Source: Cheiracanthium punctorium
Lineage: Eukaryota > Arthropoda > Arachnida > Araneae > Cheiracanthiidae
Direction of reading: 5' to 3'
Length of the DNA: 64,000 bases
NCBI GenBank assembly: GCA_038373885.1
Contig: JAWZYV010012265.1
Location: 114,644-178,643 of the forward strand
Each line of letters begins with the position of its first letter. Within the stretch, counting starts at the first letter, position 1. Below, piece by piece: positions 1-64,000 of this stretch. The position numbers were made by a program, and so were the translations under genes. The notes beneath the pieces are model-generated. The model did no database searches. It saw only the letters and a list, made by a program, of their open reading frames with translations, and was not told the DNA's origin.

Positions 1-784
1 GTGCTTGTTGAAACTTGGAGAAGCGATGGTAGACATCAAAGGGAACAAGCACTCCCTCAGAGGATAGTATCTAAAACTATATTTACTCTATCAGAGTAGA
101 AAAATTACTTATGTAAACTTTTTCATCAATAAATATCATACTAACTTTTCAAAACCTGTTTTTGAAACTAGTAAATTTTTGAAATTATTTCTTTGGAAGT
201 TTTTGTGTGCTTATTATATTTTACTTTTGTTTTTCCTGTTTCACATCACACCTTGCAATCGCAACGACTGTTCCGACTGAACACAGTTTGCCTTGCCACA
301 CTACTCTTTCCGGGAAATTTTTGTTCTTCTTCATGACCACTGCCAGCACTACTCTGGGTCTTCAACCGTTTCGAAAAAAAAAATCACTCTACAACATATT
401 TTTAATACTTTCCAACAAGGCTGAAACGTGTTTGATTTCTGTTTGCTATGCCGTGCTGTAACTGCTGTAAATTGCGCATATATGGTTAAGAAATTTATTT
501 ATGCTATTCCTACGCATTGTACTATGTAACCTAATGAAAATTTTGTATAGAGTATTTATAGTTCTATAGGAACACCCAAAAGAATTCCAATACATTGCCT
601 TCTACGATGAGTCATTGTTTAAAGCGCATTTTAGAGATATTCGTCTACTTCATATGCAAAAAAAATTGATACGTGTAATTAAGGATTACAATATTTTCCT
701 TCGGAAACAGTGTCTGTAGCAATTATAGTTTTTCTGCAAGAGCACCGAAAGAATTTCAATACATCACGCTCTTTGGCAGTTTCT
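1..784. other. AT-rich sequence, no gene recognised
   Basis: No motif-bearing ORF, RNA or bounded repeat is seen. The first ~67 bases are open in frame 1 but match no family I recognise. The stretch is probably intron or intergenic sequence upstream of the sulfotransferase exons. Confidence 0.4.
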
Positions 785-1020
785 GGTTTGGTTTGTGTGG
801 TTAATCCAACGCTACACTTGGGCAATCTGCCTGGGAGGGGAGTGCCTTGGTTGGAGGACATTCTAAGGTGTTCTAACGCGTATTCACGTTACAGCTGGAG
901 AAAGCCGACCCAAACCCCATACCGTTATATCGACAGCCGCGCGATGAGACCCGAACCCGGGGCCGTCACACTTCGGCCGTCCACCATTTTGAGTGACTTA
1001 TCCACTTAGTTGTGGTGGAA
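785..1020 (-). repeat. tRNA-derived SINE (family A), minus strand
   Basis: On the minus strand the sequence carries an A-box-like start near 1010 and a B-box-like GGTTCGGGTCTC (reverse complement near 945-960), the internal pol III promoter of tRNA-derived SINEs. Related copies recognisable by eye lie at about 19445-19600, 40545-40632 (fragment) and 53495-53705. The shared block runs from the 'attcacg..acagctggagaa' segment to the tRNA-like part. Ends are approximate. Confidence 0.6.
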
Positions 1021-3144
1021 CCCTTTGGCAATTTAAAGGCATTCAACTATTTCAAACACAACTCAATAGACGTTTGTAATAACTTATAAAAAGAAAATGG
1101 AAATCGCATTAAAAATTTTTTACTACGTCTCTGAAATTACATTAATAATGACGTAAAGCTTTTTTGGGGTTATATCTGAAATCTCGTCAAATTTTGCTCA
1201 AAAGACATTTCTGTGGGGAAATGTTAACCGTACCGCTTAAGTAGAGTAAGTACCGCTTAAGACATCACCTCGGTACCACAGGTTTTTATAACAATATCAA
1301 ATTGATAACAATAAGCGATAGAAGAAATAACAATAAGCGAAGAAAAATTTAATGACACAGCCTTCTATTATTTAGATAACTGAAACACACTCCGATGAAC
1401 ACTTGAGGAAGGTAACATTTATTGAAAAATTGCGGTAATTTTTTTCTATGTACTTTTTTAAAAGTTCATTAATAAACTGCTCGTCTGAAAGTCATCGGAA
1501 GGATGGTGTACGCCTTGTTTTAAAATTTTCGAGTATCGTCTGAATAGCTTTCCACCGTAAGCTTCTAATTCTAAGTCATGTTGTTTTGAATTTCTTAACA
1601 AAATCCTGTATCCTAGTATAATTTTCAGAAACTAGTCTGCGAAAAAATGCGATAGCATTAACAGAAAAGTTGATCACACAAAGCATTTGATTTCGTATGG
1701 AGTGGAATACAAGGTGTCGGTCCCGGCTGATTTCGATAGCAATAAGCGATTTATAAGTATAACCGTGATCACATTAAGCGACGTCTACTGAACAACAGAT
1801 GCATTTGCATGATTTATCTTTTTTGTTTAAGTTCAAAATAATTCATCCAGTTTCTGGTCCAATCAGTGCATACATTTTTCACGAAAGAAACACAGAAAAA
1901 TTACAATTTTTGAATTGTTTTCATTTTATTGACCTTGACCTAGGGCGCTAATGAAGCGCCCTGTGTGTATAACGTAACAATACAAAAACAGTTACAGGAG
2001 GTAAATATAGTCAAAACATCATGCCTAAAATGTTGACTTGCATTGTAAACAATTCTTTTCATTCAAGTTCGTTTGCATCAAAGTTCATTTGTTGTATCAA
2101 AGCATAATTCATCACGCTATGAAAGTTTATTTTCAAAACCAGCGTATCCATGGATATCGAAAAGACTGAATCTTGTTAATAAACATATTTCGATTATTAG
2201 TAAACTTTTAAATAAAAGATGAATTTCTGGCGAAAATAGTTGAATGGTCAACAGAATGGTCAGTTGAATGGTCAACAGACAATCTCAGTGTACGTAACAT
2301 TAATGTAAGTTCTTTTGGTAATTTTATTTTTAACAACCACAACGATATTTACTGAAATGAAATGCTAATACAAGTAATATTCTTCACTTTAATTAATGCA
2401 CAGGATACGAATTTTGGACTTTTTATTTAAAAAAAAATAAATGAATAAAATATTATGCAGAAATTAAGGGTAATTATTAAATATGTATATGAAAATCTAG
2501 ATGATAATACATATTTTCGTTCGAAGAACACTAAAAAAAAAAAACTAAATAAAACAGTAAAACTAAATAAAACAGATTAAAAACAGTTCTAACCCTCTGG
2601 CTGATCATCCCGCGATTTCCACGGGCAACTCAAATGTAGCAAAATTTGCTCATCCCGCGATTTTCTCGGGCAGGTGTTTTTCTTCCTGTATTGAACCGAG
2701 ACTGTATACTCCGAGAGCATTTTTTTTTTTTATTATGTAATAACATCTGAAATTGGTTTTTCTGAAGCTTTGTTTCTCATGATAAAAGTCTCTCTCTATA
2801 TTAAAAATCTTTTCTAGAAAGAAAAAATTCACATTTCAATTCCCAATGTATATAGATTTGAAATATGAAAAAAAAAATTGCACAATTTTTTAAGCGATTT
2901 TGGTCCAAAAATTGAGCAGTCAGAGGGTTAATCTGCAAATATAAATGATCATGAATGTGTTTTGTACGGATAGATAGATATTTTATTAAGCTTTCATCGA
3001 TTTTGCCTGCAATAGATACCACTGCTTTCAGAGAGAGATTTCTGAATTCGAATTACTTTTTGATTTGCAGTCTTTATATTCTTACCTATAATCTGTGGGT
3101 GAAATAATTTCGTTTGTCTCCTCTCCTGTAAAATTTCGAAAATG
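1021..3144. other. AT-rich noncoding DNA with minor local duplications
   Basis: No gene is seen. Small local repeats include a 'gaatggtca' stutter at 2241-2280. A diverged duplication containing 'catcccgcgatt' and 'cgggca' lies at about 2602-2628 and 2649-2672. Confidence 0.4.
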
Positions 3145-3550
3145 TTAAAAGTCCCTTTTTAAAATAAACCAATTCATGCAAAATGGGAAGCGCATCGTTC
3201 TAATATAATGCGGAAACTTTTCCGTTTTTTTCCCAAGCATCGATGTGATGCCAAAATTCTCGTTTAATACCAAGCGATGCGTCTTTCTTTATTTAACCGA
3301 AATATTATATGTACAACAAAATCATCAATCGTGTACAAGTCCCCTTTTAAAATCAACCAATAGGTGCAAAAACGCATCTTTCCAATTTAATACGGAAACT
3401 TTGCCGTTTTATTGCAGCGTAGCTGTGAATGGCAGGAGCCTCGTTTTAATACCAAGTGATGCGTCTTTCTTTATTTAACCGAAATATTATTTATATAAAA
3501 CAAAATCGTCAATCGTGTACAAGTCCCCTTTTAAAATCAACCGATTCACA
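3145..3550. repeat. Tandem repeat, ~185 bp period, just over two copies
   Basis: The segment 'tacaagtccccttttaaaat' occurs near 3335 and 3516, with a diverged form near 3146. The intervening 'aatacggaaac..ccgtttt' and 'gatgcgtctttctttattta' blocks recur in the same order. No coding function is apparent. Confidence 0.75.
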
Positions 3551-3933
3551 AATAAATCAAACCTAAAAGAGAATATCGTCGTTGTCAAGCCAATGTCTGC
3601 TATGTGCACTTTTTAGAGATTTCGACATTTTAACTAATATGACTAGTTTACAAACCAAATGTTCGTTTAAAAAAGGTTGCTGTATGACTCATTAGTTGCT
3701 GTATGGATGAAGCATTATTCAATGAAAGAATCATATTGGTTTGACAACTACGATATATTAAATTCATCAATTCTCCTTATTACCAAATCCGATACTAATC
3801 AAAGTCCGCTAACATTTATCCTCTCGGTCTCTCGTATAGAGTAATTGAATACAATCTGTCAAGTCACTAATTTTCGTATGCACATTCACCATTAGGAAAT
3901 TTTAAACATTTTTTTATATATACATACCTCCTC

Positions 3934-4543
3934 ATGCCCTATCTAATCATCCTTACCAGCAAAAACTTTCTGCTCTTTACACTTGTGTGTTTCGTGCTGT
4001 CCTCTGACTCTTCATCTCTTAATAATGGAATTAATTACTTAAAATCCTTAGAAGTCTCTCGTGGTTTTAACCCCTCTATCATCGATAAAACTCTTTCTAA
4101 ATTTAATAAGCCTAATACTTCTATAACTACTTTTAATTTTCACAATGAATTAATTGTACTACCTTTCTTTTCACCTTTATGCTACAAAATTTCTAAACTT
4201 CTCAAACATTTCGGTTTCAAAGTCATTTTTAAACCTGTTAATAAACTTAAATTTTCTTCCCTTAAAGATCCTATTCCTACTGAGAACCGTTGGGGTTATA
4301 TTCCTTGTGGATCTTGTGATTTGGGCTATATTGGTTAGATCAGAAGAGCTCTCAGATTTAGGCTCAAAGATCATGAGAGGTATATTTCTAAGCACGAGCT
4401 TTCCAAATCTTCTATTGCCTCACATTGTTGGAATTCTAATAATCGTTTTCAGTTTTCTAAGGCTAAAACATTGTGCACTCCTCAGTCTTTGTCTCACCTT
4501 GATTTTTTGGAAGGTTTTTCCATTACCCACACTTGGAACATCT
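3934..4543 (+). pseudogene. Penelope-like element, C-terminal GIY-YIG endonuclease (broken)
   Basis: Penelope-like retroelements encode a reverse transcriptase followed by a GIY-YIG nuclease that makes the priming nick. Here a 5'-truncated copy keeps the segment before the nuclease (SRGFNPSIIDKTLSKF). It also keeps the nuclease core IPCGSCDLGYIG, followed in the same frame by IRRALRFRLKDHERYI and a conserved ASHC block. An in-frame TAG at 4336-4338 sits exactly where the family has the residue after YIG (usually Gln). The frame continues to a stop at about 4543. The upstream reverse transcriptase is not recognisable, as expected for a 5'-truncated dead copy. The homology call rests on the CG.C..YIG and R...HE pattern. 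Confidence 0.8.
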
Positions 4544-4659
4544 TGTGAACGGTGGTTCTTCCGTTCCTTTTGTTCATTCTGCTTGGAAGCTGTGGTTGTA
4601 AGGTTCTATTCACTTTCTTCCTCTAATCCCCCACCTTTTTCTTATGCTGCTAGTTTTCT

Positions 4660-4707
<48 letters not shown>

Positions 4708-5290
4708 AATTTCTTATTCTCTTTCTTTCTTTTTGGTTTTTGTGTGTATGTTTCTGTCTTTCCTTTATGTTTATTATTATTTATATTTATTTTGTTTTTA
4801 AATTTTAATTTTAAAAATTAAAAATTGCGTTGTTCTGTATATGTATTTATATAAAAAAAATTATTTGTGTTTTTATGTTATTTTTGCCTTTTGTTCGTTC
4901 TGTTTTCTATTGTTTTTTCGGTTTTTGTGTGCGTTTTTGTGTTCGTGTTGTGTTCTTTCATGCTTTTTATTAATATTGTTATTATTTTTTATTTATGTAT
5001 TTTTTTGTCCTTATTTTATTCTTTTTTTTTTATTCCATCACGTTTTCTCCCCTTCCTTTAATCTCCGTGGTTTCTCGCCTTTTCTTTTTTCCAAGTGGCA
5101 ACATGCTTGTTTGTTTATCTTTTCAGTTCCCACTGTTTTGTGAGACGAACGGCTTTGAATGAAGAAGAGTGAACGAATTTTCAGTCGAAACGATCGTATC
5201 TTTCTATAAGTATCATTTTATGTGTGTTTTTTATATAAAGTTTTCATATGTTTTGCAGTTTTTTAACGTTCCGTCATGCCACTAATTTTG
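4544..5290 (+). mobile_element. 3' region of the Penelope-like element
   Basis: T-rich 3' untranslated part containing a (TC)n run at about 4660-4706, then a hammerhead-like motif at 5155-5202. It ends with a 'tgtgtgttttttat..aaagtttt' tail resembling the tail that follows the hammerhead-like motif at 62113-62160. ORFs here are low-complexity Phe/Ser-rich and not genes. Confidence 0.55.
5155..5202 (+). ncRNA. Degenerate hammerhead ribozyme-like motif of the Penelope element
   Basis: Order read: TTGA (5155-5158), ATGAAGA (5159-5165, expected CTGANGA, so one core base is changed), an extra A, and a stem II with one mismatch (GAGTGAA / TTCAGTC). Then come GAA (5187-5189), a self-complementary ACGATCGT stem III, and A before the returning stem I strand. 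Penelope-like elements are known to carry minimal hammerheads. The changed first core base suggests it is inactive. Confidence 0.5.
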
Positions 5291-6063
5291 ACATGCCTTA
5301 ACACATAATAGAAATTTTTAAAACTTTTTTTTCTGTGAAAAAAGTAAGAAATTGGAGTTTTTCTAAGGAATTTTGGGGAGAGAAAAAGGTGGGGAAGAAA
5401 TAAAGGCATTATTTAATTTATTTATATGTTAGATTTATAAGAAATGTTAGGAAAGAAAAGGAAAAATATAAATACAATCTTTAATTTATTGATATGTTAG
5501 ATAAAACATACAGAGCCGGCCCGAGCAAATTTGGTGATCTAGGCGAAAAGTTTTAACGGCAACCTCCTTAATTACGCCACTAACCAAAGGTGACTAACCA
5601 GTCAAAGGTTCTATCATCCAGCCAAAGTGTCAAATGGCAATGCCATGTGCCATATCCCCCCCCCTCCCGTGAATCTCTCGCGGCAGTGGTTAATCGAGTT
5701 TAGCGCTCGGGGTAGAACGCCTCAGTTACGTCACTGTCCTATTGGGTAAAGTCTCTTGATTTAATACCAGGAACGGGCTGGCTCTAAAATTTTGGTAGGG
5801 AAAACGTTATTAACGGTTCAGTCCATTAACAGAAAAGGGAATTTTTTTTGAAAGAGAGGGAAGGGAAAGGATTTTTAAAAACGGCCGAAATTACATGCAG
5901 CTGTGTGGAATTTTCCACGCCGTCTACTTAGCCAGTTCGCTACTGCCTGATAAGGAGAGAGAGATGGACTAAAGGATGAGCTGGGCAGCGCGAACAAGTT
6001 GCTCCCCCCCTCCCCTCAGGTGAGACTAAAAAAAGTCCGGTGCTTGGCTAGTACCGCCCTTCT
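5291..6063. other. Noncoding, possible hAT-like fragment at ~5513-5787
   Basis: CAGAGCCGGCCCG at about 5513 and GGGCTGGCTCTA ending near 5787 are inverted relative to each other, like the ends of the element at 50468-50722. The flanking 8-mers do not match, so the limits are weak. C-runs and G/A-rich stretches fill the rest. Confidence 0.35.
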
Positions 6064-6189
6064 ATGTTCGACGCCCAAGTCTGTAGCCTAGTATGGCCTA
6101 CTATTACCTATATGGTATGGCCGACCCTGAAAACATATTGGTCTTATGAAGTGTACGTGTTCATGTTATGTGGTAAATGGTTAATTTCT

Positions 6190-6975
6190 TTTCTTATGCA
6201 AAGAATAACTCTTGTTGTAACTCCTAATCCTAAAACTTTTGCAGCGGCTGCTCGAGAAAATCCAGAAGACCAGGAAGTCATTATTCTCAATCCAAAGGAT
6301 GTTTCAACTTCTTCGGACGATCTAAGAAAATCTCAAAATAGCATAGATAATTTAAAACAAATTATAACTGAAGCCAAACAAACACTTCAAGATGGTCTAC
6401 TCATAAAAGGTAAAAACAACGACACAACCAAAAAATTACTAGCAAAGCTTCAAGCAAATTAGAATCTACAAACATTAGCCAGCATCAATTTAAAAAGACC
6501 TATCCTACAAAAATTGTGCTCTTCGATTCACCATTAGAATTAACGATATCAGATATAAAGGAGGTTATGTCTAGACAGTATTCAATTTATCCAAATCATA
6601 TCCAAGTTTTAAAATCTTTTGATGGTAAACATAATAACAAAAACTTCATTAAAAATATAAATAGCTGGTGTTTGATCAATTTCAAGCTGAGCCAACTAAA
6701 GGAGCTCGTAGACGAAGAAAGATGTTTTCACTCTCAGACTTATGGGCACGTTACCAAACTTTTAACGAATGAAAATAAATAACTAGTCTGCGCTAAATGC
6801 TCAGAAATCATCCGACCTATGACTGCCATGAAGAGAACTATAGATGAATAATCTGTCACCAGGACAATCTTCATAAAAAAAACTCGCTATGACACTGATC
6901 ATCCTGCTTACAGTAGGGGATGTCTAATTTTTAAAATGTATTTTAAACGTGCGCAGGAAGCAAACAAAAAGTAAC
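6190..6975 (+). pseudogene. Non-LTR retrotransposon ORF1 (gag-like) relic
   Basis: Two open stretches in different frames (to 6462, and 6516-6782) are followed by the remains of a zinc-knuckle region. The order is a polar coiled-coil-like segment, then a domain with IKEVMSRQYSIYPNHIQVLK...WCLINFK like the RNA-binding part of arthropod LINE ORF1. After it come CAKCSEI and TDHPAYSRGC, the typical Cys/His tail 'HPA.YRGC'. At least one stop and one frameshift separate them. No reverse transcriptase follows, so this is a dead fragment. Family (Jockey, CR1 or I-like) cannot be settled. Confidence 0.6.
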
Positions 6976-7149
6976 TTTTCTTATTCATGTTTTCCTTTTA
7001 AAATATATATAGATGAAAATAGCACAAATGAATCTACGAGACATTAATCGCAAACTGCGCAAGCAATAACACCTCTGATACAGCAAAATTACACAATAGA
7101 ATTATTGCAGATTCAGATTAATTAGCATTTCTTATAGTCTATTCCATTT

Positions 7150-7229
7150 TTCTTATATATATATATATTTTTTTTTTACTTTTTTTGAGAATTTTTAAAT
7201 TGTCACTTTACAATATATATATATATATT

Positions 7230-7260
<31 letters not shown>

Positions 7261-7262
7261 CT
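7150..7262. repeat. AT, CT and GT microsatellites
   Basis: Runs of (TA)n at about 7158-7170 and 7214-7228, then (CT)n and (GT)n to 7262. Confidence 0.9.
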
Positions 7263-7683
7263 GTGTGTGGTTTTGGTTTTTCCATTCAAAATTTCTTTTC
7301 TTTTTTAAGCATCAAATTTTAGGCCTTATGCTTACTTCCTATTCAAAATTTTTGTACTATTTTATGTCTTTTCCAAATAACTGTAATGCTAGCTGCTCTC
7401 ATGAAGTTGTATCTTGTTCAGTTATCAAAACTTACCATTCTCTGTAATTCTTGGTACTATTTTTTCTCTCTTCTCTTCCCCTCCTTCCTTTTACAGTCTG
7501 TATATAGGAAACCTAATTTTATTGTATTTACGTATTTTTTGACTTACATCCCTCTGTATAGGGTAATTTATCTCGTACTCAAGCAATATTTTTTATGAGT
7601 ACGTGTTTTACTTTCTCATATTTCAACTTTATACTATTTTTAGATACAGTGATTTCCGTTAATCTAGATTTTTGTCTTTTCAG

Positions 7684-7913
7684 TACTTGGAAGGAACAGG
7701 AATCAACAGCGTATCGATTCTGGGCCACTACACATCCTTCTCGTCGCCTATGCTAGAACTGGATCTTCATTCATGGGAGATTTGTTACAGAGCTTACCCA
7801 ATTCTTTCTACCATTTCGAACCTGTCCATTTTATTCGAGACAATGTTCTCAATGATAGCTTTGACGATGCACGAAATCTTCTAGAACGATTATTTCTGTG
7901 CAACATATCTCAG
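7684..7913 (+). CDS. Carbohydrate sulfotransferase, internal exon (5'-PSB loop)
   Basis: Golgi type II membrane enzyme that moves sulfate from PAPS to a sugar of a glycan. The exon follows a polypyrimidine tract and CAG (7681-7683) and ends at CAG before a GTAAAA donor (7914). Two bases complete a split codon, then 76 codons are open. It contains HILLVAYARTGSSFMGDLL, the 5'-phosphosulfate binding loop (family pattern R-S/T-G-S-S-F), then FYHFEPVHFI, matching the usual F-E-P-L/V segment. It ends in phase 0, matching the exon at 27135. The transmembrane anchor must be encoded further upstream and is not identified. Substrate cannot be told: members of this family act on keratan or chondroitin sulfate or GlcNAc in animals. 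Confidence 0.88.
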
Positions 7914-7997
7914 GTAAAATATTCATATAATTGATACTACTAACTATATACTTTTGATCAAACATGATAGTTGTCGTGAAGAAATCAATACATCAGC

Positions 7998-8138
7998 CAT
8001 GGGCGCCGGCAGAATATTTCCCCGGGGGGGGGGGGGGCAAAGACTACTTCAACGTATGGTTACCATGTTGGAAAGAGCAAAAAAGCAATTGAAAACACTG
8101 CATACAAAAATCCTTTCCCAATGCTGCCGACGCCCATG
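7998..8138. mobile_element. hAT-type MITE, 141 bp, TSD ACATCAGC
   Basis: Terminal inverted repeats CATGGGCGCCGGCAG and CTGCCGACGCCCATG are bounded by a perfect 8-bp duplication ACATCAGC (7990-7997 and 8139-8146). An 8-bp duplication is the hAT superfamily signature. An uninterrupted G-run of about 14 lies inside (8024-8037). Confidence 0.88.
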
Positions 8139-8819
8139 ACATCAGCAGACTTGCAGTTATTTTAGAATAACAATAGATTCAAATCGATGGCTGAATTTAT
8201 GATCCCTTTTAGAACACCTTGGAAACTGTGGCCAAAGTTTTACTCAGATGAGTGATGGTAACCCCGACTAATGATTTTTCCTTTTCAGCATATTTTTTTC
8301 CTCATTTTAAAAATCTATAGTGCTACCATCTATTGTTAAGTATTACTTCCAAGTGTAATTTATGTCCCCCGCTTTTCAATATCATGTTTCTGAAAATTAG
8401 ATCACGGACCAGGAAATACTTACTAATGACAGGTATTTAATTAACTTAAAATGTATTACTAAAAAATTACGATAGAATTCTTTTACATGTTAAAGTTTCG
8501 AATACGTAACAACAGATCGTACATGAAGAAAGAGGAAGATTTAAATAAACAACACCATATGCGAAAAGAGGTAACAATTGTTTCGGGTTCAAATAAAGTA
8601 GCGTAATACTTCTTCGGGTGAAAAATGTTTCGATGGTTTTTGTTTACGAAGTAAATAAAAGGTTGCTCTCCTCACCGCTAATCGCTTAAGCACACGGTCA
8701 TAGGTTTGATTCCCACTCATGCCCTGGTTGTTTTTGTCCCACACTTTCCTTTCTTCGTTCTTGTAACAACTGTCATTCTGTTGTCCGTTTTATTCGACGA
8801 GAATTAAAAGAGGGTTCTG

Positions 8820-9037
8820 GTGGCCGAGCAAACAAGCCCGAAAGTAAATTATCCAAATATGCATAGTAATTTTAGCAGTAGCTAAACGGGGCTGATGCCC
8901 TACCAGTGTCCGAGCGCATTTGCGCTCTCAACTGGGAGGAAAGTGCATGGTTCAAAACCAAGTCATGTCCGCCTAACTAGCCGTTCGGAGTTTTCCATGG
9001 TTTTCTCTTAAACTTAGCCTAAGTACAGGTTAGGACT
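8820..9037 (+). repeat. tRNA-derived SINE (family B), 5' part, split by a hAT element
   Basis: Contains a B-box-like GGTTCAAAACC near 8951-8961 and the block 'agccgttcggagttttccat', shared with the copy at 60215-60455. The SINE is cut at 9037 by the element 9038-12869 and resumes at 12870. Confidence 0.65.
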
Positions 9038-10131
9038 AGAGATGGGGAAAGAATGAACATCCTGTTCTTTTAAACCTGTTCTCAAGAAAGAACGGGAACA
9101 CCCTGTTCAGTGATCACGGCAAAAACATGTTCTCAGTTCATTAAGGTCCGACACTTCAAAATTGTATGGCAGGCAAGATCGTTGTAAAATGCCTTAAAGG
9201 TGAAATTTCTCATTAAAAGGCGTGATTAATATTTTTTTGCTAAGAAAAATTTAAATTCTGGGGGACCAGACCCCTTCTCCCCCCCTCCTACCCCCTCTCC
9301 TGTTCACACCTTGGCTACGTATCTGATGGTGGGGACAGAATTTCACAATTTTAGCTTTATCAAATTCTAAGTAATTGCAGAATCTGCAGAATCTATTTTG
9401 AGAAATAATGATAACGATGATGATTATCTGGAGGGGGGATAGAACTTTTAGCCCAACCTACCATAATTTTAGAGTGGATCCGGGCTAAGAATAAGAAACT
9501 TTCTTATATGTTCAATACGAAAATGCACTCACAGGAAAACAATTCGTCAATTTTTATTATTCCAGCCAAACTACTCAATTTCAATCAAAGTAAAAAATTT
9601 AATAATAAAGAAAATATGATAGTCTGAAACACAAATAAATCGAAAAAAATATTTTATCAACGTCAAACATTAATATAAGCATTACACTATCTCCATATAA
9701 AACGCGCCTTCCCTTCATACGCTCTCAGTCATCTCCTTTTGGCTGAAAAAGAACCTGTTCCGAGGAGACCTCTCCTATTGACTGAAAAAGAACCAGTTCT
9801 TTGATCACGGCTGGGAGCTGGAACACCTAGTTCAGCGTTCTTTCGCGGAACGGAGAAAGAACGGAGAGCTAGGTGTTTTTTCGAGGAACGGAGAGAGCTG
9901 GTGTTCTTTTCGGAACGGAGTAAACAAGTGTTCTCTGGTGAACGGGGTGAAAGGTGTTCTTTTGCTTTAATTCCGTTCTGAGCTGAAAACAGGGTCTAAG
10001 TTGTGGACTTGGAGTCAGAAGTAAGGCCGTACTTAGAAAGGGGGTGGTCCTATGGGTTTGGACGTCTCTCCCTCGACGTTATTATATGTGTATGGTATTA
10101 TATGTATATTATATGTATATGGTGTATTTAT

Positions 10132-10943
10132 ACAGGGACGTAGCCAGAATTTTTTTTGGGGGGGTGAAGGTGGGGATGGTGAGGGGTATGAATTGCAGTG
10201 ATGTATAAATGAACGAAATGTTTTCGCAATAGTTTAAAAAAATTAAAAATCTTGCTACATAAGTTGAAAATTGGGTGTGGGGGATATATCCTGAAATTTC
10301 TGTCTGGGTATGGCCCAAGTCTGAAGCCATTTAAGCTGGATTTTCGGAGCCATGTAATTTTATATGCCAAAGTCGTATTCATTTTCTTAAATCGGAGTCG
10401 GAACAATACTGAGCCTGATACTTACAGCTTTTTAAACGGAATGTCTTAATTTTTAAGCTGGAGCATGTACTTTTAAAGCTGCAACTGTACATATTTTTTT
10501 CTTTTTTGAGCTCTAAGAGCGTACCGACTATTTTGTGGGCTCCCCCATTGAAAATGGGCAGGTTCACACCGTGTATTTTTAACCTGAAGGCAACACAAGG
10601 ATTTTTTTTTTTTTTTTTTTTGCTTGAGATGGACTTATTTAATATTTTGAATTAGAGCTAAAAATGTTTGTCGTTGGTTCAAAAGCCATATCTTTAAAGC
10701 TGGAGCCCGATACATATATTTTTATTTGTAGTTGTAGCCAAAGGAATTTTTTTTTAAAACCCGAGCGAAATCCATAACCTCTTGGAGCTAGACCTGGAAC
10801 AATATATATTTTTTAAAAGGTGGAGCGAACGGTGAAAAAGGCTGAATTTTTCAGCAAACGACTTCATCATTATTATTTTGTTAACAAAATTTTAAATTGG
10901 GGGGGCAGACTTTCTGATTCACCCCCTTGGGTACGGTCTTGCA
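10132..10943. mobile_element. Nested hAT-like repeat, copy 1
   Basis: Begins CAGGGACGTAGCCAGAA and ends GGGTACGGTCTTG, which is an imperfect inverted repeat. Its right part ('aaaaaggctgaatttttca', 'ttattttgttaacaaaattt') recurs in the copy at 10976-11136. No clear target duplication was found. Confidence 0.55.
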
Positions 10944-10975
10944 TGGGTGCTTAGATAGGGGACAAGGGGTCAGGG

Positions 10976-11136
10976 TCGTATCCAGAAAAAAAAATTATCC
11001 AGACAAAAGGGATCGGAGGGGGACCAAACGAAAGAAAAAGGCTGAATTTTTCACAAAGACTTCAACTTTATTATTTTGTTAACAAAATTTTAAATTTCGG
11101 GGGGAGGGGGGACCAGACCCCCTGGGTACGGCCTTG
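10976..11136. mobile_element. Nested hAT-like repeat, copy 2 (short)
   Basis: Begins CAGGGTCGTATCCAG and ends CTGGGTACGGCCTTG. Its interior is an internally deleted version of the preceding element. Confidence 0.6.
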
Positions 11137-12105
11137 AAGGGGGTGCTCTCTCTCCAGCTTTCGTTATAGTGAACACTTTTATAGTATTTTGAGTTTTTTT
11201 ATCATTATTATTTTTGTATTAAAATGTTTGAAAGTCCGAAAAAAACTTCTACAACCCCCCCCCCTCCCATTCCTCTAAGAGTTACGACTATAGGGTCAAA
11301 GCTTGCGTTACTTAGGTGCATTGTGATAATGTGCCCGAGGTAACGTACTTCCCGACGACCCCCTGGCACATTATCCAGGGTCAAAGTCTTGCGTTACTTT
11401 CGCTTTATCATGAAATTTATGGTGTGGACTGGGAATAAGGCTAGGAAAGGAGGGGGTGGAGGATTTCATTGCAGATTTTCAGCTTCAACGGTCGCTCCTC
11501 TTGTTCGTCGGCTCTTTTACTGCAGTAGTGCTGAAGAAGAAAAAACTAAAACAAAAGGGTATGCAGTCACGTGGCATATTGTATCAGACCGTTCAAGGAT
11601 TAGTTGAAACAGATCATTCCTCTGCGCTGTTACTTGTACAACTCTTAGTTATGCTTATGTTTGGATAGTTTTTCCTCATGGATAGAAAAAAAAAATCTTT
11701 TGTTTGGACGGATTTTAAAGTTATTGATTCCGCTGCTTCCAAAGCTTTGTGGAATATAGTCTAATCAAAATAAACAGTTATGAATATTATGTCATTTTAG
11801 GAGCTGTCAGACTCAAATATTGTGTACTCATGTAAGCAATATTGTATCACTCAGGTAAGTAATCAAAAATTAGGCCTGGCCTAAATAATTCTCTCTAGAA
11901 TTGAAGTTTTTCCATTTCTTTTTACGTACATGCTATGAGTAAGGATAACAAAAGTTAATAAAAAGCACAGAAAAAATTTTGATTTTAGAAATATGTGCAA
12001 ACGTAAATATATTTAAAATATTTTTACCAAAAATTACTGTTAATATACTTGATTAAAGAAAGCCTTGGTTGGTTTGGTTGAAGAATTGTTGGTTGCAAAG
12101 CCTTT
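11137..12105. other. Interior of the hAT-like element, unassigned
   Basis: Includes C- and G-runs and a small ORF (11389-11668) without family resemblance. No gene is supported. Confidence 0.35.
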
Positions 12106-12109
12106 TTAA

Positions 12110-12385
12110 CCCATTTATGTCTAGCGTCCCTTTTTTGGTACGGCATTTTCGCTATCATTCGAAAACGTTATTTATTTTTCCGAGCCTTTATTCGCGAGTA
12201 TAGAACCTCAATTCCACAAAACATTTTAATATGGCCAAGTGGGATGCTGACATTTCAATTTTTATACATAATGATTTTAAATGAAATCATCCCTTGTTCA
12301 AAAATTTGACATCAGAAATTTATCAATTACTGCTGGTGTTAGCAAAACTCGGAGAAAGTCGCAAAAATATCCAGGCACGAATGGG
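12110..12385 (+). mobile_element. piggyBac-like MITE, copy 1 (276 bp, TTAA)
   Basis: Flanked by TTAA on both sides (12106-12109 and 12386-12389), with ends CCCATTTATGTCTAGCG and CCAGGCACGAATGGG. TTAA targeting and terminal CCC are piggyBac features. There is no coding capacity. Confidence 0.85.
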
Positions 12386-12426
12386 TTAAACATTTTGCAA
12401 TTGTATTAAAGCATAATACATGTTAA

Positions 12427-12702
12427 CCCATTTATGCCTAGCGTCCCTTTTTTGGGACGGCATTTTCGCTAGTAGTCGAAAACGTTATTTATTTTTCCTA
12501 GCCTTTATTCATGAGTATTGAGCCTCAACTCTACAAAATATTTAACATGACCAAGTAGTATGTTGATATTTCAATTTTTATGCATAATGATTTTAAAAGA
12601 AATCCTCCCTTGTTCAAGAAGTTGACATCAGAAATTTATCTATTATTTCTGTTATCAGTAAAAATCGAAGAAAGTCGCAAAAATATCCAGGCACAAATGG
12701 GT
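12427..12702 (+). mobile_element. piggyBac-like MITE, copy 2 (276 bp, TTAA)
   Basis: Same family and same length as 12110-12385, flanked by TTAA at 12423-12426 and 12703-12706. It has the same orientation and lies 41 bp away. Confidence 0.88.
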
Positions 12703-12885
12703 TAAAAAGGACGTATATTTTCATTTTTAAATTGAATAAAATAGTCATAGTAAAGCTACGATAAATCAAAGAACCTGTTCTCAAAAGAACAGAAAAAAGA
12801 ACTGTTCTTTAAAAAAGAACGGGAACAGTGAACAACTGTTCTTTGAAAATAACGCTTTTCCCCATCTCTAGAGGACCCCTTAGAA

Positions 12886-13356
12886 CAAACAGTGTTACTC
12901 AACCTTTAATGGCTGACGGGGCACTGAAAATATCTAGAATTATTTCCGGCGCGCCTGAACATAAAAATTGCAAAGGTTGTGTGATACAAAAAATTGATAA
13001 ATACAAATAACTTTAAAAAATTGTTTATTTACCAAAAATAATAATAATACACTCAATGAAAGGGCTAAGCCTGTTTTTGCATCGATCTTGCTGCAAACAG
13101 CTGTTTCAAAAATTGGCAGAACGGTTTTCCATGCTATGAAATAAAAGTTTCGCTCTTCTTGGTGTATAACTTACTGAAAGTGAACAAGACAGGACATGAT
13201 AAATAGAAAATGTCATATCGCTAATATGACACCACGAAGTTTTAATAATTTTTCAAAAGCCCTGGCGGCACATTAGACTATATCTCACGGCACATCAGTG
13301 TGCACTATATCTCACGGCACATCAGTGTGCCGCCGCACACAGGTTGAGAAACACTG
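12886..13356. mobile_element. hAT-type MITE nested in the same SINE, TSD CCTTAGAA
   Basis: Ends CAGTGTTACTCAACC (from 12890, after a short CAAA) and GGTTGAGAAACACTG. They are flanked by a perfect 8-bp CCTTAGAA (12878-12885 and 13357-13364). A 'cacggcacatcagtgtgc' duplication lies near its right end. SINE sequence resumes on both sides. Confidence 0.8.
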
Positions 13357-13724
13357 CCTTAGAAGGACCATGTAGGGACCACGGAAAGACCACTATATGA
13401 AACGGATCATTAGTTTCGCATATTCGCGGATTATTATTATTAAATCCTCGGAATTGGTCAGTCTTGTGGAAATTATTTTGAAGAATACATTATTTTGAAG
13501 CTATAATTTCGTGCACAATGTGTGGAGTATTCTGCCCCAATGATAATTTTCAAATCCTGTGTAACGCATGGGTTAAAAAATATTTAGTGATTAAAATCGT
13601 ATTTTTACTTTCCGAACATGTACCATGTAAGGAAAGTATTGTAACCATGAAAATTTTCGACTTCAAGATTTTGGTGTATTTACACGTTTTGAGGTCTTCT
13701 GAGTTCATTTATGCTATTTTTACG

Positions 13725-13757
13725 GTGATGTATGTGTGCGTGTGTGTGTGTATGTGA
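13725..13757. repeat. (TG)n microsatellite
   Basis: Short TG/TA run just before the ~165 bp tandem array. Confidence 0.9.
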
Positions 13758-13769
13758 GTAAACACGATA

Positions 13770-15495
13770 GCTCCTAAATAGTGCATTCGATTGAGCTCAA
13801 ACTTGGTAAGTCATCGTTGCACGACCGGTATTGATTTTACTGTGTATAGGACTTTGTTTTTTTACAGCGCTACGACAAAGGTTTCTTTTGCATTATGGCC
13901 TATGGGTGAAAATTCTTGAAAGTGCACAAACGGTGCATTCGATTGAGCTCACAGTTGGTGTGTATATTATCGGTCACCGTCAGAAGACAGGTATTGATTT
14001 TGGCGAGTATAGGATTTATAGTTTTTTACAGGGCTGCGAAAAGATTTCTTTTACATTATGGTCAACGGACGGAAATTCTTATAAATGCGTTAGCACCGGT
14101 GCATTCGATTGAGCACAAATTGGCATGCCTATAAAAGGTCATGGTCACATGATTTGCATAGTTCTTGATGTGTAGAGCTGATAGCGTTACGAATTTTTGG
14201 GATAACCCGCTTTTCTGGTGGCTAAACTGGTAATTCGTATTCTACGTGTCGAGTAATTAGATTTTGCATTTTGTTGCATCAGAATCGGTTAACTAGAACG
14301 GGAAATATGGAGTTTTGGGTTTCCCCATTGGTTAACATAGAATTTTCTAGAAATCTCGAGAAATATTGATGCTAGAGCTTAGCTGACATCACTTTTGGGG
14401 ACTATTTTTTCGCCAAATTAGGCGATATTTCGGCAGAAAGTCGCCAAGCTTGGTGATATTTCGGACACGTTGCGTAATTTCACCAATGGGGCCTGTAATT
14501 TTTGTTTCCCTGCCTTAATTGCGTAACAGCCTGTATTCCTATGACGTAATCAAAATTCGCACTTTAAAGGGAATCTTCGAGAAATTTCGAATAGCTTCTG
14601 CGACACCTATAAATATGAGAGCGCGTTGCTTGGTGGAGTCACTCTTGCTGTAGACTGAGAGCGAAACAGACGTCCGTTCTGTTCACTGCATTAGCCTGAG
14701 AATTGAGCTATTGTAAGCAATATTTTGCTTGATTCGTGAAGCTTGTTTTCGAATGTTGGATTGGAATTCTTCATTGAAGAATTGAATATGATTTTCCTTG
14801 AGTATTTACACTGAATTTCAGCTTGTGGAACTGTTTTATTTTGTGTGTGAATTACAGCATCTGTGAAAGCTTCTGCACTAAGCGGACTGCACGTTACTGC
14901 CTGTGAATTTTGTACAGCAGATTGTTCGACAAAGTTCTAGAAGTTATAAAGTTCGAGTTCCATAGTGACAAATGGACTTTTTACTAGAACTTTCTACATA
15001 TACTGGACTTTAGAACGACCCACCAAAGAATCAAGCAGAATTTTCTGCAACACTAGTTTGTTCACGAGATTGCAAAAAATAATTCATATACATTACGGCA
15101 TATGGACGGAAATGATTTAAAATAAGCTAGTGCCTAAACTGTGCATTCAAAGAAGTTCAGATTGGGTATGTATATTGTAGGTCATCGTCACACAACATGT
15201 ATAGATTTTGCTGTGCATAGGACTTATAGTTTTTTGACAGAGCGACAGATGAGTGTTCTTTTACATTATGGCCCATGTACGGAAATTCCTGAAAGTGCGC
15301 GAGTGTCTATAGGCTGCATTCGATTGAGCTCAAACTGTGCATGTATATTATAGGTCACGGTCTTGCATACTTCTTAAATTTTAGCTAGTGTACGCCGTAC
15401 AGTTTTTTGCAGGGCTACAAAACAGTAATCTTGTGCATTGCGGTCAATACACTCAAATCATTTTAAGCGCACTAGTGCCTGAACACTGGATCCAA
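13770..15495. repeat. ~165 bp tandem repeat array, interrupted
   Basis: Each unit has, in order, 'tgcattcgattgagctca', 'ggtcacggtc', 'gtattgattttgctgtgtat', 'atagttttttacagggct', 'ttttacattatgg' and 'ggaaattcttgaaagtgc'. Full or partial units occur at about 13780-13930, 13935-14100, 14100-14170, 15060-15130, 15140-15310 and 15315-15495. Small ORFs in it are repeats of the same unit and not genes. Confidence 0.8.
14175..15055 (+). mobile_element. Insertion in the tandem array with TATA-like promoter (LTR-like?)
   Basis: About 0.88 kb unrelated to the array breaks one repeat unit. It contains CTATAAATAT at 14607-14616 followed by a more GC-rich stretch, as in an LTR or retroelement leader. No clear TG...CA ends or target duplication could be fixed, so a solo LTR is only a suggestion. 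Confidence 0.4.
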
Positions 15496-16828
15496 TTGAG
15501 TTGAATGAAATTTATTTAAACGCTTGATGTCAAGTGTTAGGAAAGTTGAGTGGAGTCACTCCGGATTTTTTTCTTTATATATATATATTAACAAGATTTT
15601 TTGTACATTAAAATTTGTAATCGCTACTACAAAAAAATAAAATAAATAAATAAATAGTACATACCTGTAAATACAATTATGTCAGACATTTGAAAATCTT
15701 TAGGGTGTCTCTCCACAAGCTATACAAGACACAGTAATAAACGATAAACTTAAGTCCGTAAAGAAACTTTCACACAAATAAAATTATCGAAATATAAGAG
15801 TATTCTTATTCTGTAACATTAAAAACCATTTACCGTTGACGTAATTAAGCCCTACTTAGCAAAAGTTTACAATCCTTTTGAAAAATTAGACTTGTTATAT
15901 TTATAATCTCTTATTCTTCCAATAAAATGCAAGAATAAGAGATGGAGAGTTTTAAGTGGGAAGGAGATTTTTAACTTTTAAGTAATATAATTTTTACTTA
16001 ATTACAAAAAAATTAATGAATAAAAGCATATTTAATTCGATTTTTTTTATTTCTTTAACTTATCCTAAAAAGTCATTAAAAGTTCCGTTAAAAAAAAAAA
16101 AAAAAAAAAAAAATAGATCAGGATAAGTTTTTTCGCTCTGGCGGATCCGGATCCGGATATTTTCTTTTCGCTCAGACGGACACAAATACCGTTACGCATT
16201 ATATATTATATATCTGCTTTTTTATTTTTAATTTTTTTTCACTTTATGAATGGATTATCTTGGGATTTCACATTACGTAAGTTAGCTATTCTATATTATA
16301 TATATATATATATGAGACGTCTGATATTTCAAGTAAAGTTTCAGAGTTAAGGCAGGTAATATGGTTTATTGAACATTACATTTAAGTTACAATTTAGAAT
16401 GAGAAGAGGGGAGGGGAGACGGGTACAAGAATCAGCGTGGACTCATTAAGCAGTTCTAGTGGCAGAAGTCCCCCGATTTTCGATGTGCGGGAGTATTTAC
16501 GCTTACCACACCACGTGGTCTGCGAAGACACAACTCCTCCTCTCTCTTATCTCTGATCGAACCACACACATTTAACAACATGACCCGCATCCGGGCCTAC
16601 AAGGGCGTGAGGACACGTGTACATCTAAAGAACTCAGAATCGACGGCCTGATGTCTGGCAAATAACAAAATAAATAAAACATAGCTCCAGAGCGCGCGTG
16701 GCAAGTATGACAGGAAAGTAAAACTTACAGTGAAAGTACCCGCTTGAACAATACCCAAACTAGTAAAACCCAAATTACCTTTTTATACATTACAATATAT
16801 ATATATATATATATATATACATATGTTA
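15496..16828. other. Noncoding; poly-A and AT microsatellites
   Basis: Poly-A at about 16089-16113, (AT)n at 16295-16312 and 16795-16820. A GC-richer stretch at 16330-16720 resembles dispersed element sequence but shows no recognisable ORF or ends. Confidence 0.4.
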
Positions 16829-17019
16829 CAGTGAAAACCCGAAATCAGTCAAAACCCGAATTAACTAGGGAAAACGCGTTCTGACTGAGTGCATCAGGGA
16901 AAACCCGAATTAACTAGGCAAAACGCGTTCTGACTGACAGCGCTAGGCAAAACCCGAATTAACTAGGGAAAACCCGTTTTATTGGAGTAGCGGTAGTTTC
17001 GAGGGGCCCCTACAGAGGA

Positions 17020-18065
17020 GGCATATTTTCCAGGGGGCCCCCTACAGCGATGGCCGGACCCACTGATTTTTTTCGGGTCTCGCAAAGGGCCAGCTTTAGC
17101 ATATTTTCAAGGGAGCCCCCTTAAGTGATAGCCGGATGCAGTAATAGGGAGTTTGTGCATACCGTTTCCTACGCTAACGCTAACGCTATCCGCTATACGG
17201 AGTATTTTGACCAACCATGTTTCGCATTTTATGCGTGCGCATGCGCTTTTTTGTCCAATGTCATTTAACGTTAGCGTTACCGTGAGTGAAACCGGGCCTG
17301 CACAAACTCCCTAATGTTTTTTGAGTCTCGCAAAGGACCAGCGTTAGCATATTTTCCAGGGGGGGCCCCTACAACGGTGCCGGACCCACTGATGTTTGTT
17401 TGTGTCTCGCAAAGGGACAGCATTAGCATATTTTCGAAGGGGCCCTTAAAGCGACGGCCGGACCCATCGATGTTTTTGGGTCTCGCAAAGGGCCAGCGTT
17501 AGCATATTTTCGAGGGGGCCCCTTAAAGCTATGGCCGGACAAAGTGATGTTTTTTGGGTCTCGCAAAGGGCCAGCGTTAGCATATTTTCGAGGGGGCCCC
17601 TTGAAGTGATGGCCGGAAACACTGATATTTTTTGGGTCTCGCAGAGAGCCAGTGTTAGCACATTTTCCAGGGGGCCCCTACATCGGTGGCCGGACCCACT
17701 GATGATTTTTTGGGTCTCGCAAGGAGACAGCGTTAGCATATTTTCGAGGGGCCCCCTAAAGTGATGACCGGACCCATTGATGTTTCTTTGGGTCTCGCAG
17801 GGGGCCAGCGTTAGCATATTTTCCAGGGGCCCCTACAATGGTGGCCGGACCCACTGATGTTTTTTGGGATCTCGCAAAGGGCCAGCGTAAGCATATTTTC
17901 GAGGGGGCCCCTTGAAGTAATAGCCGGACCCACTGATATTTTTTTGGGTCTCGCAGAGGGCCAGCGTTAGCATATTTTCGAGGGGTCCCCTACAGCGGTG
18001 GCCGGACACAGTGAGGACTTTTGGGTCTCGCAAAGGGCCAGCAATAGCATATTTTCGAAGGGAGA
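17020..18065 (+). repeat. Minisatellite of ~80-90 bp units inside the Tigger-like element
   Basis: About a dozen units of 'ggccggacccactgatgttt' + 'tgggtctcgcaaagggccag' + 'cgttagcatattttcgaggg' + 'ggcccc'. An inverted partial stretch of the same unit follows at 18120-18240. ORFs on both strands (for example 17446-17817 minus) are products of this repeat. Confidence 0.9.
17147..17311. mobile_element. TA-flanked MITE nested in one minisatellite unit (165 bp)
   Basis: Ends GGGAGTTTGTGCA and TGCACAAACTCCC, flanked by TA on both sides (17145-17146 and 17312-17313). Removing it restores a normal minisatellite unit. It contains GTGCGCATGCGC, a strong NRF-1-type palindrome. Confidence 0.85.
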
Positions 18066-18446
18066 GTAAGATCCAATTTTAGTGGGTAAAGCATTAACAT
18101 TCCTGAATTTACATGGGAAAACATGGGGTCCGGCCACCACTGTAGGGGGGCCTCCTTTCGAAAATATGCTAACACTGGCTCTTTGCGAGACCCGAAAAAA
18201 ATCAGTGGGTCTAGCCATCGCTTTAGGGGGCCCCCTGGAAAATAAGCCTCCGCTGTAGGGGCCCCTCGAAAACGTGCTACCGCTACTCGAATAAAACGGG
18301 TTTTCCCTAGTTAATTCGGGTTTTGCCTAGCGCTGTCAGTCAGAACGCGTTTTGCCTAGTTAATTCGGGTTTTCCCTAACGCACTCAGTCAGAACGCGTT
18401 TTCCCTAGTTAATTCGGGTTTTGACTGATTTCGGGTTTTCACTGTA

Positions 18447-19444
18447 ACATATATATATATTCGCGAACACAGATGCGGATGTCAGGAAGACCTCTCGCCT
18501 GAAAATTCTTATCGATTTCATAAAATTTTGTATACCTTTCTTTACGTAACTTTGTAGTTTATTGCATGTCCATAATCAATATTAAAGAATAAAAACCAAG
18601 ATCAACGTTTTTGGGACACCCTATATGCAACTATGCTTCTTTAACATATATATTTTTAAGAAAATTCTGTGCTTATTTAAACCACAGAAATTTGTTAATG
18701 ATTCTAAGCCTTACCGCTTAGCATCTTTACTTTCCACCTCAGCGTGATCCTCTTGAAAGATAAAAATATTTAAATTGACTTAATTATGTTATTTAAATGA
18801 AGCTATAAACTACAAATATGAAATTCCTTTCTTTCGACTTCATAAATGTTTCACTACCATGATTGAGAACGCGCTGCAAGTGCTTGAAAGAATCCATTAT
18901 GTTTCGTGTCGCTTAATAGCGGTTTGCTATAGATTACCTGAAGAAATGCCAGTCAGGTAATCAATTTCCTTTTGAGCAGATTATAAATGTCAGGGAAGAT
19001 ATTTTTATGAGAGTTGCACGCATCAGCGAAATTTCATTTACGAAGTTACTGAGATGAGCGATGGCCAACAGAAGCAGATTACCTGAGCTTCTGAATGAAT
19101 CATGTTTAATCATTTTTCAAAGAACTCGGAAACATTTAGGTGTCAATAAAAAAAATATTTTGTGGTTTATAATTTTATTAAAATACAAAATCAAACAGCT
19201 GTTCTGGAAGTTCTACACTAAACATTTCGGAAAGTCAGTCAGGTTAAAAAAAAAAAAAAAAAAAAAAAAATCCGTTGTTAATCACCTGAAAGTATCAACG
19301 GAGATTTTTCAGATTATTTTGTTCGTCATCAGCAAAACGTAACCATCGATAATCCCCCCAAAAGAAGCACAAAATCCCTTTAATACTGTTTTTGCCTCTT
19401 AAGGCAAAGCAAAAACTATATGACTTTTTAAGGGTTTGTAATGC
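18447..19444. other. AT-rich noncoding; poly-A at 19244-19270
   Basis: No gene is seen. The A-run may be the tail of an old retroposon. Confidence 0.4.
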
Positions 19445-19600
19445 TACTTATGTTACATCTGAAGAAAGCCGCCTAGAACTCCAGACTTTTAGATCGGCCT
19501 GAACCATGGGCTGGTGCTCACTTCAGCCATCTGCCAACATTCAGCGTCTTATCCACTCCGCCATTGGTCGGCGAAATCCCTTTAATACTGGAATCGTTAA
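19445..19600 (-). repeat. tRNA-derived SINE (family A) copy, minus strand
   Basis: Shares with 785-1020 the 'gccg..', 'cttatccactccgccat'-like end in the same order. It is diverged and the ends are approximate. Confidence 0.45.
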
Positions 19601-19884
19601 TTTTTTACGGTTGTGAGAGATTAATCTACTTGGCCCCAACCGAGAGATAAATAATCCAAAGGGGAAACATTTTTATCTCTAGGCTAAGGTTGCTGATCTG
19701 AATCTCTCTAACCTCTCCGACAATCCCTTGAAACAGTGGTTAGATGGTCCAGGAAAGGTATTCAAGATTAAAGCAAGAAAGCAACGTTGGGCACAAAAGA
19801 GGAATCTTCGCTTTTGTCTCTTCGCACCTACAAGAACTAAACAAATTAATTATCATCTATGTAGATTATATCAGTGAATCCCCC

Positions 19885-20105
19885 TCCCCCCATGAGCTAG
19901 ATAAGCTAACTGCGAAGTCTGACCATTACCAAGTTTCCATGAAAATATTAGTCTAACATTCAAACTCTTACATTTCAATTATCCGCTGTGTAGGTGTATA
20001 TCAGTGGAGATATTCGGTGCTAGATAAACTAGCTGCGAAGTCTGACGAATACCAGTTTCCATTAAAGTATTAACCTAACACTAAAGAGCTGACACATTTC
20101 AATCA
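19885..20105. repeat. Two-copy local duplication (~140 bp period)
   Basis: 'ctagataa..aactgcgaagtctgac..taccaagtttccat' near 19896-19940 recurs near 20021-20060, with the following 'taacattc..acatttcaat' also duplicated. Confidence 0.65.
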
Positions 20106-20566
20106 TTCATATAAGAGAAATTAGCAAAAACTGCTTTAAGTTTTCCCCACGGGAAATTGCTCTTTAGTGGTTTTACTTTACTATCGCAACGGTATGTGAG
20201 AATGGGTGAGTACATGACACGATCTACATGTCAAAATAGCTCATGGCTTCGAAGCGATAGTGAGATAGTTTCACGTTATTTCGGCAGCGATGTATCCTGA
20301 CACGGCGAATTCGCATGTCGGAATGAGCTTTTGTCAACTCCAAGCATTTTTGCTTTCTACTATCAAATGTTTCTTTATGGTTGCGCGCAGTTTTATGTTC
20401 ACAGAAACCTGCATTAAATGATTTTTTTATTGTCATACCACTAAATATATCACATTTTTTTTTCGATGACTTATATAAGTAAACGTTAAAAAATTAGGAT
20501 GTTTCCTAGCATTTTTCTATCTGCATATTTGTAATTTAATCTCTAGAACGTGGACAGCGAGGTTAG

Positions 20567-20750
20567 CAGTCCCTTATTACCGAATAGGGCCATAAGCCCG
20601 GGCCTATAGTAAAAAAACTGTATGGGAGGGGGGGGTTCGAAACTGCAATACTTGTCATTTATACTTGTAGAATGGAATAGGAGAAGGTGGGAGAGGGGGC
20701 CTCAAAATGATAGCTGGTCTATAGTATCAGAGAGTATTAATCAGGCCCTG
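20567..20750. mobile_element. hAT-type MITE, family 'CAGRSCCTGATTA', TSD GAGGTTAG
   Basis: Ends CAGTCCCTTATTACCG and TTAATCAGGCCCTG, with a perfect 8-bp duplication GAGGTTAG (20559-20566 and 20751-20758). Similar size and ends to 56921-57097 and 63235-63414. Confidence 0.87.
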
Positions 20751-20830
20751 GAGGTTAGTCTGTAATTAAATCATTCCGTGTAATTACCGGCAAAATTATC
20801 CGTCCCTACTTCATCATACATTCTCATATA

Positions 20831-21424
20831 CAGAGTGTCCCTGAATTTATGAGCCGAACTTTAAGTGTAGGTAAAAGACATATAAAAGCATTTGCTTCTT
20901 AGTAATGTGGAGTCAGAAATGAAATGCTATGTGGTTTCAGTACGATAATGCTCCAGCCCATTTCCGCAGTAATGTGCGTAATCCCCTAAATGACACCTTT
21001 GGATCTCGATAGACTGGACGAGGTAGACCCGTCACTTGGTAACCATGCTCACCAGATTTATCAAATATCGATTTTTCTTATGGAGACATCTCAAAGCGTT
21101 CGTCCACGGGACTCCGATTGACTCTGATGAGTATTGCAAAACTTTCAGTCGCTGCTGCAACTGTTCGTGAATTGTCCGATACCTTCGAAAGGGTACGCCA
21201 ATCACTTGCTAGACGATACCAGGCAAGTATCAATGGTGGTAGTGGCATATTTGAACACTTACTATAATATGTATCATAGAAAGATTTTTTTTTCAATTCC
21301 TTTGCGTTAGCATTTCCTGTAGTTTCACCAACATTTTTCATTTCCAGCCTCAAATTCCTCTACAAAAAATGCTTCTTTTTAAACCTGCCCTTAAATTTTG
21401 GCCCATTAATTCAGGGACAACCTG
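20831..21424 (+). mobile_element. Mariner element, internally deleted (594 bp, TA target)
   Basis: Inverted ends CAGAGTGTCCCTGAATT and AATTCAGGGACAACCTG sit between TA dinucleotides (20829-20830 and 21425-21426). The interior contains the transposase remnant listed separately. Confidence 0.85.
20925..21263 (+). pseudogene. Mariner transposase, C-terminal remnant
   Basis: DDE/D transposase of the mariner group, which cuts and pastes at TA. The frame reads WFQYDNAPAHF (normally 'QQDGAPAHF'), then SPDLSNIDFSYGD (normally 'SPDLTPLDFFLWG'), then ERVRQSLARRYQASI, the usual C-terminal block. In-frame TAG and TAA codons lie between the first two motifs, and the N-terminal half is missing. It is dead. 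Confidence 0.82.
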
Positions 21425-21426
21425 TA

Positions 21427-24400
21427 TATTTCAAAATCTTCAATGGAGAGAGATTACCCAACTCTGGAACCCATCGCACTCCGTACACATAGGATGCCCT
21501 AAAAATCATTGTCACATTTTAAAAATCAATAATAAATGAAACAAAAGCAGCTAAAAAAGACTAAAAAGGGTGCCTGAATGAAAGGGGGTACCTAGTAATT
21601 CCCAAAACCGCTGATAATTCTGAAAAAGTTTATTTTTGCTGCTTTGATGCAGTCAGATTGTGTCATGCATCATCCCAGATGTGAAGGTCTCTGGGGTCTC
21701 TTTTGAAATTTTTGTTACCATACAGCACGCAAGTAGTTCCTAGAATGCAGCTTATTTTTGAAACATCGTTTATCAGTTTTTGAAACAGATCCTTAACCTT
21801 ATCGAGCAGCACCCTCGGTTGGTGACTTTAAGAACCAGCTTTGGAAATTAGGTATGTAAAAGGTGCCGATGAAAAATGCAGTGAACATACATATCACTAT
21901 CGCCTTTCGTTTAATTATTACTGATACTTAAAATCTCTGTCTTCTCTTGGGACACCTTATAATTCAAATGTGTTGGAAAGTGTTTTATAATCTGTGGGTT
22001 TGACATGACTTTTTATGAACATTAACCAACTAAAATCAAGGCCAGTCTCGAAAGTACTATTCAAGATGGCCTTGCTAAAATGCACGTGAAAATTTCTGAA
22101 AAATTAAATTATTTATTCACAGCTTTAATGTCGATTGCGCTAAAACATGTTCCACGTTAAATTACATCTTTATGCTTTACGCGGTGTTTTTTGGCAAATT
22201 TATTTGGAACTATTGTTGAGTTCTAGGCATGAATAATTGAGTGATGCCATTATGAACGATAAAAGTTCTTACAATACGCAATGAGGCTTGCTAGTTGTAT
22301 CTTAACTAATGTATTAAGATTATTCATCGTTTGCCATGCGAACTAGGAACGAGAAGTTTCCTTTAGAAAGCAGATGGTCTTTATTGATATTTCTCAGCTA
22401 AGTAATTAATTCGCTCAGCAAAGTTCGTTATTGAGCCTATGTACCGCATTTTATTGATTCGCAAACGTTAAATTCATCGCAGTGCTTAAATTAAAGTTTA
22501 ATTTCCGTTTTCTTTATTTTTAACCGAAAACAAGACTAAATAATTCAGTAAACTATTAAGGGAAAATTTATCAAAAACAGCAGCTAACTTTGGCGTTCAG
22601 AGAATTATTACTAAGGTTCTCTTGTATGTTATCTGAACGTCTATTAATGCTCAGAGAACTCTGCTGTGCTGCCTGGGCAGTAGCACAAGCTCGATCAAAA
22701 GCAGCTATAAATAAAATCAGCATGCTTTTCCATTCCGTCAGAATTTAACTATCGTTTGTTTGCTATAGCACGCCTACACTCTTACGTCAGTATATCCGGG
22801 CAAAACAGGAATTGTTGAAAACTGATTCCAGTGCTGTGTTCGTTTCATCATTTTAGCAAGTCTTTTCGCAGCATGCAAAAAATTCGAACCTATCTTAATC
22901 CCTACTATGCGTACTACCTGCAAAGCCTGACTAAGGTAAGGGCAGGCGGGGCAGCTGCCCCCAGGCCTCCAGCCAAAGGGGACTCTCAAATCAAGAAATG
23001 TTCCTATTGTATTTTGTAGAAAAGAGTTGTTTCTGGAAAAACTTTCCTCTCTCTCTCTCTCTCTCCCTCCTTAAACTTCAATTATATTAAAAAAAATTGT
23101 TAAATTATACCGAAAAAAGTCTGATGTAGAGACCAAGATTACTTCTTTGTACGTCTATTAAATCATAAATATTTTCGTTGCTCTTTATCTCAACTTATTT
23201 CGTTTAGAAAGAGGTACTGCAATTATACTAAGGTTTAGCGATTTCTAGCCAAATATTTGAGATGTCGCCAAGCTCCTTTCAATTTTAAAAACTTGTTTTT
23301 GCCACTTAATTTGACGATATTTCCCCAAAAGTCGCAAAGTTTGCGATAGTTTGCAAGATTTTGGAAATAGATGAAATAGTGGTGATTGACCATAGACTTT
23401 CAATCAATTGAAGATATCCATAGACTTTAATGTATTAAAAGCCTTTTGGGTGACCCTGTAAATAAATTATCCAGTCGATTATAATAGAGAAATGCACCAT
23501 TACGTGTTACAATAGTTCTAAATATCAAATCTCAACATTCTACGGTTAAAAGCTTTAGAGCTATGCCAAATACGTAATTGACTGAGCGCCAAACTTAACT
23601 TGGCGATATTTAGTAAAAACTCGCCAAGGTCGATGACAGTTGGCGATTTTGGGAGTGGTCCAAACAATGACTGATTATAGCATAATATGCAAAGGTGATA
23701 GCCGTAACTTAAGAGGGGCATGGGGGAGAGGGGCAACTGCCCTCCAAGAAAAATCAGATAGCACCTATTTGAAAATAGCATTTTCTAAAATAGGAATCAT
23801 TTTGTCCCCCCCCTCTAAAGTTACATGCTAATTTACACCAATGTTAAAGATGTCCATCTACCTTAATGTATTGAAATTTTTTGTGGTGGCCCTGTAATAA
23901 ACTCTCCTGTAGCATGGAATCAAAAAGGGAAATGCACAATTGCGTGTTACAACAATCTTAAATATAAAATTCCAACATTGTACGACCAATAATTTTTTAT
24001 ATGTGAGTTACGTACATACATACGTAAGACGTCAGGAAAAAACTAGACGAAATGGACTTGCGGTTGATCAAGATGAACTGTCCATGCATTTACACGAACA
24101 TACATACATGTGTTTGTGTATGTTGAGACAACTCGCAAAAACTCTTCAAAGTAAATTTAGAGATAATCAAAATCGTTTTTTTCATCAAATTCTGCATACT
24201 AAAATTTTTCGCCATCACTATACTTTCTTTCACTTCGTACAAGTAAGTACAAAGGTTTAATAAAGCATTTCGGGTAAAATCATGAAAGTTTGGTCAATAT
24301 GATCATTTTGGGTGGTACCAAAGGTTAGCCCTTTTTCAATTGCAAAAAAGTTCCTAGCCTCCACAAAGCTCCTAGCTTCCAAAAAGCTCCTAGCCTAGCC

Positions 24401-27134
24401 AGGAGTAGAAAGCCTAGAACTTAAGTAAGTCTGTTGTTCTGAGCTTTCTAATCTTTGTAAATTGAATGGGTCCATATGATAGATGGCCTTCAGACAAAGG
24501 TAAGCCCAGGGCCCCATGTTGGCTTAGTCGAGCTCTGGCTGCCTCAGTAATGAGTCTTTGAATACCTTGCTACCGCCATCGTTTCGCGCGCAAGCGCAGC
24601 ACGCTCTGCAGCATTTTAAAGACCCCAGCCAGTAAGCAACGACGGACACAGGGGGAGAATTGCTACCGCTGCGTCTTTGCAACAATGAGAACAAATAGAT
24701 TAGGGCAAATAGAACACTAAAGTAACAAGAACACTTAGCAAAAACTAGTTTTAAAAGGTAAAATTGATTAAAGAAGTTGTAAACTAACACTCCTTAAAAA
24801 AAATATACTTAGCAATACTATCGTTTCAGGTGGTGTAAAAAGACCATCCTTCTTCAGATGAGAAATGTCAAAAACAGTCCAAAAATGAACAACAAATTAC
24901 CAGAACACCCAATAAAAAAAAATCACTGAAATACTACCATTTGAGCGTTCGACAGAGAGTTACTGTGTCGAGGTAGGCATGGGCCTGAATGTCTTACAAC
25001 GTTTTTTTACGAGCCATAACATGCTTGAATATTTTCAGAAACTACCGGGGGAAAAAAAATAGTACAAAAAATGAAACCAAAATCGTGACAGCCTTGTATT
25101 ATGGATTATTTTAAGTAAGACAAGTTATACATCAGTAACTTTTATTCTGCATATTTGCAGCATATATTTATGTTTGATCATTGAACTTAGAACCTTAATC
25201 TATGACAGTTCTTTTATTTGTCCACATAAAAGACCTATAAATATTATTAGTTGCAAGACAAAGAAATATCTTGGAAGTCTTTTCCAAAAGATTTCTTGCT
25301 GATCGACTCATTTTTATTTTATTTTTATAAATAAAAAAAATGAGTATAATTCGAAGATAATTTCTAATAATGGCTTGTACGGACTTAAAAAATGTGACGC
25401 TTTTAAGTAAATTAGTTGTCGGCCAGTGGTCGAAATTCGACCAAAAAGCATTAAATTTTTTATTTTGAGAGTGAATAAAGTTCTTCTGTCAAAGAGTATG
25501 TCTCAAGATTCCATATACAATGGAACCTACTAAAGCGACCACCTGGGATAAGAGACCATCTTTCTAGAGGGACACTTTTTACAATTTCACTTTACAACCA
25601 CCACACTTTTCTGTGAAGACGGTGTTTTTCTAAAAACTCTATCATATTTTGCTGAATGCAAAGGCAGCTCCAGCGAGTGGGTTATAGGGGTCATCCCTCT
25701 CTACCGACCTTGGATTTCACACGTTCAGTTTGTGTTTTGAACAATTTAGGCTAATCCGTATACAAAATAGTATTTATATACAAAATTCAATGTATACAAA
25801 AATTTCAATATGCTAAAAAGAAATTTGTATGCTTATTCGTTACATAACGTGGAATTGGGGAAAACGTGTGGAATTATCTAAAATACGAAATTAAATTAAA
25901 CTTCTAAAGCGCGGAAAGGGTTAAACAACTATGCACTGGAGATCGCTTTAGATTTGTAAGCATTTGGCGCTGATCACAATTATTTGACAGTTTTTCTCTT
26001 GCTCTCGGCTAACCTAGAAAAAAAAAGCTCAAACTAATCATAGTCAAAAAATTTAAAAACTCTACTGGATATAGTTATTGATTTCACTGTTATCATAGCA
26101 AATTATTTTATCGTAGCTATGGTGATATGTTCTCTGTTCATCAGATATTCGATTAAGTCAGCATTAATTAAAGTTCAATCATCATTTTTAGGGTCTATTA
26201 TAACGGAGTTCAATATGTTATCTGAGAGTATGTTTTCGGAAATATTTCCATACACTTCATTAATAGTATTATTTTCATTCCCTATTAATTGATGAGGTAT
26301 TTCTTCAATAATATTTTCGGAAAAAATTTGCTTTAGCATACTGCGCGGTGGGAGATTGTGAAGAAATTGTCGAATTGGCGCGTTTCTGTGGAGCGTCTCT
26401 TGGATTGCAACCTGTCCTGTTCGGTTCGTTTTTCCACGGCTTTAAAACATGGAATTTACAACACTTCATGCACTTATCGACAGTCTAAAAAAGTCGTCAA
26501 TCACAGGGCTAAAGCACATTTTAGTCATAGGGGTTTCATCAAACTGGGGAATAATTTCACTTTTTGCAAATTTTGTTGTAATACTATAACCCTATAGTAC
26601 TGCTGAAACTTGGTGTTGTTATTTCAAAATTGACACAACAATGGAACCGTCCCCAAGTTGGCGCGGAATACTGCGTGCCAAATTACTTCTCTAATTTTTT
26701 GCAGTGCACTAGCATATTACACAAAAATTTTAACATTCGCACAACCACCTCCATTCGAACTTTAACTTAATTTCGCGCTCATCCGTTCACGCAATGTGCT
26801 GTAAAAGGGACACAAAGTTTTTCCTTAGCATATTTATATATACATAGATTAAAATTAGTTTCATAAAATCAGAATTATAAAAGAGCTCTTGGAAGGACAC
26901 GAGTAATTCTGAAAGATATGTCCACTAACAGAAACTGGACTCTCCTGGCTAAAAGCTGAAGTTAGATTTGCACAACATAAAATTTACTAAAACTCATTTT
27001 AAAATTAAAAATTCATATGGATGTTTGTATTGGTGATGTGAATAATATACCTCTGATTTTAATTTTTGTAGTAGTTCAATTTAAAAATTGGTAAATTTTT
27101 AATAAGTGGGCCTTTTGTCCTTCTTTTTTTTCAG
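21427..27134. other. Rest of the sulfotransferase intron; mostly unassigned
   Basis: No further host exon is recognised. Visible are a (CT)n run at 23045-23067 and old repeat pieces with G/C runs at 22930-23000 and 23690-23830. A 'ctcctagcc' stutter lies at 24350-24400. A degenerate pogo-like end 'acaatggaacctactaaagc' is at about 25519. The ORF at 26358-26597 matches no family I know. Confidence 0.4.
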
Positions 27135-27923
27135 ATTGAGGGTTTCCTTCCTTGGCAAAAGAAGCATAAAAACTATATGAAATTGCAACGAAATATACAT
27201 TACTGGGAAAAATGCAGCAAAAATAATTCATGTTTCGACGGTACGTACATTGACAGGTTCTGCCGCAACCAGTCGACTGTGATAGCAAAAACCATCAGAC
27301 TCAATCTCCTGGAAGCATCTAAGTTATTCGAGACTCATCCTCATCTTAACTTAAAAATAATATATTTGACCAGGGATCCCCGTGGAACTATGAACTCTCG
27401 GATGAAGAAACCCGTCAACATGTGGTGCAAGCAGGACCCGATGTGTTTCAACTCCAGTCTCTTCTGCTCCAGCATTAGTGCCGACGTGGACACGACATGT
27501 ACCCTGTCCATAAATAGACCTCGGGATTTTATGGTGATACGATACGAGGATGTCTCTAATAATCCTTATGGTGTCGCTTCGCAGATAGTGAAGTTCCTTG
27601 GTCTATCATCAATTCCTCGACAGATGAACGAATTTCTGAAGACTCACACTTTTCTGATCGGCAGCGTCAAGCGGAAAACGAAAATTGGTGGCGTAGCGTA
27701 TCCGTACTCAACTTTTCGTAATTCATCCTTAACAGCAATGAGCTGGAGGAAAGAGATAACTCTCAAGGATATCAAACGTCTGCAGAATATTTGCAGACCA
27801 TTTTTAAATGCCTTTGGTTACCATTCCTATCGAACACTCTCATCACTACGATTGAATGATGACATGAACATCAATATCCAGAAAGCTCTGGAAACCAGGT
27901 GTAATAGTTCTTCCATGTGGTAA
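27135..27923 (+). CDS. Carbohydrate sulfotransferase, last coding exon (3'-PB loop)
   Basis: Follows a T-rich acceptor (CAG ending 27134) and stays open for 262 codons to TAA at 27921-27923. It joins the exon at 7684-7913 in phase 0, giving 338 visible residues. Key features are KIIYLTRDPRGTMNSR, the 3'-phosphate binding loop (family pattern RDPR...SR). Next is a cysteine-rich region (WCKQDPMCF..LFCSS..TTCTLS) common in arthropod members. Then come FMVIRYEDVSNNPYGVASQI (usual 'RYEDLA..P') and W-R near the end. All core motifs are intact, so the gene looks functional. Catalysis is Golgi luminal and PAPS-dependent; the acceptor glycan is unknown. Confidence 0.92.
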   Translation: MEGFLPWQKKHKNYMKLQRNIHYWEKCSKNNSCFDGTYIDRFCRNQSTVIAKTIRLNLLEASKLFETHPHLNLKIIYLTRDPRGTMNSRMKKPVNMWCKQDPMCFNSSLFCSSISADVDTTCTLSINRPRDFMVIRYEDVSNNPYGVASQIVKFLGLSSIPRQMNEFLKTHTFLIGSVKRKTKIGGVAYPYSTFRNSSLTAMSWRKEITLKDIKRLQNICRPFLNAFGYHSYRTLSSLRLNDDMNINIQKALETRCNSSSMW

Positions 27924-30480
27924 AGTAATAGTTTGTTCTAGCCCAGATAACTACGGACGTTCTTTGGATATCTGAAAATAATTCCATAAAAGCTGAAAAC
28001 TGTCACATCCCATAATGTCTATAGGTTTTGATTTTCTGTAGATGAAAGAGATGGACGCGAGACGCTGTTTGGTCTCGCTAAATAGTTGCAAAGCTTTGTC
28101 TCGTCTCGCAAAATCCCTTGCTTGCTATAATGAAAAGGTCTGTCTCGTCTCGCTTAGAAACTGTTATGTGTGTCTCGTCTCACTTACAAACTGTTATGTG
28201 TGTCTCGTTTCGCATCCATCCCTGTATGATCATCCAGGGAGAATATCCCAATGCTATCCTGAAGACATCTTAAGCAATAGAAATTCGCACTTGGGTTTAT
28301 GTCCTGCAAACATCTGACTGTCATTTCAGAAGCGTCATATCTAGTAACATTTGAATCTTAGTTTAATATCCCTTGAATGCCTTTTAAAATCCATAGAATA
28401 TCCAAAGAAAATACAGAAGTCTTGATGTATGACGTACTTCCGAAGTCTTTAAGACCTCCGTTTCTCTTTGGAATAATTTTGTAAAATTTATAAGAAAGCA
28501 TTTTTATTAATTAAGTGAAGATGAGTTCGTCACACACTTACCTTGAGACTAAAACATGCCTTCTTAATTGAAAGCTATGATTAGTAAACAGTAATTAGGA
28601 TACCAAAACACAAATTTACAAAGATTATTTTTTTTAAATCTCATGAACAGTCCAAAAAATAAATAAATGAAACTAAAAACAGTCTTGCATTTCATGTATA
28701 TTATGCAATAAATCTGACTCAGCTGGTTTAATTAAGTCAACTTTATCTAAACTTACAGCAAGATATTTTTTATTTATTTACTTTTTTAGAGGGGGGGGGG
28801 GTAATATTAATATACGACAGCAATTCGTCTGCGATAAATAATTAGCGACGATTGAAGGTGCTCATTGTAGACCACATATGGGCAACCGCCTGCCCGAGAA
28901 ACATATCAAAACCCTGTAAAAACTCATATAAACCATTCAAAATCCCATATAAATCCCAAGTATACTACTCGCGACTCCGCCCGCATCCTAAAGTTGGGCC
29001 TGCAACTTTTCAAAGGTTGCCCATGCCTGTTGTAGTATACCAGATATTACTTAATCGAAATTTTCATTGATCTTCTTTCAATCAATATTTCTCGAGCAAA
29101 TTATTCAAATGGAAATCACTTTTGATTCAGCTTCATTACAGACCACCTTACTAAAATATGTAAAACCACTACATTTACTTCCAATTAACGTATTACCACA
29201 ACATTTACTACAATTTATTGGAAAAGATTTTTATGTGTATTGCTATTAAATTACTTAAGATTAACATAAATTTAATCAAGTGTTTAGATAATCTTAACTT
29301 CAGAAAATAATCAATTAAATAAATATTGATACTCTCGTAGCAAACTTTAATAAGATGAATGTCAACAGATTTTCGACCAGTTGTTCTATGATCAGATATA
29401 CGCTGGCTACAGTATGAAATCGGAAAATACATCAAGTATATTCCGGCAGTTTGTTTTTAGTTGAACTAGTGACGAATAATATTTCTCACACAGATAGAAA
29501 TGTGTAGTTGGAGGGAGCAAAAGTTTTGCAAAAAGTCTCTCAGGTTTGTTTGTTTTTTTGTTTTTTTTTTTAATTTATTTTATTTTATATTTTATTTATT
29601 TATTTATTTTATTTTTCAGAGGAATTTTTTACATTAATTCAGAATTGAAAGATTTGCTGCAAAAAGGAGGAAATTCCATCCTACGAGAGTTTGGAGTTAC
29701 ATGTAGTATCAAGCAGCGAAAGAAAATGTGTTTCGTTTGGTACCATAAGGATGTCGCTATAATCGTAAATTCTTATGTTACTCAAGAGATGAAGCTGTCT
29801 GTCTCGTTGGATTTTGTTGAATTCCAAAACTTTTTTTTTTTTTTCCCGCAAGCTTAAATAGTTGGAGCTGCCTCTTTTTTTCAGCAAACCCTTCAATTAT
29901 CTTTCGTATCCCCTCTCCCTGAATTTTCAGAGTACAGATATATATATACATACTAGCTGCGTGACCGTTCTTCGCGTGGTAGGAAACGGAAATTTTCCTC
30001 GCATATGTAATTTGAATTAATTCCAGGGATGTGGAATCTAGAAAAACAAAAATATTTGACTCTTGACTTAAAGTTTGCGTCAAATGTACTGACATGAGAT
30101 CATTGCAATATAATGACACATAAAAAAAAAAAAAAATGTCAGCGTCATTCGCTATCCAAAAAGTGAAAAGTTTGACCGTTTGCAGTGAACTTCTCACTTT
30201 CAAAATGTCTTATTTCCACATCATGCTGTTTTTTAGGTTCAAGTTTTAGCGATAAATACCTCAGACACTACATAAAACGGATTTTTTTTTAATTTTAAAT
30301 TACGTCACCCTCTCTTGTAACCCTTTACAAAAAGAAAAGAGTTAAGACTGCGCTATTTATAGAGGCTTTAAAATTGTTTTTCTAGATTAGGCAGTTTACT
30401 TAATTTATTTGTAAAAAGAAAAAAAAATATTTATAAGCGGAAATCGAGCCAAGCAAAGAAATCGTCTGCGTGGACATAAG
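27924..30480. other. 3' flank of the sulfotransferase; no gene
   Basis: Probably contains the 3' UTR, but no polyadenylation site can be chosen with confidence. T-rich runs lie at 29545-29620 and 29829-29843. A G-run is at 28791-28801. 'actagctgcgtgaccgttctt' near 29953 resembles the start of the dispersed element at 59590. Confidence 0.45.
28130..28212. repeat. ~37 bp minisatellite, two to three copies
   Basis: 'tgtctcgtctcgctta' + 'gaaactgttatgtg' is repeated at 28139, 28171 and 28200. It produces the Cys/Val/Leu-rich small ORF at 28042-28317, which I do not consider a gene. Confidence 0.85.
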
Positions 30481-31189
30481 AATATCAGTAGTAAGGAAAG
30501 GAGAGTTCTGCCCAGCCGGATCCCATGTTAATTCGCCGGAGCCGTTCGGACGCTTTCCCTAGGCTGAGCGGGGAAGGGGGCGTGGTAGGACCGGATGCTC
30601 GAAGGATTGATAAGAATTTTTTTTTCCTTTTTTTTCAAATAAGGGGACTTGTAATTTTTTCAGACTTTAACATATTTTTGAAATAAGGGGACTTGGAAAA
30701 TTTATCAGATTTGAACGCGTAACAACAAAAGAATTCACAGGCTAATGATTGTTGGCTTAAACCATTAGGCTGAGAATCACTTCAGGTATAAAATTGTAGG
30801 TGTATTGTGTTATACTTTAGTTTTCAAAATGAATTGGGACTTTGATTAATTTTTCGAAGTTTATTTTGTTATTTATTTAATTTTCTTTACCATTTAGTAA
30901 TAGAACCAATGCAAATTGAATAAATGTTGCTTAATACATACTTCTAATGTTTAGCTAATTTTTGTATACCGTTTAAGATTATAGCATATATTTAATAAGT
31001 AACAGTTTACTAGAATATTAAAGTAGGGTTTAGGATACCCATACATTTTCTACAAATTTCTTGTACTGTTAGGGAAGTGAGAAAATTATACCATAGAACG
31101 ATTTTAGTACCTATAGTTTTTACAAATAATGATTTAGATAGTGTATGAACTTTTTTATCTGAACATTTTTTTCTTCAGAGATTTTTACC

Positions 31190-31490
31190 CAAGTTTTAAT
31201 TTTAAGTTAAATAATGTTACAACAAATATTTTTTTTTAAATCAAGAGTTAATTTATTTTATTTTTTTTACCCAAGTTTTAATTTTAAGTTAAATAATGTT
31301 ACAACAAATGTTTTTTTTAATCAAGAGTTAATTATTTTTATTTTTTTAACCAAGTATTAATTTTAAGTTAAATAATTTTACAACAATATTTTTATCAGTT
31401 TTAATTTATAACAAATATTTTTTACCAAGTTTTATTTTAAGTTATATAATTTTAGAACAAATATTTTTTTTAATCAAGAGTTTAACTAGC
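31190..31490. repeat. Imperfect ~80 bp tandem repeats in the left arm
   Basis: Units of 'acccaagttttaattttaag' + 'ttaaataatgttacaacaaa' + T-run + 'aatcaagagtta' recur about four times. The matching block in the right arm (about 40860-41270) has more units, so copy number changed after the arms separated. Confidence 0.8.
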
Positions 31491-33599
31491 ACAAACTTTT
31501 AGACTAGATAGTACTATTGTTAGAAAATTGAACTATTGAAAATAAAATTGAAGATCCGTTTTAGCACAGTTGTATACTGCATGTACATAAAATATCTTTC
31601 AATACTTAGATAAAATGACTTTAAATCGCAAATCATTACTTGAACTAAAAAAAAAATACAATGTTTTTACTTACTTGAAGCCACGTCTTGCGAAATCTTC
31701 CTTACTGTAAAGTACTTCTTACGGTAAAAAAAAAACCCGGTAAATTTCTTGACGGATGCAAAGCAAGCTAGCAGATCAGGAAAATAGAGTAATGATTTAA
31801 AATACATTAGCTCTACTCCCCCTCTCAGCTACATATTTCAGGGCATCACCTTGATTAATTTTTATCCTCATATGCTGAAAATAGACATAACATTTAGAAA
31901 CTAAATACTAATAAAATAACACATTTGAAGATATTAAACGCTTTAAAAGTATTTTTTTTTCTTATAACAATTTACCAGATTCACAATACTATTTTATGTA
32001 GGATAAAATTAGTTAGCAAGCGAAAATTTAATCTTAGTTAGAATTTACTGAAATACAAATACCATGCATGCCTTATTTTCTATTAGGAGAAAGCCCTCAA
32101 ACCCCAGTTTTTGTATACAAACTGCTTAAAGTACTTCTACCGATAATGCTATTAATATTAATTACACTGGATTACCCACTTAAAATTTTGAAAAACGCCA
32201 AAATACAGAAAAACATGCATTAACAAAAAAAATCACACTTAAAATTACATCACATAAAATGTGCAAACTATAAGAACCACATAATTATTTTTAATTAGAA
32301 TTACAGGTATCAACTTTTATGTAACTAAAATAATAGAAAATATTACACTTACCCTGTACTTGTACACGCGAGAGGTGAAAATAACAAAAATACTTAAATA
32401 ATTCGCAAATATACCCACAGCATAAGTAGAGCACATGCATGTGATATCCCTAGTACAGCTGATAAGAAATTTAGAGATAAGAAAGTGCCTTGAGGCTCTA
32501 CAGAGCCGGTTAAATAACAGTAGGCCAGTTTGCCGATAAGATAAACTCATGGAGGCTGTTAGGGGTATGCAATTGGGGACACGTGTTTCATTCTACGTTC
32601 AAAAATGGGGACTTATGGATTAAGATGTTTACTACTTAAAAACATGATCTAATTTTTACAAACGCATTGGAACTTTGTATAGGATATCTATTGAACACGT
32701 ATTAAATACATTATGATTATTCTTCTGATCGACATTATATCCTAAATTAAAATATTAAAGTTAAGCTACAACGATTAATATATTTTACGTAGTTTTGGAT
32801 AATAATGAATCATTAAATTAATTTCTGTGAAACAATTAGCAAAGATCATTATACTAAAGCAAATTATTTTTGTTAAGTTTTGATAAATAACAGTAATAAA
32901 TTATAGGCATTGCAGATGAATGAGTATTCACGTATAAAATAGGTATTTAGTACTGAAAAACAGGATCTAATTTTAACAAATGCATTGGAATTTTGTATAG
33001 GATATCTATTGAACATGTATTAAATACATTATGATTATTCTAATATGAAAAACAGGGTTAAGATTCTTTACTTGTGATGAATGCCACTCATTTTTTTTAC
33101 ATACTTAAATTTTACATAGACATAATTTTAATAAATTCATAAACTGAAATTATTGTTTAAAACAATATTTACAATAATAAACTAAAATTTTTATTTAATA
33201 AAGTCATAAACTAAAATTATTAATGAAAACTTGTTAATAAATTAAACATATCAAAATTTTTGCACTCAGTTTTTTTATATACTTAAATTTTACAAAGATA
33301 TCCTTTTAATAAATTCATAAACTAAATCAATTTTTACAATAAAAAAACTAAATTTTTTATTTAATATAGTCATAAACTAAAATTATTAATGAAAACTTGC
33401 TAATAAATTAAACTTATTACTCTAAAAGATAGCTAATCACAACATATAACAGAAAAAATATAAGCAATTATAATACCTGGAAAATACTGGACAACACTCT
33501 TGTTACATGCGGACAAAACATCTGTTTGCTCGGCTAAAGAATTCTTAGGTATCCGTTGCAGGAGAACTTACCTACGCCCAACCTACAAACTCTACAAAT

Positions 33600-33981
33600 T
33601 TAACGGCAACTGGTTTTCTCTTATCAGGCATCACAGATCAGATAAGAGATAAGGAAGTGACATGCGCAGAAGATACCTGATAGTGACGTGTGCAAATCTA
33701 TGATGATTCAATATCCGGTAGGTTTGTTGGCAGGATGTACTATTTACATTGAGGGGCAACTCTCTGTAACAGGCTAAGACAAGTTAGATGATGCAATATC
33801 TACTGGGTTGATAAAGTTTTAAGGTAGAGGGCGCTTGGGTAATCACGTGATTTTTTAAAGAACCAGTAAAGACATTTTAGTTAGATAAAGTGGTCAGGTG
33901 TGTGTTGCGAGACTCCCTTTACACTGTGTGCGCCTATACTTAAGACGTGTGTTTTAATTGATTTTTCGCCGAGTTTCAAGA
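33600..33981 (+). promoter_or_regulatory. Upstream region of the AlkB-like gene, GATA-motif rich
   Basis: Contains several WGATAR/TTATC sites (for example CTTATCAGG near 33619 and CAGATAAGAGATAAGG near 33639, plus GATA sites near 33811 and 33884). A CACGTG E-box is at about 33844. The mirrored copy lies at 37641-38020. Function as a promoter is inferred only from position. Confidence 0.35.
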
Positions 33982-34461
33982 ATGTCTTTGCTTGAATCGA
34001 TCGAAAATAACTTTAACATTGAATACACTCCCGAGTTTTATACTCAAAGTGATGCTGATGTGTTGCTGCAAGAAATAATACAATTGCCTTTAGATGTAAA
34101 GCCTCTGCAAAGTAGTGAAAAGAAAATTTCCTCGACCCGTAAAGTAATTACTTTTGCTGATGAAGGAATCAATTACAGTTTACCTGGAGCAACACTCTCT
34201 GTTTACTCTTGGATACCCATTTTGCAAAAAATACGTGAAGATCTACAGAAAGTGACAAATTATGAATTTAATATGGTACAAGTGAACTTTGGCTCTGAAG
34301 AACAACCTAAAATTGAAGACGGTAACTACGAAGATTTTAATCTAGACCTATCATCAGGTGTATGCATTCTAAGTTTCGGATCTAAACGAACTTTGGATTT
34401 TAAACCAGCGAACTGTAAAACCACCACCATTAAGCTAGAACATGGTTCAATTAAGGTTTAA
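33982..34461 (+). CDS. AlkB-like (ALKBH2/3-type) protein lacking the HxD iron motif, arm copy 1
   Basis: 159 codons from ATG at 33982 (A at -3; the longer frame upstream has no ATG). AlkB proteins are Fe(II)/2-oxoglutarate dioxygenases that repair alkylated bases. The family blocks appear in order: FADEGINYSLPGATLS (ALKBH2 'YGDAGLTYTFSGLTLS'), WIPILQKIREDLQKVT, EFNMVQVNF, ILSFGSKRTLDF and LEHGSIKV. Where the family has IGEHRDDE this protein has IEDGNYED, so the Fe ligands His and Asp are replaced by Gly and Tyr. It stops right after HGS, before the second His and the 2OG-binding Arg. Predicted not to be an enzyme; it may bind DNA or act as a decoy or structural protein. The ORF is intact. Confidence 0.75.
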   Translation: MSLLESIENNFNIEYTPEFYTQSDADVLLQEIIQLPLDVKPLQSSEKKISSTRKVITFADEGINYSLPGATLSVYSWIPILQKIREDLQKVTNYEFNMVQVNFGSEEQPKIEDGNYEDFNLDLSSGVCILSFGSKRTLDFKPANCKTTTIKLEHGSIKV

Positions 34462-35097
34462 TTAAAGATAAGTTTAGACATCTATGCTAAAATAGCTGAT
34501 CATTTCTGTACCACATTTAAATCCATTTTATCAAAAACATGTTAAGCATACTACTTCTACGAAATTTACAAAGTTCTATTAGCTAAGTTCCTTTCGAGAA
34601 ATAATTTCATAACTTATGAGAACTCATAAACGTATACAAATCAAAAGTATACTTAGTTTGAACAAGTAACATGTATAAAAGTAAGAGCATATTTATTTAA
34701 AATTTGTAAGCATAACCATCTCAATCACTAAAATGTGTAACATGTGCACTTAGTTGATATTTCTCATAAAAATATTCAAGCCCATTACTTAATAAAAATT
34801 ATAAAAATATGCTAAGTTAATACTCTAATGTTTTAAAAACCTAGTGTCTGATTTAAAATATTCTGTTACTTCAAGTAAAACATGGTAAGATCTTTACATT
34901 AAAGAACACCTAAAAAATCTTTATTTAAAAATACTAAGTTTCTTTATCTCACTTAACTTTATTTTTGAAAAACCTGTAAAATCGATTAAGTTATAAAATT
35001 ATGGAAACTAACTTTTTTAGCTAAGTTCATTTTATAAAAAATTAGTACTTTGGGAATTCTCATGTAACACAATTTACCTATCACACTTAAGTTTATG

Positions 35098-36523
35098 ATT
35101 TTAATCAAAACATTTTATTTCTATGTAGTAGATTAATGTTTCCATAGTACATGCTTCAATAAATTTTGTTAAATTTCTAACTTTCTACCTTGTAGTGTAT
35201 AAAAGATAAGTATAAAACGAGAACCTTAAATCGTGACCAAGTATGCTAACTTTATCACTTTTTATTTCATAGATTTTTATTTTGCAAGTAATCAACACAC
35301 ACACATACACATGAACAAAACACAGAAAAGTTTTGCATATGTAAACTGTTTTATTTACAAAAATATATTTTAAATTACACAAATTATTTACACAATTAAG
35401 AAAATAATAACTTTTCAATGAGTGTTCTATAACTAAGCATGCATAAGTCAGTAAAATCTTACTGTTGTAGAAGCAAGCATACCTTTTCTACATAATCACA
35501 ATGGTTTTAATATATTTTTTACAATCGCAATACTAGTTATACACCAATAACATCACATAATTACACATGTTTTGTCATCCTTGGAATTAGCAAAATATGA
35601 AAACGGTTGAAAAAATGTATTAAATAGCTCATTTTGAAGATACTTCATATAGTCTTCAATGAAAATGTTTGAAAAAAATTCTCCGTCATAATGACAAGTG
35701 CATTTGTTCTCGCATATCTCTCTTGCAATATACGGCATGTCAACCGTAAACCATGCTTTACTACTTATAAGACCCTCTCGCTCATCAATATGTGTTCTAT
35801 TCGAACAGGCATGTATCCTTTGCGAAGAATGATCCTGAACCCGGCCTATGTTTTTAAAAATTTCCTGATGTACTATATCCATTAATTGTTGTTTTGCCTC
35901 ATCATAATTACAATGGGGTTCACGGTTACATTTTTGCGGCTTTAATTTTAAAATTAAATGAGGTAGGGTCGTCGTATATAGCGTTTTTAGAATACACTCC
36001 AATATTTTATTCCTTATTTCACAAAGTTTTAATACTTGGTCATTTAAAAGTATCAAGGAAATTGGATTTAACGTAAATGATTCTCCGGTTTTATAAATTT
36101 GTTGTAAGATGCATTTTCCATCATCATTAAATACAGATAATTGATTATTACAAATAAAAGAGCTATTGTTATGACATATATTAAAATCTAATAGTTTTAC
36201 AATAAATTCGATCCATGTGGAAGGGTTCATCACGACTCCCTGACCGGTTGGTATATAGTCTAATTGGGCGTTCTGAATAAATTGTCTAATATGAATCTTC
36301 AAGTCAGTTCTTTCATCGTGAAGTGAAACGTAGATAAGTCTTTCCAAGTGCCATGTACTATTTACAGAAGCATATAAGCTGCGGTAAAGATTATCCGTCC
36401 AATCGTCCAACTTTGCCCTTTTCGGGGAAGGCTCTTAAATGTATATTTTGGCAAACGTTAGGTTAATGTGCGGGACTGCCACACTAAGTTCAGAAGGAAT
36501 ACCATGCGTGGAAGGAATACCAT
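35098..36523. other. Unique centre of the giant palindromic element
   Basis: The arms stop mirroring at 'cacttaagtttatg' (to 35097) and 'cataaacttaagtg' (from about 36524). Between them lies one coding region on the minus strand (35553-36434) and about 450 bp of AT-rich sequence (35098-35552) without an ORF I support. Confidence 0.75.
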
Positions 36524-36527
36524 GCAT
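35553..36527 (-). CDS. Central protein with two PC4-like segments, NLS-like and CaaX motifs (one in-frame stop)
   Basis: PC4 proteins bind single-stranded DNA and act in transcription, replication or repair. Numbering from the Leu codon at 36410: the first PC4-like segment is about residues 24-76 (YVSLHDERTDLKIHIRQFI, then MNPSTWIEFI), like 'YVSVREFRGKVLIDIRE...ISLNPEQW'. A weaker second one is about 88-139 (DGKCILQQIYKTGESFTLNP). Eight codons upstream read PSPKRAKLD across the junction, resembling the c-Myc-type nuclear signal. The last four residues are CVIM, a farnesylation-type CaaX box. A Cys-rich ICENKCTC lies before the end. The only ATG in frame is at 36527-36525, in the edge of the right arm, but a TAA at 36437-36435 separates it from the rest. 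So either the copy is broken or an intron removes the stop. Confidence 0.55.
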
Positions 36528-37160
36528 AAACTTAAGTGTGATAGGTAAATTGTGTTACATGAGAATTCCCAAAGTACTCATTTTTTATAAAATGAACTTA
36601 GCTAAAAAAGTTAGTTTCCATAATTTTATAACTTAATCGATTTTACAGGTTTTTCAAAAATAAAGTTAAGTGAGATAAAGAAACTTAGTATTTTTAAATA
36701 AAGATTTTTTAGGTGTTCTTTAATGTAAAGATCTTACCATATTTTACTTGAAGTAACAGAATATTTTAAATCAGACACTAGGTTTTTAAAACATTAGAGT
36801 ATTAACTTAGCATATTTTTATAATTTTTATTAAGTAATGGGCTTGAATATTTTTATGAGAACTATCAACTAAGTGCACATGTTACACATTTTAGTGATTG
36901 AGATGGTTATGCTTACAAATTTTAAATAAATATGCTCTTACTTTTATACATGTTACTTGGTCAAACTAAGTATACTTTTGATTTGTATACGTTTATGAGT
37001 TCTCATAAGTTATGAAATTATTTCTCGAAAGGAACTTAGCTAATAGAACTTTGTAAATTTCGTAGAAGTAGTATGCTTAACATGTTTTTGATAAAATGGA
37101 TTTAAATGTGGTACAGAAATGATCAGCTATTTTAGCATAGATGTATAAACTTATCTTTAA

Positions 37161-37640
37161 TTAAACCTTAATTGAACCATGTTCTAGTTTAATGGTGGTG
37201 GTTTTACAGTTCGCTGGTTTAAAATCCAAAGTTCGTTTAGATCCGAAACTTAGAATGCATACACCTGATGATAGGTCTAGATTAAAATCTTCGTAGTTAC
37301 CGTCTTCAATTTTAGGTTGTTCTTCAGAGCCAAAGTTCACTTGTACCATATTAAATACATAATTTGTCACTTTCTGTAGATCTTCACGTATTTTTTGCAA
37401 AATGGGTATCCAAGAGTAAACAGAGAGTGTTGCTCCAGGTAAACTGTAATTGATTCCTTCATCAGCAAAAGTAATTACTTTACGGGTCGAGGAAATTTTC
37501 TTTTCACTACTTTGCAGAGGCATTACATCTAAAGGCAATTGTATTATTTCTTGCAGCAACACATCAGCATCACTTTGAGTATAAAACTCGGGAGTGTATT
37601 CAATGTTAAAGTTATTTTCGATCGATTCAAGCAAAGACAT
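37161..37640 (-). CDS. AlkB-like protein lacking the HxD iron motif, arm copy 2
   Basis: Inverted duplicate of the gene at 33982-34461: the same 159 codons, differing at two residues (Lys to Met in LPLDVKPLQ and Glu to Val in NYEFN). It has the same loss of the Fe-binding His and Asp and the same early end. That both copies stay open despite AT-rich surroundings suggests recent duplication, gene conversion between arms, or selection. Confidence 0.75.
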   Translation of the reverse strand: MSLLESIENNFNIEYTPEFYTQSDADVLLQEIIQLPLDVMPLQSSEKKISSTRKVITFADEGINYSLPGATLSVYSWIPILQKIREDLQKVTNYVFNMVQVNFGSEEQPKIEDGNYEDFNLDLSSGVCILSFGSKRTLDFKPANCKTTTIKLEHGSIKV

Positions 37641-40172
37641 TCTTGAAACTCGGCGAAAAATCAATTAAAACACACGTCTTAAGTATAGGCGCACACAGTG
37701 TAAAGGGAGTCTCGCAACACACACCTGACCACTTTATCTAACTAAAATGTCTTTACTGGTTCTTTAAAAAATCACGTGGTTACCCAAGCGCCCTCTACCT
37801 TAAAACTTTATCAACCCAGTAGATATTGCATCATCTAACTTGTCTTAGCCTGTTACAGAGAGTTGCCCCTCAATGTAAATAGTACATCCTGCCAACAAAC
37901 CTACCGGATATTGAATCATCATAGATTTGCACACGTCACTATCAGGTATCTGCTGCGCATGTCACTTCCTTATCTCTTATCTGATCTGTGATGCCTGATA
38001 AGAGAAAACCAGTTGCCGTTAAATTTGTAGAGTTTCTAGGTTGGGCGTAGGTAAGTTCTCCTGCAACGGATACCTAAGAATTCTTTAGCCGAGCAAACAT
38101 ATGTTTTGTCCGCATGTAACAAGAGTGTTGTCCAGTATTTTCCAGGTATTATAATTGCTTATATTTTTTCTGTTATATGTTGTGATTAGCTATCTTTTAG
38201 AGTAATAAGTTTAATTTATTAGCAAGTTTTCATTAATAATTTTAGTTTATGACTATATTAAATAAAAAATTTAGTTTATTATTGTAAAAATTGTTTTAGT
38301 TTATGAATTTATTAAAAGGATATCTTTGTAAAATTTAAGTATATAAAAAAACTGAGTGCAAAAATTTTGATATGTTTAATTTATTAACAAGTTTTCATTA
38401 ATAATTTTAGTTTATGACTTAAATTATTTATGACTTAAATTAAATAAAAATTTTAGTTTATTATTGTAAATATTGTTTTAAACAATAATTTTAGTTTATG
38501 AATTTATTAAAAGGACGTCTATGTAAAATTTAAGTATGTAAAAAAATGAGTGGCATTCATCACAAGTAAAGAATCTTAACCCTGTTTTTCATATTAGAAT
38601 AATCATAATGTATTTAATACATTTCAATAGATATCCTATACAAAATTCCAATGCATTTGTTAAAATTAGATCCTGTTTTTCAGTACTAAATACCTATTTT
38701 ATACGTGAATACTCATTCATCTGCAATGCCTATAATTTATTACTGTTATTTATCAAAACTTAACAAAAATAATTTGCTTTAGTATAATGATCTTTGCTAA
38801 TTGTTTCACAGAAATTAATTTAATGATTCATTATTTTTCAAAACTGCGTAAAATATATTAATCGTTGTAGCTTAACTTTAATATTTTAATTTAGGATATA
38901 ATGTCGATCAGAAGAAAATTCATAATGTATTTAATACGTGTTCAATAGATATCCTATACAAAGTTCCAATGCGTTTGTAAAAATTAGATCATGTTTTTAA
39001 GTAGTAAACACCTTAATCCATAAGTCCCCATTTTTGAACGTAGAATGAAACACGTGTCCCCAATTGCATACCCCTAACAGCCTCCATGAGTTTATCTTAT
39101 CGGAAAACTGGCCTACTGTTATTTAACCGGCTCTGTAGAGCCTCAAGGCACTTTCTTATCTCTAAATTTCTTATCAGCTGTACTAGGGATATCACATGCA
39201 TGTGCTCTACTTATGCTGTGGGTATATTTGCGAATTATTTAAGTATTTTTGTTATTTTCACCTCTCGCGTGTACAAGTACAGGGTAAGTGTAATATTTTC
39301 TATTATTTTAGTTACATAAAAGTTGATACCTGTAATTCTAATTAAAAATAATTATGTGGTTCTTATAGTTTACACATTTTATGTGTTGTAATTTTAAGTG
39401 TGATTTTTTTTGTTAATGCATGATTTCTGTATTTTGGCGTTTTTCAAAATTTTAAGTGGGTAATCCAGTGTAATTAATATTAATAGCATTATCGGTAGAA
39501 GTACTTTAAGCAGTTTGTATGCAAAAACTGGGGTTTGAGGGCTTTCTCCTAATAGAAAATAAGGCATGCATGGTATTTGTATTTCAGTAAATTCTAACTA
39601 AGATTAAATTTTCGCTTGCTAACTAATTTTATCCTACATAAAATAGTATTGTGAATCTGGTAAATTGTTATAAGAAAAAAAATACTTTTAAAGCGTTTAA
39701 TATCTTCAAATGTGTTATTTTATTAGTATTTAGTTTCTAAATGTTATGTCTATTTTCAGCATATGAGGATAAAAATTAATCAAGGTGATGCCCTGAAATA
39801 TGTAGCTGAGAGGGGGAGTAGAGCTAATGTATTTTAAATCATTACTCTATTTTCCTGATCTGCTAGCTTGCTTTGCATCCGTCAAGAAATTTACCGGGTT
39901 TTTTTTTTTTTTTTACCGTAAGAAGTACTTTACAGTAAAGAAGATTTCGCAAGACGTGGCTTCAAGTAAGTAAAAACCTTGTATTTTTTTTTTTAGTTCA
40001 AGTAATGATTTGCGATTTAAACTGTCATTTTATCTAAGTATTGAAAGATATTTTATGTACATGCAGTATACAACTGTGCTAAAACGGATCTTCAATTTTT
40101 ATTTTCAATAGTTCAATTTTCTAACAATAGTACTATCTAGTCTAAAAGTTTGTGCAAGTTAAACTCACCTTT

Positions 40173-40860
40173 CTATAAAATATGCTAAATGCATCAATAA
40201 AATATCACTCAAAAGGTTGATACATGTATAAAATTATGCTTTCATAGTAAAACTGAAATTAATTTTGCACATAAACAATCGAACTCGTATCGTATTGAAA
40301 TTCTATAAATCATGTTACTCTACTTGTGATATACAATTCGTATCGTATTCAAACTCTATAAATCATGTTACTCTACTTGTGATATACAGTAAAAATATTT
40401 TGTAGGATTACTAAAAATGCAATTTTTTCTCTAATTGATCTATAGAAAATATAAGCTAGTATAATCGCTGTCTAAAATCTATCAGAAATGTGTGGGTAAG
40501 AAAAAATGTTTAGATAGATACTTTGTTTGTTTGTTTGTGTTTTAAGGCAAACCTGCACGCGGGGTATCTGCCTAGGATGAGGGGTGCCTTGGTAGGAGGA
40601 CTTTCTAAGGGGTTCTAACGCGTATTCACGGATAAATACTTTGAGTATTCATACATTTCGTATACAAAAACTTGAGTTTTTTGGGATATATATGGCTAAA
40701 GTGATTTTCTCGCAATAGAATATAAGACTATATACAAATCATTATTTGTAAAATCTTTCTATGGTATAATTTTCTTACTTCCCTAACCGTAGATTAAATG
40801 TATTGATATCCTACTTTAATGTTAAACGGCTACTTAACAAAAATACGGTATACAAAAAAT
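40173..40860. repeat. Insertion present only in the right arm
   Basis: Breaks the arm mirror after 'tgcaagttaaactc'. It holds a ~57 bp direct duplication ('atcatgttactctacttgtg', 40278-40388) and a SINE family A fragment (40545-40632). It also holds a diverged second copy of arm sequence ('tctatggtataattttctta', 40752-40860; compare 41345-41420). Confidence 0.65.
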
Positions 40861-42144
40861 TAAAACACTTGATTAAATTTTTTTTCTTGATAAATTAAAA
40901 ACACTTGATTAAAAAAATATTTGTTGTAAAATTATTTAACTTAAAATTAAAACTCTTGATTAAAAAAAAATTTTTGTTCTAAAATTATATAACTTAAAAT
41001 AAAACTTGGTAAAAAATATTTGTTATAAAATTAAAACTTGATAAAAAATATTTGTTGTAAAATTATTTAACTTAAAATTAATACTTGGTTAAAAAAAATA
41101 AAAATAAATTAACTCTTGATTAAAAAAAAAAAAATTTGTTGTAACATTATTTAACTTAAAATTAAAACTTGGGTAAAAAAAATAAAAATAAATTAACTCT
41201 TGATTAAAAAAAAATTTGTTGTAACATTATTTAACTTAAAATTAAAACTTGGGTAAAAATCTCTGAAGAAAAAAATGTTCAGATAAAAAAGTTCATACAC
41301 TATCTAAATCATTATTTGTAAAAACTATAGGTACTAAAATCGTTCTATGGTATAATTTTCTCACTTCCCTAACAGTACAAGAAATTTGTAGAAAATGTAT
41401 GGGTATCCTAAACCCTACTTTAATATTCTAGTAAACTGTTACTTATTAAATATATGCTATAATCTTAAACGGTATACAAAAATTAGCTAAACATTAGAAG
41501 TATGTATTAAGCAACATTTATTCAATTTGCATTGGTTCTATTACTAAATGGTAAAGAAAATTAAATAAATAACAAAATAAACTTCGAAAAATTAATCAAA
41601 GTCCCAATTCATTTTGAAAACTAAAGTATAACACAATACACCTACAATTTTATACCTGAAGGATTCTCAGCCTAATGGTTTAAGCCAACAATCATTAGCC
41701 TATGAATTCTTTTGTTGTTACGCGTTCAAATCTGAAAATTTTTCCAAGTCCCCTTATTTTAAAAATATGTTAAAGTCTGAAAAAATTACAAGTCCCCTTA
41801 TTTGAAAAAAAAGGAAAAAAAAATTCTTATCAATCCTTCGAGCATCCGGTCCTACCACGCCCCCTTCCCCGCTCAGCCTAGGGAAAGCGTCCGAACGGCT
41901 CCGGCGAATTAACATGGGATCCGGCTGGGCAGAACTCTCCTTTCCTTACTACTAATATCTATGTACACAAAACGAAATCTTTGGAATGCGAAACTTTTTT
42001 CACGTTTTCAGAAGAGCGCTCATTGTAATTGCTTCACAACTGACTTCTAGTCGTACAGTAACAGCAGTATTTGGTGCATTTTGGCTTCAAATATAAGGCA
42101 ATAAACAACGGATGTTCTAATTCGAATTTCGAAGGGATCTGTCC

Positions 42145-44835
42145 CACAGTGGGGCAGGAGAGCTTCAAAATTGGCATTAAATCAAATACTAAATTATAGA
42201 ATTCGTAACTTAGATTTTTATTTACAGGGCTATTACTATTGTTGAAAAAACCTTAAAAAAAATTTAAATACCCGGAAATTTTAGTTTTATTAAATACATA
42301 AGTCGTCAAAATGATTCATCGAAACTTCAATCTTCACTCTCGAAATCCAACTTCAAAATTGGTTGAATTCTTCATCATCGTCGTCATCTACCTCATTATC
42401 ATCACTGTCATCATAGCCATCGGGATCGTCATCATCATCATCATCATTCCAATGATTAGATTCGTTTGGAGTTGATGGTTTTATTAATTCGAATGCTTCT
42501 TTTGGAAGATGTTGGAGTGTTTTCTTTGGTAATTTTCGTTTAGCTGTGTTTACTGGATCTGAGCTCAACAAAAATAAATTGAAAATATCTCTATTTGTTT
42601 TTTCTCATTTTCTAGCGTAATGGTCTCTGTAGTTTTTGAAGTCCTTGTTGCGAGCTTCCTGCACCTCCTTTGTTAATTAACCTATTGGCAGAAGTGCCGA
42701 TGATATGATTTCCAAGTATAAAATATTTATGCAAAGTGGGTGGCATATTGTACTAAGGATACTTCTCTACAAAATATCTGGCTGTGTTATGGGCATATAT
42801 CCTGAATTTTTCAACACCAATGTGATATCCGCTAGACACCAGACACCACTATCATAATTATATGAATTTTTTAAATTAATGTGATGTCTATGTTTGTAAT
42901 TTCGGCAGAAAGTTCAGCATTCTTGAAAAACATCTTGCTGTGTTCCCATCGTTTCAGCAACCGAATCCTGGTTTTGGTTTGTCAACAATCAGACCTCACC
43001 TTTCCTTAAATTCTTTCTGAATCCGAGTTTCATAGTGCGACACTATTTCCCTGTCTTTTCCGCGAGCTGGCCATTTCTTTAATGGTAATTTATAGGCGAA
43101 GTGTAGAAGGCATTGAAGCATGCAAATCCACCCGTGTAAGATAGATAATCCGAACCCTAAGTTTTCACTATTTATACTTCTTGATATCATTTCATCAATA
43201 TTATTAAATTACTTAGATGTTTCTCCGCAAATATAGCATTTTTGGGTGGAGGTGGTTTCAGTCAGAGCCGTTGCATACCTTGCCTTCCACCATTGAAAAG
43301 ATTAGATCATGACTTACTTGACTTGTCTTTCTTGAATAATCACACGACTTTTCTTAACATACTTAATTTGTTCATCTACTTGATTTTTTTAGGCGATGGA
43401 TGATTGGGTAGATTCTTTTATGAACTGTATTTTTAAGGGTCTACAATATCTTGTCGAAGCAGGACGTGGATTTTGCCATAAAATGATTGCCTTACACAAG
43501 AGAAGAAGCGGTACTAAGCACGTGATAAATACAGCCGAATCACTTGCTTCAGAATCATGGAACGTTTGTTTATATGAACTATGTCCTGAGGAACCATCAA
43601 AACCCCACTTAGAAACTAAGTGCAGCTGATTTAGCTCTTCGTTCTGAAGGGACTCAATAACTGACTCCACTGCTAGAAGTAAGCGTTCTATGGTATGGTC
43701 TAGTAGACCTTGTCAAGAAACGGTAGCACAGGCATCTATTACTTTTATATATTCTTGGGATAACAAAGCTTTTTGGCAGCTTGAACTGTTTTCTATGAAG
43801 AAAATGTTTCTGGGGCACTTTTCCTTACTATATTGTATTGATGCCGAGATAATTTGGCATCAACCATAGCAGCTAAAACATTTTCACCTGACATGAGCTG
43901 CTGTCGTTCATGTGATTTTTTGAAGGCTTTTTGTATATCTGCTCGCACGTTACGGAGTTGTTGTTGTAACTTTAAGAAGTTTTTGTCCTTCTTCCTTTTT
44001 TGAAATTTTTCTTCTATCCTGCTTGCTTTCATTCAACGAGATTTATATTGCGATTTAAAATGTGACAGGCTTCGCTTTAGATCGTTAAAATTTTTTTTCA
44101 TCGCACTTTGTTCGTTTCTTGATGTCTTCTATCAAAAAATTGAATTGTTCTTGTATTATCCTGCTTCCAGAACTTTTCATGATGTCAAGAAGCTCTCTTC
44201 TTGTCATAAACAAAATATTAAAACTCGTTCCAGAAATATAAAACTGTGAACATTTAATGAGGATTCTTCTTATTTAGGTACTACTCGAGTTTAAAACATA
44301 GCCTGTAATTAAGAAAGTAGCAAAAAGTAGCAAAAAAATTAAACGGTTATATAATGTTCTCATAAATACCTATTCGACAAAACAAGAACGGATGCTGGGA
44401 CTCCTTTGGAACATAACTAAAAGTATCAATATTTTGAAATACTATTTTAATTTCTAAAATTGCAGTGATCATTCTTTCTCGACCTATTTCTATTAATTAA
44501 ATACACTTAAATACAGAATTATTAGTACTAGACTATACTTACATACCTGAACTTGAAGCTTCCATAGCATAATATTTTAATTATACGACATTTAAGGCTA
44601 AAACACTCCACAAAAATCACTTTCAAAAACACTGAAACAACGCTCATGTGTTCTCAACAAATAATTCGCTTAAACTGAGCCTATGTACGGGTTGGAGGGT
44701 GAGTTTATTGACATAAGAACACCGTTTTATTGTTCTTGGGTTAGTGGTCTGTTGAAGGGTTAGACCGAAAAATGTTTACACAACATTTAGTTTTTTTATT
44801 TTTTGCCAGGTTTTGAGCGCTCTTGCCCCACTGTG
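42145..44835 (-). mobile_element. Transib transposon, 2691 bp, RSS-like ends
   Basis: Ends CACAGTGGGGCAGGAGAGC and (inverted) CACAGTGGGGCAAGAGCGC. The first seven bases equal the heptamer of V(D)J recombination signals, as expected for Transib. Flanks TGTCC (42140-42144) and CGTCC (44836-44840) fit a 5-bp GC-rich duplication with one change. The interior holds a degenerate transposase on the minus strand. Confidence 0.8.
42353..44206 (-). pseudogene. Transib (RAG1-related) transposase, degenerate
   Basis: Broken reading frames on the minus strand appear in order: a start block with MKSSGSRIIQEQFNFLIEDI (from about 44206), a helical segment ending LSRHQYNIVRKSAPETF (44032-43793), and KWGFDGSSGHSSYKQ with WQNPRPASTRYCRPLK (43670-43389), which would hold the first catalytic Asp. 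Then come GFGLSILHGWICMLQCLLH (43190-42996), a MPPTLHKYFILG-like block with stops, and an acidic C-terminal end (42571-42353). Multiple frameshifts and stops make it inactive. Assignment rests on family blocks recalled from Transib-type proteins plus the element ends. Confidence 0.68.
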
Positions 44836-44840
44836 CGTCC

Positions 44841-45585
44841 TGGCAAATGACCATACAAAATTTGGTAGGCCTACGATTTGGCGGAATTCAACCGACTTAA
44901 ATCAATTTACTTAATTTAGTGAAAATTCTGAATTTAGAGCGTCTTAAATCGTCTTAATAACTGCATTATTTCTGCACCGAAAATTAAAATCCAACGCCGT
45001 ATTTCAATAAAACCTTGTTTTTAAAAATACGCTCTCATTAAATTGCTCCAAGCGCTAGAATCATCTTCTCAAATTCGCATATCAACCATTTTATTCTTCG
45101 CCAAATTAAAAAGTTGCACATTTTAGTCTCGGAAAATTTCGAAATCCTATTTTTCTTTTGAGTGTAAACGATTTCATTCGTGCTCTGATTTCACATGCAC
45201 ACGATATTTTAATTAAAAAATAACTACAAATAATCTAAAAAAAAATCGTTATTCTTTTATTTTTACTTCAAGAGTCTGAATCATTTAATAAACATGCCAA
45301 ATATGGCAACCTAGATATGCTTAAATTCTCACTCATTCCACTGCGGGGTTACAATTGCGAAATGGCGAAGCGAAAAATGAGCCCTTTTGCGACACGTTTT
45401 TTATCGATATCTCCTAAAATAATTCGAAGTTCGAAAAAATCGATTCGAGGTATGTCGGGACCCGTCCTGGAGAATTTCCACACAAAATTTGGTAGGTCTA
45501 CGATCACCCGTCTGCGAGCTACGCGAGACACAGACAAACAAACTAACTAACTAACGGACAATTTACATACTGTTGTATATATATA

Positions 45586-45618
<33 letters not shown>
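44841..45618. other. Dispersed repeat sequence and (AT)n microsatellite
   Basis: 'acaaaatttggtaggcctac' near 44855 recurs as 'acaaaatttggtaggtctac' near 45482, suggesting a repeat body. 'gacaaacaaactaactaac' precedes a TA-rich run at 45576-45617 next to the mariner insertion. Confidence 0.5.
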
Positions 45619-46636
45619 CCGGGTGTTTCAAAAATGACCGGTATATTTGAAAAATCAATAAAAACTAAACGGGCAGCGATAGAAATAAACCGTTTGTTAC
45701 AATATGCTTGGGACAACAGTGAATTTTCAGGCAGACAAAATTTCGAAATTAGTTACAATTTTCAACAGCAGATGGCGCTGCAGGCGATTTGAAAGATATA
45801 GAAGAAAACGCAGTCTGTGAGTTCGCCATTCTGTTAGTCATCCTTCTGCTGTAAGCATGTGTTGTTTGTTCACAGATTGCAAGTTTGCTGTAAAAAAATG
45901 GTTTATTCCTAGAGCAGAGGATTTTTCTTGTTGGAATTCCACCGAAACACAGTATTGTTGCAGCAAGACGAAGTTTTCAACGGAAGTTAATGTAACCAAA
46001 GGACCTAAAAGCGATACAATAAAGGATCCGTTTGAAAAATTTGAACGGACTGGGAACGTGAAGAATGCTGGAAGGGTAGGGCGACCGCGTACAGCAACCA
46101 CATAGGGGGAGGGCAATGCTCATCTTGTGCAACAGCGGTCTCCGGTTTCCATTGGCCATGTTACAGCTGCGGTTCAAATTAAGCCAACGTCCACGTATCG
46201 TCTCATGCGCTAGAGTTTACACCTCTATCCATACAAAAATCAAACTCGGCTACCCCTCAGCGCTGCTTCCATTAATGCAGGAGAGACATTTGCTAACGAT
46301 ATGGTGCAAAGGATTGATGACGGCGATATCCATGTGAGCAGCATTAGGTTTACTGACGAAGCTCTTTTTTACCTGGACGGCTTCGTCAAAAAACAGAATT
46401 GGCGCATATGGGCCATATTATTGCTGTGCATGGTGTATATGTGGAAAATATCGTAGTTTAGATTTTCCAGACTGCAACGCCATCTGTTGGGGAAAATTGT
46501 AACTAATTTTGAGAGTTTGTCTGCCTGAAAATTTACTGTTGTCCCAAACATATTGCAACAAACGGTTTATTTCTATCGCTGGCCGTTTAGTTTTTATTGA
46601 TTTTTCAAATGTACCGGTCATTTTTGAAACACCCGC
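45619..46636 (+). mobile_element. Tc1/mariner-type element with ~170 bp inverted repeats (1018 bp, TA)
   Basis: Ends CCGGGTGTTTCAAAAATGAC and the inverse of GCGGGTGTTTCAAAAATGAC, between TA dinucleotides (45617-45618 and 46637-46638). The inverted match continues through 'cagcgatagaaataaaccgt' and 'ttcaggcagaca' to 'gatggcg'. The interior has the transposase relic given separately. Confidence 0.85.
45856..46430 (+). pseudogene. Mariner-type transposase relic
   Basis: An N-terminal HTH region remnant ends in FERTGNVKNAGRVGRPRTATT (normally 'TGSV.D..R.GRPR'). Later frames hold a 'HVTAAVQI..TSTYRLM' region and IRFTDEALFYLDG (normally 'V.FSDEA.F.L.G', the catalytic Asp block) with NWRIW. Frames are broken at least twice and the C-terminal catalytic part is missing. 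Confidence 0.7.
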
Positions 46637-46638
46637 TA

Positions 46639-47965
46639 TATATACGTACAGATATATAGAGAGAAAAGCAGACTCGGTGCCCTATTTGTGACAGAGCAAT
46701 TGAACAGGGCTCAGAGATTTTAGATGTCCAAAAATCTAAAATTTTGTAGTTTTTACAATGAAATTACAAAAGTGGAAAAAAGTTTATATTTTTTTAACTA
46801 TGAAAAATTGAAAAAATTTCAATTTTACACTTCTGTGAACGAATATAAACAATAATAATGCTTTTTTAAATTCGTTGAAATGCTTTACAGTGGATTTATA
46901 TATATGTATATATTCTTTTATTTCAGACTCTATAAAATAAAATTTTGCGTTTGGAGAGGGGAGAAAGAAAGATATTTGAAACTTTCCAGAATGTCATAAA
47001 CATTTCAGAATGATAATTTTTTGAAGAGGTGGGGGGGGGGGGGAGTTATCGCGTGCGTCTCAATTTTATTTATTTTTCCCAGGACCTACAGTTGCCTTAA
47101 TTGTTCTCTGAAAAAACATTTTGTTTTTTAAATGTATATTTTAAAACGAAAACAGTGACTAGAGACCCCTAAGGAGTGAAAAGCGGCCGATGCTACCGGG
47201 ACCGATGGTGCCATTAGTCCACAAGCTATTCGGACCATTGTTTGGTTTTTCTTTCTATTAACCATATTTTGTGTAAAAGACAAAAAATGAAAAGAATGAT
47301 GTTGATAAAAATGATAAAACATCTTTTTATCATAAACCAAGCAACGTTGAAACGTTCCTAAACAATATAAAGACAAAACTTTTTCTGAGTAAAAGTTTTT
47401 AAAAGTTAAAATAAAAAAAGCTTTAATACAATTTTTTTAAATTGATGTTTCAGTCGAAATGCGCTTTCTTTTAGGTCTAAATGTACGCGCAATTTCAAAT
47501 GCACCATTTAAAATGCATTATTAGTTTAAAAATCTAAATAAATACTATAGAATGACACCGTCCCGGTCCGAGTAGCCACTCCGTGAAAAGGCAGCCAAAG
47601 CATCCATCCTTTAAGGTGTAGATATATTTAACTCTTGAGGGTATAAAAAGTGACATCTTCTAACCACATTATATATTCTGGAAAGTGTCACTAGTCACTT
47701 CACCAAGTTCTCCATTCGCTTCATCAACCTTTTACTTCTCGCAAACGATTTAATATTCAAATTTAAAACTTACTCCTTTAGATGCTGGGTGATTTGGGTC
47801 GAGTGACAGGGCAGCACTTAAATATTTCTTTTATTTATTCCGATGTAAGAGCACTGTAGATATCGAAGTTTTTTCGTTTATCCTGGAATAAAACTACGGA
47901 ATACTTTAATGGTAAAATCTTCTAGTTTTGAATTGTTTTATTTTGGCATTTTAAAACTACAGTAA
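46639..47965. other. Noncoding; G-run at 47030-47043
   Basis: No gene or bounded repeat is recognised. (TA)n pieces lie at 46637-46660 and 46897-46912. Confidence 0.4.
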
Positions 47966-48062
47966 AATCTAAAGTAAATAAAAAACTTTGTAAAAAACAC
48001 ACATAAGATACCTATAACATCTTATGTGTGTTTTTTACAAAGTTTTTTATTTACTTTATTGT
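47966..48062. repeat. Perfect hairpin made of Penelope-type 3' tails
   Basis: About 40-bp arms ('taaagtaaataaaaaacttt' + 'gtaaaaaacacacataagat' and the inverse) around a ~9-base spacer. The right arm and following 'gtttaacacc..ttttgagtgt' match the tail after the hammerhead-like motif at 62113-62160. Confidence 0.8.
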
Positions 48063-48095
48063 TTAACACCAGTATTTTGAGTGTTTTTTCCGCTA

Positions 48096-48256
48096 CAGTA
48101 AAATCTGTCTTAAACGGAATCAAAATGATTCTCCACTAAACCCAGATGTCTATTGCATTGAATAAAATTGTGTTTAAAAATACGAAGACTACGAAATATA
48201 TCTGTTAAAGCAAGGTATTCGCTTAATAAAGGGTGCGTTTAAGACAAACTTTACTG
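48096..48256. mobile_element. pogo-like MITE, 161 bp, TA target
   Basis: Ends CAGTAAAATCTGTCTTAAAC and the inverse of CAGTAAAGTTTGTCTTAAAC between TA (48094-48095 and 48257-48258). No coding capacity. Confidence 0.85.
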
Positions 48257-48258
48257 TA

Positions 48259-48801
48259 TCATATTTATGGAACTCTGTCTTAAAGGAAGGGAAATCTTTA
48301 AAATGTAATTTTTTTCAGTTGTTACATGAATGGTGCCTTCTAGAGATGAAATTTCATTATATTTTTACATTCTACTTTTATAACTATCACCTATCAGATG
48401 TAGATCTCATTTCTTAGAAAATGCTTTCTTTTTGTATTTATTTAATTAAGTAATTAATTTCTGCATTGCCCTTTAAAAAAAACAGCTAAAAACTAAAAAC
48501 AGCCTCACATGAATGACAGTAGAAAATGTACATAATTGTTATCTATATCAAATTTAATGCTGGGAATATTTCGTAACATTGTGTAAAAAGAAAAAAAAAT
48601 TCTTTTTTAGTTTTACCTTTTTTTTAATGTGTATGTACGTAGCATATGGAGGAACTTTTATACATGATACTTTTTAATGCAGATTATTAAAAGCACATAC
48701 ACAAAAAAATTAATATTATTTAGGAGATGATTGTGAGACTGTTTGTGATAACAAAATATTGATTTATATGCACGCATTTTGTATAAAATTAAATATTAAT
48801 G
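48259..48801. other. AT-rich noncoding sequence
   Basis: No feature supported. Confidence 0.4.
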
Positions 48802-49079
48802 TAGGACCGCAACTAGGTGGTGTAGCAAACGCGGCACATACCTTTAGTGCCGTGCAGGGGAGGGGGGCAAAATCAGTTTTGATTAAAAAGAAGGGGTTGC
48901 CAATATTGGTGTTTGTCCCGTGTGCCCTTCGGAACAATCCAGACGACAGCGCCCTGGCTAAGGGTCTCGATCAACCAAACAACCTCTCAAAAATACTGCT
49001 GCTGTCCCGGGTGCCGTGTTGAGGGACATGCCAAAATTAGGGTTTGCCCCTGGTGACGTGATTCCTAGTTGCAGCACTG
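48802..49079. mobile_element. hAT-type MITE, TSD TATTAATG (278 bp)
   Basis: Ends TAGGACCGCAACTAGG and CCTAGTTGCAGCACTG with a perfect 8-bp duplication TATTAATG (48794-48801 and 49080-49087). A short ORF inside (48759-49022) is not a gene. Confidence 0.85.
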
Positions 49080-49686
49080 TATTAATGGTCACCTTTTTTA
49101 GATATAAAATTGTTTTGTATTATAGCATTCTTTTTATTTTGAAATTATTTGAAAAATAAAAGTTTTCTCTCAATAAGTTTTTTATTGTTTTATCTTTGTT
49201 GCTTATTCTCTTTTATTGAGCTATACAACATTGAAAATTGTAAACCTGTATATAACAACATTTTCAAAATAGTTCAAAATGTATTCAAGTATTCTTTTTG
49301 AAAAGCAAAATTAAGTGTGTGAGTGTTAAAAAATGGACAGATTAAAAGTGCGAGTATATTCAGGGACGCCAGTTAAAATGTTTAAAAAACTTTCTAAAAG
49401 AGTTTATTAAACTTGTAAAAAAGCTTTGTTAAACAATTTTTAAGATTGTTTAATAAAGCATTTCCTCTTGAAGTCTTAACTTATGTCGAGTGAGCAGATT
49501 CTGACCATTATATTCCTATAGAGTATTTTCACCTGACGTCACTGAAAGTTTTTTTTTCGCTCAACTCGGGTATTTAAGGATACAAAGCCACGTTTTCGGC
49601 CAATGACTGTTCTCAAATGAACGAATGTTTGACCAAAAAAGTTGGTTGCTAAAGTGTGACGTAATCATAATGACGTAGGTGAAACA
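49080..49686. other. AT-rich noncoding sequence
   Basis: No feature supported apart from the target duplication at 49679-49686. Confidence 0.4.
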
Positions 49687-50292
49687 TAAAGTGACCATAT
49701 TTTCGAAAGTAGAATTGAGGACATGTCCCCAATTATGAAAAAAATTGGGGACATTTTATAATTAATGAAATAGTTAACAGTAATCTAATTAAAAAACAAT
49801 GTCATAATTAAAAATTGTCGTCAATTGCTTCTTTCCATTTTGAGGACAAATCGCAAATAAACACAGAAATGAGGTTTATCGGTGTGACGTCATTTTTCCA
49901 CCAACACGTGACCTTTCGGCTGTGTTGATGAGTAGACCTGTAAGCTGATTGGCTGAAGTGCGTGTTTTCCATCGACACGTGACTGAAATAGCCTCGTCTC
50001 AGTTTTAATATGTAAGCATTTGTTAATGGGAATCTGCGGAAAGATATCTTTTGTTAGTCATGTACAGGTTCCAGAGAGGTATTGAAACATCCATAGCAGC
50101 ACAATACAAAGGCATAATTATTATTTTTTTAATTTTGCGCTTATTATCAATTGCGATTATTATCAATTGCGATTATTAAGTCCAGCACATAAATCTATGG
50201 AGTAATGGTTGTTTGTTTTCACCGTCACGTGACTTTTATAGCCTCGAACCCAAGGAGTCGATTTCCTTCATTGGGGACATATGGTCACCTTA
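49687..50292. mobile_element. hAT-type MITE, family 'TAAGGTGACCATA', long copy
   Basis: Ends TAAAGTGACCATATTTTCGA and ATATGGTCACCTTA, flanked by GTGAAACA (49679-49686) and GTGAGACA (50293-50300). It carries extra sequence (about 49880-50270, with 'ttgcgattattatcaattgc' duplication near 50150) relative to 50793-51008. The family keeps 'ggggacatgtcc'-like blocks. Confidence 0.8.
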
Positions 50293-50467
50293 GTGAGACA
50301 GCTCGGTTTAATCAAACCCAAAAAAGGGGTGAGGGGTGTTGTTACCCAAAAAGGAGAGCCGGCCCCTGAACATTTACCGCTATTCGTACCCCCAATGAAA
50401 AGATCCCACAATTTAGAACATTACCAAAAGGCGTCATTCCAGGATCCGCACCTCTCTCCCATCTACC

Positions 50468-50722
50468 AGAGCCGGCCTAAGGGGGGTGCGAATGTAGGAG
50501 ATGGCCTAAGGCCCAGCGCTTAGATAGGCCCCGCTACTGGGCCATTTTATTGTTATCACATTAGACCAAGCTTGGTAGATGGTTGCGATATATCCCGAAA
50601 AACTCCGAGAAATAAAGCTAATATGTACTAGCAGTGCTAGTAGTAACTTACATAAGACATAGAAAAGATTCCGCGCTCTTGCGCTTCGCCTGTGGCCCCG
50701 CACGCCCTTCGGGCCGGTCCTG
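50468..50722. mobile_element. hAT-type MITE, TSD CATCTACC (255 bp)
   Basis: Ends AGAGCCGGCCTAAGG and CTTCGGGCCGGTCCTG, with CATCTACC at 50460-50467 and 50723-50730. Confidence 0.85.
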
Positions 50723-50792
50723 CATCTACCGACATAAACCCTCACAAAAAAGTACTCGAGTAAAAGACAAAATCGAATACTTGTACCTAATC

Positions 50793-51008
50793 TAAGGTGG
50801 CCACGCGTTCCCAATTTTAGGGACAGTCCCCAATTTCTGGGGAATCTTTTGCGATTTGTCCCCAAAATGTAAAAAAGCAATTGGGGACATTTTTTAATTA
50901 TTACATTGTTTTTTAATTACATAAGAGTTAATTATTTCATTAATTATAAAATGTCTTCAAATTTGGGTACATGTCCTCAATTTTACGTTTAAAAATATGG
51001 TCACCTTA
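50793..51008. mobile_element. hAT-type MITE, family 'TAAGGTGACCATA', TSD ACCTAATC (216 bp)
   Basis: Ends TAAGGTGGCCACG and ATATGGTCACCTTA, with a perfect 8-bp ACCTAATC (50785-50792 and 51009-51016). A truncated copy lies at 61592-61762. Confidence 0.88.
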
Positions 51009-51119
51009 ACCTAATCTCAAATAAATATACCATAAACCGAGCTGACTTATCGACTTATCCCCGTTGTGTTTGTTTTCCAGCGAAACGAAATTGGCGGACC
51101 CAGCAGATAGAACTACACG

Positions 51120-51233
51120 GCTGTTTTCAATCTGTTTCAGTCTCCTTTCATTCGGCAATGGAAACCGAACATTTTTTAAACCTTTTCTTGAATGATTAGA
51201 ACAATTTACTGCAGCCCAACCACCCATTTTCAC
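51120..51233 (-). pseudogene. THAP zinc-finger N-terminus relic
   Basis: The minus-strand frame starts MGGWAAVNCSNHS and continues NVRFPLPNERRLKQ. This matches the THAP DNA-binding domain opening 'C...NCS......FRFPKD..R...W'. The first zinc Cys is replaced (Trp), and no C-terminal HF-x-x-F motif follows. THAP fingers occur in host regulators and in P-element-type transposases; which one is unknown. Confidence 0.55.
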
Positions 51234-51239
51234 AGTACA

Positions 51240-51697
51240 TTAAAGTTTCGGTTGATCAGTGCAATGGTACGCAAGCACAAATAGAATGCCGATCGCAGAT
51301 TGATGAATAATAGGAAACAAATATTGGAGGGGATCATTCAGGCTCGATTAAAGCAGCTCTAGTGCAGCTAATTTAGCACCATTGTGTGGTACAGATAAGT
51401 CCAGAACCCTTCTAAAAGATGCCATACAGGTAAGCTTACATGTCCATAAAACAACCAGGATTTTTCTAATTAACATCCAATTTATGTCATTATGTTACTC
51501 AGGGGCGGTTCCAGACTGTCAGTTTAGGGGGGTCACTCCGAATGACGAGGGTCGTCTGAAGACTTCTTGAGGCCCTGGACCCTTATGCAAATGTAGGCCC
51601 CAAAGAGGAGGATAACTAGGCAGGGCCCGATCTATGACCAGTATGGGCCCCCATCTATGAAATTCGTTAAAACTGGGCCCCGTACACTTTAAACAAC
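51240..51697. other. Noncoding; hAT-like end at ~51505
   Basis: CAGGGGCGGTTCCAGA at about 51503 resembles a hAT end; the inverse 'tctggaaccgccactg' lies at 57878-57893. No paired end was found nearby. Confidence 0.35.
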
Positions 51698-51701
51698 TTA
51701 A

Positions 51702-51977
51702 CCCATTTGTGCCTGGATATTTTTGCGACTTTCTTCGATTTTTACTGATAACAGAAATAATAGATAAATTTCTGATGTCAACTTCTTGAACAAGGAATGA
51801 TTTATTTTAAAATCATTTTGCATAAAAATCGAAATATCAACATCCTACTTGGTCATGTTAAAATATTGTGCGGAGTTGAGGCTCAATACTCATGAATAAA
51901 GGCTAGGAAAAATAAATACCGTTTTCGACTAATAACGAAAATGCCGTCCCAAAAAAGGGACGCTAGGCATAAATGGG
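51702..51977 (-). mobile_element. piggyBac-like MITE, copy 3 (276 bp, TTAA)
   Basis: Inverted relative to the copies at 12110 and 12427, with the same length and TTAA at 51698-51701 and 51978-51981. Confidence 0.88.
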
Positions 51978-52259
51978 TTAATAACTATTCACCCCCCCCC
52001 AACCCTAAATCATTGTACTTTTCTAAGATTCTATCTATCCTCCCCTACAAAAGTGCTTTTAAAAAATGAAAAACAAAAACAGTAAAATTATATTTAAACT
52101 TTTCGTGTTTTAACTGAGTGTGCGCCTCTTTTTCCGCTTGCATTCCGACCTCGCCAGCCCCTAGCTTCGGCTCTGGCCCCAACTGCGAGATTCGAGATTT
52201 TTATTGAATTCATTGCAGATACATGTATTCAACAAAAGCACAATCTATAACAAAATTAA

Positions 52260-53148
52260 GGGGATGGTGGACACCCAAATCATCAAAATTGGCCCCCAAA
52301 AATGTGTTTTTTCTTTTTTACATATTAATATTGTACAGTTAAAGCTGAACCATGGAGAAAAAACTGCGTATGTCTACGGCAATTTTTTAAAAAGATATTA
52401 GGATTTGAAAAAATTAAAAGGGACAGTTAAATGTCCACAAAAATGCAAACGAACGCGTCAATAAATACGCCACAATTTTTATTGAACGTTTTACAAAATA
52501 AGCTAATATTCGAATGAAATTATATTAAAAATATCTTTTGTTAAGGTAAAATCATAAATAAAATTATTCAGAAGAGACGGTGTTAAAGGTAAATGGAAAA
52601 TTACACTTTAAACTGTATTTACTCCAAATCAAATTTTTTGTGATTTTCTTGCCTTCAAAATGCTCCATGCGACTTAATTTTGGTCGGAATTGTACAAAAT
52701 TTACTACAAACATTCTTCTCATATATTACAATAAATCTGTGTATCCTTTTTAAATAGGGTCATATTTTCGATTATGAAATTTCACTTTTATTTACGAAAA
52801 CTGAAAAATTTCGGGGAAGTTTGGTATATATCCATGAAAATATTTCTAAAAAAATAACTACTCGGTCGAATCAAAAACCGATTCACAGACTTTTTTTAAA
52901 TATATTTTTATGCTATTATAAAACAAAATTACTATAAAAAAGTTAAAATTAAAACGCATGGAGCATTTTTTCGAAACTAAAAAATTAATTAATTTTTAAT
53001 TAATTACTAATATTTTTAAAATTTATTTTAATTTCTTTTCAGTTGTTTATAATGCTTTTAGTTTAATATATTCAAATACAAAATTTCAAAATTCTAATCC
53101 TATCTTATTAAATTTTTAAAAAAAAACTTTTTAATGTCCACCATCCCC
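52260..53148. mobile_element. TTAA-flanked element, 889 bp
   Basis: Ends GGGGATGGTGGACA and TGTCCACCATCCCC, a perfect 14-bp inverted repeat, with TTAA on both sides (52256-52259 and 53149-53152). The interior is AT-rich without a transposase. The superfamily is uncertain (piggyBac- or Kolobok-type targeting). Confidence 0.8.
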
Positions 53149-53494
53149 TTAATTTTTAATCGAAATTTCGTCTTTTCATTTCAGATAATTTTCTGAGAAT
53201 GTGTCTGGAAATAATATTTGACGATTAAAATTATTCGGATCATCACTTATTCAGGTTGAGTGGAGAATGAGACTAGGCTTCCCTTAAGACCAAGGGCCTG
53301 GATCCGGGCCCAGCTTTGGCTTATGCCGGTCTCTGAGTACCCACTCTCTCCCCGGTTTGGCCTATCCCGGTCTACCGGTATCTAAGTCTTTGCAAATACC
53401 TTTTCAGAGTAAAATTAGAGTTTATTGTTACAATAATGGTTATCGCTACAAGATTAGGTTATTGATTAAGGCAAAGTTACACGAGAGTTATATA

Positions 53495-53705
53495 TCTAAA
53501 GGGGATTATGCTATAGGTGTGGACTTTTGAAGGCGTCCTAGAGCATAATCACGCTACAACTAGAGAAAATCAACCAAAATTCTAGACCGTTCGATCGACC
53601 GCAACGTGGTAGCCCAGAACCCTAGATCTCTACACTTTAGCCATCTACTACTTTCAATGGTCTTAAGCACTCGGCCACTGTTATTGTTTCAAATCAATTG
53701 GAGAA
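53495..53705 (-). repeat. tRNA-derived SINE (family A) copy, minus strand
   Basis: 'aatcacgctacaactagaga' and the following tRNA-like block match 785-1020 in order. It is diverged. Confidence 0.5.
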
Positions 53706-55068
53706 TATACATAAAAAAATTGTTTGAAATAGGAAAGAGTAAAAATGTTGAACACATAAAAATAAATAAAGGTAAAAGATTAAAAATTGAACAGTGATAA
53801 ATTACCATGACTGTGGAAAATCGCAAGTTGGACACCCCATAATAAAAAAAGTAATATTACAAAAAGTTAATTAAATCATCCAAGGGGAATAAGCATAAAT
53901 CTGAAAGTTAGATAATTTTTTAAATAAGCATTTTTAAAAGAAGACAATGACACTTGTTTCAACTAGACAACCATGTTACTAAATGAATTTTTCTCAAAAT
54001 AGATTTTTCCGTAACCACTCAAAACAACCTAATTTTTATTAATTTTATCCAGTATTTTTTTTATATTACTTTTTTTCAAACTGTCGGCAGTACTTTTAAT
54101 CCTGCACGAAACTTTTGAAAATATTTTCCAGAGGAAAAATTTCTCATAAAATTTAAAGCAGTAATTGTTATTATTACAAATCTTGAAGCATATTAATCCC
54201 CCATCCTTCCACACCAACACGCACAAAGCCACAAATAAATAAAATTGATTACTGGTATCAAATATATATCAAACATTAAACTATATAGAAATATTTAACA
54301 TGAATATTTCTTAAGAATCTTTGTGAGGAATTATTCTTCTTATTATTATTATTATAAACACGCATCACAGAGGAAAAAAAATCTTTTCAGAAGAAAGATA
54401 AATATTGAAAAATAAGTAATTAAGCTCCAAGTACGCGTTAACATTTTAATTCCATTGAGAATGTTTTGGAATACATTTAGGACAAACGATATTTGTTGAT
54501 CAAGTATTATCAGATAAAATCCATTTAATTTAATTGATTTACATATTAGACTTTTAAGCGTTATTTCAAATCCAAGCTCACAAATGATAGTGACAATTAA
54601 CATTATTTTACAGTCATTTTAAAATTCTTAATTTAAAATTAGAAACTCCTACTTTAAAATTACTTTTCAAAAATCTTAAAGTTATTCAAAAAATTAAAAC
54701 TGTAAAGTTACACATAATATAATTTATCTTCATGTAATTAAAATATTCATGAAATTATTTTTATTTTTAATTAAGTTAATAATAAACTATTGTCTTGCAT
54801 ATGGAGCAGACTCGTATTAATATTTTAAAAACATTTGTTTTTCTGTGCCATTGAAAAATTACTATAACATAAAATATACATTTTTTATTAAAAAAAAATA
54901 ATCAAAGCAGGGAATTTTATCTGTTTAATAAATAAAAATATAATATATATAAATATGTATTTACCGTATCTTTCTCCATTTAGTCTTTCCTGTGTAATCT
55001 CGTTAGGTAAGCGATCAGTTATTTCACTTCTATAGTATAGTCCACTATGTTTCTGGTTTTTTAAATAT
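53706..55068. other. Very AT-rich noncoding sequence
   Basis: No feature supported. Small ORFs are low-complexity. Confidence 0.45.
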
Positions 55069-55674
55069 TTGCTCATCCGGATATTCCACTCCACAGACCT
55101 GTGTGGAGTTCTTCGGATCTTCAGGGCAGGGGGAGGCTATATTGTTTTTTCCCCTTTTCCCCTTTCTCCTTGCCCGCTGCGAGTGGAGCTGCTCGCTCAA
55201 TCATCGGATTGGCGTTTTCTTACAACTTTCGAGTCTTGCAGATGCAGACTTGTTTGTCCCGTTTGTGCTGTCTCCGACAAATAAGAAAATTCCGGCGACT
55301 ATTCATATTTCCAATCAATCTTCGCATATGTTTCAAGTTTAGTTCCTTGTATCCGAAATACCGAAATTGGCGACACTAAACCTTTTACTTTGTCTGGGTT
55401 TAAAATGGAACAATAGTTTATGTCTGCTACCTCTGGACTCCCAACGAGAGTTCTACACCAGAAAGCAGATGCTAGAAGTGTTTGCTTTTTCAAAACAAAG
55501 TCACATGCTGTTCATTTGCGAAACACATAATGGAACTGAAAAATGGCTTTTGGGGGTGTCGGCAACTCCCTGGTAAACTAATAGCTTTGATACCAGGAAC
55601 AGGCATCACTAAGAAATTATAATGGTTCTTGACCCCCCTCACTATACCCATCTTTCAACTTAAAAAGATATGCC
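55069..55674. other. GC-richer unassigned segment
   Basis: Three overlapping short ORFs (55069-55379) in different frames and a sharp rise in GC suggest old retroelement leader or UTR sequence. 'aaattggcgacac' near 55364 resembles a retroelement primer-site motif. No identity claimed. Confidence 0.3.
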
Positions 55675-56245
55675 TGAAGGAAGCGAGCGTGGGGCGAGAG
55701 CTGTGTTTGAACCCAGGGACTTATGGGTGGTAGAATGAGGCGCAATCCGGCTCGGCCAAAAGGTACCTATTCGACCGGCCTTCAATTGCCGGGTGTTGTG
55801 TGCGCGGAGGTGATCTCGTGCCGCCACACTACTCCCCCCCTAGAGAGTCAGTCGGAGGCTGACGAACGATATTCCAAGCGTTATGGAATGCTGCCACTCG
55901 TTGTGGACTTTGTGAGGTTGCTGCCACTCGTTGCGGACTTTGTGAGGTTGCTGCCGCTTGTTGCGGACTTTGGAAGAGCCGAGCGAGAGATGGAAGAGGG
56001 GGTGCTGGCGCCATCTGTCGCTGTAGGCGAGAAGGAGAATGCATGTTCGTTGTCCGGTCGCCAATGAAAGAAGCGAAGTCCGGGTCACCAGTAAAGGAAG
56101 CGAGCGTGGGGCGGGAGCTGGGTTTGAACCCAGGGACTTATGGGTGGTAGAATGAGGCGCAATCCGGCTCGGCCAAAAGGTACCTATTCGACCGGCCTTC
56201 AATTGCCGGGTGTTGTGTGCGCGGAGGTGATATCGTGCCGCCACA
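55675..56245 (-). mobile_element. TRIM (miniature LTR retrotransposon), 571 bp
   Basis: Two 154-bp direct repeats (55675-55828 and 56092-56245) differ at about four positions. Read on the minus strand they begin TGTGGCGGCACG and end CTTCA/CTTTA. The primer-site-like TGGTGACCCGG follows the first LTR (56090-56080), and the purine tract AGGGGGGAGTAG (55841-55829) precedes the second. The 263-bp interior has a ~30-bp repeat giving 'SPQRVAATSQ' but no gag-pol. Flanks give no clear target duplication. Confidence 0.8.
56105..56170 (-). promoter_or_regulatory. tRNA-like pol III A and B boxes inside the TRIM LTR
   Basis: On the minus strand TGGCCGAGCCGG (A-box consensus TRGCNNAGYNGG) is followed after about 33 nt by GGTTCAAACCC (B-box consensus GGTTCRANNCC). 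The other LTR (55704-55758) has the same A box and a B box with one change at its 3' side. The surroundings do not fold as a complete tRNA. Confidence 0.6.
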
Positions 56246-56920
56246 TGCTACTACTAATTAATGGATTAGTATTTCGTCAATGGAAAACACCTGCTTAGCG
56301 CTTAGTTGAAAATGCGATTTCCCTTAGAATTTTTTTGGACACTGAAAGGAAGCATAAGTTTTCGGAGAGAAAAATGTTTTACAGAACACAGGGTTTTTGC
56401 CACTAATGTGTAGTGTATCATACCATATTTAAATTTTAATGAGCTGCTTGCTTCCAGATATTTTCAAAGGGAAAAACAATTTCTTCTATGGAACAAATTT
56501 CATAATTAAAAGCTTATAATCATGGAGTGTGATGACAGGGTTACGAAGGTTTTTTTATTTAAAAGCTTTCATATGATTACCATAGCCCTTTCCAGTTTCG
56601 AGTAGACGTAGTGCTAAAAATTCTCATAACTTTATTGAATTTCAAAATATATCACAATGATCTGTCTAATGCAGGACATCACTGAAATGTGCACATAAAA
56701 CTTCAAGCTAATTAGTCAGCTTCAAACTTTCTAGCACATATTCATTGAATTTCAATTAAGAAGTGTGGTGGCTATCAATGCTGGAAATTTTTTATTGTGT
56801 ACAAAGTAGCTAATTAATCAGAATTATTTTCTCGGAGTTGCAAATGCTGTAAAAATATTAACACTAAAATAGCTAATGACGTTTGATTACAATTTTATTC
56901 TTCTAAATTGTAACGCAGGC
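56246..56920. other. AT-rich noncoding sequence
   Basis: No feature supported apart from the target duplication at 56913-56920. Confidence 0.4.
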
Positions 56921-57097
56921 CAGAGCCTGATTATGATCAATGGGGGCCCCGGGCATTAATGAATTTGGGGGTTCCCATCTTTGAAATTTGTTTTATTTTT
57001 CATAAAATTTTGACATAAAAAAGGTATTTCAGAACAATATTTGAAATTGGGGGCCCTGGGCAAAGTCCCGGTTTGCCCAAGCGATAATAAGGATCTG
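56921..57097 (+). mobile_element. hAT-type MITE, family 'CAGAGCCTGATTA', TSD ACGCAGGC (177 bp)
   Basis: Ends CAGAGCCTGATTATGATCAA and TAATAAGGATCTG with a perfect 8-bp ACGCAGGC (56913-56920 and 57098-57105). Inverted sister copy at 63235-63414. Confidence 0.9.
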
Positions 57098-57105
57098 ACG
57101 CAGGC

Positions 57106-59363
57106 CGCCTAGGAGCCCATAGCCCATACGCGGAAGCATACTCAATGGGTAATCCGGCCCTGTTTAGGTATGATCCCTTCCCTCGTGACCCCCCCCCCTT
57201 TCCTTCTCTATAATTTTTATGATCTTGTAGCAGTTACGGTAGATTTGGATTCCATAAATTAATTATTTACAAACATAGGTGCTCCTTAGTCTGCTTTTCA
57301 AGACGAGGAAGGCTTTTTGAAAGGGGGGGGGTCGAATACGAAAGTAATAAATTACGCACACACAATTCACACATTTATCTATAAACTATTTTTTGATTTT
57401 TTCTTTTATTATGGGTTTGGGGCAACTACCCCTTCCACCTTTACCTTAATCAGGCTCGTTGTGACTCCCCCTTCCCTTGTTCTCCATGGATATGGATTAG
57501 CGCACATATTTACAAAACGGCTGCATATTTTTCTGCCAAGGAGGAACGTCTGAGCACATAGAATATTGTGTGCATACTTTAGTATTATTATAAAATAAAC
57601 TAGTAAGACCAATGGTCTTCTAAAGAGAAATTCTCTTTCAGCAGCACAATGTGGTATCTATGCACATGATCAAGGCCTTTCTGAATTTTGGTTCCTTGTC
57701 CAAGCTCGACTTGGGCCCTCTTTTTTGGGGGGGGGCGGGAAATGGTTAATCTAGGCCCTATTTTGGGCCCTTGTCCGAGCTCGACTTGGGCCCTCTTTTT
57801 TTAAGGGGGATGGTTAATCTAGGCCCCTTAGTCGAAGACCATTTTGGGGGGGTCATGACCCCCGTGACCCCACCCCTCTGGAACCGCCACTGATTGTACT
57901 ACATGACACCCATTTGACGTCTTATAGTCTTATTCTCATTTGACGTCTCTGTAGATGAAATAATGGACGTGTTTGTCTATAGATTTTTTTTATGATAGAC
58001 CCTTGGAAGTCAACAAAAATTGTTTGATAATTTTCAGCTAATTATATGTAATGATTAATTTTAAATTTAGTGTTAACGTCTTGATAATGATTTTTTTTTT
58101 ATAAATATTCGTACCTAGAAATAATTTTTTACCAAATTTCAAGTACTTGCCCAGCTAGAGATTCGAGCCCCTATTCATAGACGTGAGAGTAGAATGAGCT
58201 AATCAAGTCACAACACGTAGTAGGACTCGCCCTAGAACGTCAAAAGGTTAAAGTGAAAATTTTTTAGTATCGGAATGGGAACTTAGAAACAAATATGGAG
58301 CTATTCTTCTTTGGATGTTGAGTCGCTAGAGAATTTTCTTTTTTTTCTTCTGTTTTTTTTTTTTTTTTTTTTTTAATAAGGTAATAAATTTCTTTTTACA
58401 GAATGCCTTTTTTTACAGAAAATAATAATACATAAAAAATACTGTAAATTTCGAAATCCCCCAACAAAAAATTTAAAAAAAAATATCTGGAATTTTAAAT
58501 GTTTTTTAATTTTTTCAGGGAAAAAAATCTATCAATGAAAACATTAAATATAAAAAATTCATGCTTCGTAAGTTCAATTTTGGGTAAAATCAATGATGCA
58601 AACTAAAAGTAAGATCTCCATATTTTGCCCTGGACATATGCATCCATTTTATGTCATGTCACTGACCTAATGTCGATCATCCGGAATGCGTCCACGAAAG
58701 GACTTATTCTGGATATTCTAATTCTAGTTTAGGTCTATTCATGGACATGGATATTTTCTGGATTTACCTGATTGTGTACTTAAATAGATGTCTTATATAT
58801 GTCTATGAATAGACATGGATGTATTATTGATGAGTTGGTGGTTCAGAAACAGATATAAAATGGACAAGTATACTATCTACTATCTGGGAACATGTTTATG
58901 TTGACAGCGCAATCAAAATGTTGCATATATTACGTGTAGCTTTTTACAGAAAATCTTTTACAGGGATTCAGCACTTTTTGGAGGATAGGTTAAAGAAAAC
59001 GATTTGCTTTCTGTGAGCTTGCATACCGTGTCACAGAAACGATGGAAGATCGCGATCATCACGAAAAATCTCCATAAAGAATTCACATACGTGAGTAGCT
59101 CTAATTTCAACCTAATACTACTAATTGGTAATGACGCTACAATGTTACAGTTTTAAAATTAATTATACTTCTAAAAAATTCTTTACAGGTTATATATATA
59201 TATATATATGTTTTTTCTTGTATAGTTGACGGGGAACGGGTATTTTCAACCCCGGACAAAATAGAACAACCCAGTCCTCAGGTGTAAAAGGTTGAGACCC
59301 TCATTGCCTCTGTACTTGCGCTAGATGCCATGCGATAATTTGAAACTGTAATATACTGCGAGA
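57106..59363. other. Noncoding with G-, T- and AT-runs
   Basis: Two near-identical 'gagctcgacttgggccctct' blocks (57704 and 57777) form a local duplication ending in the hAT-like 'tctggaaccgccactg' at 57878-57893. A T-run lies at 58352-58374 and (TA)n at 59192-59208. No gene is seen. Confidence 0.45.
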
Positions 59364-59450
59364 ATGAGTATTTGTGCTGCACCAAATTGTTCCAAGAAAG
59401 ACTTCAAGATGTTTCGGTTTCCATTGCCAAAAGAAAGAAGACTGAAATGA
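59364..59450 (+). pseudogene. THAP zinc-finger N-terminus, stopped at the invariant Trp
   Basis: ATG at 59364 opens MSICAAPNCSKKDFKMFRFP, a THAP start with both first zinc cysteines and the FRFP block. It then reads KERRLK and TGA at 59448-59450. In THAP domains an invariant Trp (TGG) follows at about this place, so the TGA looks like a nonsense change of that codon. The frame after it continues IKISERI. Confidence 0.6.
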
Positions 59451-59589
59451 ATAAAAATCAGTGAAAGAATAGACTAAATATTAGGCGCACAAGTTCAGTT
59501 ATATATGTATGGTAAGCACTTCTTGTTCATCTTTTTTATTTCAGATTTTTGCAACTTAAGTTCTTTTAATTGTTTCATATATAGTTGTA

Positions 59590-60722
59590 ACTAGATGCTA
59601 CCAGCGACTTCGTCTGCGTCGGCTTTAGAATTAGGTCCAGAGAGAAATGAAGCATGTGTGAATAACAAATATGTTTGCACTATAGACACAAAAGTGACTG
59701 TATTTAAATATTATTTATTTTTTACTTATTTTAAAGGAACTATAATACATAGTAGTATACTTCATTTAAAATAAGAGAGTATGCAAAGTTACTAAATGTA
59801 GATTTTTTTTTTTCACATTTGGCGAATAGAGACAGTTACGACAATATTTGCGAACAATTTTGAGTGTTCTTGTAAAAGAAATATCTATTTGCATGAATTT
59901 TAGCCTGTGTTAATCAGGAATAGTGCAGCTTTCTATTAGTGAAAACGTTTTAGAATCGGTTCTATAGTTACAGAGATACCCATACAGCATAACGTATTAG
60001 AATTATTTTAAGTGTTCCTGTAAAAGAACTATTTATACTACATGCATGAATTTTAGCCTATCATACTCAGAAATAGTGTAGATTTCTATCAGTGAAAAAA
60101 GTTTTATAATCGGTTCAGTATTTACAGAGATACACATAGAGTGTAATATAATTCTTATGAGTATCCGTGTAAAAGAACTATTTGTGATATATGTATAAAA
60201 GAAAGCCTATTATACTCAGGCTCCCAATAGTGGCTGGGAGATTCTGCTGTCGAAACTGCAAGGTGGAAGGTGCCAGGTTAAAACCCCGGCCGAGCCTGTC
60301 GACCTAACCGTTCGGAGTTTACCGTGATTTTTTCCGAAATTTCGTGTAAATACGGTTTAGGATCCCTTAGAAATTCCCCCACAGAGGGCATTCTCTATAT
60401 AGGCCTGGGATCCTAGTGCAGTCAATCGGCCTTAATCCACAAAAAACAAATAATAACACTCAGGAATAGTGTAACTTTCAATCAGTGAAAAAAGTTCTAG
60501 AATCGGTTCAGTAGCTACAAAATGCCCATAGAACGTAATGCATTAGAATTATTTTTTGTATATTTGTAAAAGGATTATTTATGCTATATGCATGAAAGGC
60601 TGCCTGTATGTTAATCCAGAGTATGAGCTATCTTCATTCCAAATTTTATCCAAATGCGTTCAGCCATTTTTGTGTGATTCAGTCACAAACATCCAACAAA
60701 CGTACACATATTATTTGTAGGA
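59590..60722 (+). repeat. Dispersed element with internal ~150 bp tandem repeats
   Basis: Opens with 'tagatgctaccagcgacttc' and closes with the 'ccaaattttatccaaatgcg' / 'gtgattcagtcacaaacatc' end common to many arthropod repeats. Inside, units with 'atgaattttagcct', 'aatagtg', 'tagaatcggttc' and 'taaaagaactatttat' recur near 59880, 60045, 60180 and 60455. A SINE is inserted between units 3 and 4. Confidence 0.6.
60215..60455 (+). repeat. tRNA-derived SINE (family B), nested copy
   Basis: B-box-like GGTTAAAACCC near 60274-60284, then 'cctaaccgttcggagttt' and 'taaatacggtttaggatccc', which match the split copy at 8820-9037 plus 12870-12885. It is the uninterrupted reference for that copy. Confidence 0.65.
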
Positions 60723-60769
60723 TTTAGAAATTTATGAACTTTAAGAAACACATTTGGACTTTTCTTTCT

Positions 60770-61265
60770 TATACTTATTAATTTGGCATAAAGCTAATGT
60801 AATTTCCATGCCATTTCATGATTTTCGAATGCACATGATTCTGCAAGCAGAATTTCTGCTTTCTTTCAAGTGCATAAATCATTTTGTGCGGGCGAAACCT
60901 GCCAAGCACGATCACCTAAAAACGTTTTTAATTAATAGTTAAATAAGTAATTAAAATTTCAAAATTCTGAGCCTCAAGTACACTTTACCGAAATCGTGGG
61001 CCCAGTCATGCTCAAATTTTCAAAACTCTGCGTGTTGTAGATTTGTCTGGAGAAATTCATTTTTATTATTATAGATAGATAGATTTGGCGTAAAACTGGT
61101 ATAATTTCCGTTGTATTTCATGTTTTCCAAATGCACGCGATTCTTTATTGAAGTAATCGCATTTCTGTTAACCCAAAACATGAATCATTTTATACGGGCG
61201 AAACTCGCCAAGCATGACAGAGTAAAAACTGTTTTTAATTAATAATTAAAAAAGTAATTAAATAC
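60770..61265. repeat. Two-copy tandem duplication (~304 bp period)
   Basis: 'aatttggcataaagctaatg..gcgggcgaaacctgccaagc' (60780-60955) recurs as 'gatttggcgtaaaactggta..acgggcgaaactcgccaagc' (61081-61262). A 'gtttttaattaata' block ends both. Confidence 0.75.
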
Positions 61266-61591
61266 TACTTTACAAGAGTAATTTTATATATCAGAGTTAC
61301 TTGCTTATTCCTCCCCTCCCCCCCAAGTAAGCTTAAGGGCAGCGGAGGACCCTAAGAACCTCGCTACTCGAGGGCACCCCAAAAAAGTCAGGACCCCCAA
61401 AATCTTTAAATTTGATTTTAGGTACCTAAGCCTAATTTTCAAATTAAACATGTTCTAATATTCTATTCCCTCTTAATCCCCAGTATAGGGACCCTTTTCA
61501 ATCTCTAACCGAGGACCCCCCCCCCCCCCAAAAAAAAAGCCAGTCCTGGCCTGGGGCCTGAATCTCGCACACTCGGTTAACCAAGGTCAAG

Positions 61592-61762
61592 GTGACCATA
61601 TGGCATACGTCCGAAATTTCTGTGTTTTTTTGCGATTTGTCCTCAAAATGGAAAGAAGCAATTGAGGACAATTTTTAATTATTACGTTGTTTTCTAATTA
61701 GATTACTGTTAATTATTTCATTAATTATAATATATCCCCCATTTTGTTTCATAATAAGTAGG
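61592..61762. mobile_element. Truncated 'TAAGGTGACCATA' MITE
   Basis: 'aaggtgaccatatggcatac' then 'gcgatttgtcctcaaaatgg' and 'attaatta' follow the family order. The right end is missing where the Penelope-type inverted segment begins. Confidence 0.65.
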
Positions 61763-61767
61763 GTAAG

Positions 61768-61815
61768 TTGATACGTACGTTTCGGCCAAAAACTGTTTTG
61801 GCCTTCCTCAGTCAA
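61768..61815 (-). ncRNA. Hammerhead ribozyme-like motif, copy 1
   Basis: Same 48-nt layout as 62113-62160 on the opposite strand, with one loop base changed and all core bases kept. Confidence 0.6.
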
Positions 61816-62112
61816 AGCTCTTTGACATATGGAGCAGAAGGAGTTCTACAGTTAGTATGTACACTCTCCAAAAAAAGTATTCGAGCAAGAGAGAAATTTC
61901 CTACGTTGGTTTCGTATATTAAAAATTATTTATCAAAGAATACGAATTAGGCTATGTATAAATATGACTTTCTATATTTCTATCAAGTTGTGCGTTTTTC
62001 AAAAAGTCAATTATTATTTGAAAATCTAAAATAGGAAATTTCTCTCTTGCTCGAATACTTTTTTTGGAGGGTGTATACGAGCAGTTCCTTCAGCTCCGTA
62101 TATCGAAGGGCT

Positions 62113-62160
62113 TTGACTGAGGAAGGCCAAAACAATTTTTGGCCGAAACGTACGTATCAA
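62113..62160 (+). ncRNA. Hammerhead ribozyme-like motif, copy 2
   Basis: TTGA (stem I), CTGAGGA (core CUGANGA, 62117-62123), one extra A, stem II GGCCAAAA-CAAT-TTTTGGCC, GAA (62145-62147), loop-less stem III ACGT/ACGT, A at the cleavage position (62156), and TCAA closing stem I. This is the minimal type known from Penelope elements, which works best as a dimer. The extra A before stem II departs from the consensus. Confidence 0.65.
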
Positions 62161-62250
62161 CTTACCTGTAACATCTTGTGTGTGTTTTTTACAAAGTTTT
62201 TTATTTACTTTATCGTTTAACACTATTTTGAGTGTTTTTTTCGTGGTAAC

Positions 62251-62529
62251 TTTAGGTTAACCTAAGGCTCCTCTAGGTTAACCTACCAAAGGTTCGGTTG
62301 CATGACGTCAGATTGACGTCAATCGAACCCCGAGGAGACTCCTATAATGAAACCTGATTTCATGAAGCTCTAAGGAGAATCATCGGGAATGGGCGATCAG
62401 GCGGGAAAACGGACCAGGATCCATTTTCACCGGCAGGAGGCGCAGCGCACCGCTCCAATAGGGATTTAGCGTTGTTTTGATTGTGAACGAGCTATATTTT
62501 TTTAATAAAATAAATTATTTTGATAGAAT
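62251..62529 (+). promoter_or_regulatory. Promoter-like segment with palindromes and two CRE sites
   Basis: Two AGGTTAACCT palindromes (62254-62263 and 62275-62284) are followed by GGTTCGGTTG...CAATCGAACC (62291-62329), which encloses two perfect TGACGTCA sites (62303-62310 and 62314-62321). A GC-rich stretch (62390-62460) then leads to the THAP ORF. Could instead be the end of a DNA transposon. Confidence 0.5.
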
Positions 62530-62667
62530 ATGGGTCGATCGAGTCACTGCTTTGCACCTGGATGTGACAGTGGATATCCAGAAGCCAGAAAAAGAAATGT
62601 ATCGCTCGGGAAGAAAAATCCAACGTTATTTAAAGCTCCAAACAGCATCAATACAGCATCACCATAA
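62530..62667 (+). CDS. Short THAP zinc-finger ORF (possible first exon)
   Basis: 45 codons from ATG at 62530: SHCFAPGCDSGYPEARKRN then NPTLFKAPNS. This matches the start of a THAP domain (C-x4-C spacing, then the 'F.AP/FP' block). The domain is incomplete at the stop: the Trp, second zinc pair and HF motif are missing, so an intron or truncation follows. It could be the first exon of a P-element-like transposase or THAP regulator. No matching second exon is seen to 64000. Confidence 0.5.
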   Translation: MGRSSHCFAPGCDSGYPEARKRNVSLGKKNPTLFKAPNSINTASP

Positions 62668-63234
62668 TATTTCTTTAATATGGCCCCTTATAAATGTATA
62701 ACATAAAAAGTAACACTATGTAAATAGAAAACCTTTTGTACATGTTAGTAGTAGTATAATGCTAATATGAACACTTTAAAATTGGCATTTGGCCCAATAA
62801 TCAAATTGAAACAGCAGTATAATACTTTGAAATTGTCCATTTTTAAAAAAAATAATAACAGTTTTATGAATAATATTTTTCTGTTTATTAATTTAATTAG
62901 GGTGGGGGAGGGGATTTTATAATATATAAGAGATACACAAATGAATAGATATTTTTGGCATAAGTCTGCAAAACTTATACAGAAACAAATATTTTCAATT
63001 CAAAGTCTGTTTTTTTTTAAATACAAAATTTTTCAAAATTAAAGAAATATTAGATTTTTTCTGATATGTGAAAGCTTGCAAAACTGATGCAAAAGAGTCA
63101 ATCACTGAATATGCGTGTATTTATTGAATTAATATTTTTTTTTCCTTTATGCTTTTTATGAAATTTTTTGTAGTACTGAAAAATGATATTGAAACTGAAA
63201 AGACATTGATTTTTATGTAATTTTTTGTGGTACT
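62668..63234. other. AT-rich noncoding sequence
   Basis: No feature supported; no continuation of the THAP frame recognised. Confidence 0.4.
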
Positions 63235-63414
63235 CAGGTCCTTATTATCGCACGGGCAAATCGGGACTTTGCCCAGGACCCCCCAATTTCAAATCTTATT
63301 CTGAAACATCCTTCTTTATATCAAAATTTTATGAAAAATAAAACAAATTTCATAGATGCCCCCCCCCCAAATTCATCAATTCCTGGGGCCCTTGTTGGTT
63401 ATAATCAGGCTCTG
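63235..63414 (-). mobile_element. hAT-type MITE, family 'CAGAGCCTGATTA', inverted copy (180 bp)
   Basis: Ends CAGGTCCTTATTATCGC and ATAATCAGGCTCTG, flanked by GTGGTACT (63227-63234) and GTGGTGCT (63415-63422). Its body is the inverse of 56921-57097. Confidence 0.88.
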
Positions 63415-64000
63415 GTGGTGCTGAAAAACGGCGTTAAATGTTTTTCTCTTTCCATATTTGTTTTGGTTTTTTGGTTTAACTAACCAACTTTAAGACTAAA
63501 GACAAAAAAAAATAATAATAATAATAATAAATAAAATATAATGTGGAAGAGCGGGTATATAAGAGGAATTTATAGCCTGAAAGAAGGCAGGGAATATTTT
63601 TTAATTTTTAGCGAATTGCTACCAAAAATATTTGTCAAAAACTGATCTATTATATCGTTCGCATGCAGTTTTAAAGAGAATTTATTTAAATTATTAATTA
63701 ATTTATTAAATTTTCAAACTGATGTTACATCGTTGTAACTAAGTAATATAGAAACAAAATTATTATATATGCATATTAATTATCATATTTATTTATTCAA
63801 ATGTTAGTGTATACTTCATGAAATTTCAGCATAAATGAATAAATCCCAATTAGAGAAGCATTAAATCGCGCGCGATGTTGTTTTCCGCTACCGTCAATAG
63901 ATGGCGCAATCAATGGTAGCCGCAGTTTCGTCGGCAATTCTCATACTGCGTAGTTGGTCCAAGTTGGATAACAAGTCGATGTTTCTCCTCCCGAGCTTCA
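63415..64000. other. Noncoding; (AAT)n near 63507-63535
   Basis: The last ~130 bp become GC-richer ('gcgcgcgatgttgttttccg' near 63870), possibly the edge of another element or a gene outside the window. Confidence 0.4.

Follow-up and report, generated by a model that had tools for sequence, protein, structure and literature searches.

A palindromic element with Polinton/Maverick-type ends and a split AlkB-PC4 gene in Cheiracanthium punctorium

The window analysed here, 64,000 nt of the Cheiracanthium punctorium assembly GCA_038373885.1 (contig JAWZYV010012265.1, positions 114,644-178,643, forward strand), contains an 11.5-kb inverted-repeat element at 30487-41953, set in a large host genome and with AGTAGT...ACTACT as its outermost bases. 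It consists of a left arm of 4.6 kb (30487-35097, plus strand), a single-copy core, or loop, of 1,427 bp (35098-36524) and a right arm of 5.4 kb (36525-41953, minus strand). The whole is enclosed by the target-site duplication AATATC (30481-30486, repeated at 41954-41959), whereby the chance identity of two random 6-mers from the window is 0.0006. The ends, arms, core and duplication lie where the original prediction had placed them. The arms are ~99.0% identical (45 mismatches in ~4,600 aligned columns); the raw alignment had 92 mismatches in 4,691 columns, 47 of which fell within an included non-homologous end of the core and were discounted. The differences between the arms comprise 31 transversions against 14 transitions, an excess that simple ageing would not be expected to produce and that is due in part to the alignment. 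The right arm has a surplus of ~790 bp over the left (40166-40950), and it alone carries a truncated SINE-like fragment (~40526-40635, minus strand), 81-82% identical to window 786-888 and flanked by two copies of ATACTTTG (strand, truncation and duplication were read by eye). Both termini are GC-rich: the left one, starting with AGTAGT (30487-30600, plus strand), has 60.5% GC compared to 28% in the arm, and its counterpart (41840-41953, minus strand) ends with ACTACT. The first 150 bp of the element match other ends elsewhere in the genome at 81-91%. Sub-terminal tandem repeats with a period of ~80 bp are present in the left arm (31182-31482, plus strand), with repeats of the same kind in the right arm (40951-41259, minus strand), and a 15-bp sequence occurs twice at the joint of core and right arm (36493-36507 and 36511-36525, read by eye). 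A search of Rfam with the element gave no match, and the predicted DNA folding of the terminus was less stable than that of shuffled sequences (z-score +1.9).

The cargo is a single AlkB-PC4 gene, here in pieces. Its N-terminal AlkB-like part is present in both arms, at 33982-34461 (plus strand, a 159-aa open frame) and at 37161-37640 (minus strand), while the C-terminal part, including the PC4-like domain, lies at 35553-36434 on the minus strand, with an in-frame stop between it and the last AlkB residues upstream. Beside the AlkB part, the left arm closes, towards the core, with an inverted segment (34451-35097, plus strand), which lies downstream of the gene in C6939, a 6.7-kb relative that carries a single AlkB-PC4 gene between normal inverted ends of ~0.5 kb; the copy of this segment in the right arm, likewise next to the core (36525-37171, minus strand), interrupts the gene. 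In C6939 coordinates, the window element thus reads as an arm, two gene-end/downstream pieces in opposite orientations, and an arm again. The original prediction had assumed two different cargo genes, one of them in two copies. However, AlkB-PC4 is one continuous gene in P0001 and in three relatives, and, as judged from these reading frames, it is this single gene, cut by rearrangement, that had been taken for an AlkB-like and a PC4-like gene. A two-exon structure with the intron lying in the arms was considered and rejected because the relatives show a single uninterrupted frame; the supposed intron is a piece that derives from downstream of the gene and has been inverted.

Open copies of AlkB-PC4 number two each in the relatives C2 and C10752 (in both, one of them is cut by or crosses a border of the retrieved sequence), one in C5925 and none in C12284. 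Since the frames are broken in both short non-palindromic elements, no intact short precursor was seen. The catalytic residues of AlkB dioxygenases are the HxD motif and two arginines binding 2-oxoglutarate. With three phage AlkB records as yardsticks for these residues, HxD is replaced by G-N-Y and R..R by H..A in the AlkB of the window element, and the same substitutions are found in C2, C5925 and C10752. A homologue with 37% identity, located in the longer relative C12648 described below, retains H-K-D and R..R. Even so, dN/dS among three open copies is 0.27-0.29. The phage search returned AlkB domains only (5 records), and no relative was found with the AlkB part alone as a protein-search query, in the prokaryote genome search, or in IMG/VR, which was scanned with P0001, with the C-terminal part and with a profile of two sequences. 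The AlphaFold2 model of P0001 had a mean pLDDT of 31.8 and was set aside.

Among 14 of the 30 open frames of the element, the other 16 being mostly mirror or nested copies, domain scans revealed no rve integrase, protein-primed DNA polymerase B, packaging ATPase, adenovirus-like protease or capsid gene. A one-strand translation of the core and right arm with X at the stops also gave no domain, by a procedure so insensitive that it missed known domains too.

Relatives were sought by DNA searches of the same, single assembly, in each of which 40 candidate places were scored, so that the proportions of the classes below are not estimates. Both ends could be read in 11 further elements, all with perfect 6-bp duplications which differ from one another (8/8 plus 3/3; in the latter three the script located the ends among a few AGTAG sites). 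Such copies with the same termini had been proposed as a check in the original prediction, and their duplications agree with its reading of the palindrome as one mobile unit. Including the window element, the end motif is AGTAGT in 10 of the 12 and AGTAGG in two (C5925 and C12238). A 19-base end pattern matched one contig in IMG/VR, which was otherwise unlike and was judged a chance match. Six of the relatives are nearly end-to-end palindromes of 4.8-15.4 kb, as seen from the match to their own reverse complement: C2, C12284, C5925 and C10752 measure 13.6-15.4 kb, C12238 8.0 kb and C7546 4.8 kb. The script gave loops of 66, 67, 6 and 80 bp for the first four, respectively, and mapping on C2 and the window gave ~60 bp for C12238 (compared to a main-axis spacer of 491 bp by the loop script) and ~84 bp for C7546. 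The family has at least four different palindrome centres; those of C2, C12284, C5925 and C10752 appear related by eye. Arm length varies among the copies, and the inverted repeats of three non-palindromic relatives reach 0.33, 0.50 and 0.60 kb. In trees of three regions, the two arms of a palindrome were sisters in 6/6, 6/6 and 5/6 cases, with modest support for some pairs (0.73-0.86). The exception was C5925, whose right arm is, in another region, closer to C10752 (98.3%) than to its own left arm (97.8%), and whose outer arm pieces are 88.5-98% identical. These anomalies indicate that arms recombine with other copies too.

The relative C12648 has a length of 16.5 kb and the same kind of ends as the window element, its terminal 240-650 bp being 84-94% identical to other family members. 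It encodes an integrase with rve and chromodomain (L024:4825-5889, PF00665, E 9e-12), an A32-like packaging ATPase (PF04665, E 1.9e-5, which is over the cut-off) and a C5-protease-like frame (PF00770, E 0.0022, under the cut-off), probably an adenovirus-like protease. PolB is spread over two open frames (L023:1699-4482 and 803-1744), which are 58-63% identical to L038 and L039, the nearest PF03175-bearing loci, and less to others; in the Pfam scan the longer frame matched no PolB family and the shorter one no family of any kind. Two further frames of 449 and 258 aa gave no Pfam match; they may resemble capsid proteins. The relative with integrase and PolB that the original prediction had suggested looking for between the same ends is represented by C12648, with PolB recognized through its similarity to the PF03175 loci. 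The ends together with the integrase, ATPase, PolB and probable protease place the family in the Polinton/Maverick lineage, and the verdict of the original prediction that the element matches no family was too strong, although its view of a non-autonomous, virus-related element holds, given the scanned frames and the likeness of the ends to those of C12648. Mavericks are described with (AGT)2//(ACT)2 or, as the other motif, (AG)3//(CT)3 ends and with 6-bp duplications (PMC8097293), and the Polinton-type ends predicted for the window element match the first of these motifs. DNA comparison of the palindromes with C12648 found no match beyond the ends; with AlkB-PC4 only 37% identical, C12648 is a relative rather than the shown parent.

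The window element is probably a non-autonomous Polinton/Maverick satellite that became a palindrome via snap-back and was mobilised in trans. The starting form might have been a short Polinton derivative with the layout of C6939, on which the protein-primed polymerase of a full Polinton (C12648 being an example) would have begun replication at the ends. As strands were displaced, the nascent strand would switch template and be copied back to the same end, yielding left arm, loop and inverted left arm, as in snap-back defective viral genomes. Both ends of such a product are intact, which would allow its replication and insertion in trans, giving the 6-bp duplication. In single-stranded form a palindrome folds back, which allows one arm to act as the template of its partner and would leave new copies with almost identical arms. 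An equal similarity of the arms would also result from gene conversion after insertion. For the window copy, at least two changes fit: a C2-type palindrome would have lost one gene copy, and a new snap-back within the gene would have left it split. We infer protein-primed replication, mobilisation in trans, snap-back and copying between arms, as well as the direction from the short form to the palindrome; alternatively, the short forms could be palindromes with one half lost.

Inverted repeats commonly undergo gene conversion, and this, together with the exchange of sequence between the C5925 arms and other copies, would suit a Polinton satellite whose palindrome was made and kept by chromosomal recombination (inverted duplication and gene conversion) and not by replication of the element. 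Such an origin is rather unlikely, as whole palindromes are flanked by duplications at different sites and hence move as units, there are several centres, most with a short loop, and the arms of C2, C12284, C5925 and C10752 are mostly sisters despite their related centres. These points remain compatible with conversion after insertion. Fold-back artefacts in sequencing or assembly also produce long inverted duplications, but here the SINE-like insertion and the 790-bp difference are confined to one arm, the target-site duplications lie outside both arms, and palindromes of the family occur at many other loci between other duplications; the one-arm fragment and the palindromes at other sites make a fold-back read very improbable.

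FB and Galileo elements have 7- to 9-bp duplications and a P- or hAT-type transposase. The multi-kb arms, the sub-terminal tandem repeats and the arm length differing among copies would also be expected of a foldback-type transposon of this sort, with arms expanded and homogenised by recombination and no relation to Polintons. We give this explanation little credence in view of the same kind of ends on C12648 with its rve integrase, PolB, ATPase and C5-protease-like frame, the duplications of 6 bp as against the longer ones of FB/Galileo, and the AGTAGT ends, shared with Mavericks (PMC8097293).

According to the preferred snap-back satellite model, hairpin intermediates should exist and the elements should be mobilised in trans. 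The replication of Polintons and their possible DNA packaging are mostly inferred from genes. The family, with its Polinton ends, several independent centres and arms mostly homogenised per element, may serve as a natural record of a replication error and its reuse, and AlkB-PC4, which has its catalytic residues in a full Polinton and lacks them but is conserved in the satellites, is a lead to a helper-satellite conflict or partnership. A more tentative idea, which we consider possible but doubtful, is that the palindrome is a self-perpetuating genome form rather than damage: Polinton satellites would double one end, form a hairpin in every cycle and let arm rewrite arm, with the dead AlkB-PC4 kept as helpful. 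In that case, the dead protein might bind replication intermediates or compete with the active version. Doubling a derivative of ~6.7 kb to 13.6-15.4 kb would also bring it nearer to the mean length of ~17 kb for intact Mavericks (PMC8097293).

A narrow literature search over partial texts found neither a palindromic Polinton nor an AlkB-PC4 fusion within a Polinton. The Tlr elements of Tetrahymena belong to the Maverick class and have long, complex inverted repeats, but are not known as end-to-end palindromes. With the foldback elements FB, Galileo and TU, the window element shares long inverted arms and tandem sub-repeats; unlike FB and Galileo, its family has 6-bp duplications, Polinton ends and an integrase-bearing partner. 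Snap-back or panhandle defective viral genomes resemble it in carrying a second, inverted copy of one end beyond a single-copy loop, whereas the present elements are integrated in a host genome and have multiplied there into a family. The closest likeness is to Polintons/Mavericks (adintovirus-like, Polintoviricetes), in the 6-bp duplication AATATC, the AGTAGT//ACTACT ends and the occurrence of such ends around the integrase, PolB, ATPase and C5-protease-like genes of C12648. In contrast, the scanned frames of the window element lack a replication, capsid or integrase gene, and its arms of ~5 kb, which in relatives reach up to half the element, differ from the inverted repeats of 46-1,447 bp given for intact vertebrate Mavericks (PMC8097293). 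As its arms exceed this range of ~0.05-1.4 kb, into which the repeats of the three non-palindromic relatives do fall, the element is filed as a non-autonomous palindromic Polinton derivative and not as a Polinton. Overall, on sequence grounds, it belongs to the Polinton/Maverick lineage as an unusual architecture.

Self-alignment of the window and reading of its flanks bore out the 11.5-kb palindrome originally predicted at 30487-41953, with arms of about 5 kb, a 1.4-kb core and the AATATC target duplication on both flanks. The left (30487-35097) and right (36525-41953) arms of the inverted repeat enclose a single-copy core of 1,427 bp (35098-36524), the termini read AGTAGT...ACTACT, and the GC content of the terminal 114 bp is 60.5%, compared to 28% in the AT-rich arms. 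The arms differ by 45 mismatches in about 4,600 aligned columns (core end left out of the alignment), with the main length difference, about 790 bp, in the right arm only. The right arm alone also carries a SINE-like fragment, truncated and bracketed by two copies of ATACTTTG; the histories of the arms are therefore separate and a fold-back artefact is improbable. Upstream of the element, a sulfotransferase-domain open frame (27075-27923; PF00685, E 1.6e-15) is probably a host gene exon. Elsewhere in the window, inverted repeats at 16813-17136 and 18129-18460 (93%) flank a tandem array at 17311-18062 whose copies are mostly 82-86% alike; the whole (16813-18460) may be a small element of a different, foldback-like kind. 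There are also self-complementary stretches at 61762-62166 (about 405 bp, 79%) and 47970-48058 (89 bp, 93%), and three copies, 86-95% alike, of a roughly 285-bp dispersed repeat (12106-12706 and 51698-51984).

The host genome (2.53 Gb) was searched with a 2-kb query from the start of the arm (121 matches listed, from 40 scored candidates) and with the terminal 150 bp (41 matches listed, from 40 scored candidates). Among the listed arm matches, the inner part of the arm (past query position 990) was found on 29 contigs, on 10 of which, including the window's, it occurred twice, inverted, within about 16 kb. Eight other elements with both ends among the listed terminal matches were fetched, as were the ends of three palindromic pairs from the arm search; for a fourth, C6755, only one end was fetched. 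Copies with like termini, the proposed check on a mobile unit, were hence recovered as 11 further elements, and all 11, a sample biased toward copies having two well-matching ends, carried perfect 6-bp duplications, every one different.

Near end-to-end palindromes were C2 (13.6 kb), C12284 (14.1 kb), C5925 (14.3 kb), C10752 (15.4 kb), C12238 (8.0 kb) and C7546 (4.8 kb), while, according to the arm-search matches, the inverted arms of C5618 (11.4 kb) and C10515 (13.6 kb) reach about 2 kb or more. C6939 (6.7 kb) and C2141 (5.6 kb) had ordinary ends of 0.5-0.6 kb and a single gene each, in neither case intact. Spacers between the nearest exact arm matches were 66 bp in C2, 67 in C12284, 6 in C5925 and 80 in C10752; their centres are related by eye, so that a single founder probably transposed repeatedly. 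The loop of C12238, about 60 bp by mapping (491 bp by a script following one axis), lies just ahead of the gene and that of C7546, about 84 bp, inside the arm; with the window, at least four different palindrome centres exist overall.

The AlkB-like and PC4-like parts, originally predicted as separate genes, turned out to be one. A single chain of 471 aa (P0001, encoded on a 1,963-bp contig of a public assembly) matches both the AlkB-like (46% identity) and the PC4-like (55%) frames of the window, and C2, C5925 and C10752 carry one uninterrupted frame of 508-523 aa. By profile, the AlkB domain is similar to ALKBH2 (E 8e-22). A two-sequence profile matched PC4 only weakly (E 0.0023), and in every scan that match stayed under the Pfam cut-off. 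In C6939 coordinates, the window runs along the arm to 3737, from 5833 back to 3772, from 5187 to 5833, and along the arm from 3737 back, which indicates a gene split by an inverted piece and broken, as opposed to the open frames in some relatives; the AlkB part runs into an in-frame stop. The window element is itself a mosaic, its core region being 98-99% identical to C6939 and its outer arms mostly 85-94%.

At the sites which we take to be AlkB catalytic residues, the Polinton/Maverick C12648 retains H-K-D and R..R, P0001 has H-K-Y and H..A, and the palindromes G-N-Y and H..A. Among C2, C5925 and C10752, dN/dS was 0.27-0.29, a set restricted to the three of six fetched gene-bearing elements (besides the window and C12648) with full-length open frames; excluding the interrupted C12284, C6939 and C2141 favours low values. 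Replacement changes were fewer than neutral in the two pairs tested (p 0.0001 and 0.007). Judged from these sequences, the palindromes' AlkB-PC4 would be a dead enzyme that is kept.

Arm trees were built for three arm regions of six palindromes (window, C2, C12284, C5925, C10752 and C12238; C7546 left out). The two arms of the same element were sisters in 6/6, 6/6 and 5/6 palindromes, with printed support of 0.73 to 1.0, and arm identity was 97.7-100% within elements against 88-99% between them, which indicates that arms are rewritten largely element by element, at transposition or later through gene conversion. The exception was C5925, whose right arm in another region was closer to C10752 (98.3%) than to its own left arm (97.8%). 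Its middle is 99% symmetrical, the outer arm pieces are 88.5-98% identical (differing by up to 11%), and its ends match those of C12648 (left, 91% over a longer stretch of 643 bp; right, 94% over 250 bp); this mosaic look makes it a likely recombinant.

An integrase- and PolB-bearing relative between the same kind of ends, sought as a further check, was found in C12648. It encodes a chromodomain-bearing rve integrase, an A32-like ATPase that passes the Pfam cut-off, a C5-protease-like frame that falls under it (E 0.0022), AlkB-PC4 (PF13532, E 2.2e-23) and what we take, by look, to be likely capsid proteins. Its ends match those of the other elements at 84-94% over about 240-650 bp, and element-versus-element comparison gave no DNA-level match farther inside. 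PolB occupies two open frames, 58-63% identical to the loci L038/L039 and 37-47% to other PF03175 loci. The host genome also holds other Polinton-type polymerases, with 34 PF03175 matches listed, nine in open frames >1,200 aa. C12648 and C2 seem to lie within or next to copies of a single host repeat, because their flanks share 81 bp (L023:3-83 and L017:20-100; 96%, inverted).

We propose that a Polinton satellite turned palindromic by snap-back in strand-displacement replication, a C6939-like unit giving the palindrome, and that it was mobilised by the integrase of a Polinton acting as helper, with copying from one arm to the other. The window copy may have arisen by one loss in a founder-type palindrome and then a second snap-back within the gene, other orders being possible. 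C12648 measures 16.5 kb with inverted ends of 0.33 kb; for intact vertebrate Mavericks, PMC8097293 gives 6-bp duplications, (AGT)2//(ACT)2 as the most frequent end motif, lengths of 46-1,447 bp for the inverted repeats and of 12.7-24.6 kb for whole elements.
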